From Sipunculus nudus (taxonomy: Eukaryota; Annelida; Sipuncula; Golfingiida; Sipunculidae): a stretch of 64,000 nucleotides of DNA. Below the pieces are notes generated by a model. The model worked only from the letters and a program-made list of their open reading frames with translations. It was not told where the DNA came from and did no database searches. Positions 1 through 64,000 of the stretch are shown in pieces. Position 1 is the stretch's first letter. The number at the start of each line of letters is the position of its first letter. Location: positions 31,306,008 to 31,370,007 of the forward strand of contig CM049313.1 in assembly GCA_026874595.1 (NCBI GenBank). Reading direction: 5' to 3'. Made by a program: the position numbers and the translations under genes.

Positions 1-485
1 ATTGGAATACATTGATGCCCTAATCTCAGGAGGGGTTTTCCGTATTGGCCTGAAATTATGCATTTCCATAGATCTTGGATACCGCCATCTCGTACTCAAG
101 ATTGGTGGCACCATCTGTAATCATTTTTGTGTGTCGTCCATCCATGCATTTGCTCTGGGTGAAAATTGCTCATATCTCAGGATAGTTAGTTCAATGTATT
201 GGTCTGAAATTTGACATGTCCATCCGTCTTGGATAGTTTGTTATAGACCAGATAGGTGGTGCCGCCTGCCGTTCCGTTTTTGTATAATACATTGATGCAC
301 TCTTTCTCAGTAATGGTTTGGTGTCTCGGCCTGAAATTTTTCATGTTCTCCCATCTTGGGTAGATTTCTCATTCACGAGACTAGTGGCTACACCTGCAAT
401 CAATTTCATCTCGTATCCATCTGTAGATCTATTATTGCTAAAAATTGCACATATATGAGGAGTTTAATTGCCATCTCTGATGCCA
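1..485 (+). repeat. 3' part of a dispersed repeat (family E/A tail), truncated by the window edge
   Basis: The segment holds two to three degenerate units built on phrases such as ggtggcaccatctg and tcatctcgtactcaagattgg. The same phrases recur at about 21160-21600 and, in related form, at 41360-41700 and 60950-61280. It ends near a small hairpin, GCCATCTCTGATGCC, which also closes the copy at about 6185-6199. Short open frames here are chance. No coding role is seen. The start of the element lies outside the window. Confidence 0.6.
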
Positions 486-1840
486 CAAATTTAGAGTCAT
501 GTCATGTCAGGTACATTCAATGCCTTACTTTACCCATGCCTTTGTGATTTGGTGGATACTTGTTGTCGACTGCCTATTTTCTTGTTTTTCAAGCATCACT
601 CAGCCTGCACTTGAAGTCTATGGGCCATTGCAGGGTTCGTCCTGACCTGGCAGTGTTGTACTTTTTATGACTGCTGCTGATATGATCATCTCAGATATTA
701 TCTTGTTTGTTTTTATGAAACTTCAGTTTATGGCAACCTATTTCTCAATTTAGCTGTCAGACAGAATTAGTGTGGATCCCCATGCATACATGAAACTGAG
801 GTCACATTAGTCTGCATAGAGCAAAGGTTCAGATTCTAATGCCTTGTATATTCTAGTTTGTCTCGATCTCTCACTTTGTTTGATCAATATGTAGTTTCCT
901 ACAAAAACTATATTTTGCCATACCATCAGAAATATCCTTAAATATCAGCGTTAAGCCATACACACCCTGCACTTGCGAGGGGAACATCCATTTATCTGTG
1001 TGTGAATGGATAATCTTACTTCTTATTTATGTCGAGTTTTCACACCTATACATGTCCAGGTTTATGTGTGAGGAAATGTGCAATAATAAAGGCCATAAAT
1101 CCTGGATAAAATAATATTGTAAGTCTTAGATATGAACTTTTTTTAAATAAGGTTATTAAATTGTACATTTCATTATCATACTGTCACACATTAGTTTCAC
1201 CATACAGCCCCCCCCCCCCTTGTCCCTGGCTGTCACTGTGTAGGAAAGCTTGATATACAAACTGAAAACCATAAAAAACTCCCATCAATTGAAGATAAAC
1301 TTTTATGTATACATAAATATCAATATAAGGCCCGGCCTCATGCAATTTCTACACTGTCAAATGTTGGCTTGATATATAACAGAGTGGCCCTAGCTACTAG
1401 AATACATAACAGAAATAGATATTAATAATCATACATGTAATACAATGGAAGGTAAACTTTTATGAACATGTACTAGAAAAGCCCATAATATGCCATGAAA
1501 AGCCATAAAGTACAGCATTGGCTGTCCATCTGGCCAGACTTTAAGACAAGTTGGATTCCTAGTGATTGGTAAAATGCAGACTTTGTCGAGATCTTGTTGA
1601 AGGTCATTCACAGTGTCCTAATTGTATATGATATTCAATACATTAATCAATGGTTGCATTTTAAATTCATGAAATGATCAGCAATAAGCAGAAATCGTTT
1701 TAATTAAATGGATCAATGTCTAGTAAATGCATTCTCTAAATCTTGTTGCTGCCCGAAGAAATAATAAACCATAGACTTGCATTTTATAATTACTCTTTAT
1801 CAATGATATTATATATTGTGAAATTGTCAGAATTTAAACA
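486..1840. other. Intergenic or intronic AT-rich DNA, nothing recognised
   Basis: No convincing exon or RNA gene is seen. There is a C homopolymer at about 1208-1219. The remaining sequence did not match any other part of the window by eye. Confidence 0.5.
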
Positions 1841-1846
1841 TTATTT

Positions 1847-2042
1847 TAACTCAGCTGACCGTTAGTCAACTGGGCTTTTACACTCAGTCAGCATTCATCA
1901 TCAGCCCATCTGTTAGACTGGCAGACATTGACACCATTGAACCTACAAAGCTGAAATTTTGCAAAGAGATGTCCCCAATTTCTGAATCTGAGATTACATC
2001 TTTGGGAGCTTGTTCCTTTTAGAAATTAAGCACCTCCATTTT
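1847..2042 (+). repeat. Family C element, 5' end, interrupted by a family B element
   Basis: The start, TTTTAACTCAGCTGACC, matches the 5' end of family C elsewhere (AGCTCAGCTGACT then an inverted AGTCAACTGAG). It is followed by the family phrase about a cag-acatt region, a wrongly paired hairpin arm (gtcaactggg), and the degenerate text seen at 31580-31640. About 195 bp in, at a run of T, the sequence switches to family B. This is one of three places in the window where B sits in a T-run inside C. Confidence 0.6.
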
Positions 2043-3600
2043 TAGCAAACCTGTGAGCTTATGAAATGGTGTTTAATGATCCGTCATCATCTGTACATTA
2101 GTTCAAAAATATAAAAAATGGCCAGAGCTAGCATTAATAAATTTTATGTGATTTAAAAAAAAAATGAGTCGTCTGAGGTAGCTTATTTTTTTACAATCTG
2201 CATTAACTTAAATTTTACAGGGGAAAAGCTTAAGATCTTATTCTCTGAAACTGTCAAGCAAAATTGATCAATATTTCATAGAAATAATCCTAGAAACAAT
2301 CTCTCTCAAGTTTGTTCGAATAGTTCCAATTCAAAATTTTTTGGCAAAGTGACTGGAAGCCGAACTTATTCATTTGGCCCATAAAGCTTGCAAAAATTAC
2401 AATCTCAGAAACGTCTTGAGCAAGCTTATCTGAGTTCTGTGCAGATGTTGTCACATGACTCATATTTGGCATTGTGGTATTGATGGCACCACCTGCATCG
2501 ACCATTTTTGCACGGGGTCATCGGTCATCGATACATTAACCCATAATATCTCTGGGACAGCAGGAGCTAACATCACCAAATATTATTAATTACAAATCAG
2601 TCACATGTCAATGTTGTTTGATTGAGCTTTGTGTGAATCCACCTGCATCGACGTACATTTACAGGGAAAAGTTACTTAATCTTCTTCTCTAAATTCATTT
2701 AGCCAAACTGTTTAATATTTCACAGAAATGATCCAAGATGAGCTATCTCAAGTTCGTCCAAATGGTTGGGGTCCGGTGAATTTGGCGGAGTTACAAGACT
2801 TTGAAATAAGTCATTTTTGCCAAGTAAGCACAACAATCTAAGAAACGACAGGAGCTAGCATCACCAAGTTTCATGCAAATGTTGGTCATATTTGAAATTG
2901 AGATTTTCATGGTGCCATCTGCATCGACCTGTTTTTTATGGGGGGGGGGGGGGGGGAAACTGGTAATTTTAGCCTCTTTCATCTACTACTTTAATAATCT
3001 TTTCGTATGAAACTGTTTAGCGCAATTGTTTAATATTTCACAAGAATTATTCTAGGGTAGGTTCTCTCAATAAGAAAAGATTGGGTAAATTGATTTATGG
3101 TAGAGTCATAGAAAGATGAATATCATATGGCAAAGTAAGCATATATAAACTGAGGGCTGCAATAATCTTCTTTTGCAAAACTCACGTTTCAAATTCTGTA
3201 ACATTGAGCAAATTTTTCTCACGTGGTTTTTGTTCTATGTTTGCTCAAATGATTTTGGCTGAATTATTGGACCTTTGACAATGAAATGACTGAGATATTC
3301 AGATTAAAAAAGCTAGTAAATGTTTATAGTGATAGAGTTGGAGCTCTGTGAGTATAAATAGTTGGTGTCCATATCCAACGTATGTGTAAGATAAATCCAT
3401 GAATAAAATAGATAAGTAATTTGATTTTCAACAGGCATCTGTTTTTATTCTAAAAACATGTATTTTGATAAAAAAAAATCCTATGAATATAAATCAGCTT
3501 GTAAAACATTGTAACCATAGTCTCTCAGTATCAACAAACAAGTTTGGGAACAGGCCTAGGCTATGCCACATCTATAAATAGATTTTGCAGACTGCCAATT
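2043..3600 (+). repeat. Family B element, degenerate copy lacking its 3' end
   Basis: It starts TAGCAAACCTGTGAGCTTATG, like the other B copies at 38361, 55529 and 56887. It then follows the same order of phrases: caatatttcatagaaatgatcc, ctctctcaagtttgttc, ggtggcaccacctgcatcgacc, and a G homopolymer at 2940-2956. The terminal CACAGGTTCGC plus AGGCCTGTAGGCCT end seen in the other copies is absent. A family E element begins at 3609 where the B sequence stops. Confidence 0.65.
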
Positions 3601-3608
3601 ATTTGTTT

Positions 3609-4020
3609 CCCCGGACAAAGTCGGGGGATACTATGGTTTTAGCATGGTCCCGCCTCCCCCGCTGCGGCCACAGAAAAATCTTGTGACCGAGATAACTCAA
3701 AATAATATTTCATGGATCTTTATCATAACTTTACAAGGTATGACTGAGAGGAAGAAGTCTATGTAAATGAGGTCATGACCTTTACTAGGAGAGTGACCTT
3801 GACATTGAAAAGTTGCGTATTTGGTAAAAATCTCACAAAATCATAATTATCTCAAGAAAGATTGCTTGGATTTGTCCAAAAAGCAGGTTGACCAAAGATC
3901 TTGGATAGCTGGTGTTTGGTACAGAAGACTGCTGGCATCACCTATTATCCTTTTCTTGTTTTTTGCACCTGTAAATACCAAAATCCTTGTCCCATTGTTA
4001 AGCCAAGCTTTCATCCATTA
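3609..4020 (+). repeat. Family E dispersed repeat, 5' part
   Basis: It opens with the hairpin CCCCGGACAAAGTCGGGGG (3609-3627), followed by gatactatggttttagcatgg. The same opening occurs at 20479 and in damaged form near 5305. The phrase ggtcatgacctttactagg and a gtgaccttgac box follow. The copy fades out after about 400 bp. No protein is encoded. Confidence 0.65.
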
Positions 4021-4240
4021 AGAACAGAATATTTGACTGTTACATAAGTGTGTACTATACCTGCTTATATCTATTCTTCCGACATTGAAATGTTTAATCT
4101 GTTCTTTACATTGTTACATGAATGTTACAGAGGCAGGCAGTCTGTGTGAAGCTGAACTAATTAGTGCAGTAATCTTTATTTCCAGTAAAACTTAAATTTC
4201 ACTAAAACTGAAGAACTTTACCTTCTCTTACAAATTGCTC

Positions 4241-5122
4241 CCTCGTAGGTTTGGATGGTCGTCTTTCCTAGGTTTGTGTGGTGCTCTTTCCTAGATTTGA
4301 GTTGTGCCCATTACTAGGTTTTTACGCTGGTCCTTCCTAGGTTTGTACGGTTCTCCTTCCGAGGTTTGTGTGGGGCTCCTTCCCAGATTTGTGCGGTGTT
4401 CCTTCCTAGGTTCTTACACTACTCCTTTTTAGTTTTGTACACTCCCTCTTCCAAGGTTTGTGAGGTGCTACTTTCTGGGGTTAACGCTGCTCCTTCCAAG
4501 AATTGAACGGATCTCCCTCATAGGTTTGGATGGTACTCTTTCTTAAGTTTGTACACTCCTCTTTCCTAGGTTTGTGAGGTGCTCTGTCTTAGGCTTTTAC
4601 GCTGCTCCTTCCCAGGTTTGTACGCTGCTCGTTCCTAGGTTGGTAACTGCTCCTTCCTAGGTTTGTACGGTTCTCCTTCCTAGGTTTTTACGCTGCTCCT
4701 TTCTAGGTTTGTACACTCCTCCTTCCTACGTTTTTGATAGGTGCTCCTTCCTAGGTTTTTACGCTCCTCCTTCTTAGGTTTGTGGGTGCTCCTACCTAGG
4801 TTTGTACGGTTCTCCTTCCTAGGTTTTTACACTGCTTCTTTCTAGGTTTGTACACTTCTCATTTCGAGGTTTGTGAGGTCCTCCTTCCTAAGTTTGTACG
4901 GCTGCTCCTTTCTAGGTCTGTAAGGTTCTCCATCCTAAGTTTGTATGCTGCTCCTTCCTAGGTTTGTATGCTGCTCCTTCCTAGGTTTGTGTAGTGCCCT
5001 TCCTAGGTTTGTGTGGTGCTCCTTTCTAGGTTTTGTATAATCCTCCTTAGGTTTGTACAGTGCTCCTTTCTAGGTTTGTACAGTGTTCCTGTCTAGATTT
5101 CTACGGTGCACCTGCCTAGGTT
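4241..5122 (+). repeat. Minisatellite, about 24-25 bp unit, roughly 36 copies
   Basis: Variants of a unit reading TCCTAGGTTTGTACGGTGCT plus CCTT repeat head to tail over about 880 bp. Copies vary at several positions and by one or two bases in length. The array lies between two family E copies. It does not stay open in any frame. Confidence 0.9.
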
Positions 5123-5304
5123 TACTGCTTCGCAAGAGGTTGAACTTATCTTTCCACAGCTAATTTACGCATGATAATCAAATGATTTGGGTATAATTGT
5201 AACAGACTGAAGATTTGAATATTATCATTTTCGCAGTAGTTTCCCTACAGGAGCCACAGACTATTACCTTGCATTGCGAGGTAACAAATAAATGACTTTA
5301 TTAT

Positions 5305-6199
5305 ATCCCCAAACCAACTCGCAGGATACTATGGTTTAAGAACTTTCTTGTGAGCGAGAGAACTCAAAAAAATATTTCACAAATCTTTATCAAACTTGAC
5401 ATGTGCATTAATTTGGGCGAGGGAAAGAAGCCTCTTTAAAATGGGGTCATGACCCTTACTGGGAGAGTGACATCGACCTTAAATAGACCCATTTAGTGGA
5501 AAACGCATGAAATCTTTAATATCTGGATACAGGTTGCATAGACTGGGCCAAAAATCAGGTTGGTTGAAGATCTTATTAGCTTTGTCTTGTAATGATGAGT
5601 GGTGGTGCCACCTGTTATTGTTTTCTTGTTTCTTTTTTCACATTTTATTATCCCCATCAGTGCCACTTTATAAGTAGTGTGAGCTTTATAAGTAAAAAAA
5701 CTAATGGACATGGGTGAACCCTGTTTAAATTGGGGTCATGACCTTAATTATGAGAGTGGCCGTGACCTTGAATATTTCCATATATAGTGAAAAACAAACA
5801 AAAACATATTTCCTAAGTTGATGGATGTATTTTTCTGAAATCAAAATAAAAGATGTCACATGGGAAGTTGTTGATTCAGAAAACTGGTGACCTTGACCTA
5901 GGTTTCATGGTCAAATCTGTCAAAATATTTGATTTTTTTTAACCCCATTACTTTTGAAGTACTGGATATTATTTCTTCAAATTTGACACACAAATTGTTT
6001 CCACTAAGATCTCATTGCAAACATGCTTGAAAATTGGTAACCTTGACCTTGGTCTTCAAAGAAAAATCTGCACAAATATATGCTTTTTTGTGAATCATAT
6101 AACTTCCTGAAATTTTACACGAATATTGTTCTCACCAAAATTTTAGGTTTGCTCAAAGACTGGTTTGGCTTGGTCCAATCTGGGGATACAATGGCATCT
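5305..6199 (+). repeat. Family E dispersed repeat with 3' end
   Basis: A damaged 5' hairpin (ccccaaaccaactcgcaggatactatgg) starts this copy. It carries the shared sequences ggggtcatgaccctta, gtggtgccacctgttattg, and several TGACCTTGACC boxes (5888-5899). The 3' end is marked by the hairpin GGCATCTCTGATGCC (about 6193-6207), which also occurs near position 470. Noncoding. Confidence 0.6.
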
Positions 6200-6209
6200 C
6201 TGATGCCAA

Positions 6210-7019
6210 AATTTTCAAGTTAAAATTTTGTTTCAAATTCCATGATTCACTACAATATAAGTGGAAACTGGCAGGCTTGCTAACAGCAACAGGCTTTGGG
6301 CAGTGTGTTAGGCCACAAAAAAATCAGCTGTCACAGATCATGACCACAGTCTTCTTAGAGAAAGCCTGCTTGTTACAACAACAACAAAGGCCATAAAATT
6401 CTTCTTTATACACTTATGACCTGAGCACAACAGCCACAATCAGCCAGCAGCCACGTTGATGTATACGTAAAACAAGTTTAGCATGAAAACAATCAAATGA
6501 AGATATCAGGAAGTCTTGAAGATTTAAAGCTACTATCACACCTTGTTTTCCAGTTACTAAAACATTGCTGCAGCTTTGGTGATCACGAATGTTCATCAGT
6601 CGTATAAATACAGACATCTATATACACTTCCACAGATTAACTTGGCCAAGTCCATCCTACACCAACAGTAATGTGCTACCCTGTTTATAGACTGGAAATT
6701 TTTCTCTAATCACAGGGACAGGACATTTCCATGAAACAAGTCTTCAGATGGCTTTCTCATCCAGTCTAAGTAAAAAAGATCTGACCTTACAGCTTAGATA
6801 TTACACAAATTTCATGCACTAATTGCTGAATTAAAACAACCCACTGTGTACCCTAGCACCTTACACCAAGTCAGGCACAAGTGAACTGAAGCTGGGTCCA
6901 CCTGACTTAAGCAATAAGGTTTGATCCAGAGGTACACACCATGCATATTTTTGAGTTACATAGCATAAGATAATTAATCACCTCCACCATTCCTCATAAG
7001 TAACACTGAGTGTAAAATA
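6210..7019. other. Unique DNA upstream of a CpG-richer block, no gene recognised
   Basis: No repeat from elsewhere in the window was found here. Short open frames on both strands show no recognisable domain. The segment could be intronic or a 5' flank of a gene running leftwards out of the block at 7020-7500, but I see no supported exon. Confidence 0.4.
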
Positions 7020-7510
7020 AACAGAAGAACTGTACGCTCCCGAGGCAGCGGGAATCTTGCGCTTCTAAAGAAGCTACTGATTTTCCCGCTGCCTGCTATG
7101 ACCGTTTATGATGCACTTAAACACAAGGTGGTGCACACGGGCTTGTCTGCTTAAAAACTGCTGATGTGACTATCAGCCAACCAAATGCAAGTAAACAAAC
7201 ACTCGACAGGATTCAGGCTCCGCCCAGAAACCACGTGCGGGGCAATTCTCTCTGAGCCTGTGGCCTGTTCAAACGGTCGCCGGAGCGATGAGCTGTCACT
7301 CAAAACGAAATAAAAAAACATTGGCTTCGTGTATTCCTCGCTTGGCTGGTAAACCGTTTTGCTTCCAGCACAGTGTCTAATCTGATTAGACCAAAATACA
7401 GTGCTCCCCTCTGGTGTAGAGATTCAGGATACAAGGTCATAACAAACAGCGCTTACGATATAGGTAGTTAGCTTATGGGTAAAGCGCTGTGTAAAGAGCG
7501 TAAAGCACTG
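7020..7510. promoter_or_regulatory. Candidate promoter or CpG-rich regulatory block
   Basis: CpG and GC content rise visibly against AT-rich surroundings. Visible motifs are paired GCGGGAA / TTTTCCCGC (E2F-type), a GC-box-like CTCCGCCC near 7219, an E-box CACGTG near 7233, and CGCCGG near 7280. These are typical of animal promoters. No downstream exon with clear splice sites was found on either strand, so direction and target gene are unknown. The motif identities are established knowledge; the promoter role is inference. Confidence 0.35.
7043..7094. other. Long nested hairpin with E2F-like arms
   Basis: The outer arms AGGCAGCGGGAA (7043-7054) and TTCCCGCTGCCT (7083-7094) are perfectly complementary over 12 bp. 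Inside lies a second inverted pair, GCTTCT-AA-AGAAGC (7061-7074). The outer arms each contain a GCGGGAA-type core. The structure could be a cruciform-prone regulatory site, a structured RNA, or the remains of a small foldback element. Confidence 0.7.
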
Positions 7511-8800
7511 TAGCAAGTTGACATTTTCAAAGTGACATCAGAGATACACTACTATGTGTGTGATTGTGAAAACCTATATATATATATACAAATTAATACA
7601 GTGTAATATACAATAAATTGATAACTATCTTACATAATGAAAAAGGTACTTCGTAACAATGTCAATTTCTCCAAATCACTTGTATAGCTAGCAATGTTTT
7701 TTTAGTCCAATCAAGACTTGAAAGTCTGCTTACTGCCAATGTAAGTTGATTTTTTTACAAAGTTAATTACAACTGTGTGGTTGAGATGGCCCGATGTTCC
7801 AAGTGAAATGATACATAATTATATCATGTAAAAGAATAAATTCCATTATGATAACTCTACACTGTGTCAGATGATTTAAAATTGCACCTTGACTGTAGAA
7901 GGTGGCAACTTTTAATTTTTTGGTAAACAAAAAATGACAAAACTTGGAAATGAAGACGTTTTAGAAAAAAATGAGCATTAACATAAAAAAGCATGGTTTA
8001 TTTATGTAACAGATAAAACATGAATGTTTCTCCAGTGTTCCTCTTTGGTGCTAATTGTTTCCTCTAAAAAGATTGTTTAGAGGACCCTATGTTTTCATTC
8101 CTATCTTCTTTGCTGCCATGGTAACTGACAGAGTCATTTCCTAACTTTAACTAAAGAACCACTTAGTTAGGAGTTTTCCTCTTGGGAGCATCATATCTGA
8201 ACTAGTAATTTGTTAGCTAGGTTGATCTCTGACATATCACCACAAAGCAGCGTCTGTCCTGCTGGTGTTTATGGAAATCATCTGTCAACATAAAACCAGA
8301 ATTTCTCAACAATGACTTGATGTTTTTTATAGGATCAAATCAGCCCAGGTGTATTATTTTGTTAACCTGATAATTTTTTAAGGGTTACGTATTTTGTTCT
8401 CAAATTTAATGGGAGAATATGTTTGAACCATGTTTTCAGAGGACTTTGAAAGAACTGACGATATTTGGCTTTAGCTTAATGTTCAAATGAGCCAACTTAT
8501 CCTCCGTCTTTAGCTTTTTTTGTTATGCAATAACTCTTATAAGTATATTGTGAAAGGGTTCGTATGTCCTTAAAAAGCCATGAAATTTGGAATATGAAAT
8601 ATAAGTACTTAAAGAAACATGAATTTCTGAAAATATTTTTAAAAATCATGAAAATGTCATAAATTTTCATTTGCGTAGGCCACTGTCAAAGTTTCTCTAT
8701 AAGTTTTTCTTTTATTTTTTTGTCTGGTAATGTTCAGAGATTTAAAGAAAATCAGCAACCCATGTCCCCGCCGATAGGCATCTGAAGATTAAAACCTGGA
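7511..8800. other. AT-rich noncoding DNA, nothing recognised
   Basis: There is a short TA run near 7576-7590 and many T/A homopolymers. No exon, repeat family or RNA gene from this window is recognised. Confidence 0.45.
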
Positions 8801-8862
8801 TAATGCTCTCCTCTAACGTTAGTCTCAGTTTTCGGGTTGACCCTATTCAGGGTTCATTAGGG

Positions 8863-8864
<2 letters not shown>

Positions 8865-8936
<72 letters not shown>
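8865..8936. repeat. Compound microsatellite (AT)n(AG)n
   Basis: About 20 AT units (8865-8904) run directly into about 16 AG units (8905-8936). The 107-codon open frame across it is produced by the repeat (alternating Tyr-Ile, then Arg-Glu) and is not a gene. Confidence 0.97.
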
Positions 8937-8939
<3 letters not shown>

Positions 8940-9127
8940 GCCTATAATTGTTATGCAATCATGTAGGGTATTTAATTATTGGGAGATAAACCCCATTGGC
9001 GCAAGAGTCATACTCATGAATACTTGCACATCCATATATGCCTTGACCATGTTTATTCACAGTGGCGGATCAAGAAATTCAACAACAGGAGGCGCTAATT
9101 TTGTTTTAGCGGTTAATGGGTATTAAG

Positions 9128-9130
<3 letters not shown>

Positions 9131-9187
<57 letters not shown>
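9131..9187. repeat. (TA)n microsatellite
   Basis: About 28 uninterrupted TA units, close to the left end of the 2.9-kb TIR element. Confidence 0.97.
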
Positions 9188-9190
<3 letters not shown>

Positions 9191-9339
9191 ATATTATTTT
9201 ACCAATATATTTTATATATATAACCTAAATACGAGTGAATCCCGAGTGTTTCGGGTGAAGTGAGATATGGATTGAATGGTATGGGGAAACAGAGTGAGAT
9301 GCGATGCATATAAGCTTGGATGTCTGCCACTTAAACATG

Positions 9340-9850
9340 ACTGTTGGTAGCGCCACCTGTCATTTTAACAAGAAAATTATCTAAGATGTACATACACATG
9401 CTAAATTTCAGGTGGATCAGTCAAACCACTGCTGTGATTCTTGTCGAGTTATTGCGTTTACATCATTTAAGCATTATCGCTGTTGTGACCTTGTAAAATC
9501 CTTCAAGGTTATCCGTATTCAAACTTGACCTAGCGCTTGGAAAGGTACGTGCATCAATGGTGCAATTTTGGTGACTGTACCTCAAATTGTTTTCGACTTA
9601 TTGCGTTAACATCATTTTAGCATTATCACTGCTGTGACCTTGAAAAATGGGTCAAGGTCATCCATGTTCGAATCTGACCTAGCCTTCGATAAAGACATCA
9701 AGGTAGCTGTGTCAACCCGACTCAGTAGGCAATCGGATAATTGAGCTGGTAAGCCTACTCGACCTGAAATTCTTTTCGAATTATTGTGTTAACATCATTT
9801 AAGCATTATTGCCTCAGTGACCTGATTATAGGTAGCGCCACCTGTGCGGA
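9340..9850 (+). repeat. Degenerate repeat units with GGTAGCGCCACCTG cores
   Basis: The core ggtagcgccacctgt occurs near 9347 and 9832. Between them, a phrase of the type ttattgcgttaacatcatttaagcattatcgctg followed by gtgacctt recurs three times. This looks like another member of the GGTGGCGCCACC-bearing repeat group, lying inside the 2.9-kb TIR element. Confidence 0.55.
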
Positions 9851-10047
9851 GAAGAAAGGTCAGAGGTCAACCCAAAATGAGGGCGCAGCAGTTCACACGT
9901 GACCCGATCATAATTCTGAGTTGCGTAAAATTCCGTCCAGTGGTTCCGGAAGAGTTCTCCGGAAACCTTTGCGGCGGAGCCGGCGGCGGAACCGGCGGGG
10001 CCGGCTGAAAACAAACAATCCGCAAAACTTTTGGCGGATACAGTCAT
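9826..10047 (-). other. GC-rich block with an unrecognised 73-codon open frame
   Basis: On the minus strand an ATG-to-stop frame of 73 codons covers a strongly GC-rich stretch (GCCGGC repeats around 9975-10007) that stands out from its AT-rich surroundings. The predicted peptide has a small Ala/Gly/Ser-rich stretch near residues 14-27, then a mixed tail. I recognise no domain. It overlaps the shared GCGCCACC core at its 3' end, which argues against a real protein. It could be a captured GC-rich fragment carried by the TIR element. Confidence 0.15.
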
Positions 10048-10351
10048 TAATAAATACTAAATATATTTTCAGCCTATGAAACATATAATTTTTTTTATTT
10101 CATCTACATGAATAAAATCAAAATCCATGTTCATTTGAAAAGTTAACCTACAGGTACAGGGGAAGGGGGTGTCCACCTTCCATATTGAGAAAATTTTTAA
10201 ATATGCAATGTAAAGAGGGCATTTTGAGGCACCTTTTACAAAAAAAATGAGGATTTTCTGTTCCCCAACTTAAATGTCTGTTCTCTAAAATGTTTTTGCA
10301 GGATGTAGTCAAACTTAATTCAGTGGATGGGAGTTCACGTGTGACCGGCCA

Positions 10352-11385
10352 CACTCAAAAAACAGATTGGTTAAATATATAACCAATTTAATTGGTTAAG
10401 CCAGTTTTGGTTGTTTTAACCAAGATATTGTTTATCTTAACCAATGCATTGCTAAAGTACTAACCAAACCAGTTGGTTGTTTTGACCAATTTTTATTGGT
10501 TAACAGAATAAAAATACTGTATGTAGGTTTAACCAATATATTGGTCAATTGATAACCAAAATATTGGTTACTTAAGCACACATATATGACCAATTTGGTT
10601 TTTTGAGATGATATTGGTTGATTTAACCAACACATTGGTAATTTCAACCAACTTGTCATTTTGACCATTTTTTATTGGTCGACCGTTTTGTTGCATATAT
10701 TTAACCAGTTTTCTTGGTTGAGTTAAACATTGGTTAATTTTATCAACATATTGGTTATTTAACCAACTGATTGGTCAAGCACTGACCAAACCGATTGGTC
10801 AGTTTTAACATCAGACACAAAAGTGCTCCAAATCAGACACAAGAGATATAAGCTTCACTGGCTGAGGGGCAAAACGTCCGACTTGTATGCGAGCGGGCAC
10901 AGGTTCGATTCCACCGGGCGGAATATGTGTTTCCCCTTGAAACCCACACCAGAACAACCCGAAAGTAAAGAAAGGCCTACAAGAAAACTCCCAATCAATC
11001 TGAAGTATAAAACAACTGAAAAGGGGACTGAAAGTAGCAGTGCACACATAAATGTGTACACTACTCTGACCAATTTAAATTGGTTCATGTGACCAATTTA
11101 TTATTTGATTTAACCAATTTGTTTTTGGTTGACCTCAACCAAAGTACATTGGTTGAGAATAACCAAATTATTTTGGTCAAACTGACCAATTTTGTTGGTT
11201 GAAATGATCAGCTGTGTTGTTTGCTCTGACCAATATATAGGTTGATTTGACCAATACCTGTTGTTTGATTACGACCAAAATAAATTGGTTGTTTTAAACA
11301 ATAAATTAATTGGACATATTTTGACCAATTAAATTGGTTGGAATCAACCAATTTTTTGGTTGATTCAACTTATGTTTTTCGAGTG
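10352..11385. mobile_element. 1.03-kb element built from AACCAAT/ATTGGTT motifs, TIR CACTCRAAAAACA
   Basis: The left end CACTCAAAAAACA and the inverted right end TGTTTTTCGAGTG pair over 13 bp with one mismatch. The body between them is almost entirely alternating AACCAAT and ATTGGTT words at irregular spacing, so each arm can fold on itself many times. A SINE splits the array in the middle. No target duplication is clear, since the flanks are gccA and CATA. This resembles a foldback or MITE-type element. It lies inside the 2.9-kb element and is therefore the younger insertion. Confidence 0.7.
10811..11068 (+). mobile_element. tRNA-derived SINE inserted in the AACCAAT element
   Basis: A pol III box A (TGGCTGAGGGG, 10859-10869) and a consensus box B (GGTTCGATTCC, 10902-10912) are spaced as in a tRNA. 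The tRNA-like head is followed by a tRNA-unrelated body (from about 10920) that has no AACCAAT words, so it interrupts the host array cleanly. A short direct repeat, ATCAGACACAA, appears twice upstream of the head (about 10810 and 10832). The boundaries are approximate. The open frames across it are shadows. Confidence 0.7.
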
Positions 11386-11587
11386 CATAATATCATATTT
11401 CTTCAAATTTGGATATTAACTCGAAAGTCCAAACATTCAGTCGTTTGTTAAATATTGATATCTATATGGTGAAAATGCTCATCTACTTTTATAACTTAAA
11501 AATATCATTGTGTAAATGTATTCCTGGTGCACATGGTAATATAATTGGTATGTTCAAGTCGCATGTTAGGCCTAAACTTTGTATTTT

Positions 11588-11750
11588 ACCGGCTTCTGTG
11601 GTCTAGGCAGCGCCTAGGACTCAACAGAGCATGTGCACAGTTCGCGAGTTCGAGTGTGAAAGTTAGCCGAGGAGCTGTTAGATCAGGAAAGACTCCCTCC
11701 CCCAGTATAGAAACGTTTGGATGCTATCTTAATCACAGAGCTGTTCATTA
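11588..11750 (+). mobile_element. SINE-like tRNA-related head, partial
   Basis: It begins CCGGCTTCTGTGG, identical to the first bases of the complete SINE at 16106. A box A-like TGGTCTAGGCAG and a box B-like GAGTTCGAGTG (about 11646-11656) follow. After the head the sequence departs from the 16-kb SINE and no A-rich tail or target duplication is seen, so this is a fragment or a different subfamily. Confidence 0.5.
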
Positions 11751-11944
11751 ATATCCTCACCTTATGAATTAGAATGTAATAAACTGGGGATAAGCTATTT
11801 ATTTAACTGCTTGGGGGAAAAAAGATATTTAAAAATTAAATTTATTACGAATAATTCGGAAAATAAACAGATAAAATGAGAGATGTTATAGGCCGGCCTA
11901 CAGCTTAACGGCGCGCGTCCCCCTTTGGATCCGCCACTGATTCA

Positions 11945-12597
11945 ACCAGACATTCAAGTTCCGGATTGATCAAAGAGATGGGTAGGGCGAAGATGTTCCT
12001 AGGATGATAAGCAAATTAACTTCTCATTCTTTGTCATGGAGTTTTCTGCGGCAGTGGGGAGTACAACATAGAAGAGAGAAGAAGCTCTAAAAAAGTAGCC
12101 GTTTCCCCCTGTTGGTTGCAGTAAAAGATTTAATTAGGCCTAGTTACTCTTGCGTTAGTACATGAGTTTAGGCCTAAAGTGTTAGGCCCTAACTCGTAAA
12201 AACCAAATTTTCTTTCATAAATTTATAGAAAATGTCTTTTAAGATATTTGCAAGACAGGCAAAGTCTTTGTTTATTTATATTTGTAATGTTTAAAAAGAG
12301 GTTTTCGAAACTTTCTAGAAAATGCACTATTTAGGCTTGTAACCATTTTCAGAAAGTTAGACCTCTAGGCCTAATAGGCCTATATCAGATAGTGCTTGGA
12401 TTGTGGCATATTCCACAGTTCAAAGATCCAGGTTTTCCCGGAAGCCTTTTTAATATTTCTTGACTTTTACAAATGGACAAAATCAGATCAATAATATATT
12501 TGTTACCATAAAAGGTCTTATTCCAAAATAGCCGGCATGTGCTACGCATGGTTTTGGCGGGAGGTGCATGCATGTGTGCCGCAACATTTACTTTCAC
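11945..12597. other. Unique noncoding DNA
   Basis: No gene or repeat recognised. Several AGGCCTA words (12137-12380) are the only repeated short motif noticed. Confidence 0.4.
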
Positions 12598-12603
12598 TCA
12601 TTT

Positions 12604-13623
12604 GGGGTCTGTCTAAAATGCGGAGAATACACGGAGAGCTGGAGAATACGCGGAGAATTCATGGAGAATTTGCATGTAAAAACTTCGCGAATTCTCGGCA
12701 GTGTGTAAAACCCGGACCCCTAGGACCCTGGATCCCGGCCAGATCGACCCCAAGAAAAATCTATAATTCTTAAAACTCTCACGATAATCTGTCGAGATAT
12801 TTGAAAAGAAAAGTATCTACAGACGTATTTTATATTATGTTTAGTTCAAACCATAAAACAAGTCTGTTATTTTGTAACATAAATTGACAATTAACACTGA
12901 CGGACCCTGACGCACGGATCTGACGGATCCCACCGACCCATATTGCTCATATTTGAACCTCACCTTCAGGCATAACACCCATGTGATTTGTAATTGTGTT
13001 TTGTATCTGTATTTATACATTTATTTCATCTTTTGTATTCTTATTTTTATATTTATTATTTATTCCACATATCTACATCGTTTAATATGTTAAGTAAATT
13101 TAGGTTATAACTATTCTTGTACCTCAGCTAACGTCTCTTGAAATGCAAGTAATCAAACTTTCTTTGGGTAATTAGGGCCTATATGTTATTGTCAACTTTA
13201 AATCGTATGGCTATTCAAATTTCATTTGGTATGCCCGCACCATTATATTTTCATCAAAACAACAAAAATCATTTTTAGTGTGTCACACGAGTGCTTATTC
13301 TTTTCTCGTTCAATCAGAATAAAAATTATAAGCGATGTTTATATACTGGGGTCCGCCAAAATAAAACAAGTCCTCAAACTCTTGAGCAGTTGCCGGGGGT
13401 CCGTTTCCACCTAAATATTTTCGTATCCTTAAATCTTTCACCGGATCGGTTATTTAAAAAGCTTATGGAGTTTTCTCTGTTCTTATATCAGTAACAGGTG
13501 TGTATTTATCGGTATAAATCTGGAAAATGTGGAAATTGATGTTAGGGGTCCGGGATCCGTGGGGTCCGGGTTTTACACACTACCCGAATTCTCCTCGGAT
13601 TCTCCGAGTTTTAAACAGACCCC
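12604..13623. mobile_element. 1,020-bp TIR element with 6-bp target duplication
   Basis: The left end GGGGTCTGTCTAAAAT (12604) is mirrored by the right end TTTTAAACAGACCCC (13623). The inverted similarity continues inward through CGGAGAAT, a GAATTC site and AGTGTGTAAAACCCGGACCCC-type sequence for about 100 bp with gaps. TCATTT directly repeats at 12598-12603 and 13624-13629, a perfect 6-bp duplication. The interior is AT-rich, with no transposase-like frame. A 6-bp duplication is unlike hAT (8) or mariner (TA), so the superfamily is not assigned. Confidence 0.75.
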
Positions 13624-13629
13624 TCATTT

Positions 13630-14400
13630 GGCCCGTTTTCCAGCCAGTGTGAATATGTATGCGTGACGAATAGTCAGCTCAGTGAACCATCAAAGTCCAG
13701 AATAAAAAATAAAACACATATTTAAAGGATTTGAAAATCCTCAAATGGAGAGAATTGTCCAAGAAATGCACCAGAAAATTTGAGCAGGAATGGAGCATCG
13801 GTGAGTTTACCTTATTACTATCAGGAAAACATGAAATTATACTATATTATATATACCAAATTATTCAACAACCTCAGTAGTTTTAACATTTTTAATAAGG
13901 AAAGTCTACATGTAGTATACAACAGTAGGCCCTACACGTACATGCTCTATTGAGGTACAATGGTAAGGAGTGCTGCCTAATAATTTGTTAAATCAGGGTT
14001 GTTTATAATACAAAATGTATGTATAAATATGATATTTTAAAGTAGATATCAGGATAAATTACCCATTCATTAGTTTCTCTGAATAATGACAAACTCTTTC
14101 TGCAATCTTTTCCCAAAATATAAAATTTACTGATATATTTTAAATACTATTACATTATTTTTATCATCAATATCATTTTCTTATTATTAATCATTATTTA
14201 CTTATTTTTATTTAAGCTCTATAGATTCAGATTATGTGTAATAGTTAACTTAATTTGTAGTTATCAGATTTATACCACATGGTTCATATTTATTATTTGG
14301 AATATGCAGTGAAATACATATGTTGTTAAAACAAAATTTTCACCCTGACACTGCAATGTATATGTGGTTTCTTACTTCCCATACGATATTTGACCATTAG
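13630..14400. other. Noncoding AT-rich DNA
   Basis: No feature was recognised. Confidence 0.4.
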
Positions 14401-14622
14401 AAGCTTAAGAGAAACTTATAGGAATCTTATGAGTATCTCATAAGAATCTTATTGTATTCTAATAATGGTTTTGTATGCAAATTAGCAAGAAACGTGTAAG
14501 ATTCTTATAAGAAAGAATGGAACAATCCAAAAAGAAACTTACAGGAATCTTAATAATTCTTATAAGTATTACATTAGAATCTTATTGGATTCTTATAAGA
14601 AATACTGAGTTGTTATAAGAAA
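14401..14622. repeat. Foldback cluster of ATTCTTATAAGAAT-type palindromes
   Basis: Near-palindromes recur within about 220 bp: CTTATGAG-TAT-CTCATAAG at 14426-14444, GATTCTTATAAGAAA near 14500, TAATTCTTATAAG near 14554, and GGATTCTTATAAGAAA near 14587. The segment can fold extensively. It could be a small foldback element or a locally amplified palindromic motif. It does not code. Confidence 0.65.
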
Positions 14623-15019
14623 TCAATAATGATAGCTGGGACCATACAGGCCAGCCCAAAAGTACTCTGGTTCCAAGATGGCTGCCATACTGGACAACTA
14701 GATGACCTAATGTTCAATTACTGGATATCCCAGCTGCTGTCAGAAGTTCAGTTTTCTTTTGATAAAAGAGAGAAAAAACTCTTTGTCTTCTTTTTGATAA
14801 GCCACATTTCTTTGAGTACTTGCTTCTCTTTTCTTATCAAATATTTTTCAGTTTTGTTCTTGCTCCTCATTTTTTGCATTCTATAAGCTTTGCTGCATGG
14901 TTGTATTTTTTCCCTCACTCATCCATGCTCTTTGCAACCTTTTTGCTGAGCATACTTGAGATATTCTTTGTACAGAAGTTCCATCTCCTTTCAGGCCATT
15001 ACATAACTTGAGTTAAATG

Positions 15020-15147
15020 CCATCATCCTAATAAATCAGCTTATATTACCACACAAAACCACTGAATATTTGTCTACCCCTCCTTCCAAATCATAATTTA
15101 TAATCATAAATAACAGCTGAGGGCTGTGACCCATGGGTCCCTTGTTT
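15020..15147 (+). repeat. Family C 3' end, separated from any visible 5' end
   Basis: The last 35 bp read aacagctgaggg, then the hairpin GACCCATGGGTC (15128-15139) and CCTTGTT, the standard family C terminus. The preceding ~100 bp resemble the sequence before the terminus at 34051. No matching AGCTCAGCTGAC start is seen upstream, so this is a 5'-truncated or recombined copy. Confidence 0.6.
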
Positions 15148-15419
15148 TCTCTGTTTGAGACCTTCAAATGAAGTGATACAGTGACTCCTAACAGTGCAAT
15201 AATTATTATTTTAGTTTGATCCCTGCATTGTTGAGACTCATAATTTAATTATTATGTTTTTTATTTTCTGTAAATGTGTGTATAACTTTTTTAAATCCAA
15301 CTTTAGTACTAATTGATTTTATGATCTATAACTTATTGTATTTTATTACCGTCAAGTGCATAGAAACTTTATTTAATAATGTGCATCTTAATGAATAAAA
15401 TTATAATAATAATGAAAAT

Positions 15420-16080
15420 GTCTGTCAACAAGACACAATTTGTAACCGTTAGACCTAGAAGCTTCTTATATGATATTCTTGGAGTCCAATGAAATATATC
15501 CTTGGAAACATGAAATTAGGTCTCTGTTACACATATTCTCCAAGCTATGGGGCTGGTAAGTACTCTCCAGATTCATTAAAAATTTGATACAAAATCTCCA
15601 GTATCTTAATAACTAATGCACTGATTGCTATGAATCTTTGCATGTATATTCATCAGGGGGGGGGGGGGTTCATTAGTTTCTGCAGACTGGTGATGCCACC
15701 TGTATTTTTTGAATTTTATACACATTTTTATATCTATTTTTGAGAACTTCAAATGAAACGGTTGTCTAATAATTAACAGGGCACAAATAGTAAGTGTTGG
15801 ATCTAGAATCTTCTAACCTGACATCCTTAGAGTTCCATGAAAAATCTCCTTTGAAACTTGAAATTAGGTCATGTGACCTATATTTGCAAATTAGGGGAGA
15901 AAACATGATCTTTAAGCCCCAAATGAGTCAGAGGGGGCATAAATTGTATCCATTTGGCCTAAAATCCTCATACATGACTTTCAGGGAGGTCCCAAAAAAT
16001 CTTCTTGGAACCCTGAAAATGTCACTCTGACCCATTTTCTGCAAGCTGTGTGAAAGAACTTGATTTAAACACTCTATTAG
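15420..16080 (+). repeat. Degenerate short family C-like units
   Basis: The phrases aacaagacacaa, tagaccta, cctgaaattaggtc, a G homopolymer (15657-15668) and gatgccacctgtatttt match the internal units of the short family C element at 22791-24160. Neither terminus is visible. Confidence 0.5.
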
Positions 16081-16105
16081 TCAGGTAGGAACAAATAGTA
16101 GCAGC

Positions 16106-16528
16106 GACCGGCTTCTGTGGCTCAGGGGTAGAGTGCAGGACTCAAAGCCGGGAGATTGTGGGTTTGAATCGCAGCCGAGGCGGTGAGGTTTTTCACGGTC
16201 GGCCCCCATCCAGGGTGAGCGCTCTGCAGGCTTAATGGGAAGGCTGTGCTCTACAGCCGTGTATCACTCACATACGAGTGCGTCTTTGGGGGGGTCCTCG
16301 GTGTTATGACCCAGCAATGGGGATGATTAAACACCCAGGACCCGCAGGTGCAGTAGACACCGGGCCTGGGTAACACCAGGATATAAAAAATGATAGGAAG
16401 CGAGTGCTACCGCCCTGTCAAGTAGTCCCAAAGTGAAATGGAAACTCTGCAGATGTACATACTTAGTTAAGAATTAGTTAAAGTCAGCATTAAAAAAATG
16501 GAGGAGGTTACCTCCAACAAAAAAAAAC
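16106..16528 (+). mobile_element. Complete tRNA-derived SINE with 16-bp target duplication
   Basis: A tRNA-like head with box A TGGCTCAGGGG (16118-16128) and box B GGTTTGAATCG (16161-16171) starts the element. A GC-richer tRNA-unrelated body follows, ending in GGAGG-TTA-CCTCC and an A-rich tail. AACAAATAGTAGCAGC (16090-16105) and AACAAATGGTAGCAGC (16529-16544) flank it and differ at one of 16 positions. Long target duplications of this kind are produced by LINE-type target-primed insertion. Its head shares CCGGCTTCTGTGG with the fragment at 11588. The near-identical duplication implies a fairly recent insertion. The partner LINE is not in the window. Confidence 0.88.
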
Positions 16529-16779
16529 AACAAATGGTAGCAGCTGCATGTAGAATAAGGTCACTGTAACCTATGTCAAAGATTTTGAGCACTCTTGGGG
16601 TCTTTTTTGCCCATTGTTCAAGGCTTCTTGAATTCAGCTCAGCATCATATTGGGCCTCTAGTTTGATACTTTTACTCGCAAGTGGGCAAGTGATTAACTG
16701 TTAATGTCAATCCCTGCACCCATACAGCCATAAAGATGTAGCAGACACCAATATCACAGTTACCAAACTACCTCTACTT

Positions 16780-17210
16780 TTTAGCCCTCACACTCACATA
16801 AAGGCTGATGGGCTTTTGTCTTAACCCATTCTGTCCAGCAGGTGTGTCTGGGTGTTAACTTTCACTTTGTGAACTGGAATATCTCAAAAGAATTAAACAT
16901 GGCTACTTCATTTTTTCAGTTTATATGTACAATAACAAAACCTGAGTCAAGTTTGAAAATGGGTCACGTTGACCTACCTTTCTAGGTCATGGAGCTATTT
17001 ATATAAAAAATGTTGTTGGCTTATTTCTTAGGAACCACTCGATGCTACATGTATTTCTAGTTCAGGTTTACCACTTTAACTATGGCCAAGATATATATCC
17101 AAGATGTATGAACAGATTTTTCATATCAATAGAGATTTTTCATATCAGTTACCACCCATGTACACTTTTCTTTTAGCTGAGGTTTTTCTCAGCTTCTCCT
17201 GATATTCTAG
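16780..17210 (+). mobile_element. Family D element, internally deleted (about 430 bp)
   Basis: It begins TTTTTAGCCCTCACACTC and ends with agctgagg, a weak hairpin (TCAG..CTGA) and TATTCTAG. These are the same ends as the complete 1.03-kb copy at 52816-53847. Only one internal unit with ggtcacgttgacct is kept. The 91-codon minus-strand frame across the 3' half is a shadow. Confidence 0.7.
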
Positions 17211-18755
17211 TTTACTTATACACACAACAGAATACACACAGAATAAGCAACAAGAAATAATTCCCATCAACTGTAAATATAACACAAAATTGACAAATTT
17301 AAAGCCAAGGTCAATTTCAATCAAGGTCTTCACCCTTAATTGAATAAACTCAGACCCTCTGCCCCATATGTATATAGATGCAAATTCAAAGAAAATATAT
17401 GTCCAGCCAGGAATCAACAAGGCACAAATGTTTGATTTAACTGTTTGACTTAACTCTTTTCTTTACATCCATTAGCTCCCAGGGAAATCTCCATGGAAAC
17501 TTGAAAGAAATTCATGTTGACCTAAATTCTGGGAACTATGTGGCAAAACATGATTTAAAGCACACTGTAATTAAGTCACAATTCTTTTTGGGATGATTGA
17601 AGAAATATTTTGTTTGTTTGAATGTCTTATCTAAACCTCAAGGCAGTCAGCATGCAGAGGACAAGTAGAATAGACTTAAGCAGTTCTCCAGTTTGTCATT
17701 TAAATTTAAAATTTAACTGCAATTAATCCATTTGTGTCAAGATTTCATACAAAAGTTAAAGAATGTGTATAATTATTGCATAAATTACTTTGACATTAGC
17801 CAGTCTTGTCCGTCTGTGGTAGCTGCATAATTTATTTAACACTAGTGGTGCCATTTATATGTATAAACTTTGTTTGTCTGAGTATGTTTGACTGATTCTC
17901 ATTTGTTGACTTACAGCTGAGGTGGTTCTGGTGTAATATTGTCAAGATCACTCATTTTCTGACTTTTATATGAATTGGAAGATTGGAAAACATAGACACT
18001 TGGCTGCAATAACTAACATACTTCACTTCCTATTGCTTCTCCACTAAAAGAGCTTTCTGTAAGGCATTCATTCAATTATCTACACACCCAGGCATAAAGT
18101 ATTACCAACATAGCAAAGCCATGTGGTATAAAACAGTCATTACCAAAAGTCATTCTTACTTAACACAGGAGAAACTGAATAAACAAGTGGCAATTTTGAA
18201 ACTGTCCTTGACGTGACAGCTTCCCTGATGGCCAGTTATATGGAGGGAACAATAAAATACAGTCCTTATGGTGGAGACTGATTTGATACATAGCACATAC
18301 ATTCCCTTGGTAGATGACGGCACAGTGGCGGGAAGTCCTCTAGCTCAGGCCAAGGATTGGCCTTACACTTACAGCTTCACATGGAAAAGGCTATTAATCT
18401 ATAGGCGTCATTTTGTGTGGCAGCAGGAAACCTATGGAGATTTTGGCTTAGTTCTTGGATCAGATTAACAGGCCATGTCACCATTAGACCTCTAGTCTAT
18501 CATACTACAACTCTGATAAATAGACCATTAACTGAGCATCCTTGGACAGGTGAAAGAGAAGTGGTAAATCACCACTCATTCCACAGTTAGTTGTCTGACA
18601 GCTGGTATTGAAAGTGAACCTATAGGTAAAAATGATACATGGGTATAACATGAACATGCAGACTAATTTCTTGGGTGACTGCATATACATCAAAGATTAT
18701 ATACAAAGTTGTCATGAGTTAAGTTTTACCATGGCGACAGTTTATATATATATTT

Positions 18756-18828
<73 letters not shown>

Positions 18829-19030
18829 TAATAGACTGTAATTTAAGAGACAAGCAATAGCTGTCACCCTTTGACCACCTACCTGTCTATCAGGCAACCA
18901 TAGAGACATACATAAAGTAAAAGAGCATGCAGGTATAAGTTTTTTTATAAGACTAAACTAAACTTCATTTGAGGAACTAGGCTGCTTTGACTAAATTTCA
19001 TGGAACCTGAAATTGATTAAGTAACTGAAA
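17211..19030. other. Noncoding DNA with one long TA microsatellite
   Basis: Apart from the TA run at 18741-18826, no repeat family or exon was recognised. Open frames up to about 91 codons lack domains. Confidence 0.4.
18741..18826. repeat. (TA)n microsatellite with one interruption
   Basis: TA units run from 18741 to 18826, broken once by tattttgtat. The 69-codon frame over it reads Tyr-Ile repeats and is an artefact. Confidence 0.95.
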
Positions 19031-19032
19031 GG

Positions 19033-20177
19033 TCTTGTGTGGAAGTTAAAGTTGAGACCCTGGATTTCTTGTGTGGAAGTTACAGCATAGACCCTGGTTT
19101 TCTTGTGTGGAAGTTACAGCTTAGACCCTGATTTTCTTGTGTGGAAGTTGCAGCTTAGACCCTGGTTTTCTTGTGTGGAAGTTGCAGCTTAGACCCTGGT
19201 TTTCTTGTTTGGAAGTTACAGCTTGACCCCGGTTTTCTTCTGTGGAAGTTACAGCTTAGACCCTGGTTTTCTTGTTTGGAAGTTACAGCTTAGACCCTGG
19301 TTTTCTTGTTTGGAAGTTACAGCTGGACCCCGGTTTTCTTGTGTGGAAGTTACAGCTTAGACCCTGGTTTTCTTGTGTGGAAGTTACAGCTTAGACCCCG
19401 GTTTTCTTGTTTGGAAGTTACAGCTGGACCCCGGTTTTCTTGTGTGGAAGTTACAGCTTAGACCCTGGTTTTCTTGTGTGGAAGTTACAGCTTAGACCCT
19501 GGTTTTCTTGTGTGGAAGTTACAGCTTAGACCCTGGTTTTCTTGTTTGGAAGTTACAGCTTGACCCCGGTTTTCTTGTGTGGAAGTTACAGCTTAGACCC
19601 TGGTTTTCTTTTTTGAAAGTTACAGCTTAGACCCTGCTTTTCTTGTTTGGAAGTTACAGCTGGACCCCGGTTTTCTTGTGTGGAAGTTACAGCTAAGACC
19701 CTGGTTTACTTGTGTGGAAGTTACAGCTTGGACCCTGGTTTTCTTGTTTGGAAGTTACAGCTGGACTCCGGTTTTCTTGTGTGGAAGTAACAGCTTAGAC
19801 CCTGGTTTCTTGTGTGGAAGTTACAGCTTAGACCCTGGTTTTCTTGTGTGGAAGTTACAGCTTAGACCCTGGTTTTCTTGTTTGGAAGTTACAGCTGGAC
19901 CCTGGTTTTCTTGTGTGGAAGTTACAGCTGAACCCTGGTTTTCTTGTGTGGAAGTTACAGCTTAGAGTCTGGTTTTCTTACGTGGAAGTAACAGCTTAGA
20001 CTCTGGTCTTCTAGTGGGGAAGTTACAACATTGACTCTAGTTTCCTTTTGTGGAAGTTACATAGTAGACCCTGTTTTTATAGGAAGTTACAGCTTGGAAC
20101 CTGGATTTCTTTTGTTGAAGTCGCAGCTTAGATTGTGGTTTTCTTGTATGGAAGTTACAGCTTAGACCCTCGTTTTC
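19033..20177 (+). repeat. Minisatellite, 34-bp unit, about 33 copies
   Basis: The unit, written in two parts, is GACCCTGGTTTTCTTG then TGTGGAAGTTACAGCTTA. It repeats head to tail with variants (GTTTGG for GTGTGG; CTGGACCCCGG for CTTAGACCCTGG). The variants alternate in a pattern that suggests block duplications. Copies at both edges are more diverged, as expected when arrays grow from the middle. A 95-codon frame (19678-19965) crosses it only because 3 x 34 = 102 is divisible by three. Confidence 0.97.
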
Positions 20178-20478
20178 CACATTCCATTTTTTGCCGTCAT
20201 CATTTCATATTTGCTAATGTCAAACCATGGATATCCCTGAAATTTCAGAGTGACCCAGACCCTTATTTTTTTAATTTCCATGTGTAAACAGAACTGTTAA
20301 ACAGTATTTATTTGGGGTATTTTTTATGCTGAAGAGCTGTCATTCTAGAGACAACAGATGTTAACTTGTGACATCTCTCTACTTTAGAGCTCACTGAGGG
20401 GCTGTTCACCTGAACTATATAAAGGTTATTTTGCCTACAGAATCATGTGACTCTGATAATTAAGTTTGGATCATTGTA

Positions 20479-21690
20479 TCCCCCGACAAAGTCAGGACAC
20501 TATGGTTTAAGCATGGTCACGCTGCACCCGCAGAGATTTTGTTTGGACACGATAACTCAAAAAATGTTTTACGGAGAGGACAAAGCCTTTTAAAAAAGGG
20601 GTCATGACCTTTACTAGGAGAGTGACCTTGACCTTGAAAAGGTCCATTTGGGGGGAAAATAAAACAAAGAAATCTTGCATGGATTGATCCAATAATCAAT
20701 TTGACCAAAGATCTTGGACAATGTTGTTATGTAATGGAAGCTGGTGGAGCCAACTGTTATCCTTTTCTTGTTTTTGTGCCATTTTTGTGCCCCCATCATT
20801 GCCACTTAACAGTACTGTGAAAATTATCAGTCAAAAACTAATGGACAGATTTATTTCATATTATGCATATACATAGACATGGGTTATGGGATGATGTATA
20901 TCTAAACTGGGGTCATGACCTTTCCTATGAGTGGCCTTGACCTTGAATGTTGCCATATATGGTAATCACACAAAATCATGAATATCTCAATAAAGGATGC
21001 ATGGATTGGTCCAAAAATCAAATTGACCGAAGATCTTGGATAACTTTGTCTTCTGTGGAAGACAGGTGGAGCCATCTGTCTTTTTCTTGTATTTGTGCCT
21101 TTTAATACCCATCATTGCCACTTTATAGTATTGTGAGCATTATAAGTCTAAAACTAATTGACAGATTGGGCTGAAATTGTGCATGTCCATTAATCTAGGA
21201 TACCTTCATCTTGTATTAAAGACTGGTGGTGCTATCTGCAATCAGTATTGTGTGGCGTCCATCTGTACAAATCTCTGGAACGGTTCAAGGTATTGGTCTT
21301 AAATTTGGCATGTCCATCCATCTTGGAAAATTTTCTCATAAACCAGACAGGTGGTGCATGTCCCTAGATCTTGGCCTCCTCCATCTTGTACTCATTACTG
21401 GTGGTGCCATCTGCCATTTTTTGTGTGTGGTGTCCATCTGTACATTTGTTTTAGGTGAAAAAATTGCTCATATCTGAGGAGTACTTCAATGTGTTGGTCT
21501 CCAATTTGGCATGTACGTTCATCTTGGAGAGTTTTCTCATCAACCAGTCAGGTGGAGCCACCTACCTTACAATTTTTATAATATAAATTAATCACCTTTT
21601 CTCAAGATTGATTCATAGTATTGGCCACCATAGATGGAAGAAACCATAGTCACTTGCCAAGTGTCAGTATATGTTGCTGAAGATGTGGGG
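20479..21690 (+). repeat. Family E dispersed repeat, long copy
   Basis: It starts with a slightly damaged hairpin, CCCCCGACAAAGTCAGGAC, then actatggtttaagcatgg. It carries ggggtcatgacctttactagg, TGACCTTGACCT at 20623-20634, ggtggagccaactgttatcc and, from about 21160, the A-type units (ggtggtgctatctgcaatcag and similar) also seen at 1-485. Two internal sub-copies of the 5' half are present. G homopolymers lie near 21688-21711. Open frames in it are shadows. Confidence 0.65.
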
Positions 21691-21699
21691 GGGGGCCTT

Positions 21700-22790
21700 T
21701 TAAGGGGGGGGGATTAATTGTCTGGGGATTCTATGACCCCTGCAGTGCTTAGAAAATCTAATTATCACAGATTTCTTTCCAAATAAGGTTTAATAGCTCC
21801 TTTAGAGCATCAAATCATTTATGTTGATAATTATGAATCATGGTGCTGCAGCAAACACACACAAGTATTTGAGATTACCATCCATATGCTTTAGTCCCCT
21901 GTTTGAAGTTCTTTTTGGAATGTGTTCATTCAGAATTCCTGCAGGCTCTTTAAGAAATAGATGTGTCCTTGAAACATGATGGTGATATCAGTGATGAAGT
22001 AGACAACTTGCAGTGGCTGATTCTTATCTCTGCTGGTACATAGCAGCTGCAGAGTTGTTCTTGTGTTGCAGGAGGATATTAACCATTCAGTCACATTCTG
22101 TCAAGTTAATTACCTCACAAGAAATGTGTCACCCATGTTCACCTCAAACAATCATTTACATGTGAAAGGCACATTTATGAATCTTATTTTTATACAAGTT
22201 AAACCTATATTTTCTCTGACACAAGTAAATTGTTTTACCTGACATTTGTAGTTGATCCCCCTCTTTAAGCTTTCCTGCTTATCCAACCTGTGTTCTTCTT
22301 TTGAGTATTAGGCTTGACCAACACAAGTTACAGCCACAGTGTGGCCCCTGTCATTACCCAGGAATGCCTCTTTTCCTCTCTGGGACAAAAAAAACCTCCC
22401 ATGTTACAGTCTAATATAATCATTTGCATTACAGATATCTTATTGGCTCTAGAATGGGGTTTGTTACCCCAGCCCTCCACTAAAGTTACATACAGCCAAA
22501 CCAACAAACCAAGGGCAAAATATAATACCTTCCTGAAGGAGTTATAATTGAAAAAAAAATAGTAACTGAATTTCCTCAGCAGAAATCTTCATTTTTTGTA
22601 TGATGGTCTGAAAGGTTATTTCCAACTCACATGGTTCCCAGCATAATTGAAATAATGGAAATCCTGGAAATGAGTTTCCAGTCAGTTTGGGAAAAATGCT
22701 TCAGATCGGGGTAAAATCAGGGAATTCGATTGGTCAGTTTTGACTTATAATGTTTTCTGATATCCCTGCAATGCATCTTGTTGGATTTTT
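21700..22790. other. Unique noncoding DNA
   Basis: No repeat or exon was recognised. A 77-codon plus-strand frame at 22314-22547 shows no domain. Confidence 0.4.
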
Positions 22791-22792
22791 TT

Positions 22793-24160
22793 TAGCTCAG
22801 CTGACTGAAAGTCATCTAAGCTATAGCGATCACTCTTTGTCCGGTGTCTGTCCGTCCATTTACCAGGCACAAATCTTAACTGCTGGACCTAGAATTTTCT
22901 AACTTGAAATACTGGGAGGTCAATAAAATATCTCCTTGAAAACCTGAAATTAGGTCTCTGTTACCCATATCCTCCGAGCTATGGGGCTCAGAATTAACCC
23001 CCCCCCCCCAAGAATAATTGAAAATTTGACACAAAAGCTCCAGTATCTCAACAACTAATGCATTGATCACCATGATTCTTTGCATGTATATTCATCATGG
23101 AGTGTATCATCAGTTTTTGTAGACTGGTGGTGCCACCTGGATGTTTTCCAATTTTTATGCATTTTTTTCACTATTTTAGCGACCTTTAAAGATGTGGTTA
23201 TCCATTAACAGGGCACAAATCGTAACCACTGGACTTAACATCATTTTTCTTTGTATCCTGGAAGGTATCTCAACATCTGATGCATTGATCATTATGATTC
23301 TGTGCATGCATATTCATCATGGAGTGTTGCATCAGTTTCTGTTGACATAAATCTTAACCATTGGTTCAAGAATCTTCTAACTTGACAACCAAGGATGTCC
23401 ATGAAAAATCTCCATGAAAAACCTGAAATTATGTCTCTTTTACCAATATTGTCTGAGCTATTGCGCTTATAAGTACCCCCAGAATAATTGAAAATTTGAT
23501 ACCAAAGCAGGGCACAAATCATAACCATTGGACCTAGAATCTTATTATTTAACATCCCATGAGTTCCATGAGTAGTCTCTTTAGAAACCTGAAATGAGGT
23601 CTCTGTTACTAATATTCTCTGAGCTATGGGGATTATAAGCACCCCCCCCCAAATAATTGAAAATTTGATTCAAAAGCAGGGCACAAATCATAATCATTGG
23701 ACCTAGAGTCTTCTTATTTGACATCCAGGGAGGTCCATGAGTAGTCTCCTTAGCAATCTGAAATGAGGTCTCTGTTACTAATATTCTCTGAGCTATGGGG
23801 CTTATAAGCACCCCCCCCCCCCCCCAAATAATTAAAAATTTGATTCAAAAGCAGGGCACAAATAATAACCATTGGACTTAGAATCTTTTAACTGGACTGA
23901 AATTTAATCACTGTGACCTATATTCTCCAAGTTACAGGGCATAATTTCCAGAAATAATGCAAATACACACAAATTGCCAGATTCCTTAGGAACGGCTGAA
24001 TTGATTGTCATCAAATTTGTTGTGTTTATTGGTTTTGAAGATCTTAAGGTAATATGCATGAATGATGATGCCACCTACATTATCGTAATTAGTTGCCTGT
24101 GCAAGGACATTTTGTTAACATATCAGTCAGCTGAGCATCATGACCCATGGGTCACTTGTT
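22793..24160 (+). mobile_element. Family C element, short form (1.37 kb), both ends present
   Basis: The 5' end AGCTCAGCTGACTG folds with the following AGTCATCTAAGCT. Near the 3' end AGTCAGCTGAGC (24125-24136) is the inverted copy of the first bases, followed by a perfect 14-bp palindrome TGACCCATGGGTCA (24141-24154) and CTTGTT. It is inserted in a T-run with no clear target duplication. The inside holds three to four units of about 170 bp, each with a variable C-run and the phrase gggcacaaatcataacc. No protein is encoded. The end structure fits a non-autonomous Helentron-type element (HINE); this is inference. Confidence 0.75.
22860..23960 (+). repeat. Internal tandem units of about 170 bp in the short family C element
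   Basis: The phrase cacaaat-ataaccattgga recurs near 23513, 23681 and 23855, and in diverged form near 22866 and 23213. Each is followed by cctgaaatgaggtctctg, gagctatggggcttataag and a C-run. The C-runs differ in length between units, from about 5 to 14 C. Confidence 0.75.
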
Positions 24161-24897
24161 CAAAAATATTCCAGCAGCTAGCTGTTTTGTTGTTTAATTG
24201 ACAAGTGGCTGTTATATTCCTGTACACTGTGTACTCTCTATGTCTGTTAAGCATACCTTGGCTGAATAAGGATTTACATAATCAAGTAAAGCTTACTCTG
24301 AGAACTTCCTAAGTTGATTTGTTGCTTAACAACAAAAATATAGTATGTATTAATGGTCACATATAATGGTCATGTTTTATAGATGAATTTTACAATACCA
24401 GAAATATTGTTTACAGATTAAATTGCGCAAGTAATATATGTTTTATTTTCAGAGTTGTATGAGATCATCTCTATACCTAGATTTGGTCTTTAAACAAATG
24501 CTTTCTCCCCCCCATCCCAAAAAAAAATCCAGACTTTCAAACCAGTTTTCATGGATATGATGCTGTAATATATATAATGCTGTGTTTCCATGTGCATGTA
24601 TATGCTAATATGCAAGAATCTCTCATGTGATTTTGTAACTGAGGTGTTAATTTTCATGTGTCCATCAGCGTATATATACATTTCATCAGTGTGTGTATTT
24701 CCATATGTGTGAAAATCGCCAAAGGATAGACTTTCACATGGAGGGTCTGTGTGAACTCAAGGATTCAGGGTAAAATGACATCACTCCATTGTCTAATGGA
24801 GGAAGACCTGCTAAATCCACTGTACAAATATAAACCTCTAGCAGTTATTGCATATATGCATATTTGTGCCCATGGAAACACAGCTAATTTTTCAAGT

Positions 24898-24942
<45 letters not shown>

Positions 24943-25029
24943 AATGCATATACATGCACATGGAACACAGCTATATTTCATGCATATATGTACATACATA
25001 TATACTTTAATATACTTTAAACTAAAATT
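24161..25029. other. Noncoding DNA with a TA microsatellite
   Basis: TA repeats lie at 24902-24938, with TATGCATA-rich text around them. No gene was recognised. Confidence 0.45.
24902..24938. repeat. (TA)n microsatellite
   Basis: About 18 TA units. Open frames on both strands over it are repeat artefacts. Confidence 0.95.
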
Positions 25030-26172
25030 TTAACACACAATGTTTACTCCCAGCCTGAAGTCTTGCTTTTAAACTAAATTGTTAAAACAAAAAGATGTCT
25101 ACTCCCAACCTGAAGCCTTGCTTTTAAACAAAAATGTTAACACAAAACGATGTCTACTTCCAGCCTGAAGTCTTGCTTTTAAACTAAAATATTAACAGAA
25201 AATGATGTCTACTTCCAGCCTGAAACCTTGCTTTTGACCAAAAATTGTTAACACAAATTGATGTCTACTCCCAGCCTGAAGCCTTACTTTTAAACTAATT
25301 TGTTAACACAGAATCATGTCTACTCCCAGCCTGAAGTCTTGCTTTTAAACTTAATTGTTAAAACAAAAAGATGTCTACTCCCAACCTGAAGCCTTGCTTT
25401 TAAACAAAAATGTTAACACAAAATGATGTCTACTTCCAGCCTGAAGTCTTGCTTTTAAACTAAAATATTAACAGAAAATGATGTCTACTTCCAGCCTGAA
25501 GCCTTGCTTTTGACCAAAAAATGTTAACACAAATTGATGTCTACTCCCAGCCTGAAGTCTTACTTTTAAACTAAATTGTTAACACAGAATCATGTCTACT
25601 CCCAGCCTGAAGCCTTGCTTTTGACCAAAAAATGTTAACACAAATTGATGTCTACTCCCAGCCTGAAGTCTTACTTTTAAACTTAATTGTTAACACAAAA
25701 TCATGTCTACTCCCAGCCTGAAGCCTTGCTTTTAAACTAAAATGTTAACAGAAAATGATGTCTACTTCCAGCTTGAAGTCTTGCTTTTAAACTAAATTGT
25801 TAACACAGAATCATGTCTACTCCCGGCCTGAAGCCTTGCTTTTAAACAAAAATGTTAACACAAAAAGATGTCTACTCCCAACCTGAAGCCTTGCTTTTAA
25901 ACTAAATTGTTAAAACAAAAAGATGTCTACTCCCAGCCTGAAGTCTTACTTTTAAACTAAATTGTTAACACAGAATCATGTCTACTCCCAGCCTGAAGCC
26001 TTACTTTTAAACTAAAATGTTTACATAGAATGATGTCTACTCCTAGCCTAAAGCCTTGTTTAAAAAAAAAAATGTTAACACAAAAAGATGTCTACTCCCA
26101 GCCTGAATCCCTTGCTTTCAAACTAAAATGTTAACATAAAAAGATGTCTACTTCCAGCCTGAAGCCTTGCTA
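25030..26172 (+). repeat. Minisatellite, about 55-bp unit, about 20 copies
   Basis: Units contain ATGTCTACTCCCAGCCTGAA, then GCCTTGCTTTTAAACTAAA and TTGTTAACACAAA in order. Variants (CTTCCAGCC or CTCCCAACC; TGACCAAAAA or TAAACTAAA) recur in blocks, for example around 25070-25260 and 25350-25530. This suggests duplication of multi-unit segments. Two outlying units lie 9 kb away at 35378-35465. Confidence 0.97.
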
Positions 26173-26329
26173 GCAGAGACACTTTCACCAGGCCTTTCCA
26201 GCCACAGGAGGAGCAAACTGATGATCATGAGTATAAGCAAATTATCACCTTTATACTAAACATGGTTTAGTATGAACTATATTTAGAACTAACCTGCAAA
26301 ACTGAAGCGCAGCCCTTACCAAAATGGAA

Positions 26330-26660
26330 AGTACTCACATATATGTGCCTTATATGTCCCTTATAAGGGCCTTATATGTCCCTTATAAGGGACATATATT
26401 TCCCATATAAATGCTATGTATGTGAGTTATATGTATATTGCAGCTATATGTTTAGTCAGGCATTGTTATATGTGAGTTATAAGGGAGTTGTATGTTTGTT
26501 ATATGTCAGTTATAAGGGAGCTGCACATGAGGCCATTCTGTACAGTTCATTTATATGTGACTTGTATGGGAGATATAAGGGAGTTGAATGTGAAGGGGTT
26601 CTGTATATGTCAGTTATATGTCAGTTATATGTCAGTTATAAGTTTATATACTGTGAGCTT
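26330..26660. repeat. Left word-array arm (TTATATGTCAGTTATAAGGGA)
   Basis: Irregular head-to-tail words of 9-12 bp with internal palindromes (CCTTATAAGG, ACATATATGT). The matching arm is at 30155-30535. Open frames here read repeated Tyr-Met-Ser-Val-type peptides and are artefacts. Confidence 0.85.
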
Positions 26661-27333
26661 ACTGTTCTATAAGATAGGACTTAGACATTTTCCAAGGGAA
26701 CACAAATGCTGCAGAAACTTCTAAGTCCCAGCTCCATTATGGTTTTAAGAAAATGAATTATAATTGAATAATAAATACTGAAGAAGTATGTTAAAATGGG
26801 TATCAAAATAACCAGCTTCCTCAGAACTTTATGTATATTAGAAAAATAATACTATAAATAATTTTTTTTTTCATCTGATGTATACATTAAGAGGTATAAC
26901 GTACCTATAGTAATCATGCATGCAGTAAAACATCATTTACTCAAAACACAATACAAAAAAATAATTTGACTATATTTCACATTGGTTATAATTTGTGCCC
27001 TTGATAATTATAAGAAAAAATAATTCTTTTGGAATGTAGTGTATATACAAACACTACAGCATCTAATTGCAATTGATAACTACTTCATAAATACAGAACA
27101 AAGGGTATTGATGTAGTGTGCCACTGACCAATCATGGGAATACATAGGCATTAACCTAATATCATATTGGTTTTAGAAACAGCTCACCACCCACACATTC
27201 CAGCTGTAAAATATTGCCATTGAAAATCAACAGCATTGATAAAAGCATAGGTACTTAAAAAAATAAGTATCTGCATTCTTATTGTGACAATAACCAGCAT
27301 TCTAATCAGTAAATTTCTGAAGTATATGTAACA

Positions 27334-27350
27334 ACCCCCCCCCCCCCCCC
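27334..27350 (+). repeat. C homopolymer, about 17 bp
   Basis: An uninterrupted C-run just upstream of the candidate promoter at 27387. It is unstable in sequencing, so its length is uncertain. Confidence 0.9.
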
Positions 27351-27386
27351 AGCAGACAAGCTTGCTGTACAAGCTCTCTCTACAAT

Positions 27387-27510
27387 GGACCTTTGACCTT
27401 ACTGTACCCTGCCCTGGAATAGTGGTGACGTCACATGAATACTGTACAGGCTGTGCACAACAAAGGCATGCAGAGTCAGTTTACATCTGAATGATAACAT
27501 CCGGTAACCG
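27387..27510 (+). promoter_or_regulatory. Candidate promoter: DR1, palindromic CRE, ETS-like and MYB-like sites
   Basis: In about 120 bp there are GGACCTTTGACCT (27387-27399, a nuclear-receptor DR1 on the minus strand with one mismatch), GTGACGTCAC (27425-27434, containing the consensus CREB/ATF site TGACGTCA), CATCCGGT (27498-27505, ETS-like) and AACCGTTA (27507-27514 region, MYB-like). They lie 80-210 bp upstream of a consensus splice donor (27596). There is no obvious TATA box in the right place. Site identities are established motif knowledge; promoter function is inference. Confidence 0.5.
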
Positions 27511-27595
27511 TTAAGGGAGTACACACTTTGAAGAGAAGTTCTTTGTCAAGCTGCTCAAGCAGAAGGGGAATGTATAGCTAAAAAATGTCTCATTG
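27511..27595 (+). other. Candidate first exon of a small spliced gene
   Basis: The segment ends at a consensus donor, CATTG|GTGAGT (27596-27601). The start is not determined and lies somewhere after the CRE cluster. An ATG just before the donor (27585-27587 region) would give only a short frame, MSH then a frame that stops quickly in the next exon, so the exon may be mainly untranslated. The next acceptor on the same strand is at 29034, giving an intron of about 1.44 kb. Confidence 0.4.
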
Positions 27596-29034
27596 GTGAG
27601 TAATCTTGCATTATTTAAGTTATTTTTGCATAGTAAACCAGTGATTGCATAAAGATGACTTCACCTATCATGGTTTGCCCTGAAAAAAAAACAGAATTTG
27701 TGTGTTTCAAGATAACATTTCCTATTTGGTGGCCAATTTTTACAAAATAACATATTTTTGACAAAAAGCTGATGCTGTTGCCCCTATATAATGACATGGT
27801 GCATGTTCTATGCACCAACAGGAAGTTAAGAACATCCTTTTCAGTGATGCTATTTGCAATTCGGTGTGAAAAAATCAAGAGTCAGCAGCAGGCCCCAAAG
27901 TTTACATATTGATGTAATTTCTTAATGTCCCCTACCTGTGGAAGGGATGATCAGTTAGCCTACATAAAGCTTAATCAGCACACAAATGCTATGAGTACCA
28001 CATACTACCATTTTATTTGTTGAACCTATGGCTATTGACCATGTTATTATTAAGCTGAACTCTGGGTCATGAAAAAAAAGCTGCTACAAGGTAAAGATGT
28101 TCCTTTTCATTTTCCAAATTGACTTGAATTTTTTGTCTTGCTAGAGTGCCCAAAAGTTATAATATGGTTAAAAATTGTTAATTATACAATGTTCATAAGT
28201 TTTTCTTTCAGGCAAAATAAACATTAAACACTGTTGATCATTGCTGAATTTACAGCCACTGTCTCAATTTTGGTGAATGCTTTTTTTTTTATAAAATTGA
28301 AGAGAGGTTTGCTGTACTCAACCAAAACATTTCAACTAATCTAAAAAATTAATCAAATATTTTTTACTACTGGAGTCTTTCACACAAAAACTCCTAAATT
28401 AAGCTTTAATTTCATAATATGCCCTTCTACATGTCATTTACATATACTGTAAACACCAATTTATTAACAATTTGATACATAACACAGTATGTTTCATAAC
28501 AATCCACAAACCATTCATAATCATATGTATGAATTTAATCTGAATTTGACATCAGAAGGTCAAGAACACCCTTTTAAAGGTCATGAGCACTTTAACTTTA
28601 ATGGGCCTGGTCCTCTGACTTTCATTTGAGGTTTCTTCTGACATACTAGTATTCACTTTCATTACAAATGAAAAAGCATAATAATTTTGGAATTTGTTTC
28701 ACTAAGGATCAGATGATTTCATTAGGTAATATTTTGATTCCCAAAGAGAAATCAAATCTGGTTCAATTTAAAGGTTAATCAAAAGTGCATTTTTAGTCTA
28801 CCTTGAATGATTTCTTTTTATAAGTACATGTAGTAGTGCCATTTCACCATAAAAGATCAAGAAGTCATTTTGAACATCATTGATGTACTGTTTTAGTAAT
28901 TTTATTGATGTGAGGCCCTTTTTTAGTCCATTTGTCTACTTAAATGTTAAAATATGCAAGACTCCATGTTCTTAATTATTTATTTCCAACAACCTTTGTT
29001 TCTATGATTTGTAATGGTTTCTTTACTTTTCCAG

Positions 29035-29101
29035 TATGAAGAAATGGTGCAGAAAGTAAAAGGAGAGCCCAGATATCTCCAGCCCTTGCAAGAATTGTCT
29101 G
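29035..29101 (+). other. Candidate internal exon (67 bp)
   Basis: It is preceded by a strong pyrimidine tract and acceptor (CTTTACTTTTCCAG|TATGAAG) and followed by a consensus donor (TCTG|GTAAGC, 29102). The exon is purine-rich and less AT-biased than the flanks. The frame from ATG 29044 is open to the donor and reads MVQKVKGEPRYLQPLQELS. It continues in phase 1 into the next exon. Confidence 0.55.
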
Positions 29102-29735
29102 GTAAGCATATTCAGTTAATCATATAAAGAAACATTTAAATCTTTTAGCAAATGGGAAATGTTATGAATTGTATTTTTTTTATCAAATAGCTGGAACTTA
29201 CCATATTTGAAGTGCAAATTTGGTGGTTAACATTTATTGTGCATATGGGATATTAATATATTATTATAAACTGTTTACATATTAAAATTGTTTCAACTGA
29301 GTAACCTACTTTCTGAACCTATGAGCATCTTTAGGCCACAGTGTCTGTCCTGTGACCAGTATATTTGATAATCTGTAATGTTTGTATATACTCTGTATAA
29401 ATGGAAAACTCTTCCTGTGTTAGTAATTGAGAAGTCCAACTGTATTTACTTATAATCCTAAATGTTAAACAGGCATATTTTCAGAACATTGAAAACCCCT
29501 ATATAGAGAGCAGATGTACTTTCAGTGAAATAAATTCTTTTCCTTTTTTGACTTGTGTGTTGCCTCCAGTTAAGGTAAACTACTATAAATGTTAAGAAAA
29601 GCAATACTAAGCATCAATGTCAAAAGATATTCTTTAAACTTATTTAATAAGATAATTAATGTAAGCAATAATGACTATATGTGTGTCTATAGACTGGTAA
29701 CATTTGTTTTTGCAGGTCAAACAGGAGGGGACTGA
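29044..29735 (+). CDS. Candidate spliced micro-ORF, 25 codons (29044-29101 joined to 29716-29735)
   Basis: Joining the exon donor at 29101/29102 to the acceptor at 29715/29716 (GTTTTTGCAG|GTC) keeps the frame. It adds GQTGGD before a TGA at 29733-29735. The product is short, basic at the start and polar, with no signal peptide or membrane segment. I do not recognise it. An upstream in-frame extension is blocked by a TAG in the candidate first exon, so if the exons are right the start is ATG 29044. It may be a tiny conserved protein, the end of a larger protein whose other exons I missed, or a noncoding transcript. Confidence 0.35.
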
Positions 29736-29900
29736 AAAGGATTTAGAGTGTGGCAAGGGTGTATATTTCCTTCCAGCCTTCATTCTCTAAAAGGACAACA
29801 CTCTCAAATCTGACTGAACCAGGGAGTTTTAAAAATCTTATGAAAATATTATTTTCAGTTTACAAATGTGTAAATAAACATTAATTTTGGCTCTTGTATT
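29716..29900 (+). other. Candidate last exon with stop codon and polyadenylation signal
   Basis: The acceptor TTTTTGCAG ends at 29715. The frame stops at 29735. A canonical AATAAA lies at 29873-29878, followed by T/G-rich sequence (ttttggctcttgtattttc), as expected at a cleavage site. A 3' untranslated region of about 160 bp results. Confidence 0.5.
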
Positions 29901-30154
29901 TTCTTACTTTTATGTTTCATGTTTTTGCGTCCATATGACTGTGTGAAGTTGATGACCCCCAGTGTGACTGCAGGCCAGCATTGATTTCAAGGAATTGCAC
30001 AGTGCAGGAAGCTCACCACACACACACAAACCTTAATTTCTATCATCTACCGTAATTCCTTGTGGAATAAAGAAAAGAGTAAACACCTTTCAAAACAGAA
30101 CATACAACAGACAGTAACTGAGCTATTGACAAACAGTACAGAAGGAGCATACAC

Positions 30155-30535
30155 TGACTTATATGTGAGTTATATGTCACTTATAAGGGACATATATGGC
30201 ACTTATAAGGCTCATATATGTCACATATATGGGAGTTATAAGGCACATATATGGGAGTTTTAAGGCACATATATGGGACATATATGGGAGTTATAAGGGA
30301 CATATATGGGACATATATGGGAGTTATAGGGGACCTATATGTGGAAGCCTTATAAGTGACATATAAGGCCCATATATGTGACATATAAGGCTCCTACCTA
30401 ATTTGCATATAAAATCCATATACCGGACATATATGTGACATATATGGGAGTTATAAGGTTGGATATAAGGGACATATATGGCACATATATGTGCCTTATA
30501 TGTGCCATATAACTTTCACATATATGGCACTTATA
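30155..30535. repeat. Right word-array arm (GGGACATATATGGGAGTTAT)
   Basis: Words CATATATGGGA, GTTATAAGGGA, CACATATATG and CTTATAAGTG repeat irregularly up to the inverted end at 30541. It is the counterpart of the arm at 26330-26660. Confidence 0.85.
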
Positions 30536-30653
30536 AAAATTTTTGGTAAGGGAGGGTTTGATGATAGAACTATCAGTCTTGAGATGATGCGTCAGCTGAG
30601 GATGGCTGGTTAAAGTTTATTGAGCAGTAAACTGGGTCATGGTAGTTCTGATA

Positions 30654-30690
30654 TGTCTGATATGTCTGATATGTCCTGACATATGTGGTC
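30654..30690 (+). repeat. Short tandem repeat TCTGATATG, about 4 copies
   Basis: TCTGATATG repeats three times exactly, followed by tcctgacatatg. Confidence 0.85.
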
Positions 30691-30721
30691 TAGGAGTGTT
30701 CCTGTCACTGGAGTGAATTTT

Positions 30722-31423
30722 TAGCTCAGCTGACTGTAAGTCAACTGAGCTATAGTCGTGGTCCATTGTCCATCGTCCGTCCGGCTGTCAGTCCATCTGT
30801 CTGTCCGTTAGACTGGCACGTTTTGAAATTGTTAGACCTACGAATCCAAAATTTTGCATACTGTTAGATGTCACAAAGATCTCCTACCAAACCGAAAATT
30901 AGGTCACTGTGTCACTGAGAAATTAAGAAAAAACCTCAAATTTCAATTAAAATCCTATTACCACATTTCAGGACTGCCATATATCAAAACCACTGATCTG
31001 TTTTCCTCAATATTTACCAGAAGTATTCTCTTATATATTTCCTATATACATGCCAGAAGTTAAGTTCGTGAAGTGTAAGTTATGAGCCTGGACATAAAGC
31101 ACCTTGTAAAAAATCAGGAAAAATATTTACCCACTAAACATGAAAAATTTTTAAGCTAGTGATTTTTTTCCCAAGTATATAACTTTATTTAATTAAGGTT
31201 CAATTGTATACCCAAAATTAGATCCAAATTTTGTAAATTTTTTAAGTTATTAGCATAATAATAAAATCAGTACCTTAAATTTTGCCCATCTTTGACCATG
31301 GCACGTTTTTTTAATGTGAGTACTGTTAAATTAATTTTCACAGCATGTAAACATAAGTATTTAATTTGTTTAAATCTGAAATTTGAAAATAAAAGCTTGA
31401 AAATTAAGCTAGTTATTGATTTT
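30722..31423 (+). repeat. Family C 5' unit 1 (702 bp), no 3' end
   Basis: It starts AGCTCAGCTGACTG, with GTAAGTCAACTGAGCT completing the hairpin, and a GTCC/GTCT-rich stretch follows. It runs to a T-run at 31421, where a second copy of the same 5' end begins. The two units are clearly homologous along their length, including gcacgtttttttaatgtgagtact. This is a head-to-tail 5' unit. Confidence 0.8.
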
Positions 31424-33649
31424 TAGCTCAGCTGACTATAAGTCATCTGAGCTATAGTCGTGGTCCATTGTCCGTCGTCCGTCCGTCTGTCCGTCCGTCC
31501 GTAGATGTGGCACGTTTTGAAACCATAAGACCTAGGACTCCAAAATTCAGCATAATGTTAGATGTCCCCAAGATCTCCTACCAAGCCGAAAACTGGGTCT
31601 TTGCGACTTTGTTCCTTCGAGAAATTAAGGAAAAACCTCAATTTTTTATTAAAAGCCTATTTTCACACTTCAGGACTGCCTAATATCAAAACCACTCATC
31701 TGTTTTCCCTCATATTTACCATAAATATTTTTCTATATAGTTCCTATGTACATGCCAGAAATTATGTCTGTATTATATAATTTAAAAAAGTTATGGGCCC
31801 AAACATAATGCATTTTGTAAAAAATCAGGAAAGATATTTGATCACTTAACACAAAACTTGTTAAAGCTATGGACTTTTTTTCCAGTAATATAACTTTAAT
31901 TTATCAAAATTAAATTGTATACCCAAAATTAGATCAAAATCTTTTAAATTTTTTAAAATATTAACAAAAATAAAAAATTGGTACCTTAAATTTTGCCCAA
32001 CTTTGACCATGGCACGTTTTTTTACTGTAAGTACTGTGGATTTAATTTTCTCAGCATGTTTTTGTTTGCATTTTGACTGTTAACACCAAAAATTTGAAAC
32101 CAGTTGATCAAAAACTGTAGATTTTATTCAAGTTTTCAAGCACCATGTAACAAATTGTTTACATCAAGCTAGTGTTATGCAGTTTGCAAGAGCTCAGCTC
32201 CCCAGCTTCAGCTCTCAGTTCCTAAAATTTGGCATACAATTAGATGTCTCCAAAATTCCCTACCATGCCAAGAATTTGGTCACTAGGACTTAATACCTTC
32301 GAGATATTAATGAAAAACTTCATTTTTCCATTAAAAACCCATTGTTACACTTCAAGACTGCCTAATATCAAAACCACTGATGTGACTTTAATCATATATT
32401 ATATACATATTTTTCTATACATTTTCTATGCATATGCCAGAAATGATGTCAGTATTGCGTAATTGTTTTAAGTTATGGGCCCAAACATAATGCACTATGT
32501 AAAAAATCAAGAAATATATTTACTCCCTTAACAAGGGGATTGCTGAAGCTAGAGTTTTTTTGCCAGGGATGTAACATTATCTAATCAAGATTCAATTGAA
32601 TACCCCAAATTAGTCCTGAATTTTTCAAATTTTATATGTTATTAGTATCAATATAAAATTAGTACCTTAAATTTTGCCCAACTTTGACCATGACACATTT
32701 GTTTCCTGTGAGCACGGTTGATATAATTTTCATATCATGCACACAAGGATTTCAGCTTTTTAGTTTAGAAAGCTGAAAGAAATTGGCCAAAAATTGTAGC
32801 TTTTATTAATGTTTTTATGAGACCATGTCAGACCTTAACTCTCTCCAGCCCCTCTTGAGTCACCTGTATGTTGACCTTGTTGAACTTTCAGCAAATTATG
32901 CATGCTTGAGGCGAGCCATACACTGTTGCAGGTAGGCAGCTTATGGCCAGCCACAGTTGATCCAGGTGTCCAACCCAACTCATCTAGTAGTTTTAACCAA
33001 CAACATAACAATTAACAATAAATTAATAAAATTTTTGTTTTTTAATAACAAATTAAAGAAAAATAAAAAAGAATTTGTTAGTTTATAATAACAGGAAATC
33101 AACTTGCAGTTACTGATGATAAAAGAATCTTGTATCGATGGATAGAATGTCACGTACTCCAAATAACACCATGCAGTCACCTATGGTATTTTTCAGTTCA
33201 ATTTTAATGATAAAAAAGTAAATTATATTATTCATTACTAATCATTAGGGATCATATGAAGGAAATTAATGATGGACAAAGATGCAGTTGATATTATTAA
33301 TCTAGATTCCTACTGTGTCTAGTGTGTACATTGATGTGAAATTAGTCCAAAATGAATATATTACATTTTTTTTTTTTTAATATAAATAAAAGCCATAAAA
33401 CCAGGTACTTTTGATCATAATTTAAATGTGTGAATTTTGTATATTCTGGATTCTCAACATAATTGTTTGGTGAAAACTGAATAAATGCCAGTAATGGTGG
33501 GAAAACTTTGCAATTGTATTTAAATACGAATATGAATATGTACTCCATTATAAAATGTCTTGCATAAAGAATTGGAATTCAGGTAAAAATGAAAGTATAT
33601 GAATACCAGTGCAAATACTTTCAAAATGCATTCATGAATGCATTCATGA

Positions 33650-34051
33650 ATATATTCTTTAATATTATTTTAATAATCATTTCAGTTATATTTCATTTTA
33701 AAAAATCATAAGATTCTCTTATTATTTTTAATGAAAATTATATTTGGGACAATATTTGTAATTTTTGTTTAATAAATAGTTAAACTCTTATATCATTTGT
33801 TCTGCTTATAAGTTATATGGCCAAGTCAAAATCTGTGTGACAATAGTACTCCATTTGTTAATAAAATAAATGAAATCAATCCTCTTCCCTGTCTCCAAAG
33901 ATAATATCATAATCATACATAAGCTAAACACCAACAACTCATAATAAAGCTTATATTTATTACCACACCAAACCAGCATATGCCTCATTCCTAAATCATA
34001 TTTTTTAATCATATATAACAGCTGAGCGCCGCGACCCATAGGTCCCTTGTT
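33650..34051 (+). mobile_element. Nested 3' segment of a family C-type element
   Basis: The comparable copy reads from the cattcatgaatg block (61702) straight into tctggtcactacagc (61720). Here about 400 bp intervene, ending with CAGCTGAGC, the hairpin GACCCATAGGTC (34033-34044) and CCTTGTTT. No 5' hairpin is present, so the inserted piece is 5'-truncated or belongs to a subfamily with a different start. Confidence 0.6.
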
Positions 34052-34205
34052 TTTCTGTAGTCACTTGCTTTGATTACAGATGCAGGGTCCCACTCCAGGT
34101 CACTGGAAGTCAGCTATGCCAGGGTTTCTGATTTGTTACAGTCACTGGGGGAGATCCCCTGCTGTGACAGGTGTACAGTTATTCTCATGTCACCACCCCA
34201 ATCAC

Positions 34206-34225
34206 CCCCCCCCCCCCCCCCCCCC
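34206..34225 (+). repeat. C homopolymer, about 20 bp
   Basis: The tract occupies the same place in the family C body as C-runs at 61876-61898 and 62560-62575, so it is inherited with the element and not newly arisen here. Confidence 0.9.
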
Positions 34226-35219
34226 GTCCCGCAAACCCAACCCATCAAGTGTTATGCAGTAATTGTTATTGTTTTCACTGTATCTCCTTAATTGTAATGC
34301 TGTTTCCACTCCGATATGCAAAAACTTTCCTTGAAAAAATAATTCAAGGTGTAATCCAGAAGATGCAATGTTGTGTAATGTAGCATTTTTAAAGAAATCA
34401 ATTTTCTTTTAAATGATTTTAACAAATATAAATGAACCCATCAGTATGCTTAAATTATTATAAAATATGAAGCACATTATGGATAAATAAAGACACAATT
34501 AAAAATTGTGAAATCTAAATCAAGTATTATTTTTAGATATTTATTGTTTTGCAGATTTAAAAGATATATTTTTGTGGTAAAAAATAAATAAACATTTGTA
34601 TGCATGATGTGGTGTTATCTGACAAGATTGAGATTTATGATGATGCAATTGAGAATTATGAATCAACTTTTTTATTCAGAAATATATGTTAAATTGGAAA
34701 TGTATAGAAATATAAACTTAAATGAGAAATTATTGATGTGATAAAAAAATCAGGATTTAATACAAACATTTGTTCATTATTTTCCTGCCTCAGCAGAATT
34801 TGAGATCAGGCTTTGTTTGCCCTGTTTTATGTTGTTAATTAGCTATATTTCAACTGTATACATTTCATAAAAAAAATACATGTATATTTAATAATATATA
34901 TTTCACAAAAAAATAGATTCAATTGAACAAATGTGTAAACAGTTAATCGAAAAACCAACTAATGATCATGGTAATAGTACAGGTCATTTGTTCAAAAACT
35001 GCTCACATGCTTTAGTTTCAACATTAGGAAACACATGGTCAGGTCACAAAATATTTTTTGCAACAATTTCTTGCTCATCAATACAAACCAATCATATAAA
35101 CCAACCATGGCCTTTATTACCTCTTCCTCTTACACTTTATCTCCATAAGATATTATTTTAGATTTTTACCTTCAAGGTTAACGTCAGCTGAGCACAGTGA
35201 CCCATAGGTCCCTTGTTTT

Positions 35220-35377
35220 AAATGGGCGGATGTTACATGTGTAAACAATACAGAGCTTGCTGCCTGAAATAATTTTACCGGTATGGTCCCTGTGTGCATA
35301 TGATGATGTCACTTGTACTGATCACCAGGAATACAGCTGTTCTTGTTCATGTCATGGACTTTCTGAAGTGTCTTAAC
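35220..35377. other. Short spacer, nothing recognised
   Basis: Unique sequence between the end of family C and two outlying minisatellite units. Confidence 0.5.
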
Positions 35378-35465
35378 AAAAATTACGTCTACTATTGGCC
35401 TGAAGCCTTGCCTTTAAACTAAAATGTTAATACAAACTGACGTCTACTCCCAGGCTGAAGCTTTG
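35378..35465 (+). repeat. Two outlying units of the 55-bp minisatellite
   Basis: acgtctactattggcctgaa, gccttgcctttaaactaaaa and tgttaatacaaactg match the array at 25030-26172 but are diverged. The match ends within gctttgcctacacc. Confidence 0.85.
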
Positions 35466-35469
35466 CCTA

Positions 35470-37145
35470 CACCACATGGCTTCCTGTTTCTCAGAATCAC
35501 TTGATTTCACTTAAAATGCCTTATGCTTAAAATGCTTGAAGAAATAATGGTTCATTTTCACTCGATCACAACATCCCTGCAGGTAAAGTATTTTCAGGGT
35601 CCACTCTTTGGGGTTCTTTGTTCTAGATCCACTCAAGGCTCCAGTGTTTTAGAGTGGTTTAAAATATGTAAGCTAAACGTGACTGATATAGCTGGTTTTT
35701 TTATAGAAATATTGTGTAGGCTGACTTTAATGACCATAGATATTAACTAGATATTTGTTGGCTGTTTCTGTAGATGTCAGTGGAACTTTGTGGGTTGGGT
35801 AATCAGATTTGATTGGTTTGCCTAACATGATGCCCATGATTTGACATGATTTTAATCTGCTGCGTGTTCCAGGTAATTCAGCAGATATTGGAGGTAAATT
35901 GTACAATTTGTTGGCATGCTTGGGAGACTGATTTAGTCAGGTAGCTGATTACCAGAGCCACAGGGACAGATGTGTCTCATCCCAGGTCTGAGAGATCTGG
36001 TTGTAATTTAGTGTAACCATCAGTCCAACAAATGCCAGCAAACATGACCTCCTACTAATTTTTTTTGGCATTTAAGTATTTCATATACATAAGCTTGTAA
36101 GGTGAAATGTACACTTTGGCCGCTAGGATTTTTCAGTTATCTCCACAGAGAAGCCAGCTAAAAATCACATATATAATTAATATGATATAAGCAAGTGATG
36201 AGAAACTGTAACTTTTCAAAGACAAAGTGATCATGTCAAGTATTGTTCAGATCGAGGCCAACCTGTTTCACAGGTGTGCTGTGAGTGATAAATGGCCCCA
36301 CCTGGCCAAGCTGCTGTGTTACTTGACTAGGGAGTTCCGGCACTACTGACAAGATGAATGTTATAATTTTTATGTTTAACTGAGATTTTGTTTCCAGACT
36401 GTTGATACAAAATGGCAAAAGTGCTAGTATATAACCATGTGTTCACAAAGTGATGTAATATGCCACAGAAGTGTGAATGTTCATGATGCTAGGGATTCAA
36501 ATTAGCAGAAGTACTCCAACTACACAAGAGCTATATTTTTATTTTAAATGTGCTAACATTCAGTAATTAAATAAATGTTTAGAAATCATAAATAACACAC
36601 ATGATGATATTGTATATTAAGCCTCAGACCTGATATTATTATAGTTATAGTCTTGGGTAAAAACTATTACCATAACTGAAACTTGGTCACTGTGATCTTG
36701 TTCCTTCAAGAGACTGAGCAAAAATCATGGTTTTGCATTGAAAACCTATTCTAACATATATAGACAGCCTGTAATCAAAACAACTTGTGTTATTTGTTAA
36801 AATATGGCTTTAAAGCTTCTTCAGTGTTTTTGGGATGTAGATGATAGGAATTGCATGGTCAGTACTGTGGCCCCTGCTTTATTCAACCCCCCTTTCTGCC
36901 AAAGAAAAACAGCTGAAATGATAGCAGGTGGTCACAAAACTAGGGAACATGAAAATAGGACCCACGACCGCAGTCAGAGCAATAATTTGGATATTTATCA
37001 GGATTCTGAACAAATCTGTTTCATATTTCTTTATATGATGTGTAATGGATTATTCATCAATATCCATCTTGCATGAATTTTGACCCAGTGATCCTCCCGT
37101 TTTAAATCTGGCTAAATACCATTTTCAAAACGGTCAAATTCGATT
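35470..37145. other. Mostly unique noncoding DNA
   Basis: No exon was supported. A 90-codon plus-strand frame (36804-37076) has no recognisable domain. Its upstream part (about 36660-36790) resembles the family C phrase aaacttggtcactgtgatcttgttccttcaag, so it partly overlaps repeat. Confidence 0.4.
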
Positions 37146-37149
37146 TTGT

Positions 37150-37790
37150 AGCTCAGTCAACTGAGGTATAGGAATGGCACTTTGTCTGTCGTCTGTCGGA
37201 TATGCCGTCTGGCCATCTGTCAGCAGGGCACAAACTGTAGCCCCTAACCCTAGAAACCTGTAACTCAATATCCTGGTAGTTTAATAAAAAAGTCTCCTTG
37301 GAAACTAGGTCACTAGGCCATAAAATTTAAGTACCCAAGAATAAAAAAAAATTTGAATCAAAACCTCCAGTATCCATCAATGTATATATTGCCATGAATC
37401 TTGCCTTGAATATTGACCAAGATTAGTTTTGTCAGTTCCTGAAAACTGGTGGCCACCCATATTTTTCTAATTTTTACATTTTGTTCTGTTTTTGAGACCA
37501 CCAATGACTACAGTTTGGTCAGTTTCTCAGCTGTGGTTTCATCCAGTGTCCTTAAACCCAGTGTGTTAATTGATTATGATTGGTTTCTTCAGGTCCTTAA
37601 GACTGGTGGCACCACCTGTATTTTTAGCCAGTCTGTGAGCTTATACGATGGCGCAGCATCATCTGTCCTCCATCCACCGTTCATTAACCCATGCTATCTC
37701 AAAAACTAGCTGTTGGAGCTAGCATCACCAATTTTATGCAAAAAATCAGTCATTTAAACAGCTCTATCAGATTTTGCCTATTTTTAACTC
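37150..37790 (+). repeat. Short family C-type copy and a family B-like 5' fragment
   Basis: From 37150, gtagctcagtcaactgaggtatagg and the units gggcacaaactgtag and ctccttggaaac match the short C form at 41703. From about 37623, ttagccagtctgtgagcttatac plus the phrase tcaaaaactagctgttggagc match the start of family B. Both are truncated. Confidence 0.6.
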
Positions 37791-40700
37791 AGCTAACTTT
37801 AAGTCATATGAGCTATAGTCGTGGTCTGTTGTCTGTCATCCATCCTTCCGTTAGACAGGCACATTTGAAACCTATGAATCCAAAATTTGGCATACTGTTA
37901 GATGTCCCAAAGATCTTTTTTATAGAAATATAAACTTAAAAAAAAAATTGCTGCCATTGATTCCTTTGCACCTGTGCACTGGGACATTAGTTTTTATTGC
38001 AAATGTGTAAAATTGATTTAATTTATAAAATAATTGGATTAGAAAAAATTAAGATCTTATTGAAACATATTCTTGCCTCAGGAGAATGGAATATAAAGTG
38101 ATCAGCTCTGTCTGTCCATCATCTCTGCATTATCATTAAATATATATTAATTATGAAATTATTCCTATAAGCACTGTTGAAATAATTTTCATATATGCTG
38201 TATGTGGATGGATTAAAGCTATTAAAGTCTGAAATTTTAAAGCAACTTATACATTCAGTTGTGTAATATTGCATATGTAAAACTTTAAAACAATTTGATA
38301 TAATAAAAAAATTAAGAAATAATTAAAACTTCATATTTTATCAGCTTTTGTCTGTCTTTTTAGCGAACCTGTGAGCTTATGCGATGGTGTGGCGTCGTCC
38401 GGCATCCGTCGTCCATTGTCTGTACGTTAACCAATACTATCTTGAAAACGGCAAGAGTTAGCATCACAAAATTTTATGCAAAAAATTAGTCATCTAAAAA
38501 ACTCTATCGGATTTCGCTTATTTTTTGGCTAACTGCCGATGATTTTCTTAGATTTTATAAAGAAAAAGCTAAAAAAGCTTTAAAAATCTTCTTCTCTGAA
38601 ACTGTTCAGCCAAATTGTCCAATATTTCACAGAAATGATCCCTGGAACAATCTCTCTCAAGTTTGTTCAAATGATTTAAGTTCGGTGATTTTTGGCTGAG
38701 TTACAGCTAGTTGAACTTAGTCTTCTGTCCAAAAAAGCATACTAAAAATTACAATCCTAGAAACGGCTGGAGCTATCATCACCAAATTTTATGCCAATGT
38801 TGGTCACATGAGTCATATCTGAAATTGAGGTATTGGTTGCGCCACCTGCATTAGCCTTTTTTGTACAGGGGTCATCAGTGCTTGTATCATATGGACAGCT
38901 ACCAAAAACTTCTTCTGTGAAACCATATGGCCAAATTGTTTAATATCGCACAGAAATGATCCTAGGGTATTGCTTTCTGAAGTTTGTTCAAATGGTCTCA
39001 GTTCAGTGATTTTGGCTGAGTTATGGGAATTTGAATTTAGTCATTTGCCATAACAGCGCATTTTAGCTCAGTGGCTACAAAGATCTTCTTCTCAAAAACC
39101 ACTATGCCAAATTCTTAAATCTCACACATTAATTATCCATAGATGTTGATAATTCAAGTTTGTTCAAATGGTTTTGGTTCAGTGATTTTTGGCTGAGTTA
39201 TAGGAAGATTAACTTAGCCATTTTGCTTTATTTTCCCATACGAGTTATAAACCTGCAAAACGTTTTTTGACTGTCGCCACTGAGGCCAATTTGTAAAATA
39301 TTTTACAAGAATCATCCCCTGAATAATTCTTATAATAATTGTCTTTTATGGTTCCAAAGAATGAATTTTGGCAGGATAATAAAGATTGAATTGAGTCAAT
39401 TTACCATATATGTTAGCTGTGTGAAGCAGATACATCTAACCTGGAACCAGTTTATCAGCATCCATTACATCATGCCTCCAGACATTTAGATTTCAGGTTA
39501 TCTTTGGTTAATATTGACAAGAATGTTTTTTAAAAACTTTTTAAAAATGTAGATTTATGATTTTAGATATTCCTCATGCCAGGCAATGTTTACAATCACA
39601 GGTATACGTTGACCCATACTATTTCGAAAACGACTGGAGCTAGCATCATGAAATTTAATGCAAAAAATTAACCATCTGAAAAAAATGTGCATTTTCTCAG
39701 ATTTTATAGAGAGAAAGCTAAAAAAACCTTTAAAGATCTTCTCCTCTGAAATGGTCTTGCCAATTTGTTTAATATTTCACAGAAATGATCTTTTATACCA
39801 TCTCTCTCAAGTTTATTCAAATGGTTCAAGTTCGGTGAATTTTGGCCGAAATACAGGAAGTTGAACCTAGTCATCTGTCCAAAAAAGCATACTAAAATGA
39901 CTATGACAGAAATGGCCAGAGCTATCATCACCAAATTTTATGCCAGTGTTGGTCACATGAGTCATTTATGAAATTCAGGTATTGGTGGCTCAACCTGCAT
40001 TGACTTTTTTTGTACAGGGGTCTTTGGTCATCTGTATATTAACCCATAATTTCTCAGGAATAGCAGGAGCTACAATCCCCAGATTTTATGAAATAATCTG
40101 TCACATATCAAATGTTGTGGTATTCAGCTTATTTTTTTTTATATCTGAATTTACTTAAATTTTATAGGGGAAAAGCTGAAAAACCTTTAAAAGTCTTCTT
40201 GTAAACGGTCCAGCCAAATTGTTCAATATTTTACAGGAATGATCCCAGAGGCAAGCCCTCTCAAGTTTGTTCAAATGGTTTGCATTTGATGAATTTAAGT
40301 GGAGTTAAACGAATTTGAACAGTCATTTGGCCAAGTAAGCATACTGACATAGTTATCTCAGAAATGACAGAAGCTAGCATTACCAAGTATTGTGCAAATG
40401 TTGGTCACATGACTCATATTTGAAGTTGCAGATTTTGTGGTGCCACCTACATTGACTTGTTTTTTATGGGCAAAAACATCATAATTTCAGCCTCTTTCAG
40501 CTTAAAATGTTTATGATGAAACTGTCAAGTTGAATCGTTCAATTTTTCAAAAGAATTATCCTAGGACATGGTTCTTTCAATCATATCAGAAAAGCTTAAG
40601 TTGGTCTTATGGTCATTATTATGTCTAACTCAAACTGAAAACTGCAAAACTGTTCTTCTACAAAATTATTGTTTCAATTATAACTTCTGTAACATGGCAC

Positions 40701-41030
40701 AAAAATTATTCTTAGGTGGCCTTTGTTCAAGTTTACTTGAATGATTTTTGGCAGAATTATTGGACCTTTAACAATGAAATAACTGCATCTTTTATTATTC
40801 TAGATTTTTGGATAAAAAGTTTATGAATATTTCACCTTGAAAAAAAAACATTTTAGCCAAAGTCTTTCAGTATGTGTAAACAGATTTGGCAACAGGCCAA
40901 GATTGTGTCTGTATATTTAAATAGGTAAAGAAACTGACAACTGTTTCAGATTTGGCAATAGATCAAGAGTTCATTAAGTGCAGCCAGATATAGGTCAAGA
41001 GTTCAGTCAGTGCAGCCAAGCACAAGGCAT

Positions 41031-41100
41031 GTGATCCCCTCATGGGTGACAAGTGAACACCTCATGGGCACCATGTGATCACCTCATGGGTGTCATGCCC
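41031..41100 (+). repeat. Internal tandem repeat of family B, about 23 bp x 3
   Basis: GTGATCACCTCATGGG followed by 6-7 variable bases repeats three times. The other B copy (60439-60530) has four units. Confidence 0.85.
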
Positions 41101-41702
41101 CTCAGGGCTGCATGTGGAGCCAATCTGTTTATAGCTTTGGCAGACTGCCTACTGTATCAGATTAGGCAACAGGTCAAGAGTTCACTCAGTGCAGCCAGGT
41201 ACAGGTCAAAAGTTCACCCAGACTAGCCAGGTGCAGGTCATGAGTTCACTCAGTGCAGTAGCCTGAGCCAGCTAATTTGTCACAATTCACTCAGGGCAAC
41301 TGCCTTTCTCACCTAAGCGTGGTCAGCCCCATGCATCAGACTCAAGGTAAGTTTGATATATTGGCCTGATATTTTGACCTGTTTATGTGTCTTTGATGGC
41401 TTTCTCGTTCACAAGACAGGTGTCACCACCTACAATGACTTTTGCACAGTGTGGGACTTTTGTGCCTGCTTATTTCAATAAAGGAATTTGATATATCATC
41501 CTGAAATTGGGCATATTTATACCTATCGAATAGCTTTGTCGTATACAAGACTGGTGGTGCCACCTACAGTAATTTTTGCACAGTGTGTGTCCCTGCTTAT
41601 TTCTCAGGAGGGGTTTGATATATCAGTATGAACTTGGGATATGTATATATCTCTGATAGCTTTGTTGTATACTAGACTGGTGGTGCCAGCTACAATAATT
41701 TT

Positions 41703-42972
41703 TAGCTCAGCAGACTGTAAGTCAACTGAGGTATAGGAATGCCGCTTTGTCCGTTGTCTGTCCGTTAGCAGGACACAAATCATAACAGCTGGTCCTAGAA
41801 ACTTCTAAGTGAACATCCAGGGAGGCCAATAAAAAATCTCCTTGGAAACCTGAAATTAAGTCACTGTAACCTATATCCTTCGAGCTATGGGGCTTGAAAG
41901 TACCCCCCAGAATAGTAAAAAATTTCATACAAAACCTCCAATATCTTGATAATTAATGCATGGTTTGTCATGAATCTTGCCTTGAATATTGACCATGACT
42001 AGTTTTGTCAGTTCCTGAAACGTGGTGGCGCCATCTGTATTTTTTTCTATTTTAACAAATATTTTTCTATTTATTTACTATAAAATGATAACAATTATGT
42101 CAGTTTCTCAGCTGTGATTACATCTGGTGTCCCAAAACCTGATGCGTTTATTGATCACAAGTGGATTCCCTATACTAATCACCCTGTCTGTCTGTTTGTA
42201 TGTCTGTCTGTCTGTCAATCCGTCCATCAACACAAATTAGTTTCCAGATGATAATTCCAGTTTAGTCTGACATATTGGTTTCAAACTTTACTTATAAATG
42301 GCCCACCACTGAAGTAAGAACCATGTCGATTTTGGGGTCCAACGGTCAAAGGTCAAGGTCACAGGACCCATTTCTTTGAAAGGATTTTGTATGTATTTAA
42401 AGCCGAACTTTTCATTGCAAACCTTTCATCTTCAAGATATTGCTAACCTGCCACTAGGGGAAGATTCTGTTTGATTTTTGGGTCATAGGTCAAAGGTCAA
42501 GATCATAGGGCCCATCCATTCACAAATTAGTTTATGGATGATAATTCTGCTTTGGATAGACAGACTGACTTCAAACTTGATTTAATAATGACCAACCACA
42601 TAAGTAAATTCATTTTGATTTTCAGGGTCCAGCGATCTAAGTTGAAGGTCAAAAAAGCCACATCTTTAAAAAGATTGTGGATGCACTGTAAATCAAACTT
42701 TTCATCCTGAACTTTCCAACGTTCACACATGGCTTACTTGCCCAAAGTGAGGAAACCTGTAGAATTTGAGTTTATCTGGTCAGAGGTCAAGGTCACTTAT
42801 TAAAAGATTGTTACAATAATCCTAATGCTGCAAGTTCATAGATATTAAGTTCTAAGATTTTTTGGTCACAAGGTCATTGGTTAAGGTCACAGGACTGTCA
42901 TTCTGAAAAATTTCTTTAAAAATATCCTTATACACAAATTCAGCTGAGCGTTGAGACCCATTGGTCCTTAGT
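41703..42972 (+). mobile_element. Family C element, short form, inserted inside family B (boundaries set by an empty site)
   Basis: The sister B copy reads ctacaatcatttttgtgttgtgtgcacc without interruption (about 61264-61290). Here ctacaataattt is followed by TAGCTCAGCAGACTGTAAG, 1.27 kb of C text, and CAGCTGAGCGTTGAGACCC...GGTCCTTAGTTG before tgttgtgtgcacc resumes. The insertion falls in the T-run and no target duplication beyond T is visible. The inside has ggtcaaaggtcaaggtcac boxes (DR1/DR0-like; 42354-42371) and CTGT runs. Confidence 0.82.
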
Positions 42973-43496
42973 TGTGTTGTGTGCACCCATGCCAAAATTT
43001 CAGCAGTGATGTTTGTGTAATTGTTTCTTATTCAAAATGTTTAGTACCTGCATTGTTCATATACATGAGAAGTAATTGTCAAGCATTGAAGCATTATACC
43101 TGGTGTATTTCCCAATGCACAGGTTCGCATTAGGCCTGTAGGCCTTTTTTTAAATATTAAGTAATTGTGAATGACCTTTTTTATCCTGTAAGCATAGTTG
43201 AATTAAATGAAAATCATATGTATATTATAATCATACAGAGATATTTTAATTCCCATCATTTACACCACAGGCCCCCCCGCCACCCGCCACCACAAGGTTC
43301 TGCAACCTGTCAACTAGGGACATCAGTTATATTTCAACTGTATAGATTTTATAAAATAAAAAATAGATATATCTTATAATATATATTATAAAAAAAATAT
43401 GTCCAATTGAACAAATGTGTAAACCACTGGACTGTCTACAATTTATCAAAAAGTCAACCACTGATCATGGTAATAATATACATCTTATGTTCACAA

Positions 43497-43592
43497 ACTT
43501 AAGGTCACAGGACTGTCATTCTGAAAAATTTCTTTAAAAATATCCTTACAGACAAATTCAGCTGAGCATCAAGACCCATGGGGCCCTAGTTG
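43497..43592 (+). repeat. Second copy of the last ~95 bp of the nested family C element
   Basis: aaggtcacaggactgtcatt through the CAGCTGAGC...GACCCATGG terminus nearly duplicates 42884-42972. It is embedded in long-C body text (the corresponding place at 62250-62280 lacks it). Confidence 0.75.
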
Positions 43593-43830
43593 TTTTCTGT
43601 TAGCACTATTGAATTGAATTTAATATGTATATGCAGGGATGTTGACTCTTACCATTACCCTCCTTAACTGTCAACAGCTTGCCAAAGAGCTAACCTATGA
43701 TTATGGAAATAGTATTAATTTTATGTTTACAAACTGTTCACATGATTCAGTTTCAACATTACAAAACATGGTCAGATCACAAAATATTATCTGCACAATG
43801 TTGTTTCATGTAGATTTATTTTTATCAGAT

Positions 43831-45010
43831 TATAATTAGATCCAATCCATGTATGTGTGCCACAGACATTGACAGACAAGATGGTATTTTCCTGATTCTG
43901 GTGAAAACAAAAAAGAAACTTGTCACTGCAAATCTGTTGTTACATCAGCTATCATCATTTTATGTGTGGGTAGGTTCTGTGTCACATTTGCATTGGTGCA
44001 AACACTGCTGTGTACAGATGGAAAGTAGCTATTTGCCTCAGCCTCATTGTTTACTCAAGTAAAAGGTTACAGAAATAACCAGCTATGTTTGAATGGCAGT
44101 TCAGTTGCTCCTGACAAGAATCATTTGGAGGTTACATTAAATAAAGGCCCATTAAGGAAAGATGATTGTTAGTTTTATTTTTAAAAAGTTTATATTGACA
44201 TAAAGCTGAATGCATGTGGTGCAAAGAAATGCTAGAAGCCAAGACTGTTATCTTCCATTGTATGGCTAATATATATGTGGCAGGGGTGGTGCTTGCCTCA
44301 GTGTTACTGGGGGCCATATATTTTACTGGGAGATAAGGCTTCTATATAAAGTGGAACACAACATGATGAGTGTGGCCATTTCAAATGATCTATGACTTTC
44401 TGCTTTTTCCGTGACTTGTCCTGTCTATCCCATTGTGTATCTGCTGGAGAAAGATACATTGTTCAGATTAATATACCTGTCATTATTGTAACAAGCCAAA
44501 ATGTTAGACTGGTTTTAAGTGACTTGTTTTCATGGAAAGGTTTGCCAAAAGATTTCTATCACTATCTTAAAGAAATAGTCTATCAGTTTGTCCAAAATAT
44601 CAGTATGAAGTAGATACACCATTTAATACAATCTCTCATGCGAAGATCCAAAGATATTGGTGTGTTTTCTGTCATGAAAGGTAACTATAAAGAACTGTCC
44701 ACCCATTTTAGTGGCTGAGTGTCTGATACCATTTGTGACTTCAGGATAGAAACGCCAAACTTGGCAGCTTGAATGGTCTCAGCAACATCTTGCATGGAAA
44801 CAATTATATAAGGTCACTTTAACCTATATGGTCTGAGCAATGGAGCAAATTCACTTTTGACCGCTCAAAATTAAAATTTTTTAACAGATCATGTAAAGAG
44901 AAATACCAGTATATAAAAAAAGTCAGATTTTGCAGGAACCTCATGATGGATTATCATGAAATTAAATTTTATAAAACCTAAAGTGATGGAATGCCGCCAA
45001 CAATTTCTGC
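43831..45010. other. Unique noncoding DNA
   Basis: No exon or repeat was recognised, and no frame above about 75 codons was seen. Some phrases near 44750-44840 vaguely recall family C. Confidence 0.4.
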
Positions 45011-45300
45011 AGTTTTAGCTCTGCTGGCTTTCAGTCATGCTAAGCTAAAGCAATCCCCCTCTAAGCGTCTGGCCATCTCACTGTCCATTAACAAAGTACA
45101 AATCATAGCTTTTGAACCCCGAAATTCTAACCTCCCATCCAGATATATATTCTTTGAAAATCTCCTTAGAAACCTAAAAAAGTAGGTAATTGTGATCTAG
45201 CTTCTTGGAGCTAAGTATGTTTTTGTGCTGTTTGGGCCCATAGAAAATCATACTTGTATTCATGTTAAAATCTGTTAACCAAAAGATACCCTCAACCCAT
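45011..45300 (+). repeat. Degenerate family C 5' fragment
   Basis: ttttagctctgctggctttcagtcatgctaagctaaag is a decayed C 5' hairpin, followed by ctgtccattaacaaagtacaaatc and cttagaaacctaaa, as in the short C form. No 3' end is seen. Confidence 0.6.
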
Positions 45301-46800
45301 GAAATAAAAGGTTATGCTTCATCTCCACATAAAACATGATTCCCATGTTAGGTATGAAGAAACGTGGACAGTGAATTTTTCTGAACTGTCATGGAAAGGA
45401 TTACATAATTTTAACTTTATAAAACTTTAAATGTGTGCAATTTTCAAGTGATTCTGTCCTTCATCAGAGCACAAATCAAATATGACCGTAATTCATATGA
45501 GCATTAGCTATGATTCTTTTGTCAGTCCATCTGTCTGTTAAACTGGCATGCTGTAAAGTTAAATTAATTGTACAAAATAACTCAGTGACTGTTAGCCAAA
45601 TTTTTACTAATATGGAGGTCAGTGTGATTAATTTAAGAATTCCCCTGCAATTGCAGTTGCAATTAAATAATCTGCAGTTTGTTTCATCTGGGACTGTACT
45701 GTTTTGATATTAATAAAGATTGGATCATGGGCAATTTTAAAATACAACAAATCTGCTCAAAGGTGTCCTCACTTTGGGCCCCACTATCATACTTGCTTTA
45801 ATTGTTATGGCATTCAGCACTCCCCAAATTTTAACTGTTAAACCAAAGATATTCAAAATTACATGTAGGCAGGTTCTAGTTAACTCCTTGTAAACCCAAA
45901 ATCAGGCATATAATTGTTCTGTGGCTTTTGGTTCTGTATCAAACTGAGTTGTTTTCTGTGTATTATTTCTGATACCTGAATATGTTGGTGTGGCTGCTTT
46001 TATGCTAAACTGCATGGGCAGTAAATATTGCAGATATTTGTGTCTATATGAATTTGCATCAATGTTTATAATGAATAATATTAGATACTTTGGAATATTT
46101 ATGACATTTTTTACATGTTAGCTGTCTTTTCTTTTTAGAAAATTTCCATGTTCAGACATATTTCAAGAATGCCAAAAACTGAAATGTATGATGTCTGCAT
46201 TAACTGTGAAAACTCTTGACACACTTTGCTTTCTAGTAGAACCTTTAAACATAGTTTCTTTATTTTTGTGATAATATATATATTAGTCATGATCAGCTCA
46301 CTGTCTGTCTTCATGAGTTTCAGATGAAGATAATCTCTTATTTTGTGTTGTTAGAGTGACTCAGATGTCTTCAAATGGTAATACAATCTGTGGTTATTAA
46401 TTAACTTACCAGCTGGATACTGGTAAGTATAATGACATGTCTTTTTTATTTTGGCATCTGATATCCCAAAAAGAGCAACAAGACAGTGAGCTGTAATTAA
46501 CTTCAAACCTGATGTTTTGGTGAGAAAAATAAATCTTAGCACGGCAATTAGGCTGTGATAGACTTTGGTTGGCTTCAATTTCAATACTTACATAGAACTG
46601 CAGCAGGTGCTTTAAAATTGTTGAAAGGTTAGTCTAACAACATGCAGTATTCTTATCTAAAGGATGTTTTATGATTAGCGTTTAGTTGATCATGTTTTAG
46701 GCTGACTGAATGCAGCAGAATCGACCAAACAACAAATTCCTGGTCAATGAATAATAAAGTCTCCATGTAAGTCTATGCAACAAATTAGCTTTGAGCTTGC
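45301..46800. other. Noncoding DNA
   Basis: A fragment at about 45450-45560 carries the C-family phrases atcagagcacaaatc and gtcagtccatctgtctgtt. A small hairpin, CTTACCAG...CTGGTAAG, lies near 46406-46428. Otherwise unique. Confidence 0.4.
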
Positions 46801-46821
46801 AACAAATTGTGAACCTCATTA

Positions 46822-47088
46822 GTGAGAGAGTTTCAAAAGTGTCTGGGAACATTCGCGGCGGTTCTCAATTTCTTGCGTGATTTGCAAAGTGTCGCAGAAA
46901 TTTTGAACATGTTAAAAAAATTTGCAAGACAAAATTTCTCTCAAAATAGTCACAGAGGTGTCACTGGTGTCCAGAACCCGACTGGAACATGTCTCGAACT
47001 ATTCCCAAGTCAGTTTCGCCAGTCAGGAAGTGTGAGAACTACAAGACAACTTCATGAGGGTTTTTCAACCTATGCAACTACATTGTGA
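46822..47088 (+). CDS. Unrecognised 88-codon open frame (doubtful)
   Basis: An ATG-to-stop frame crosses a stretch somewhat richer in CpG than its neighbours. The predicted peptide starts with a possible amphipathic helical region (about residues 5-38, Leu/Phe/Ala/Lys-rich) and ends in a polar Ser/Thr/Gly/Gln-rich tail. I recognise no family and see no splice or promoter signals. It may be chance or an old transposon remnant. Confidence 0.15.
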   Translation: MREFQKCLGTFAAVLNFLRDLQSVAEILNMLKKFARQNFSQNSHRGVTGVQNPTGTCLELFPSQFRQSGSVRTTRQLHEGFSTYATTL

Positions 47089-47269
47089 ATATTTTGAGAT
47101 AAAATGAGAGTTCAATGTTTGGGGCACGAAATGTTGTGTGAATATTTCACAAATGATGTGCAGATGTCCTTTGAACACAACATTTTTGTGACGGGTATTC
47201 TAACTCCAGCTGCATTTTGGGCCAAAAACTTGTGTGATGTACAGAAATGGTTGTAAGTACAATTCAGTG

Positions 47270-47403
47270 TGATTGCAAGTGAACATTATAGTGTGGGGGC
47301 ATATGTCACCGAGTAAATTTTCGATGTAAAAAGTGGAGACCCCACATTTTTGTGATCCTAAGACCTTAACCTTTACAAAAAAATATGGTGCCAATTTTTC
47401 TAT
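47270..47403 (+). repeat. Left arm of a 3.5-kb-spaced inverted repeat
   Basis: The sequence from attatagtgtgggggcatat to aatatggtgccaatttt matches the reverse complement of 50632-50765 with many substitutions. Shared blocks include GGGGCATATG, GAGTAAATTTT, and ATGGTGCCAATTTTT. It may be two inverted copies of one dispersed repeat or the ends of a larger element. Confidence 0.6.
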
Positions 47404-47409
47404 GGTGGT

Positions 47410-49680
47410 TTTGTTATTTTTTCAGGTCAAATTTGATTTTAGAGCAAAAATTGAGGGCCAATATATATAAATATTTACTACAGAGGGATATTTTGCAACA
47501 AAACACCTCAGAATGATTAGTAAGATATATTACATCACAATAACTTAGACTAGACACACAACGACTGCATTAAGACGTTTATTCCATTATTAGAGTGCAC
47601 CCGTAGAGCGCATACCTCCGCCAACACATGGATCCGCATCCAGGTCCCCCAGACTATAACTATGAAAAATTAATCAGCTGTTGTATGTCCACCGGTATAT
47701 TGTTCTACAAAATGTCATTGATAAGTTCATTTAAAAAATCATATAGAGACAACAAGTGCACTGGGGTAGTTTGTGCAATGTACACATGGCGGGCTACTTG
47801 CTGATTTCAGGCAACCTGTATCGTACACAGTATGGCTCCGCTTTCCTTTGTTTTAACCAGTGACTGAATATTTGCTTCATTTATACATAACATATGAAAA
47901 TGGCCCTGTTAATCTTCCAATCTTCCACCCGCTGATAGTGCAGGTATAGAAACCCGTCTCTTACGCTTAGTTTATCCAAAGTATCAAAAGGTTCCTAAGC
48001 AATTTAAGGAGTATTTTTATGTTTTGGTCATGATCCAAGAATTAATTTATAAAAGTTTTAGGTGGATGACTATTTTTTTACATATTTTGTAAAGAATAAA
48101 CAACAGACAAAAGGGATACCTTTGACTAGATTTAGTGCCAGATAATGATAAAAGTAATAATAATGATAATAATAATAATTATGATCATATAACCTTAGCT
48201 TTGTACGGGCAATAGCATATCATTTTGGAGCAATTATACCTTCTGTGGAGTAGCTATTTCACTGTTCATTGATAATCTTTTGTAAGCTGTGCTCATCAGG
48301 TAGTTAACAGCAGACAAATATTCACAGACATTTACAGTAGAATGACATTAACATTGAATGAAATGCATGTTTTGCTGAGGAATTCGTTAGGGAATGTGTT
48401 TTTGTAAACAAAACAAAACAAAGAGACCTTAGAAAATTTAGAAGTTTTAGAAAAGTCCGGTTGAAGGAAACAAACTTGAAAATAAATATCGGATCTTAAA
48501 AAAAGTGTCATCATAAGTCATAATGTTATCGTACATTTTACAGATGTTCTTCTATCCCATCTTTACCCCCCCCCCCCAAGGTGTTCTTTTAAAATGATTT
48601 TGTTAGGCGGGCAAATTTAAATTTGTATATTTATGAACCCGAAGAATTCAGGTTATACCAGTACAATAACAAAAACGGACATATCTTAACAGAAACTATG
48701 GCAAAACCAATGGTACAGTTTAAATATAACAATGGTAAAGTTAAATGCTTGTTATTACTGAATTCTTGTCGCTTTTTTTCATTATCCTTAAATGACTTGT
48801 GATGGCACAATGGAAATATAAGCGTTTCATCCGTCCGAACAAGATCACCGGTGCAACATTCTTTTTTTTTTATAAAAAAACAGTGATCTGTAGACCATGA
48901 GCACCCAGCTTGTACTATCTGAATATAATGCTAACTATGAAATGAAGAATGAAGAATAGAACTATTCTTATATTTTATAAAAGCTGATTGGTTTGTCATT
49001 AAATGCAATGTATGTCAGATGCAGCGGCGGAATGTACATCTTTGATTGGAGCCCATTTTTTATCATGTTTATACCAAATAACTCCTGACAAAAAATAAAG
49101 CATTTTATACCTCCTTAACTAATGCTAGTTACTCTTAAATCGTGACCAAGAACAATTTTGATTTAGTGCACAAGATAACAAAATGACGTGTCTTAAACAA
49201 AAAACAAACGCCTTGATTGTAATTAAAGGTTTTTGCATTTCTCTTTTTTCATATTAATTTATTACAATTTTTATAAAGATAATAAAACAATAACAAAATT
49301 GTTTGGATTATAATATTGGATTGGTATAGAGGAAGTCAACATTAAGGTTGTTTTAACAGCACATATAAATTTCCTTTTAAGTACAACGAACTTTTCTGAC
49401 GATGCACATTTTCAAGTAATTTTAAAATTACTAACTCTCAAAGAATCTGAACTTAGTTGGTGTCTCTTACTGCTCGTCCAACTTACTGCTTAATGATCTC
49501 TCCGACGTACACCTAAATAATAAATAGTTAAAAAGTAGAAATAATTAAATCATTATTTGTATGTTCATTTGCCAAATATTAAATTAAATATTAAAACGTG
49601 TCTTATAAAACAATATTTTATTTGAAATGATTTTGGAAGAAAATACAATTGTGTATGAATGTCATAGAGGTCATCATTAT
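47410..49680. other. Unique AT-rich DNA between the inverted arms
   Basis: There is an AAT/GAT-type microsatellite near 48150-48186 and a C-run near 48567-48579. A fragment with gcatacctccgccaacacatgg (47608-47630) resembles a phrase I know from animal dispersed repeats. No exon was supported. Confidence 0.4.
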
Positions 49681-49694
49681 CTCTCTCTCTCTCC

Positions 49695-49729
<35 letters not shown>
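49681..49729. repeat. (CT)n(TA)n microsatellite
   Basis: CT units are followed by about 16 TA units. Open frames here are artefacts. Confidence 0.93.
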
Positions 49730-49733
<4 letters not shown>

Positions 49734-49819
49734 TACAAATAGACGAATCAAATTTTTTCAGACATTTTTACTACTACGTAGTTTCGTGCAACGTGCTGCA
49801 CTCATCACGGTATGATTGA

Positions 49820-49833
49820 TTATATATATATAT

Positions 49834-49895
<62 letters not shown>
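49820..49895. repeat. (TA)n microsatellite, interrupted once
   Basis: Two TA runs are separated by taaata. Confidence 0.95.
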
Positions 49896-49899
<4 letters not shown>

Positions 49900-50236
49900 A
49901 CTGTTAAGGTACATAAACATTTGCATCAGTATGTGCGTTATCTCACGCCATTACTTCATTGGTTAGGCTGAATACAACATTTTTTGGCAAAACCATCCCT
50001 GTACACGGACTTACAATCTCCCATTAACCTGTTTCATTCATTGTTATGGTTCTGTGTGTGAGTCAACACAGTCCACGTGTGTCTGTTTAGCTAACAAGAC
50101 TGTAGACCATAACTTGAGGCCTGATCTTGTGCGTGCACTACTCCCGAACAAGGAGAAATGATATGGAAGATAAAAAAAAGAAACACTGTTTGGATGCTCG
50201 AAAAAGAATCTTGATTTGTAAAGTAGCGTGGTTTGG

Positions 50237-50250
50237 CCGCCAGGTGGCGT
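50237..50250 (+). promoter_or_regulatory. CTCF-like motif
   Basis: CCGCCAGGTGGCGT agrees with the known CTCF core CCASYAGRKGGCRS at 12 of 14 positions and sits in a locally CpG-richer stretch (50220-50260). A single motif match in 64 kb is weak evidence. It also contains a CAGGTG E-box. Confidence 0.3.
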
Positions 50251-50631
50251 GCGCGCTATGTTTACATTTGTACCACTGATCTCGCTAACCTAACCACTTG
50301 TGTACAGGAGAACTCCATCGGTTTTGAATGAAATATTAGCAGATACTATCGTATTTTAAGGAGAAAAAGATCAAGCTATGTGTATAAAGCATTTAACACT
50401 ATATGTGTTTAGTAAATATACTTGGTATGTGAATAGGTACGTTTAATATAAACAAAAAATAATATTAGACAATCCCAAACCAGAGAACTAAGTTTGTGTG
50501 TATAGTACATATAAATACATTGTCCCTGCTTACTTTGTTGATGTTTCGGTCAAAGTTTATTAATTTAACATTTTAAATAGCATTTTAATACAAGCTGAAA
50601 ACACATGTCAAAACTGAATAAAAAAATTGGC

Positions 50632-50765
50632 ACCATGTTTTTAAGGCTTCATAGAAAGGTGAAGAACAAAAATGCATGAGGTGTCACATTTTTACAATCA
50701 AAATTTACTCAAGACGAATTTGCTACATATGCCCCTACACTATTATTGCTAATTGCATATTTTCT
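50632..50765 (-). repeat. Right arm of the inverted repeat with 47270-47403
   Basis: On the minus strand it reads aatagtgtaggggcatatg, then gagtaaattttgattgtaaaa and catggtgccaatttttt, parallel to the left arm. Confidence 0.6.
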
Positions 50766-50848
50766 CACAATTGTTGTGTCTCCAACTATTCTCAAGCAGT
50801 TGCAGCCAAGTGCACACAAGGCAGACATTCTGCCCATTCTTCCACATT

Positions 50849-51240
50849 GTCCAGACATGACTGTCCTTGTGGTTGAGTCTTCTGTCTTTCAGTTTGTCCA
50901 GATGTTGACTGTCCTTGTGGTTGAGTCTTCTGTCTTTCAGTTTGTCCAGACATGACTGTCCTTGAGTTTGAGTCTTCTGTCTTTCAGTTTGTCCAGACGT
51001 TGACTGTCCTTGTGGTTGAGTCTTCTGTCTTTCAGTTTGTCCAGACGTTGACTGTCCTTGTGGTTGAGTCTTCTGTCTTTCACTTTGTCCAGACATGACT
51101 GTCCTTGTGGTTAAGTCTTATGTCTTTCAGTTTGTCCAGACATGAATGTCCTTGTGGTTGAGTCTTCTGTCTTTCAGTTTGTCCAAACATAACTGTCCTT
51201 GTGGTTGAGTCTTCCATCTTTCAGTTTGTCCAGATGTTGA
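50849..51240 (+). repeat. Minisatellite, 47-48-bp unit, about 8 copies
   Basis: The unit is TCCAGACATGACTGTCCTTG then TGGTTGAGTCTTCTGTCTTT then CAGTTTG. Units alternate between a 47-bp form (CAGACATGACTG) and a 48-bp form (CAGATGTTGACTG). On the minus strand, runs of 48-bp units stay open and read the 16-residue repeat SGQTERQKTQPQGQST. The 115-codon minus-strand frame (50749-51096) is this repeat translated; no start or splice context supports a real protein. Confidence 0.95.
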
Positions 51241-51279
51241 CTGTTCTTGATAAAAAGAACAAAAGCCCCCCCCCCCTTC

Positions 51280-51281
<2 letters not shown>

Positions 51282-51367
<86 letters not shown>
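51282..51367. repeat. Compound microsatellite (CA)n(TA)n
   Basis: About 22 CA units pass directly into about 21 TA units, preceded by a C-run (51266-51276). It abuts the left end of the element at 51380. Confidence 0.97.
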
Positions 51368-51370
<3 letters not shown>

Positions 51371-51379
51371 TATTACCAA

Positions 51380-52426
51380 AGTCTATATATATGTCACAGA
51401 CAAGATTGAAATCCAGAAGGATTTAAAATTTGCCTAGGTGAGATTGCAATTGTGATTTCACCTATAGATGAATTTTTAAACTTGCCTAGATGAGATTGCA
51501 TAGGTATAGTATATGGCATATTTAAATGATATTTTTCTGATGTCTTTCCAGTTCTGGATATAGTAATTACAAGATGTAATTGGGTTTAAGTTTGATGTCT
51601 TCTATGTGATGTGATTATTTACATAATAAATAATTTTTTGGTCAATATTAATTTGAAGTGAAAATGGTATTTGTAATATTAAGTAATGTAGTGATTTAGA
51701 GAGACAAAGGACATTGAATATAACTCATATTATTATTTATCAGATATCAGATATCCATCCAATATGCAAGTGGATGACTCTTTATTCCCCAGATTTGCTC
51801 TCTATAATCTCATAAATGTGCTACAATATATAACTTGTTACTTTCTTATTGACATATATTAAATTCAGTTACAAATTGTTTTTTTATATAAATTATTAGG
51901 GATTTTTTACAACTCCAAGCTTGGTATAAAGATGTCAGAGTGATTGCAATTTCTTGTTAGGTTTAGATAACTTTGTACTTTCAAAAAGTAAATTACATAA
52001 AAAAAAATGAATGCATGTCTTGATTTCTTATTCTGGTCACTTTTAAACAGAGGTTATTCCTGACAAGTTATTTCTGAAAATATTAATAAATATATGACTT
52101 TTGAACTTATCAGATTCATTAAGGACAAGATCCAAACTTGCAAGTAATGTCTCAGCATAAACATATAGTAACCATTCAGTGTTAAAATTTTGAAAAATAT
52201 GACTGAATTAAACACCTTTCATTTGTCAGTTACAATGCACAATATATTAGGAAATTAGATTTTAGGCGAGATTAAAATCCTGGCCTGCTCCATGATGGAT
52301 TTTAATCTCACCTAGGCGAAATTGCGATTGTGATCTCACCTAGACAGATTTTAAATTAGTTAGAAGAGACTGCAATCGCAGTCTCGTCTAGGCGAATTTA
52401 ACTCGTCTGTGACATAAATATAGTCA
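51380..52426. mobile_element. 1.05-kb TIR element with internal GCCTAGGTGAGATTGC palindromes
   Basis: The ends pair as GWCTATATWTATGTCACAGACRAG-type inverted repeats (51381-51404 and 52402-52425; three mismatches in 24). ACCAA directly repeats on both sides, a possible 5-bp target duplication. Next to each end are near-perfect palindromes centred on CAATTG or GCAATCGC, such as CTAGGTGAGATTGC / GTGATTTCACCTA at 51433-51467 and GACTGC-AATC-GCAGTC at 52367-52383. The middle is AT-rich and noncoding. The palindromes are probably transposase-binding or structural subterminal repeats. Confidence 0.65.
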
Positions 52427-52815
52427 ACCAAATCAGAGCGATGGAGAGTCCCTTGATTAGTTATAATAACTATTTGTACATTCCATGTAAAATAAATATG
52501 TTTACATTATATAAAACTTTGAAGTCTAGGAATGTTCTGATGGAGACTCTTCCTAACTCTGAAATTAGGTCATTTGCAAACTATAGGCCAAGAAAACATA
52601 ACTGTTTGGCCAAGAATTTTCTTACTCAACATCCACTGAGGTCCGAGTGAAATCTCCTTCGATACTTGAAATTGGTCACTGTGAACTACAGTCCTGCCTG
52701 TCTGAACAACCACCTGTAAATGTGGGCAACTGGTATTATGACCACTGGATAACAGAAATTCTGTTATGTTATCTGTAGATCAATAACCCATGTTAAATAT
52801 GACCACTTGGCTTTT
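52427..52815. other. Short family C-like remnant and unique DNA
   Basis: Around 52560-52680, phrases such as atccactgaggtccgagtgaaatctcc match the short C internal unit. Termini are absent. Confidence 0.45.
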
Positions 52816-53848
52816 TAGCCCTCAGCCCTTAGGCTGATGGGCTATTGTCGTCACCCAAGCTGTCCGTCCTTCCGTCCGGCGTCCGTTAACTTTTACCTTG
52901 TAAGCGGGATATCTTGAAAAGGATTCACTGTCAGAATTTTATTTCCTCGGTAAAGATGTATATCGACAAAATCTCGGTCGGGTTCGAAGATGGGTGACCT
53001 TGACCTATTTTTCTACATTTTAGAGCTGATTATAGAAAAACACTTAGATGCTTATTACTCAGGAACCATTTGGTGGATTTTCACAAAACTTACTATGATT
53101 ATTGGGACTGATAGTCTGTACCTGCTATACAAGTTTGGTGGCGCCACCTACAATTTCTGATTTTTAATGAATTTTTATCGGATTTTTCAACTTTGGGCTT
53201 GTGAGCGGGATATCTCGAAAAGGATTCACCGTGAGAATTTTATTTTTTCGGTGAAGATGTATATTGACAAAATCTGGGTCAAGTTCGAAGATGGGTGACC
53301 TTGACCTATTTTTCTACGTTTTAGATCTGATTATAGGAAAAACATTTAGAAGCTTATTTCTCAGGAACCATTGGATGGATTTTCACAAAACTTACTATGA
53401 TCATAGGGACTGATGGTCTGTAACTGCTGCACAAGTTTGGGGGCGCCACCTGCAATTCCTGATTTTTTTATTGAATTTTTCTTGGATTTTTTAACTTTGG
53501 CCTTGTGAGCGGGATATCTCTAAAAGGATTCACAATAGGAATTTTATTTCTTTGGTGAAGATGTATATCTACAAAAATCTCGTTCATGTTCGAAGATGGG
53601 TGACCTTGACCTACTTTTCAAGGTCACAGAGCTTATAATAGAATAAAACTTAGAAGCTTATTTTTCAGGAAGCATTTGGTGGATTGTTATGAATCATGGT
53701 ACATACCTCTCCATTTTAAATTTATAACTGAGACATGTACAGATATACATCCATGTGAGAACAGATATTTAGTACTTGTTACTGTTACCACCTCTAAACA
53801 CTGTTCTTTTGGCTGAGGGCTTTTGTCAGCTTTTGCTGATATTCTAGT
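52816..53848 (+). mobile_element. Family D element, complete (1.03 kb)
   Basis: The 5' end is itself a hairpin: AGCCCTCAGCC-CTTA-GGCTGATGGGCT (written here as two arms). Near the 3' end GGCTGAGGGCT is the exact inverted copy of the first 11 bases, followed by the hairpin TCAGC-TTTT-GCTGA and TATTCTAGTT. The CTAG-T end, with a hairpin about 8 bp inside, is the textbook Helitron 3' end. The 5' end lacks the usual TC but fits Helentron-like relatives. The inside has three units of about 303 bp. A 430-bp deleted relative is at 16780. Confidence 0.78.
52900..53700 (+). repeat. Three ~303-bp tandem units inside family D
   Basis: gagcgggatatctcgaaaagg marks unit starts near 52901, 53205 and 53508. 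Each unit has gatgggtgaccttgacct and ends with a ggcgccacctgcaattcctg core (absent from the last, truncated unit). Confidence 0.85.
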
Positions 53849-56800
53849 TACGGATTACAGGCATTATGGGTTTTGTGCTTAGCTGACTACAATTCAGCTG
53901 AGCTATAGTGATGGTCCTATGTCTGTCGGCAGTCTGTCTGTGTGTCCAGCCCTCCATCCGTCTGTTGTGCCGTCCGTCTGTCCCTCTGTCAGTTAACCTG
54001 GCAGGTTTTGAAACTGTTGGACCTACAAATCCAAAATTAGGCATACAGTTAGATGTCCCCAAAATCTTCTACCATACTAAAATTGGGTCGATATGACTCT
54101 GTTTCTTCTAGATATTAAGGAAAAACCTGTATTTTCCATTAAAAACTCATTATCAAACTTTAGGACTGTCTAATATCAAAACCACTGATCTGTTTTGATC
54201 ATATTTAATATATATATATAAATTTCTATACATTTCCTATGTACAAACAAGAAATTAGGTCAGTTTTGCTTAATTTGTCAAAGTAATGGGCAGAACATAA
54301 TGCACCTTGTAAAAAACAGGAAATATATTTACTCACTTAATGTTAGAGTTGCTGAAGCTAGAGACTTTTTTTCATGGATATAACTTCATTTAATCAAGAT
54401 TCAATTGTACACAAAAATTATATTTGAATTTTTCAAATTTTATAAGTTATTAGAATAAATATTAAATCAGTACCTTAAATTCTGCCCAACTTTGGCCATA
54501 GCATGTATTTTTTCCTGTAGGCACTTTTGATTTAATTTTCATTTCATGCTCACTTAAGGATTCAGCTTCTTAATTCTGAAATTTGAAAGGAATTGATAAA
54601 AAAACAAGCTTTTATTAAAGTTTTTATGAGACCATGTCACACCTAAGCTATACTGAAGCCCTATATGTCCCCTTGTTGACCTTTCAGGCTCATTATGCAC
54701 GCTTCAAGCGGGGCATTTACTGGGCAGCCAGCCAGCTCATGGTCCAGGTGTCCAGCCCAACTCATCTAGTTGTTGTTTTGACCAACTTAAAAGAAAAGTT
54801 AATGGTTAAGGAATTTGATAGTTATTGAAGAACAGGGAAGTACTATACAATTATTGATGTTGTATGGATCTTGTATGGATGGATGAAAATAAATTCCAAA
54901 TAACACCATGCAATCATATATGGTATTTTTCATTTCAATTTTTATAATGAGAATAAAAATAATTATATTGTTCTTTACTATAAGGGATTAGATGGAGAAA
55001 ATTAATGATAGACAAAGATGTAGTTGATAATATTAATATAAATTTCCAGGTCTTTTCCAAGTGTTTCAGCTTGTTAATTTGTTTTTTATTGCAAAATTAA
55101 AAAAAAAATTAAAATATGTCAAAATTTTAAAAATTTACTCAGACAAGTACTGATCAAAGATGTCAATAATTAATGACCTTAAGTCTTTTGGCTGGATCAG
55201 CTGTCACATGATACTAGGTATATAATCAAAATTTATATTACTTGTTCCTTTATTTCAGTTAATATAATTAAACTTGCCCATGTCTAGTTTGCTCCTTGTA
55301 TAATTTATAGGGCGTTCTTAACCTTGGGTTATAGCTGAGATTACTTTGAATTTTTTTCTGATACATGTTTTAAAAAATAAAAATATTCAAATATGATAAA
55401 AAAATTAGAACTTAGACAAGTTCTCTTTATGATGTGTGCAATGTAAATAATTTTCATAAGACTCTTGCTATGTCTAGTTTGTACATTGATGTAACTTGAA
55501 GTAGTCCAAAGTGAATATAATAGATTTTTAGCGAACTTGTAAGCTTATGCGATGGTTTTGTCTGTCTGTATGTTAACCCATACTATCTTGAAAACTGCAA
55601 GAGCATCACAAAATTTTATGCAATAAATTAGTCATATAAAAAACTCTATCGGATTTTGCTTATTTTTTGGCTAACTGCATTTTCTTAGATTTTATAGGGA
55701 AAAGCCAAAAAAGCTTTAAAAATCTTCTTCTCCGAAACTGTTCAGCCAAGTTGTCCAATATTTCACAAAAATTATTTCTGGAACAATCTCTCTCAAGTTT
55801 GTTCGAATGATATAAGTTTGGTGATTTTTGGCCGAGTTACAGGTAGTTGAACTTAGTCATCTGTCCAAAAAAGCATACTAAAATTACAATCTCAGAAACG
55901 GCTGGAGCTATCATCACCAAATTTTATGCCAATGTTGGTCACATGAGTCCTGTCTGAAATTGATATATTGGTGGCGCCACCTGCATCAGCCTTTTTTGTA
56001 TGGGGGGGTCATCAGTGCCTGTATCATACTGACGGATACAAAAAAAATTCTTCTCTGAAACCGTATGGCCAAATTGTTTAATATCGCACAGAAATGATCC
56101 TAGGGTAGTGCTTTCTGAAGTTTGTTCAATTGGTCTCAGTTCAGTGACTTTTGGCTGAGTTATGGGAATCTGAATTTAGTCATATGCCATAACAGCCAAT
56201 TTTAGCTCAGTGGCTACAAAGATCTTCTCAAAAAACACTGGCCAAATTCTTAAATCTCACACGTTAATTATCCTTAGATGTTGATAATTCAAGTTTGTTT
56301 AAATGGTTTTGGTTCAGTGATTTTTGGTCGAGTTATTGGAAGCTTAACTTAGCCATTTTGCTGTATTTTCGCATATGAGTTATAAACCTGCAAAACGTTT
56401 TTTGACTGACGCCACTGAGGCAAATTTGTTTAATATTTTACAAGAATTATCCCCTGAATAATTCTTAAAATATTAGTCTTTTATGGTTCAAAAGAATGAA
56501 TTTTGGCTGAATTATAAAGATTGAATTGAGTCATTTTACCATATATGTAAGCTGTGTGAAGCAGATCGATACATCTAGCCTGGCACCAGTTTATCAGCAT
56601 TTGTTAGAACATGCCTCTAGACATTTAGATTTCAGGTTATCTTTGGTTAATATTGACAAGAATGTTTTTTAAAAGCTTTTAAAAAATGTAGATTTATGAT
56701 TTTAAATATTCCTCATGCCAGGCAATGTTTACAATCATTGGTATACAGCTCTCTGTGGGTATATAGCGATGGCTGTACATTGATTATAAAGAATTGGTAT

Positions 56801-57920
56801 CCATACTCAACTTAATTCAAGATTTTGCCATCAGTGAGATGTATCTGTATTATAATTTTGCATTCAATATGCATCTGTAGTACTTTTTAGCAAACCGTAG
56901 AGCTAATGCGATGGTGTGGTGGCGTCTGTCGTCTGTACGTTAACCCATACCATCTCGAAAACGACTGGAGCTAGCATCATGAAATTTAATTAATAAAAAA
57001 ATAGCCATCCGAAAAACTCTGCATTTTTTTTAGATTTTATAGAGAAAAAGCTAAAAAAACCTTTAAAAATCTTCTCCTTCGATACAGTCAAGCCAAATTG
57101 TTCAGTATTTCACATATAATATATATGTAATCTTTTATACCATCTATCTCAAGTTTGTTCGAATGGTTCAAGTTTGGTGAATTTCGGCCAAGTTACAGGA
57201 AGTTGAACTTAGTCATCTGTTCAAAAAAGCATACTAAAATGACAATCTCATCACCAAATTTTATGCCAGTGTTGGTCACATGAGCCATATATGAAATTCA
57301 GGTATTGGTGGCGCCCCCTGCATAGACCTTTTTTTGTAGGGGGGTCATTGGTCATCTGTACATTAACCCATAATTTCTCAGGAATAGCAGGAGCTACCAT
57401 CCCCAGATTTTATGCAATAATCTGTCACATATCAAATGTTGTGGGATTCAGCTTATTTTTTTGCTATCTGTATTTACTTTGATTTTATAGGGAAAAGCTG
57501 AAAAACCTTTTGAAATCTTCTTCTTGTAAGCAGTCCAGCCAAATTGTTCAGTATTTTACAGAAATGATCCCAGAGGCAAGCCCTCTCAAGTTTGTTCAAA
57601 TGGTTTGCATATGATTAATTTTAGCAGAGTTACACAAATTTGAACAAGTAAGAATACTGACTTAGTAATCTCAGAAATGACAGAAGCTAGCTTTACCAAG
57701 TATTGTGCAAATGTTGGTCACATGACTCATATTTGAAGTTGCAGATTTCCTGGTGCCACCTACATTTACCTGTTTTTTTATGGGCAAAAACCTAATAATT
57801 TTAGCCTCTTTCAGCTTAAAATGTTAAGGATGAAATTGTCAAGTTGAATCGTTCAATTTTTCAAAAGAATTATTCTAGGACATCGTTCTTTTAATCATAT
57901 CAGAATAGACCAGACATGGG

Positions 57921-58075
57921 GTAATAGTAATAAGTAATAGTAATAGTAATAGACTATTACAGCTTTTTCCATGTAATAGTAATAGTAATAGTAATAGACT
58001 CAAAAAATTGAGCTGTAATAGTAATAGAAACAGAAGGCAAAGTAATAGAGTAATACATATTACTTTCTATTACTT
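57921..58075. repeat. Left subterminal TAATAG arrays of the hAT-like element
   Basis: Blocks of two to four TAATAG units are separated by short unrelated spacers (including the inverted bits actattac and gagctgtaatag). The same design is mirrored at the right end. Confidence 0.92.
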
Positions 58076-58199
58076 CCTGTGAGCCCCTTGATCATGAAGC
58101 ATATCAGCAAATAATGCTGAACAGACTCAGTTCTTGTCCAGTAATTGCCCAGGATGTGCCTATTGTTGAGACAAGCATTGGCCAGCTGCCACATGGCTG

Positions 58200-58553
58200 G
58201 TGACCACTGGTGCTAATTACATAAGAGTACTGGACAGAGCAGGTCACAGCCAAATAAGTTACCTGGCACAATCTGAACTTTTGATTGGTAAACCATGGAT
58301 AAACAGAGGCATGTTTAATGCTAAGAGACAGATAAATAGTGTATTATTATTGTGTATTATTAACTCACATCCATCAATCCATGTGCATATTCTGAAATGT
58401 ACCTTGATTTATTTTCACAAACCACTTTGCATTTTAATCATACAGATTACAATAACACACATTCAAGAAAAATATAATATGGAACCAGACCTAGTGCAGA
58501 CCCAAAATGTTTATGATAAGCTTATGGTGTTTTCACTACCCATAAAGTATTGA
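58200..58553 (+). other. 117-codon open frame inside the hAT-like element, unrecognised
   Basis: The frame runs from ATG to stop and is the longest in the element. Its first ~40 residues are mixed and polar; the middle (about residues 45-90) is Ile/Leu/His-rich. I see no BED zinc finger, no RNase-H-like catalytic residues and no hAT C-terminal block. It may be a chance frame or a decayed passenger. Confidence 0.2.
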
Positions 58554-59798
58554 AGCCTACAGTGCTATATAAACCCATACCAGTACTAAATTCACTTAGA
58601 TAAAGTCATACTGCAAGCACATGTATGATCTAGTTAATTTATATACATATTCTTTTAAAACTATTCTTTTAATACTTGTCTGTTATTTCATAGTACCAAT
58701 TTTGAAGACCTTCATTCAATATCTTAAATTGTTAATTTATATTTTGAAAATTAAATGAACCATTTTTTTCACGATATTAATTTATCTGATTATATAATAT
58801 GATAATATAAGTAACTGTTAATATTTTATTATTTAATATGTGAAATTTTGATATCAAATAATTAGATCCTGTTATGTACAAAATTTAAAGTACATGATTG
58901 TTTAATACCAAATTTATTGTGAAAGTGATATATATAATATTTTATTTGTTTTGTAAAATTGATGTAAGTTTAATTCACTCTCTATATTCCTAAATTATCC
59001 TATGCTGGTTTTGCTGCAATGAAGAAGGGCATGAATGAAGAATAAAAGCCATGCATGCTAGCATTATTGTAAAGTTTACCAGCTCTCTGTTCACTCTCAA
59101 GATGTGATAAAATAATACACCCGAGAAGATGGGTACTTTTGTCTCCAGTTTAGAATCTGTCCAGAATCTTGAAGTAAACAGTATTTTTATTGGATATATT
59201 TATAAGGATTGGGAAACAGGACACAGCCCTACATAAATTCCTCTCCTGATACATACATAAAGGACTGAATTATCAGTTTTGATACTAAATAATAATATGC
59301 AATAATCATGATTACTTTGGAGACAATTTTTAGTTACACTGAAAATCTTAATTTATTAACTAGGAGAAAGAAGATCAAATCTAAATGGAAGTATGTACTA
59401 TAAAATAAATTTATGTGAAATATATATGAAAATAATATAAAATGTACAAGAATGCATATTATTATAAATCAATATTTTACGTATGCCAGGTCCTGTACAA
59501 TGGGTTGCTTTTAAATTACATGTATTCAAGAGTTCATACAATTATCTTATCATTTCGACTTAAAGCGTCCTTATAATCATTGAGTTTTCAAAATATAAAA
59601 AAAAACATAATTAAAGAAGCTGAAATAATTAAGATCTCCAGTATCATTAGGCTTCTTGTAAATGACAGACACAGTATAAGAAAATTGTGTAGGTTATAAC
59701 TGGATGATATAGGTGCTTGTTATATTATTTAAAAATGATTGTAGTGCTAGTTTATAGCACTCATGGCTGCTTAAGGTCTAGAATCCACTCATCAGTTT

Positions 59799-59950
59799 AA
59801 GTAATAGTAATAGTAATAGTAATAGATACCCAAGTAATAGTAATAGTAATAGTAATAGAAGATAAACTGTGTTAATAGTAATAGTAATAGTAATATCAGA
59901 AATTGAAAGTAATAGTAATAGTAATAGTAATAGAACATCTGTAATAGACC
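59799..59950. repeat. Right subterminal TAATAG arrays of the hAT-like element
   Basis: Four blocks of four TAATAG units each are separated by 7-20 bp. They are in the same orientation as the left array, so they are direct rather than inverted. Confidence 0.93.
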
Positions 59951-60438
59951 CCATGTCTGGAATAGACTAAGTTTGTTGATTTTTGGTTGAGGCTTGAAAA
60001 GCTTAAGTTGGTCTTATGGCCATTATTATGTCTATTTCAAACTGAGGACTGCAAGAGTGTTCTTCTACAAAATTATTGTTTCAATTATAACTTCTGTAAC
60101 ATTGCACAAAAATTATTCTTAGGTGGCCTTTGTTCAAGTTTACTTGAATGATTTTTGGCAGAATTATTGGACCTGTAACAATGAAAGAACTGCATTTTTA
60201 TTATTCTAGATATTTTGATAAAATGTTTATGAATATGTCAGCTTGAAAAAAAAAACATTTTAGCCAAAGTCTTTCAGTATGTGTAAACAGATTTACCAAA
60301 AACGCCATGATTGTGTCTGTATCTTTGAATAGGTTGAGAAACTGCCAACTTTTTCAGATTTGGCAACAGATCAAGAGTTCATGCAGTGCAGCCAGATATA
60401 GGTCAACAGTTCAATCAGTGCAGCCAAGCACAAGGCAT

Positions 60439-60530
60439 GTGATCACCTCATGGGTGACATGTGAACACCTCATGGGCACCATGTGATCACCTCATGGGTA
60501 GTATGTGATCACCTCATGTGTGTCATGCCC
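60439..60530 (+). repeat. Internal tandem repeat of family B, about 23 bp x 4
   Basis: GTGATCACCTCATGGG units, one more than in the sister copy at 41031-41100. The extra unit is the one carrying ggtagtat. Confidence 0.85.
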
Positions 60531-61875
60531 CTCAGGGCTGCATGTGGAGCCAATCTGTGAGCTTGTGCAATGGTGTGGCTACTATTTCAGATTTTGCAAC
60601 AGGCCAAAGGTCAGTCTGGATCTATTTATAGCTTTGGCAGAATGATAACTGTATAAGATTAGGCAACAGGTCAAGAGTTCACTCAGTGCAGCCAGGTTTA
60701 GGTCAGGAGTCTACTCAGTGCAGTAGCTGCATTCTATTTATAGCGTTGGCAGACTGCCCACTGCATCAGATTATGCAACAGGTCAAGAGTTCACTCAGTG
60801 CAGCCATGTACAGGTCAAAAGTTCATTCAGTCTAGCCAGGTGCAGGTCATGATTTCACTCATTTTGTCACAGTTCACTCGGGGCAACTGCCTTTCTCACC
60901 TAAGCCTGGTCAGGCCCCAAGCATCAGACTCATGGTAAGTTTGCCTGGTAGTTTGACCTGTCTATGTGTCTTTGATGGCTTTCTCGTTCACAAGACAGGT
61001 GTCACCACCTACAGTTACTTTTGCACAGTGTATGTGCCTGCTTATTTCTACAGAGGAATTTGATATATCAGCCTGAAATTGGGCATATTTATACATATCG
61101 AATAGCTTTGTCGTATACAAGACTGGTGGTGCCACCTACAATAATTTTTGCACAGTGTGTGTCCCTGCTTATTTCTCAGGAGGGGTTTGATATATCATTC
61201 TGAAATTGGGCATATGTATATATCTCTGATAGCTTCGTTGTATACAAGACTGGTGGTGCCAGCTACAATCATTTTTGTGTTGTGTGCACCCATGCCAGAA
61301 TTTCAGCAGTGATGTTTGTGTAATTGTTTATTATTCAAAATGTTAAGTACTTGCATTGTTCATATACAAGAAAATTATTGGTCCAGCATTGAAACATTAT
61401 ACCTGGTGTATTTCCCAATGCACAGGTTCGCATTAGGCCTGTAGGCCTTGTTTAATATAAATTAAAGCCATAAAACCAAGTACTTATGATCATTATTTAA
61501 ATGTGCGAAATTTTATATCTAGGATTCTCAACAACAACTGACTGAAACTGAATAAATACAAGACATGGTGTGAATACTTTAAACATGTATTTGAATACAA
61601 ATATTAATACTCCATAATTTCATGGATATGAATATAAATACAAATACAGGTAAAAATGAAAGTATTTGAATACAAATGCAAATACTTTCAAACTGTATTC
61701 ATGAATGAATGCCCACTTCTGGTCACTACAGCTCTGCCTGGGTAACCTTATAAGTGATGCAACACTGATCCAGCACCCCTGCTGTCACAGGTGTACAGTT
61801 ATAATATAGTCATGTCACCTTTTCTTATGTCACAGTTATTTTCATATCCTGTATGTGTATGCTAAATAGTTTAAT

Positions 61876-61898
61876 CCCCCCGCCCCCCCCCCCCCCCC
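61876..61898 (+). repeat. C homopolymer in the family C body
   Basis: A C-run broken by one G, at the position corresponding to 34206-34225. Confidence 0.9.
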
Positions 61899-62453
61899 GG
61901 CCCTTGCCTTTGAGTCCTTCCACCTGTTCACTGGGGACAATAGTTTTATTGCAACTGCAATAAATTTATTAAATATAGAAAATATATACAAAGGTACAGA
62001 CATGTTGTCAGTCCTGTAACTCCCATCTGTATCAACTCCCCTCCCCCCCCCCTACAACCACTATCCAAGTCCTCTACTTGTGGACTGGAAACTTTATTGC
62101 AACTGTTTGCATTTTATAAAATTGAAAAAAATTGGTTTAATAAAAAATAGGATCTAACTGAACAAATGTGTAAACTGCTGAATTGTCAACAGCGTATCAA
62201 AAAGCCCAACCAATAAGCATGGTAATAGTATAGATTTTTATATTCACAAACTGCCTACATGCTTCAGTTTCAACATTAGGAAACATATGGTCAGGTCACA
62301 AAAAATTATTAGCAACAATATCTTCAATCTTATCAACCATCCATGGCCTATATTACCTGTTCCTCTCAGGCTTTATCTCCATTTGATATTATTTTTGATT
62401 TTTAACTTCAAGGTCAACTTAAGCTGAGCACAGTGACCCATGGGTCCCTTGTT

Positions 62454-62620
62454 TGAATATTTAATAATTATGAATAAATTTTTTTCCTGTAAGCAATATT
62501 GACTAAATTTCATATCCCCTATGTATATGCAGAGGTGTTGTAACTCCCACCATCAACTACCCCCCCCCCCCCCCCACAGTGGTGGGTCAGTTTTATATGT
62601 ATATTATAATTAATTGCATC
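62454..62620 (+). repeat. Further family C body fragment after the C terminus
   Basis: ctgtaagcaatattgactaaatttcatatcccctatg and the C-run at 62560-62575 resemble 43180-43280 and 43595-43650. A second, truncated C copy therefore abuts the end of composite 2. Confidence 0.6.
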
Positions 62621-63650
62621 ATTACTTTTACTGTGAAACATTGCTTAGGGTAAATTTACTGACACATCTTGAAGAAAAAAAAAATAATTTTAAGTAGTTC
62701 CCAGACAGTATAAACCAGAAGCATGTGGTTTGGTATCTTATGGGGTACATTTTATTTCTTTATTATGAACTCCTTTTTATTCAATTGTCTGACATTTAAA
62801 ATGTATTAAAATTCATTTCCACATGGAGCAAACATATGCCAGTGTTCCATGACTTACAGTACTGTATTAGGCCTGCAGACAGCAGAGAAATCCTATGAAT
62901 TGGGCAAAACAGCTTGAGAAGCATGTTTACTTAACATAAACTGGTGCTTGTGTTAACATGCTGCCAGACTAGCTTGTCTGAGAGCCTGTAGTCATGCATA
63001 TCAACACTTGGCTGATAGCAGACAGCTGGTCTCACTGGACAGCTGCTCATGTCTTCCCAGTAGTCCTTGGTTGAAGATTCCTACAGGAGCAGTTCACATT
63101 AACAGGCTGCATTATCTGTACTTCTGGTATTTCAAATGCTAGATACAGTGGAGACTGCATTTAATGTGGGTGGTGATAGATTCCTCCTACATGTTTAGTC
63201 CATTAGTGTAGGGCATTTCATTAATAGTAATATACAATAATATACAAGCAGAATATCACAAAACAGTTAAAAAAACAAAAATTTAAAAAATTTGCTTGTA
63301 AACATGTTTTGTAAGCATCGCAAAAAAATATATATATATTCAAATCAGCAGATATATTAATTGGAATGTATAAAATGTCATTTTTATTATATTGTAATTG
63401 TAAATTATAATGTATTGCATTTAATTAAAAATATTTATAATTCATTACATATTAAGGTTCTGATGAAAGACATAAACATCACTGCTTTTTTATTTGTAAC
63501 AGAAAAAAATAATCTTAAGCAAAAAGTCACTTTTTTGGGGATAAATCATTTTCTAAACATACAAGTATAAATTAGATCTAAAAAGATTGAATGTAGAAGG
63601 AATATGGAAGAACAGTAAAAGGCTGCAGTGACTTATGTCATTTTGATTCG
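62621..63650. other. Unique noncoding DNA
   Basis: No gene or repeat from the window was recognised. Open frames are below 70 codons. Confidence 0.4.
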
Positions 63651-63655
63651 ACACA

Positions 63656-63753
63656 TCTGATGTTATCTCCTGTAATCTGATGTTATCTCCTGTAAACTGA
63701 TGTTATCTCCTGTAATCTGATGTTATCACCTGTAATCTTATGTTATCTGCTGT
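63656..63753 (+). repeat. Minisatellite, 20-bp unit, about 5 copies
   Basis: TCTGATGTTATCTCCTGTAA repeats about five times with few substitutions (one unit has atcacc, one ttatg). Confidence 0.95.
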
Positions 63754-63759
63754 GACATT

Positions 63760-64000
63760 TTATCCAGGTTCATTGCATCCTTCAACATTTTGCAGCAGAA
63801 ACAACTCTCAACTACTCACTGTTCTTGATCCATATCTACTTTCTGTATGTTGCCCTCAGATGCTGTGATTGGATTTTGGGCACACTCGGTTTCTTTATAT
63901 TTACATTTACAGGTCATATCTTGCTCAGTTTTAGTTGTATCTAAGTATCAAATTTGCCACAGTCATTACAGTGGTTTACTTTGGTTCCTGAAAATCTGTA
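63760..64000. other. Unique noncoding DNA to the window edge
   Basis: Nothing was recognised. Confidence 0.4.

Follow-up and report, generated by a model that had tools for sequence, protein, structure and literature searches.

The 11 Cg_HINE elements of the oyster Crassostrea gigas are described, in the consulted part of PMC7492417, as a succession of a 5' subTIR, an adjacent complementary IR, a microsatellite, tandem repeats, a 3' subTIR and a palindrome; the tandem repeats are satellite-like, the microsatellite is of the type GTCY, GTCC or GTCK in several elements, and the targets are TT, with no duplication. The same excerpts describe Pearl, DTC84 and MgE of bivalves, which carry short central arrays between flanks (the repeats of Pearl being ~160 bp long). 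The HINE/DINE-1 elements of mite, mosquito and Drosophila, as far as the available sections of PMC4067079 characterize them, are non-coding and combine subTIRs, a 3' palindrome, boundary Ts (2 to 5 in Culex HINEs) and T-rich insertion without duplication. The rolling-circle content of bivalves has also been reported, without element ends in the consulted part of PMC10294476.

We analysed a 64-kb stretch of DNA from Sipunculus nudus, referred to below as the window. The element at 22793-24160 (plus strand) belongs to an ordinary class of mobile DNA: it is a rolling-circle transposon that lacks coding sequence and has hairpin ends, as the oyster elements do. It very probably represents a HINE (a non-autonomous Helentron), namely one of the kind with tandem repeats that has been described from bivalves. 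This assignment, proposed already in a first-pass annotation of the sequence, is supported by the anatomy and the target site: the ends are modular, the target is a T-run, a nested insertion has a gap-free empty site, and no coding domain is recognisable. Every testable HINE trait in the excerpts of PMC4067079 was found in the focal copy or in its nested sister, namely subterminal inverted repeats of at least 11 bp (12/12 in the focal copy), a 3' palindrome (in all seven 3' ends, with a stem that is weak on folding in the three folded), a T-T target without target site duplication (at one site, that of the copy at 41704, with a possible TT), and the absence of recognisable coding capacity, throughout the window. 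The window thereby provides a further HINE-rich stretch with a clean pair of filled and empty sites, so that the target of one insertion can be established within the window itself.

Modular anatomy of the focal element

Counted from the A of AGCTC at position 22794, the focal element is 1,367 bp long, to which at least one T has to be added. It is preceded by eight Ts and starts with the 5' subterminal repeat AGCTCAGCTGACT (22794-22806), which together with a near-complementary inverted repeat (22810-22822, two mismatches) makes up a hairpin at 22794-22822. The self-pairing 5' start described in the first-pass annotation is thus present, and only the second arm as spelled there needs correction, as the focal copy reads AGTCATCTAAGCT and has one extra mismatch. 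A GTCC-like stretch lies between the 5' inverted repeat and the central tandem repeats (23349-23887, period 169 bp, 3.2 copies). On the 3' side, the subterminal repeat AGTCAGCTGAGC (24125-24136) is a perfect 12-bp reverse complement of GCTCAGCTGACT and matches the 5' repeat at 12 of 12 positions, 24 bp inside the 3' end; a random 12-mer has an exact complement in a random 40-bp stretch at a frequency of ~7e-5 (4/60,000). It is followed by the palindrome TGACCCATGGGTCA (24141-24154) and by the terminal CTTGTT (24155-24160), with 24160 as the final base. All these modules are given as read on the plus strand, and both the inverted copy of the 5' motif and the palindrome with its CTTGTT were found as previously annotated.

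The order subTIR - IR - GTCC-like microsatellite - tandem repeats - subTIR - palindrome is the same as in the Cg_HINE elements of C. gigas as presented in the excerpts of PMC7492417, a likeness at the level of description; the present elements differ from Cg_HINE in that some stretches bounded by ends of this kind, provided that each is one element, are up to 8.6 kb long. Likewise by description, the short central arrays between flanks recall Pearl, DTC84 and MgE in the same source. The HINE/DINE-1 elements of mite, mosquito and Drosophila share with the focal element and its relatives the subTIRs, the 3' palindrome, the lack of coding sequence, the boundary Ts and the T-rich insertion without duplication. 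According to the consulted sections of PMC4067079, however, the 3' subTIR of mite HINEs lies 38-60 bp from the end, in contrast to 23-24 bp here, and the present elements further differ from the HINE/DINE-1 described there in having both a self-palindromic core, TCAGCTGA, and a separate IR.

Recurrence and boundaries of the ends

With up to two mismatches allowed, the 5' motif has 20 matches in the window (both hairpin arms and the 3' copies being counted), compared to 0.80 expected, and none of 100 shuffles reached this number. The 3' palindrome GACCCATGGGTC has seven matches versus 1.26 expected, a count reached by one of 100 shuffles. The six additional 3' ends listed in the first-pass annotation proved real, as did the focal one, each within 1 bp of the position it had been assigned. 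These seven 3' ends can be aligned without gaps over 37 columns, of which 21 are invariant, and the palindrome is found at a constant spacing in all of them, with one central mismatch in three and an outer mismatch in one. A profile derived from eight 5' ends retrieved those eight and the sequence at 37153-37210 at E < 1e-9, all nine on the plus strand; its minus-strand matches at E < 0.1 are the same hairpins read backwards. The profile of the seven 3' ends retrieved exactly those seven at E < 1e-12, again all on the plus strand. Since the rows of each model were used to build it, they match their own profile by construction; this applies to the diverged 5' hairpin at 45017-45046 (plus strand, E 1.5e-14), which is one of the eight rows, and not to the 5' end at 37153-37210 (plus strand, E 4.8e-10), whose first hairpin arm is mostly lost.

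Analysis of pairwise identity across the ends reveals sharp boundaries. Among the eight 5' ends it amounts to 24-31% from 60 to 7 bases upstream (random, 27.5%) and 46% at positions -6 to -5, rises to 94% across the four Ts that precede the motif, and is 83% within the motif itself. The seven 3' ends agree best in the hairpin (92%); identity declines to 82.5% over the six bases beyond it and to 67% over another two, after which it stands at 31% and then 26%, compared to the same random value of 27.5%. Because identity drops outside the T-run and outside GTT, we infer that the elements start in the T-run and finish at GTT.

Comparison of the last 60 bp, in which HINEs at least 80% identical are grouped into subfamilies according to PMC4067079 (a rule for grouping and not for membership), arranges six of the 3' ends into three pairs with 87%, 87% and 90% identity. 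The focal 3' end is at most 70% identical to the other six and therefore has no subfamily partner in the window. The single "family C" of the first-pass annotation thus corresponds to one type of end, common to what would be four subfamilies under this rule. In five of the six pairings of 5' and 3' ends tested, 2-4 of the 13 positions are mismatched between the two subterminal repeats; the near-perfect match is seen only in the focal copy among these six, and some of the pairings may be wrong.

The two hairpins were also assessed by folding. The 3' palindrome is short, with 4-5 pairs, and was not clearly stabler than shuffles in any of the three copies folded (z -0.97, -0.23 and +0.26). The 5' hairpin is modestly stable in the focal copy (z -1.50), and the other four folded gave z values of -5.03, -2.43, -1.90 and -3.43. 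In the alignment of eight 5' ends 87.5% of the cells pair, versus at most 44% when the arms are slid, and in that of seven 3' ends 88.6%, versus at most 60%. A search for compensatory changes in both hairpins over these same ends found none, and randomly re-dealt partners of the hairpin arms pair as well as the observed rows; the pairing thus reflects common descent rather than covariation.

Target site and probable mode of transposition

The second complete copy (41704-42973, plus strand) is nested in a long repeat and provides a filled site, the empty counterpart of which lies at 61222-61336 in an uninterrupted copy of the host repeat. The stretch that hosts it spans 37786-43591 (plus strand), and its part 38357-43164 is colinear in blocks with 55525-61465, at 86-92% identity in the self-comparison. 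The joined flanks of the insertion (55 bp on the left and 60 bp on the right) align to 61222-61336 over 115 bases with five mismatches and no internal gap, and self-BLAST independently places the break at 41703/61276, with similarity resuming at 42972/61275. The empty site contains five Ts; at the filled site, five lie to the left of the element and two to its right. The gap-free alignment to the empty copy leads us to conclude that this element entered a T-run and duplicated TT at most; with five consecutive Ts at the target, a TT duplication is inseparable from none, an ambiguity described also for HINEs in the consulted part of PMC4067079. This evidence comes from one paralogous site and concerns the copy at 41704, not the focal one, for which no empty site was found in the window. 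The 3'-terminal 100 bp of the nested element (42881-42982) recur ~620 bp downstream, at 43499-43600, with 90% identity; the latter segment is the 3' end of the host stretch, and an exchange of 3' ends is possible.

The ends and the target bear on two other classes of mobile DNA. A MITE, or foldback element, would be moved by a DDE transposase, with the inverted repeats acting as terminal repeats and with a 2-bp TT duplication. Inverted repeats are indeed found near both ends, and a TT duplication formally fits the filled and empty sites; on the 3' side, however, the repeat is not terminal but set back by 23-24 bp, the two ends otherwise differ from one another, and no duplication beyond TT was seen at the two copies checked. 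Neither terminal inverted repeats nor a constant duplication having been found, we rejected the MITE of a DDE transposon as very improbable. Constant target duplications were also what the first-pass annotation had named as evidence against its own assignment, and beyond the possible TT none was seen at the copies checked.

Canonical Helitrons have a 5' TC and a 3' CTRR and insert between A and T. A derivative of these, instead of a Helentron derivative, would agree with the lack of duplication beyond TT and with some of the 3' ends, as the copy at 43573 and the second family described below end with CTAG followed by TT; both the A-T target and CTAG are named for canonical Helitrons in the consulted part of PMC4067079. 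Yet the 5' end is a T-run followed by AGCTC and not TC, the target is a T-run and not A-T, CTTG is present at five of the seven 3' ends, and paired subterminal repeats are a Helentron feature according to those same sections of PMC4067079. The combination of 5' TC, 3' CTRR and an A-T target was not found, and a canonical Helitron origin was rejected as highly improbable.

For a HINE, a Rep/helicase/endonuclease supplied by an autonomous Helentron at another genomic location would recognise the subterminal repeats and nick one strand at the T-rich 5' end. The single strand would be peeled off through rolling-circle replication, with the 3' subterminal repeat and the palindrome serving as a stop signal, and would be inserted at a TT with no duplication of the target; passenger DNA that expands and contracts would make up the central tandem repeats and the GTCC-like stretch. 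These enzymatic steps we infer from the family, the ends, the target and the lack of duplication beyond TT being the parts observed here.

Coding capacity, related repeats and orientation

The window has no listed ORF of 150 aa, and its longest stop-to-stop frame comprises 127 aa. Six-frame Pfam scans, in which stops were read as X and which decayed or frameshifted coding remnants could escape, detected no Rep, helicase, transposase or reverse transcriptase in the window, and hence neither the DDE nor the reverse transcriptase domain that, according to the first-pass annotation, would have spoken against a Helentron. No matches were obtained in any of the 15 pieces of the plus strand of 1-46,802 at E up to 0.01, or in any of the 15 pieces of its minus strand at E up to 0.1. 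For 46,501-63,999 on both strands, one of 12 pieces matched Exog_C, a model for the C-terminal part of endo/exonucleases, with an E of 0.09, which as the sole weak match of the full-window scans was taken as chance; a match to a phage holin model (E 0.64, below its cut-off, in one of three frames) was dismissed. An autonomous partner with Rep, helicase and endonuclease was accordingly not found within the 64-kb window. Two scans of viral_contigs with the end patterns gave 0 and 0 matches, and that of genome_contigs a single contig of a Clostridiaceae MAG, taken as chance. A literature search with four end motifs returned two papers, each with one motif and both unrelated as judged by title and abstract.

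Several other stretches carry the same kind of ends, all on the plus strand. The longest is a non-coding repeat of 8,578 bp (53876-62453), with both 5' and 3' ends, possibly a composite. A related stretch at 30723-35217 contains two tandem 5' hairpins (30723 and 31425) and two 3' ends (34051 and 35217). The 5' hairpin of a further decayed copy is located at 1848-1876, and the 3' end of another copy at 15111-15146. In the head-to-tail pair formed by 30717-31418 and the unit from 31419 onward, the upstream member has retained its 5' end, is missing a 3' end and directly adjoins the T-run that follows. This pair is reminiscent of tandem Helitrons whose inner copies are 3'-truncated, as mentioned in the consulted part of PMC7492417; ordinary tandem duplication is as likely, however, because both upstream units match the 53.9-kb copy only until ~54.6 kb.

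These units also bear on the possibility that the whole set of copies arose by segmental or tandem duplication of one old array, with no transposition. All copies were found in one window and in one orientation, and at 30-33 kb the units resemble tandem duplicates of local origin, as such a process would predict. Against it, homology stops at the element ends, the flanks differ, and one insertion has a gap-free empty site; with its sharp ends and empty site, the set is most improbably the product of duplication only.

A second HINE-like family is represented by two copies, 52812-53849 and 16778-17212. Its 5' end reads TTTTT-AGCCCTCAGCC, with the complement GGCTGATGGGCT, and its 3' repeat GGCTGAGGGCT is the exact reverse complement of the 5' motif; the 3' side further contains an imperfect palindrome, identified by eye, followed by CTAGTT. 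The copy at 52.8 kb carries 301-bp tandem repeats. In addition, a T-run start close to TTTTTAGCGAACCTGTGAGCTTATG is found four times in the same orientation (2040, 37622, 38358 and 55526), and may be the degraded 5' end of a third family located within the long repeats.

All nine 5' ends, all seven 3' ends and both copies of the second family point the same way. Of the dispersed self-matches (at least 60 bp long and more than 1.5 kb apart), 116 of 124 are same-strand, and the eight inverted matches all run between the same two tandem arrays, located at 26.3 and 30.2 kb. Because the elements are nested and perhaps locally duplicated, these counts are not independent. In the oyster both orientations are reported in the excerpts of PMC7492417, and a literature search retrieved no paper on strand bias in the orientation of HINE or Helentron insertions. 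That insertion or retention of HINEs is strand-biased here, with at least two families with different ends sharing one direction, is a conjecture we consider rather unlikely. Such a bias could reflect insertion into one exposed strand, during replication or transcription, or alternatively selection inside a long intron, and the uniform orientation could seed a genome-wide question, i.e. whether rolling-circle insertions follow a DNA strand. The window also contains tandem arrays at 4236-5123 (period 23 bp), 19033-20177 (period 34 bp), 25016-26171 (period 55 bp) and 50847-51249 (period 47 bp).
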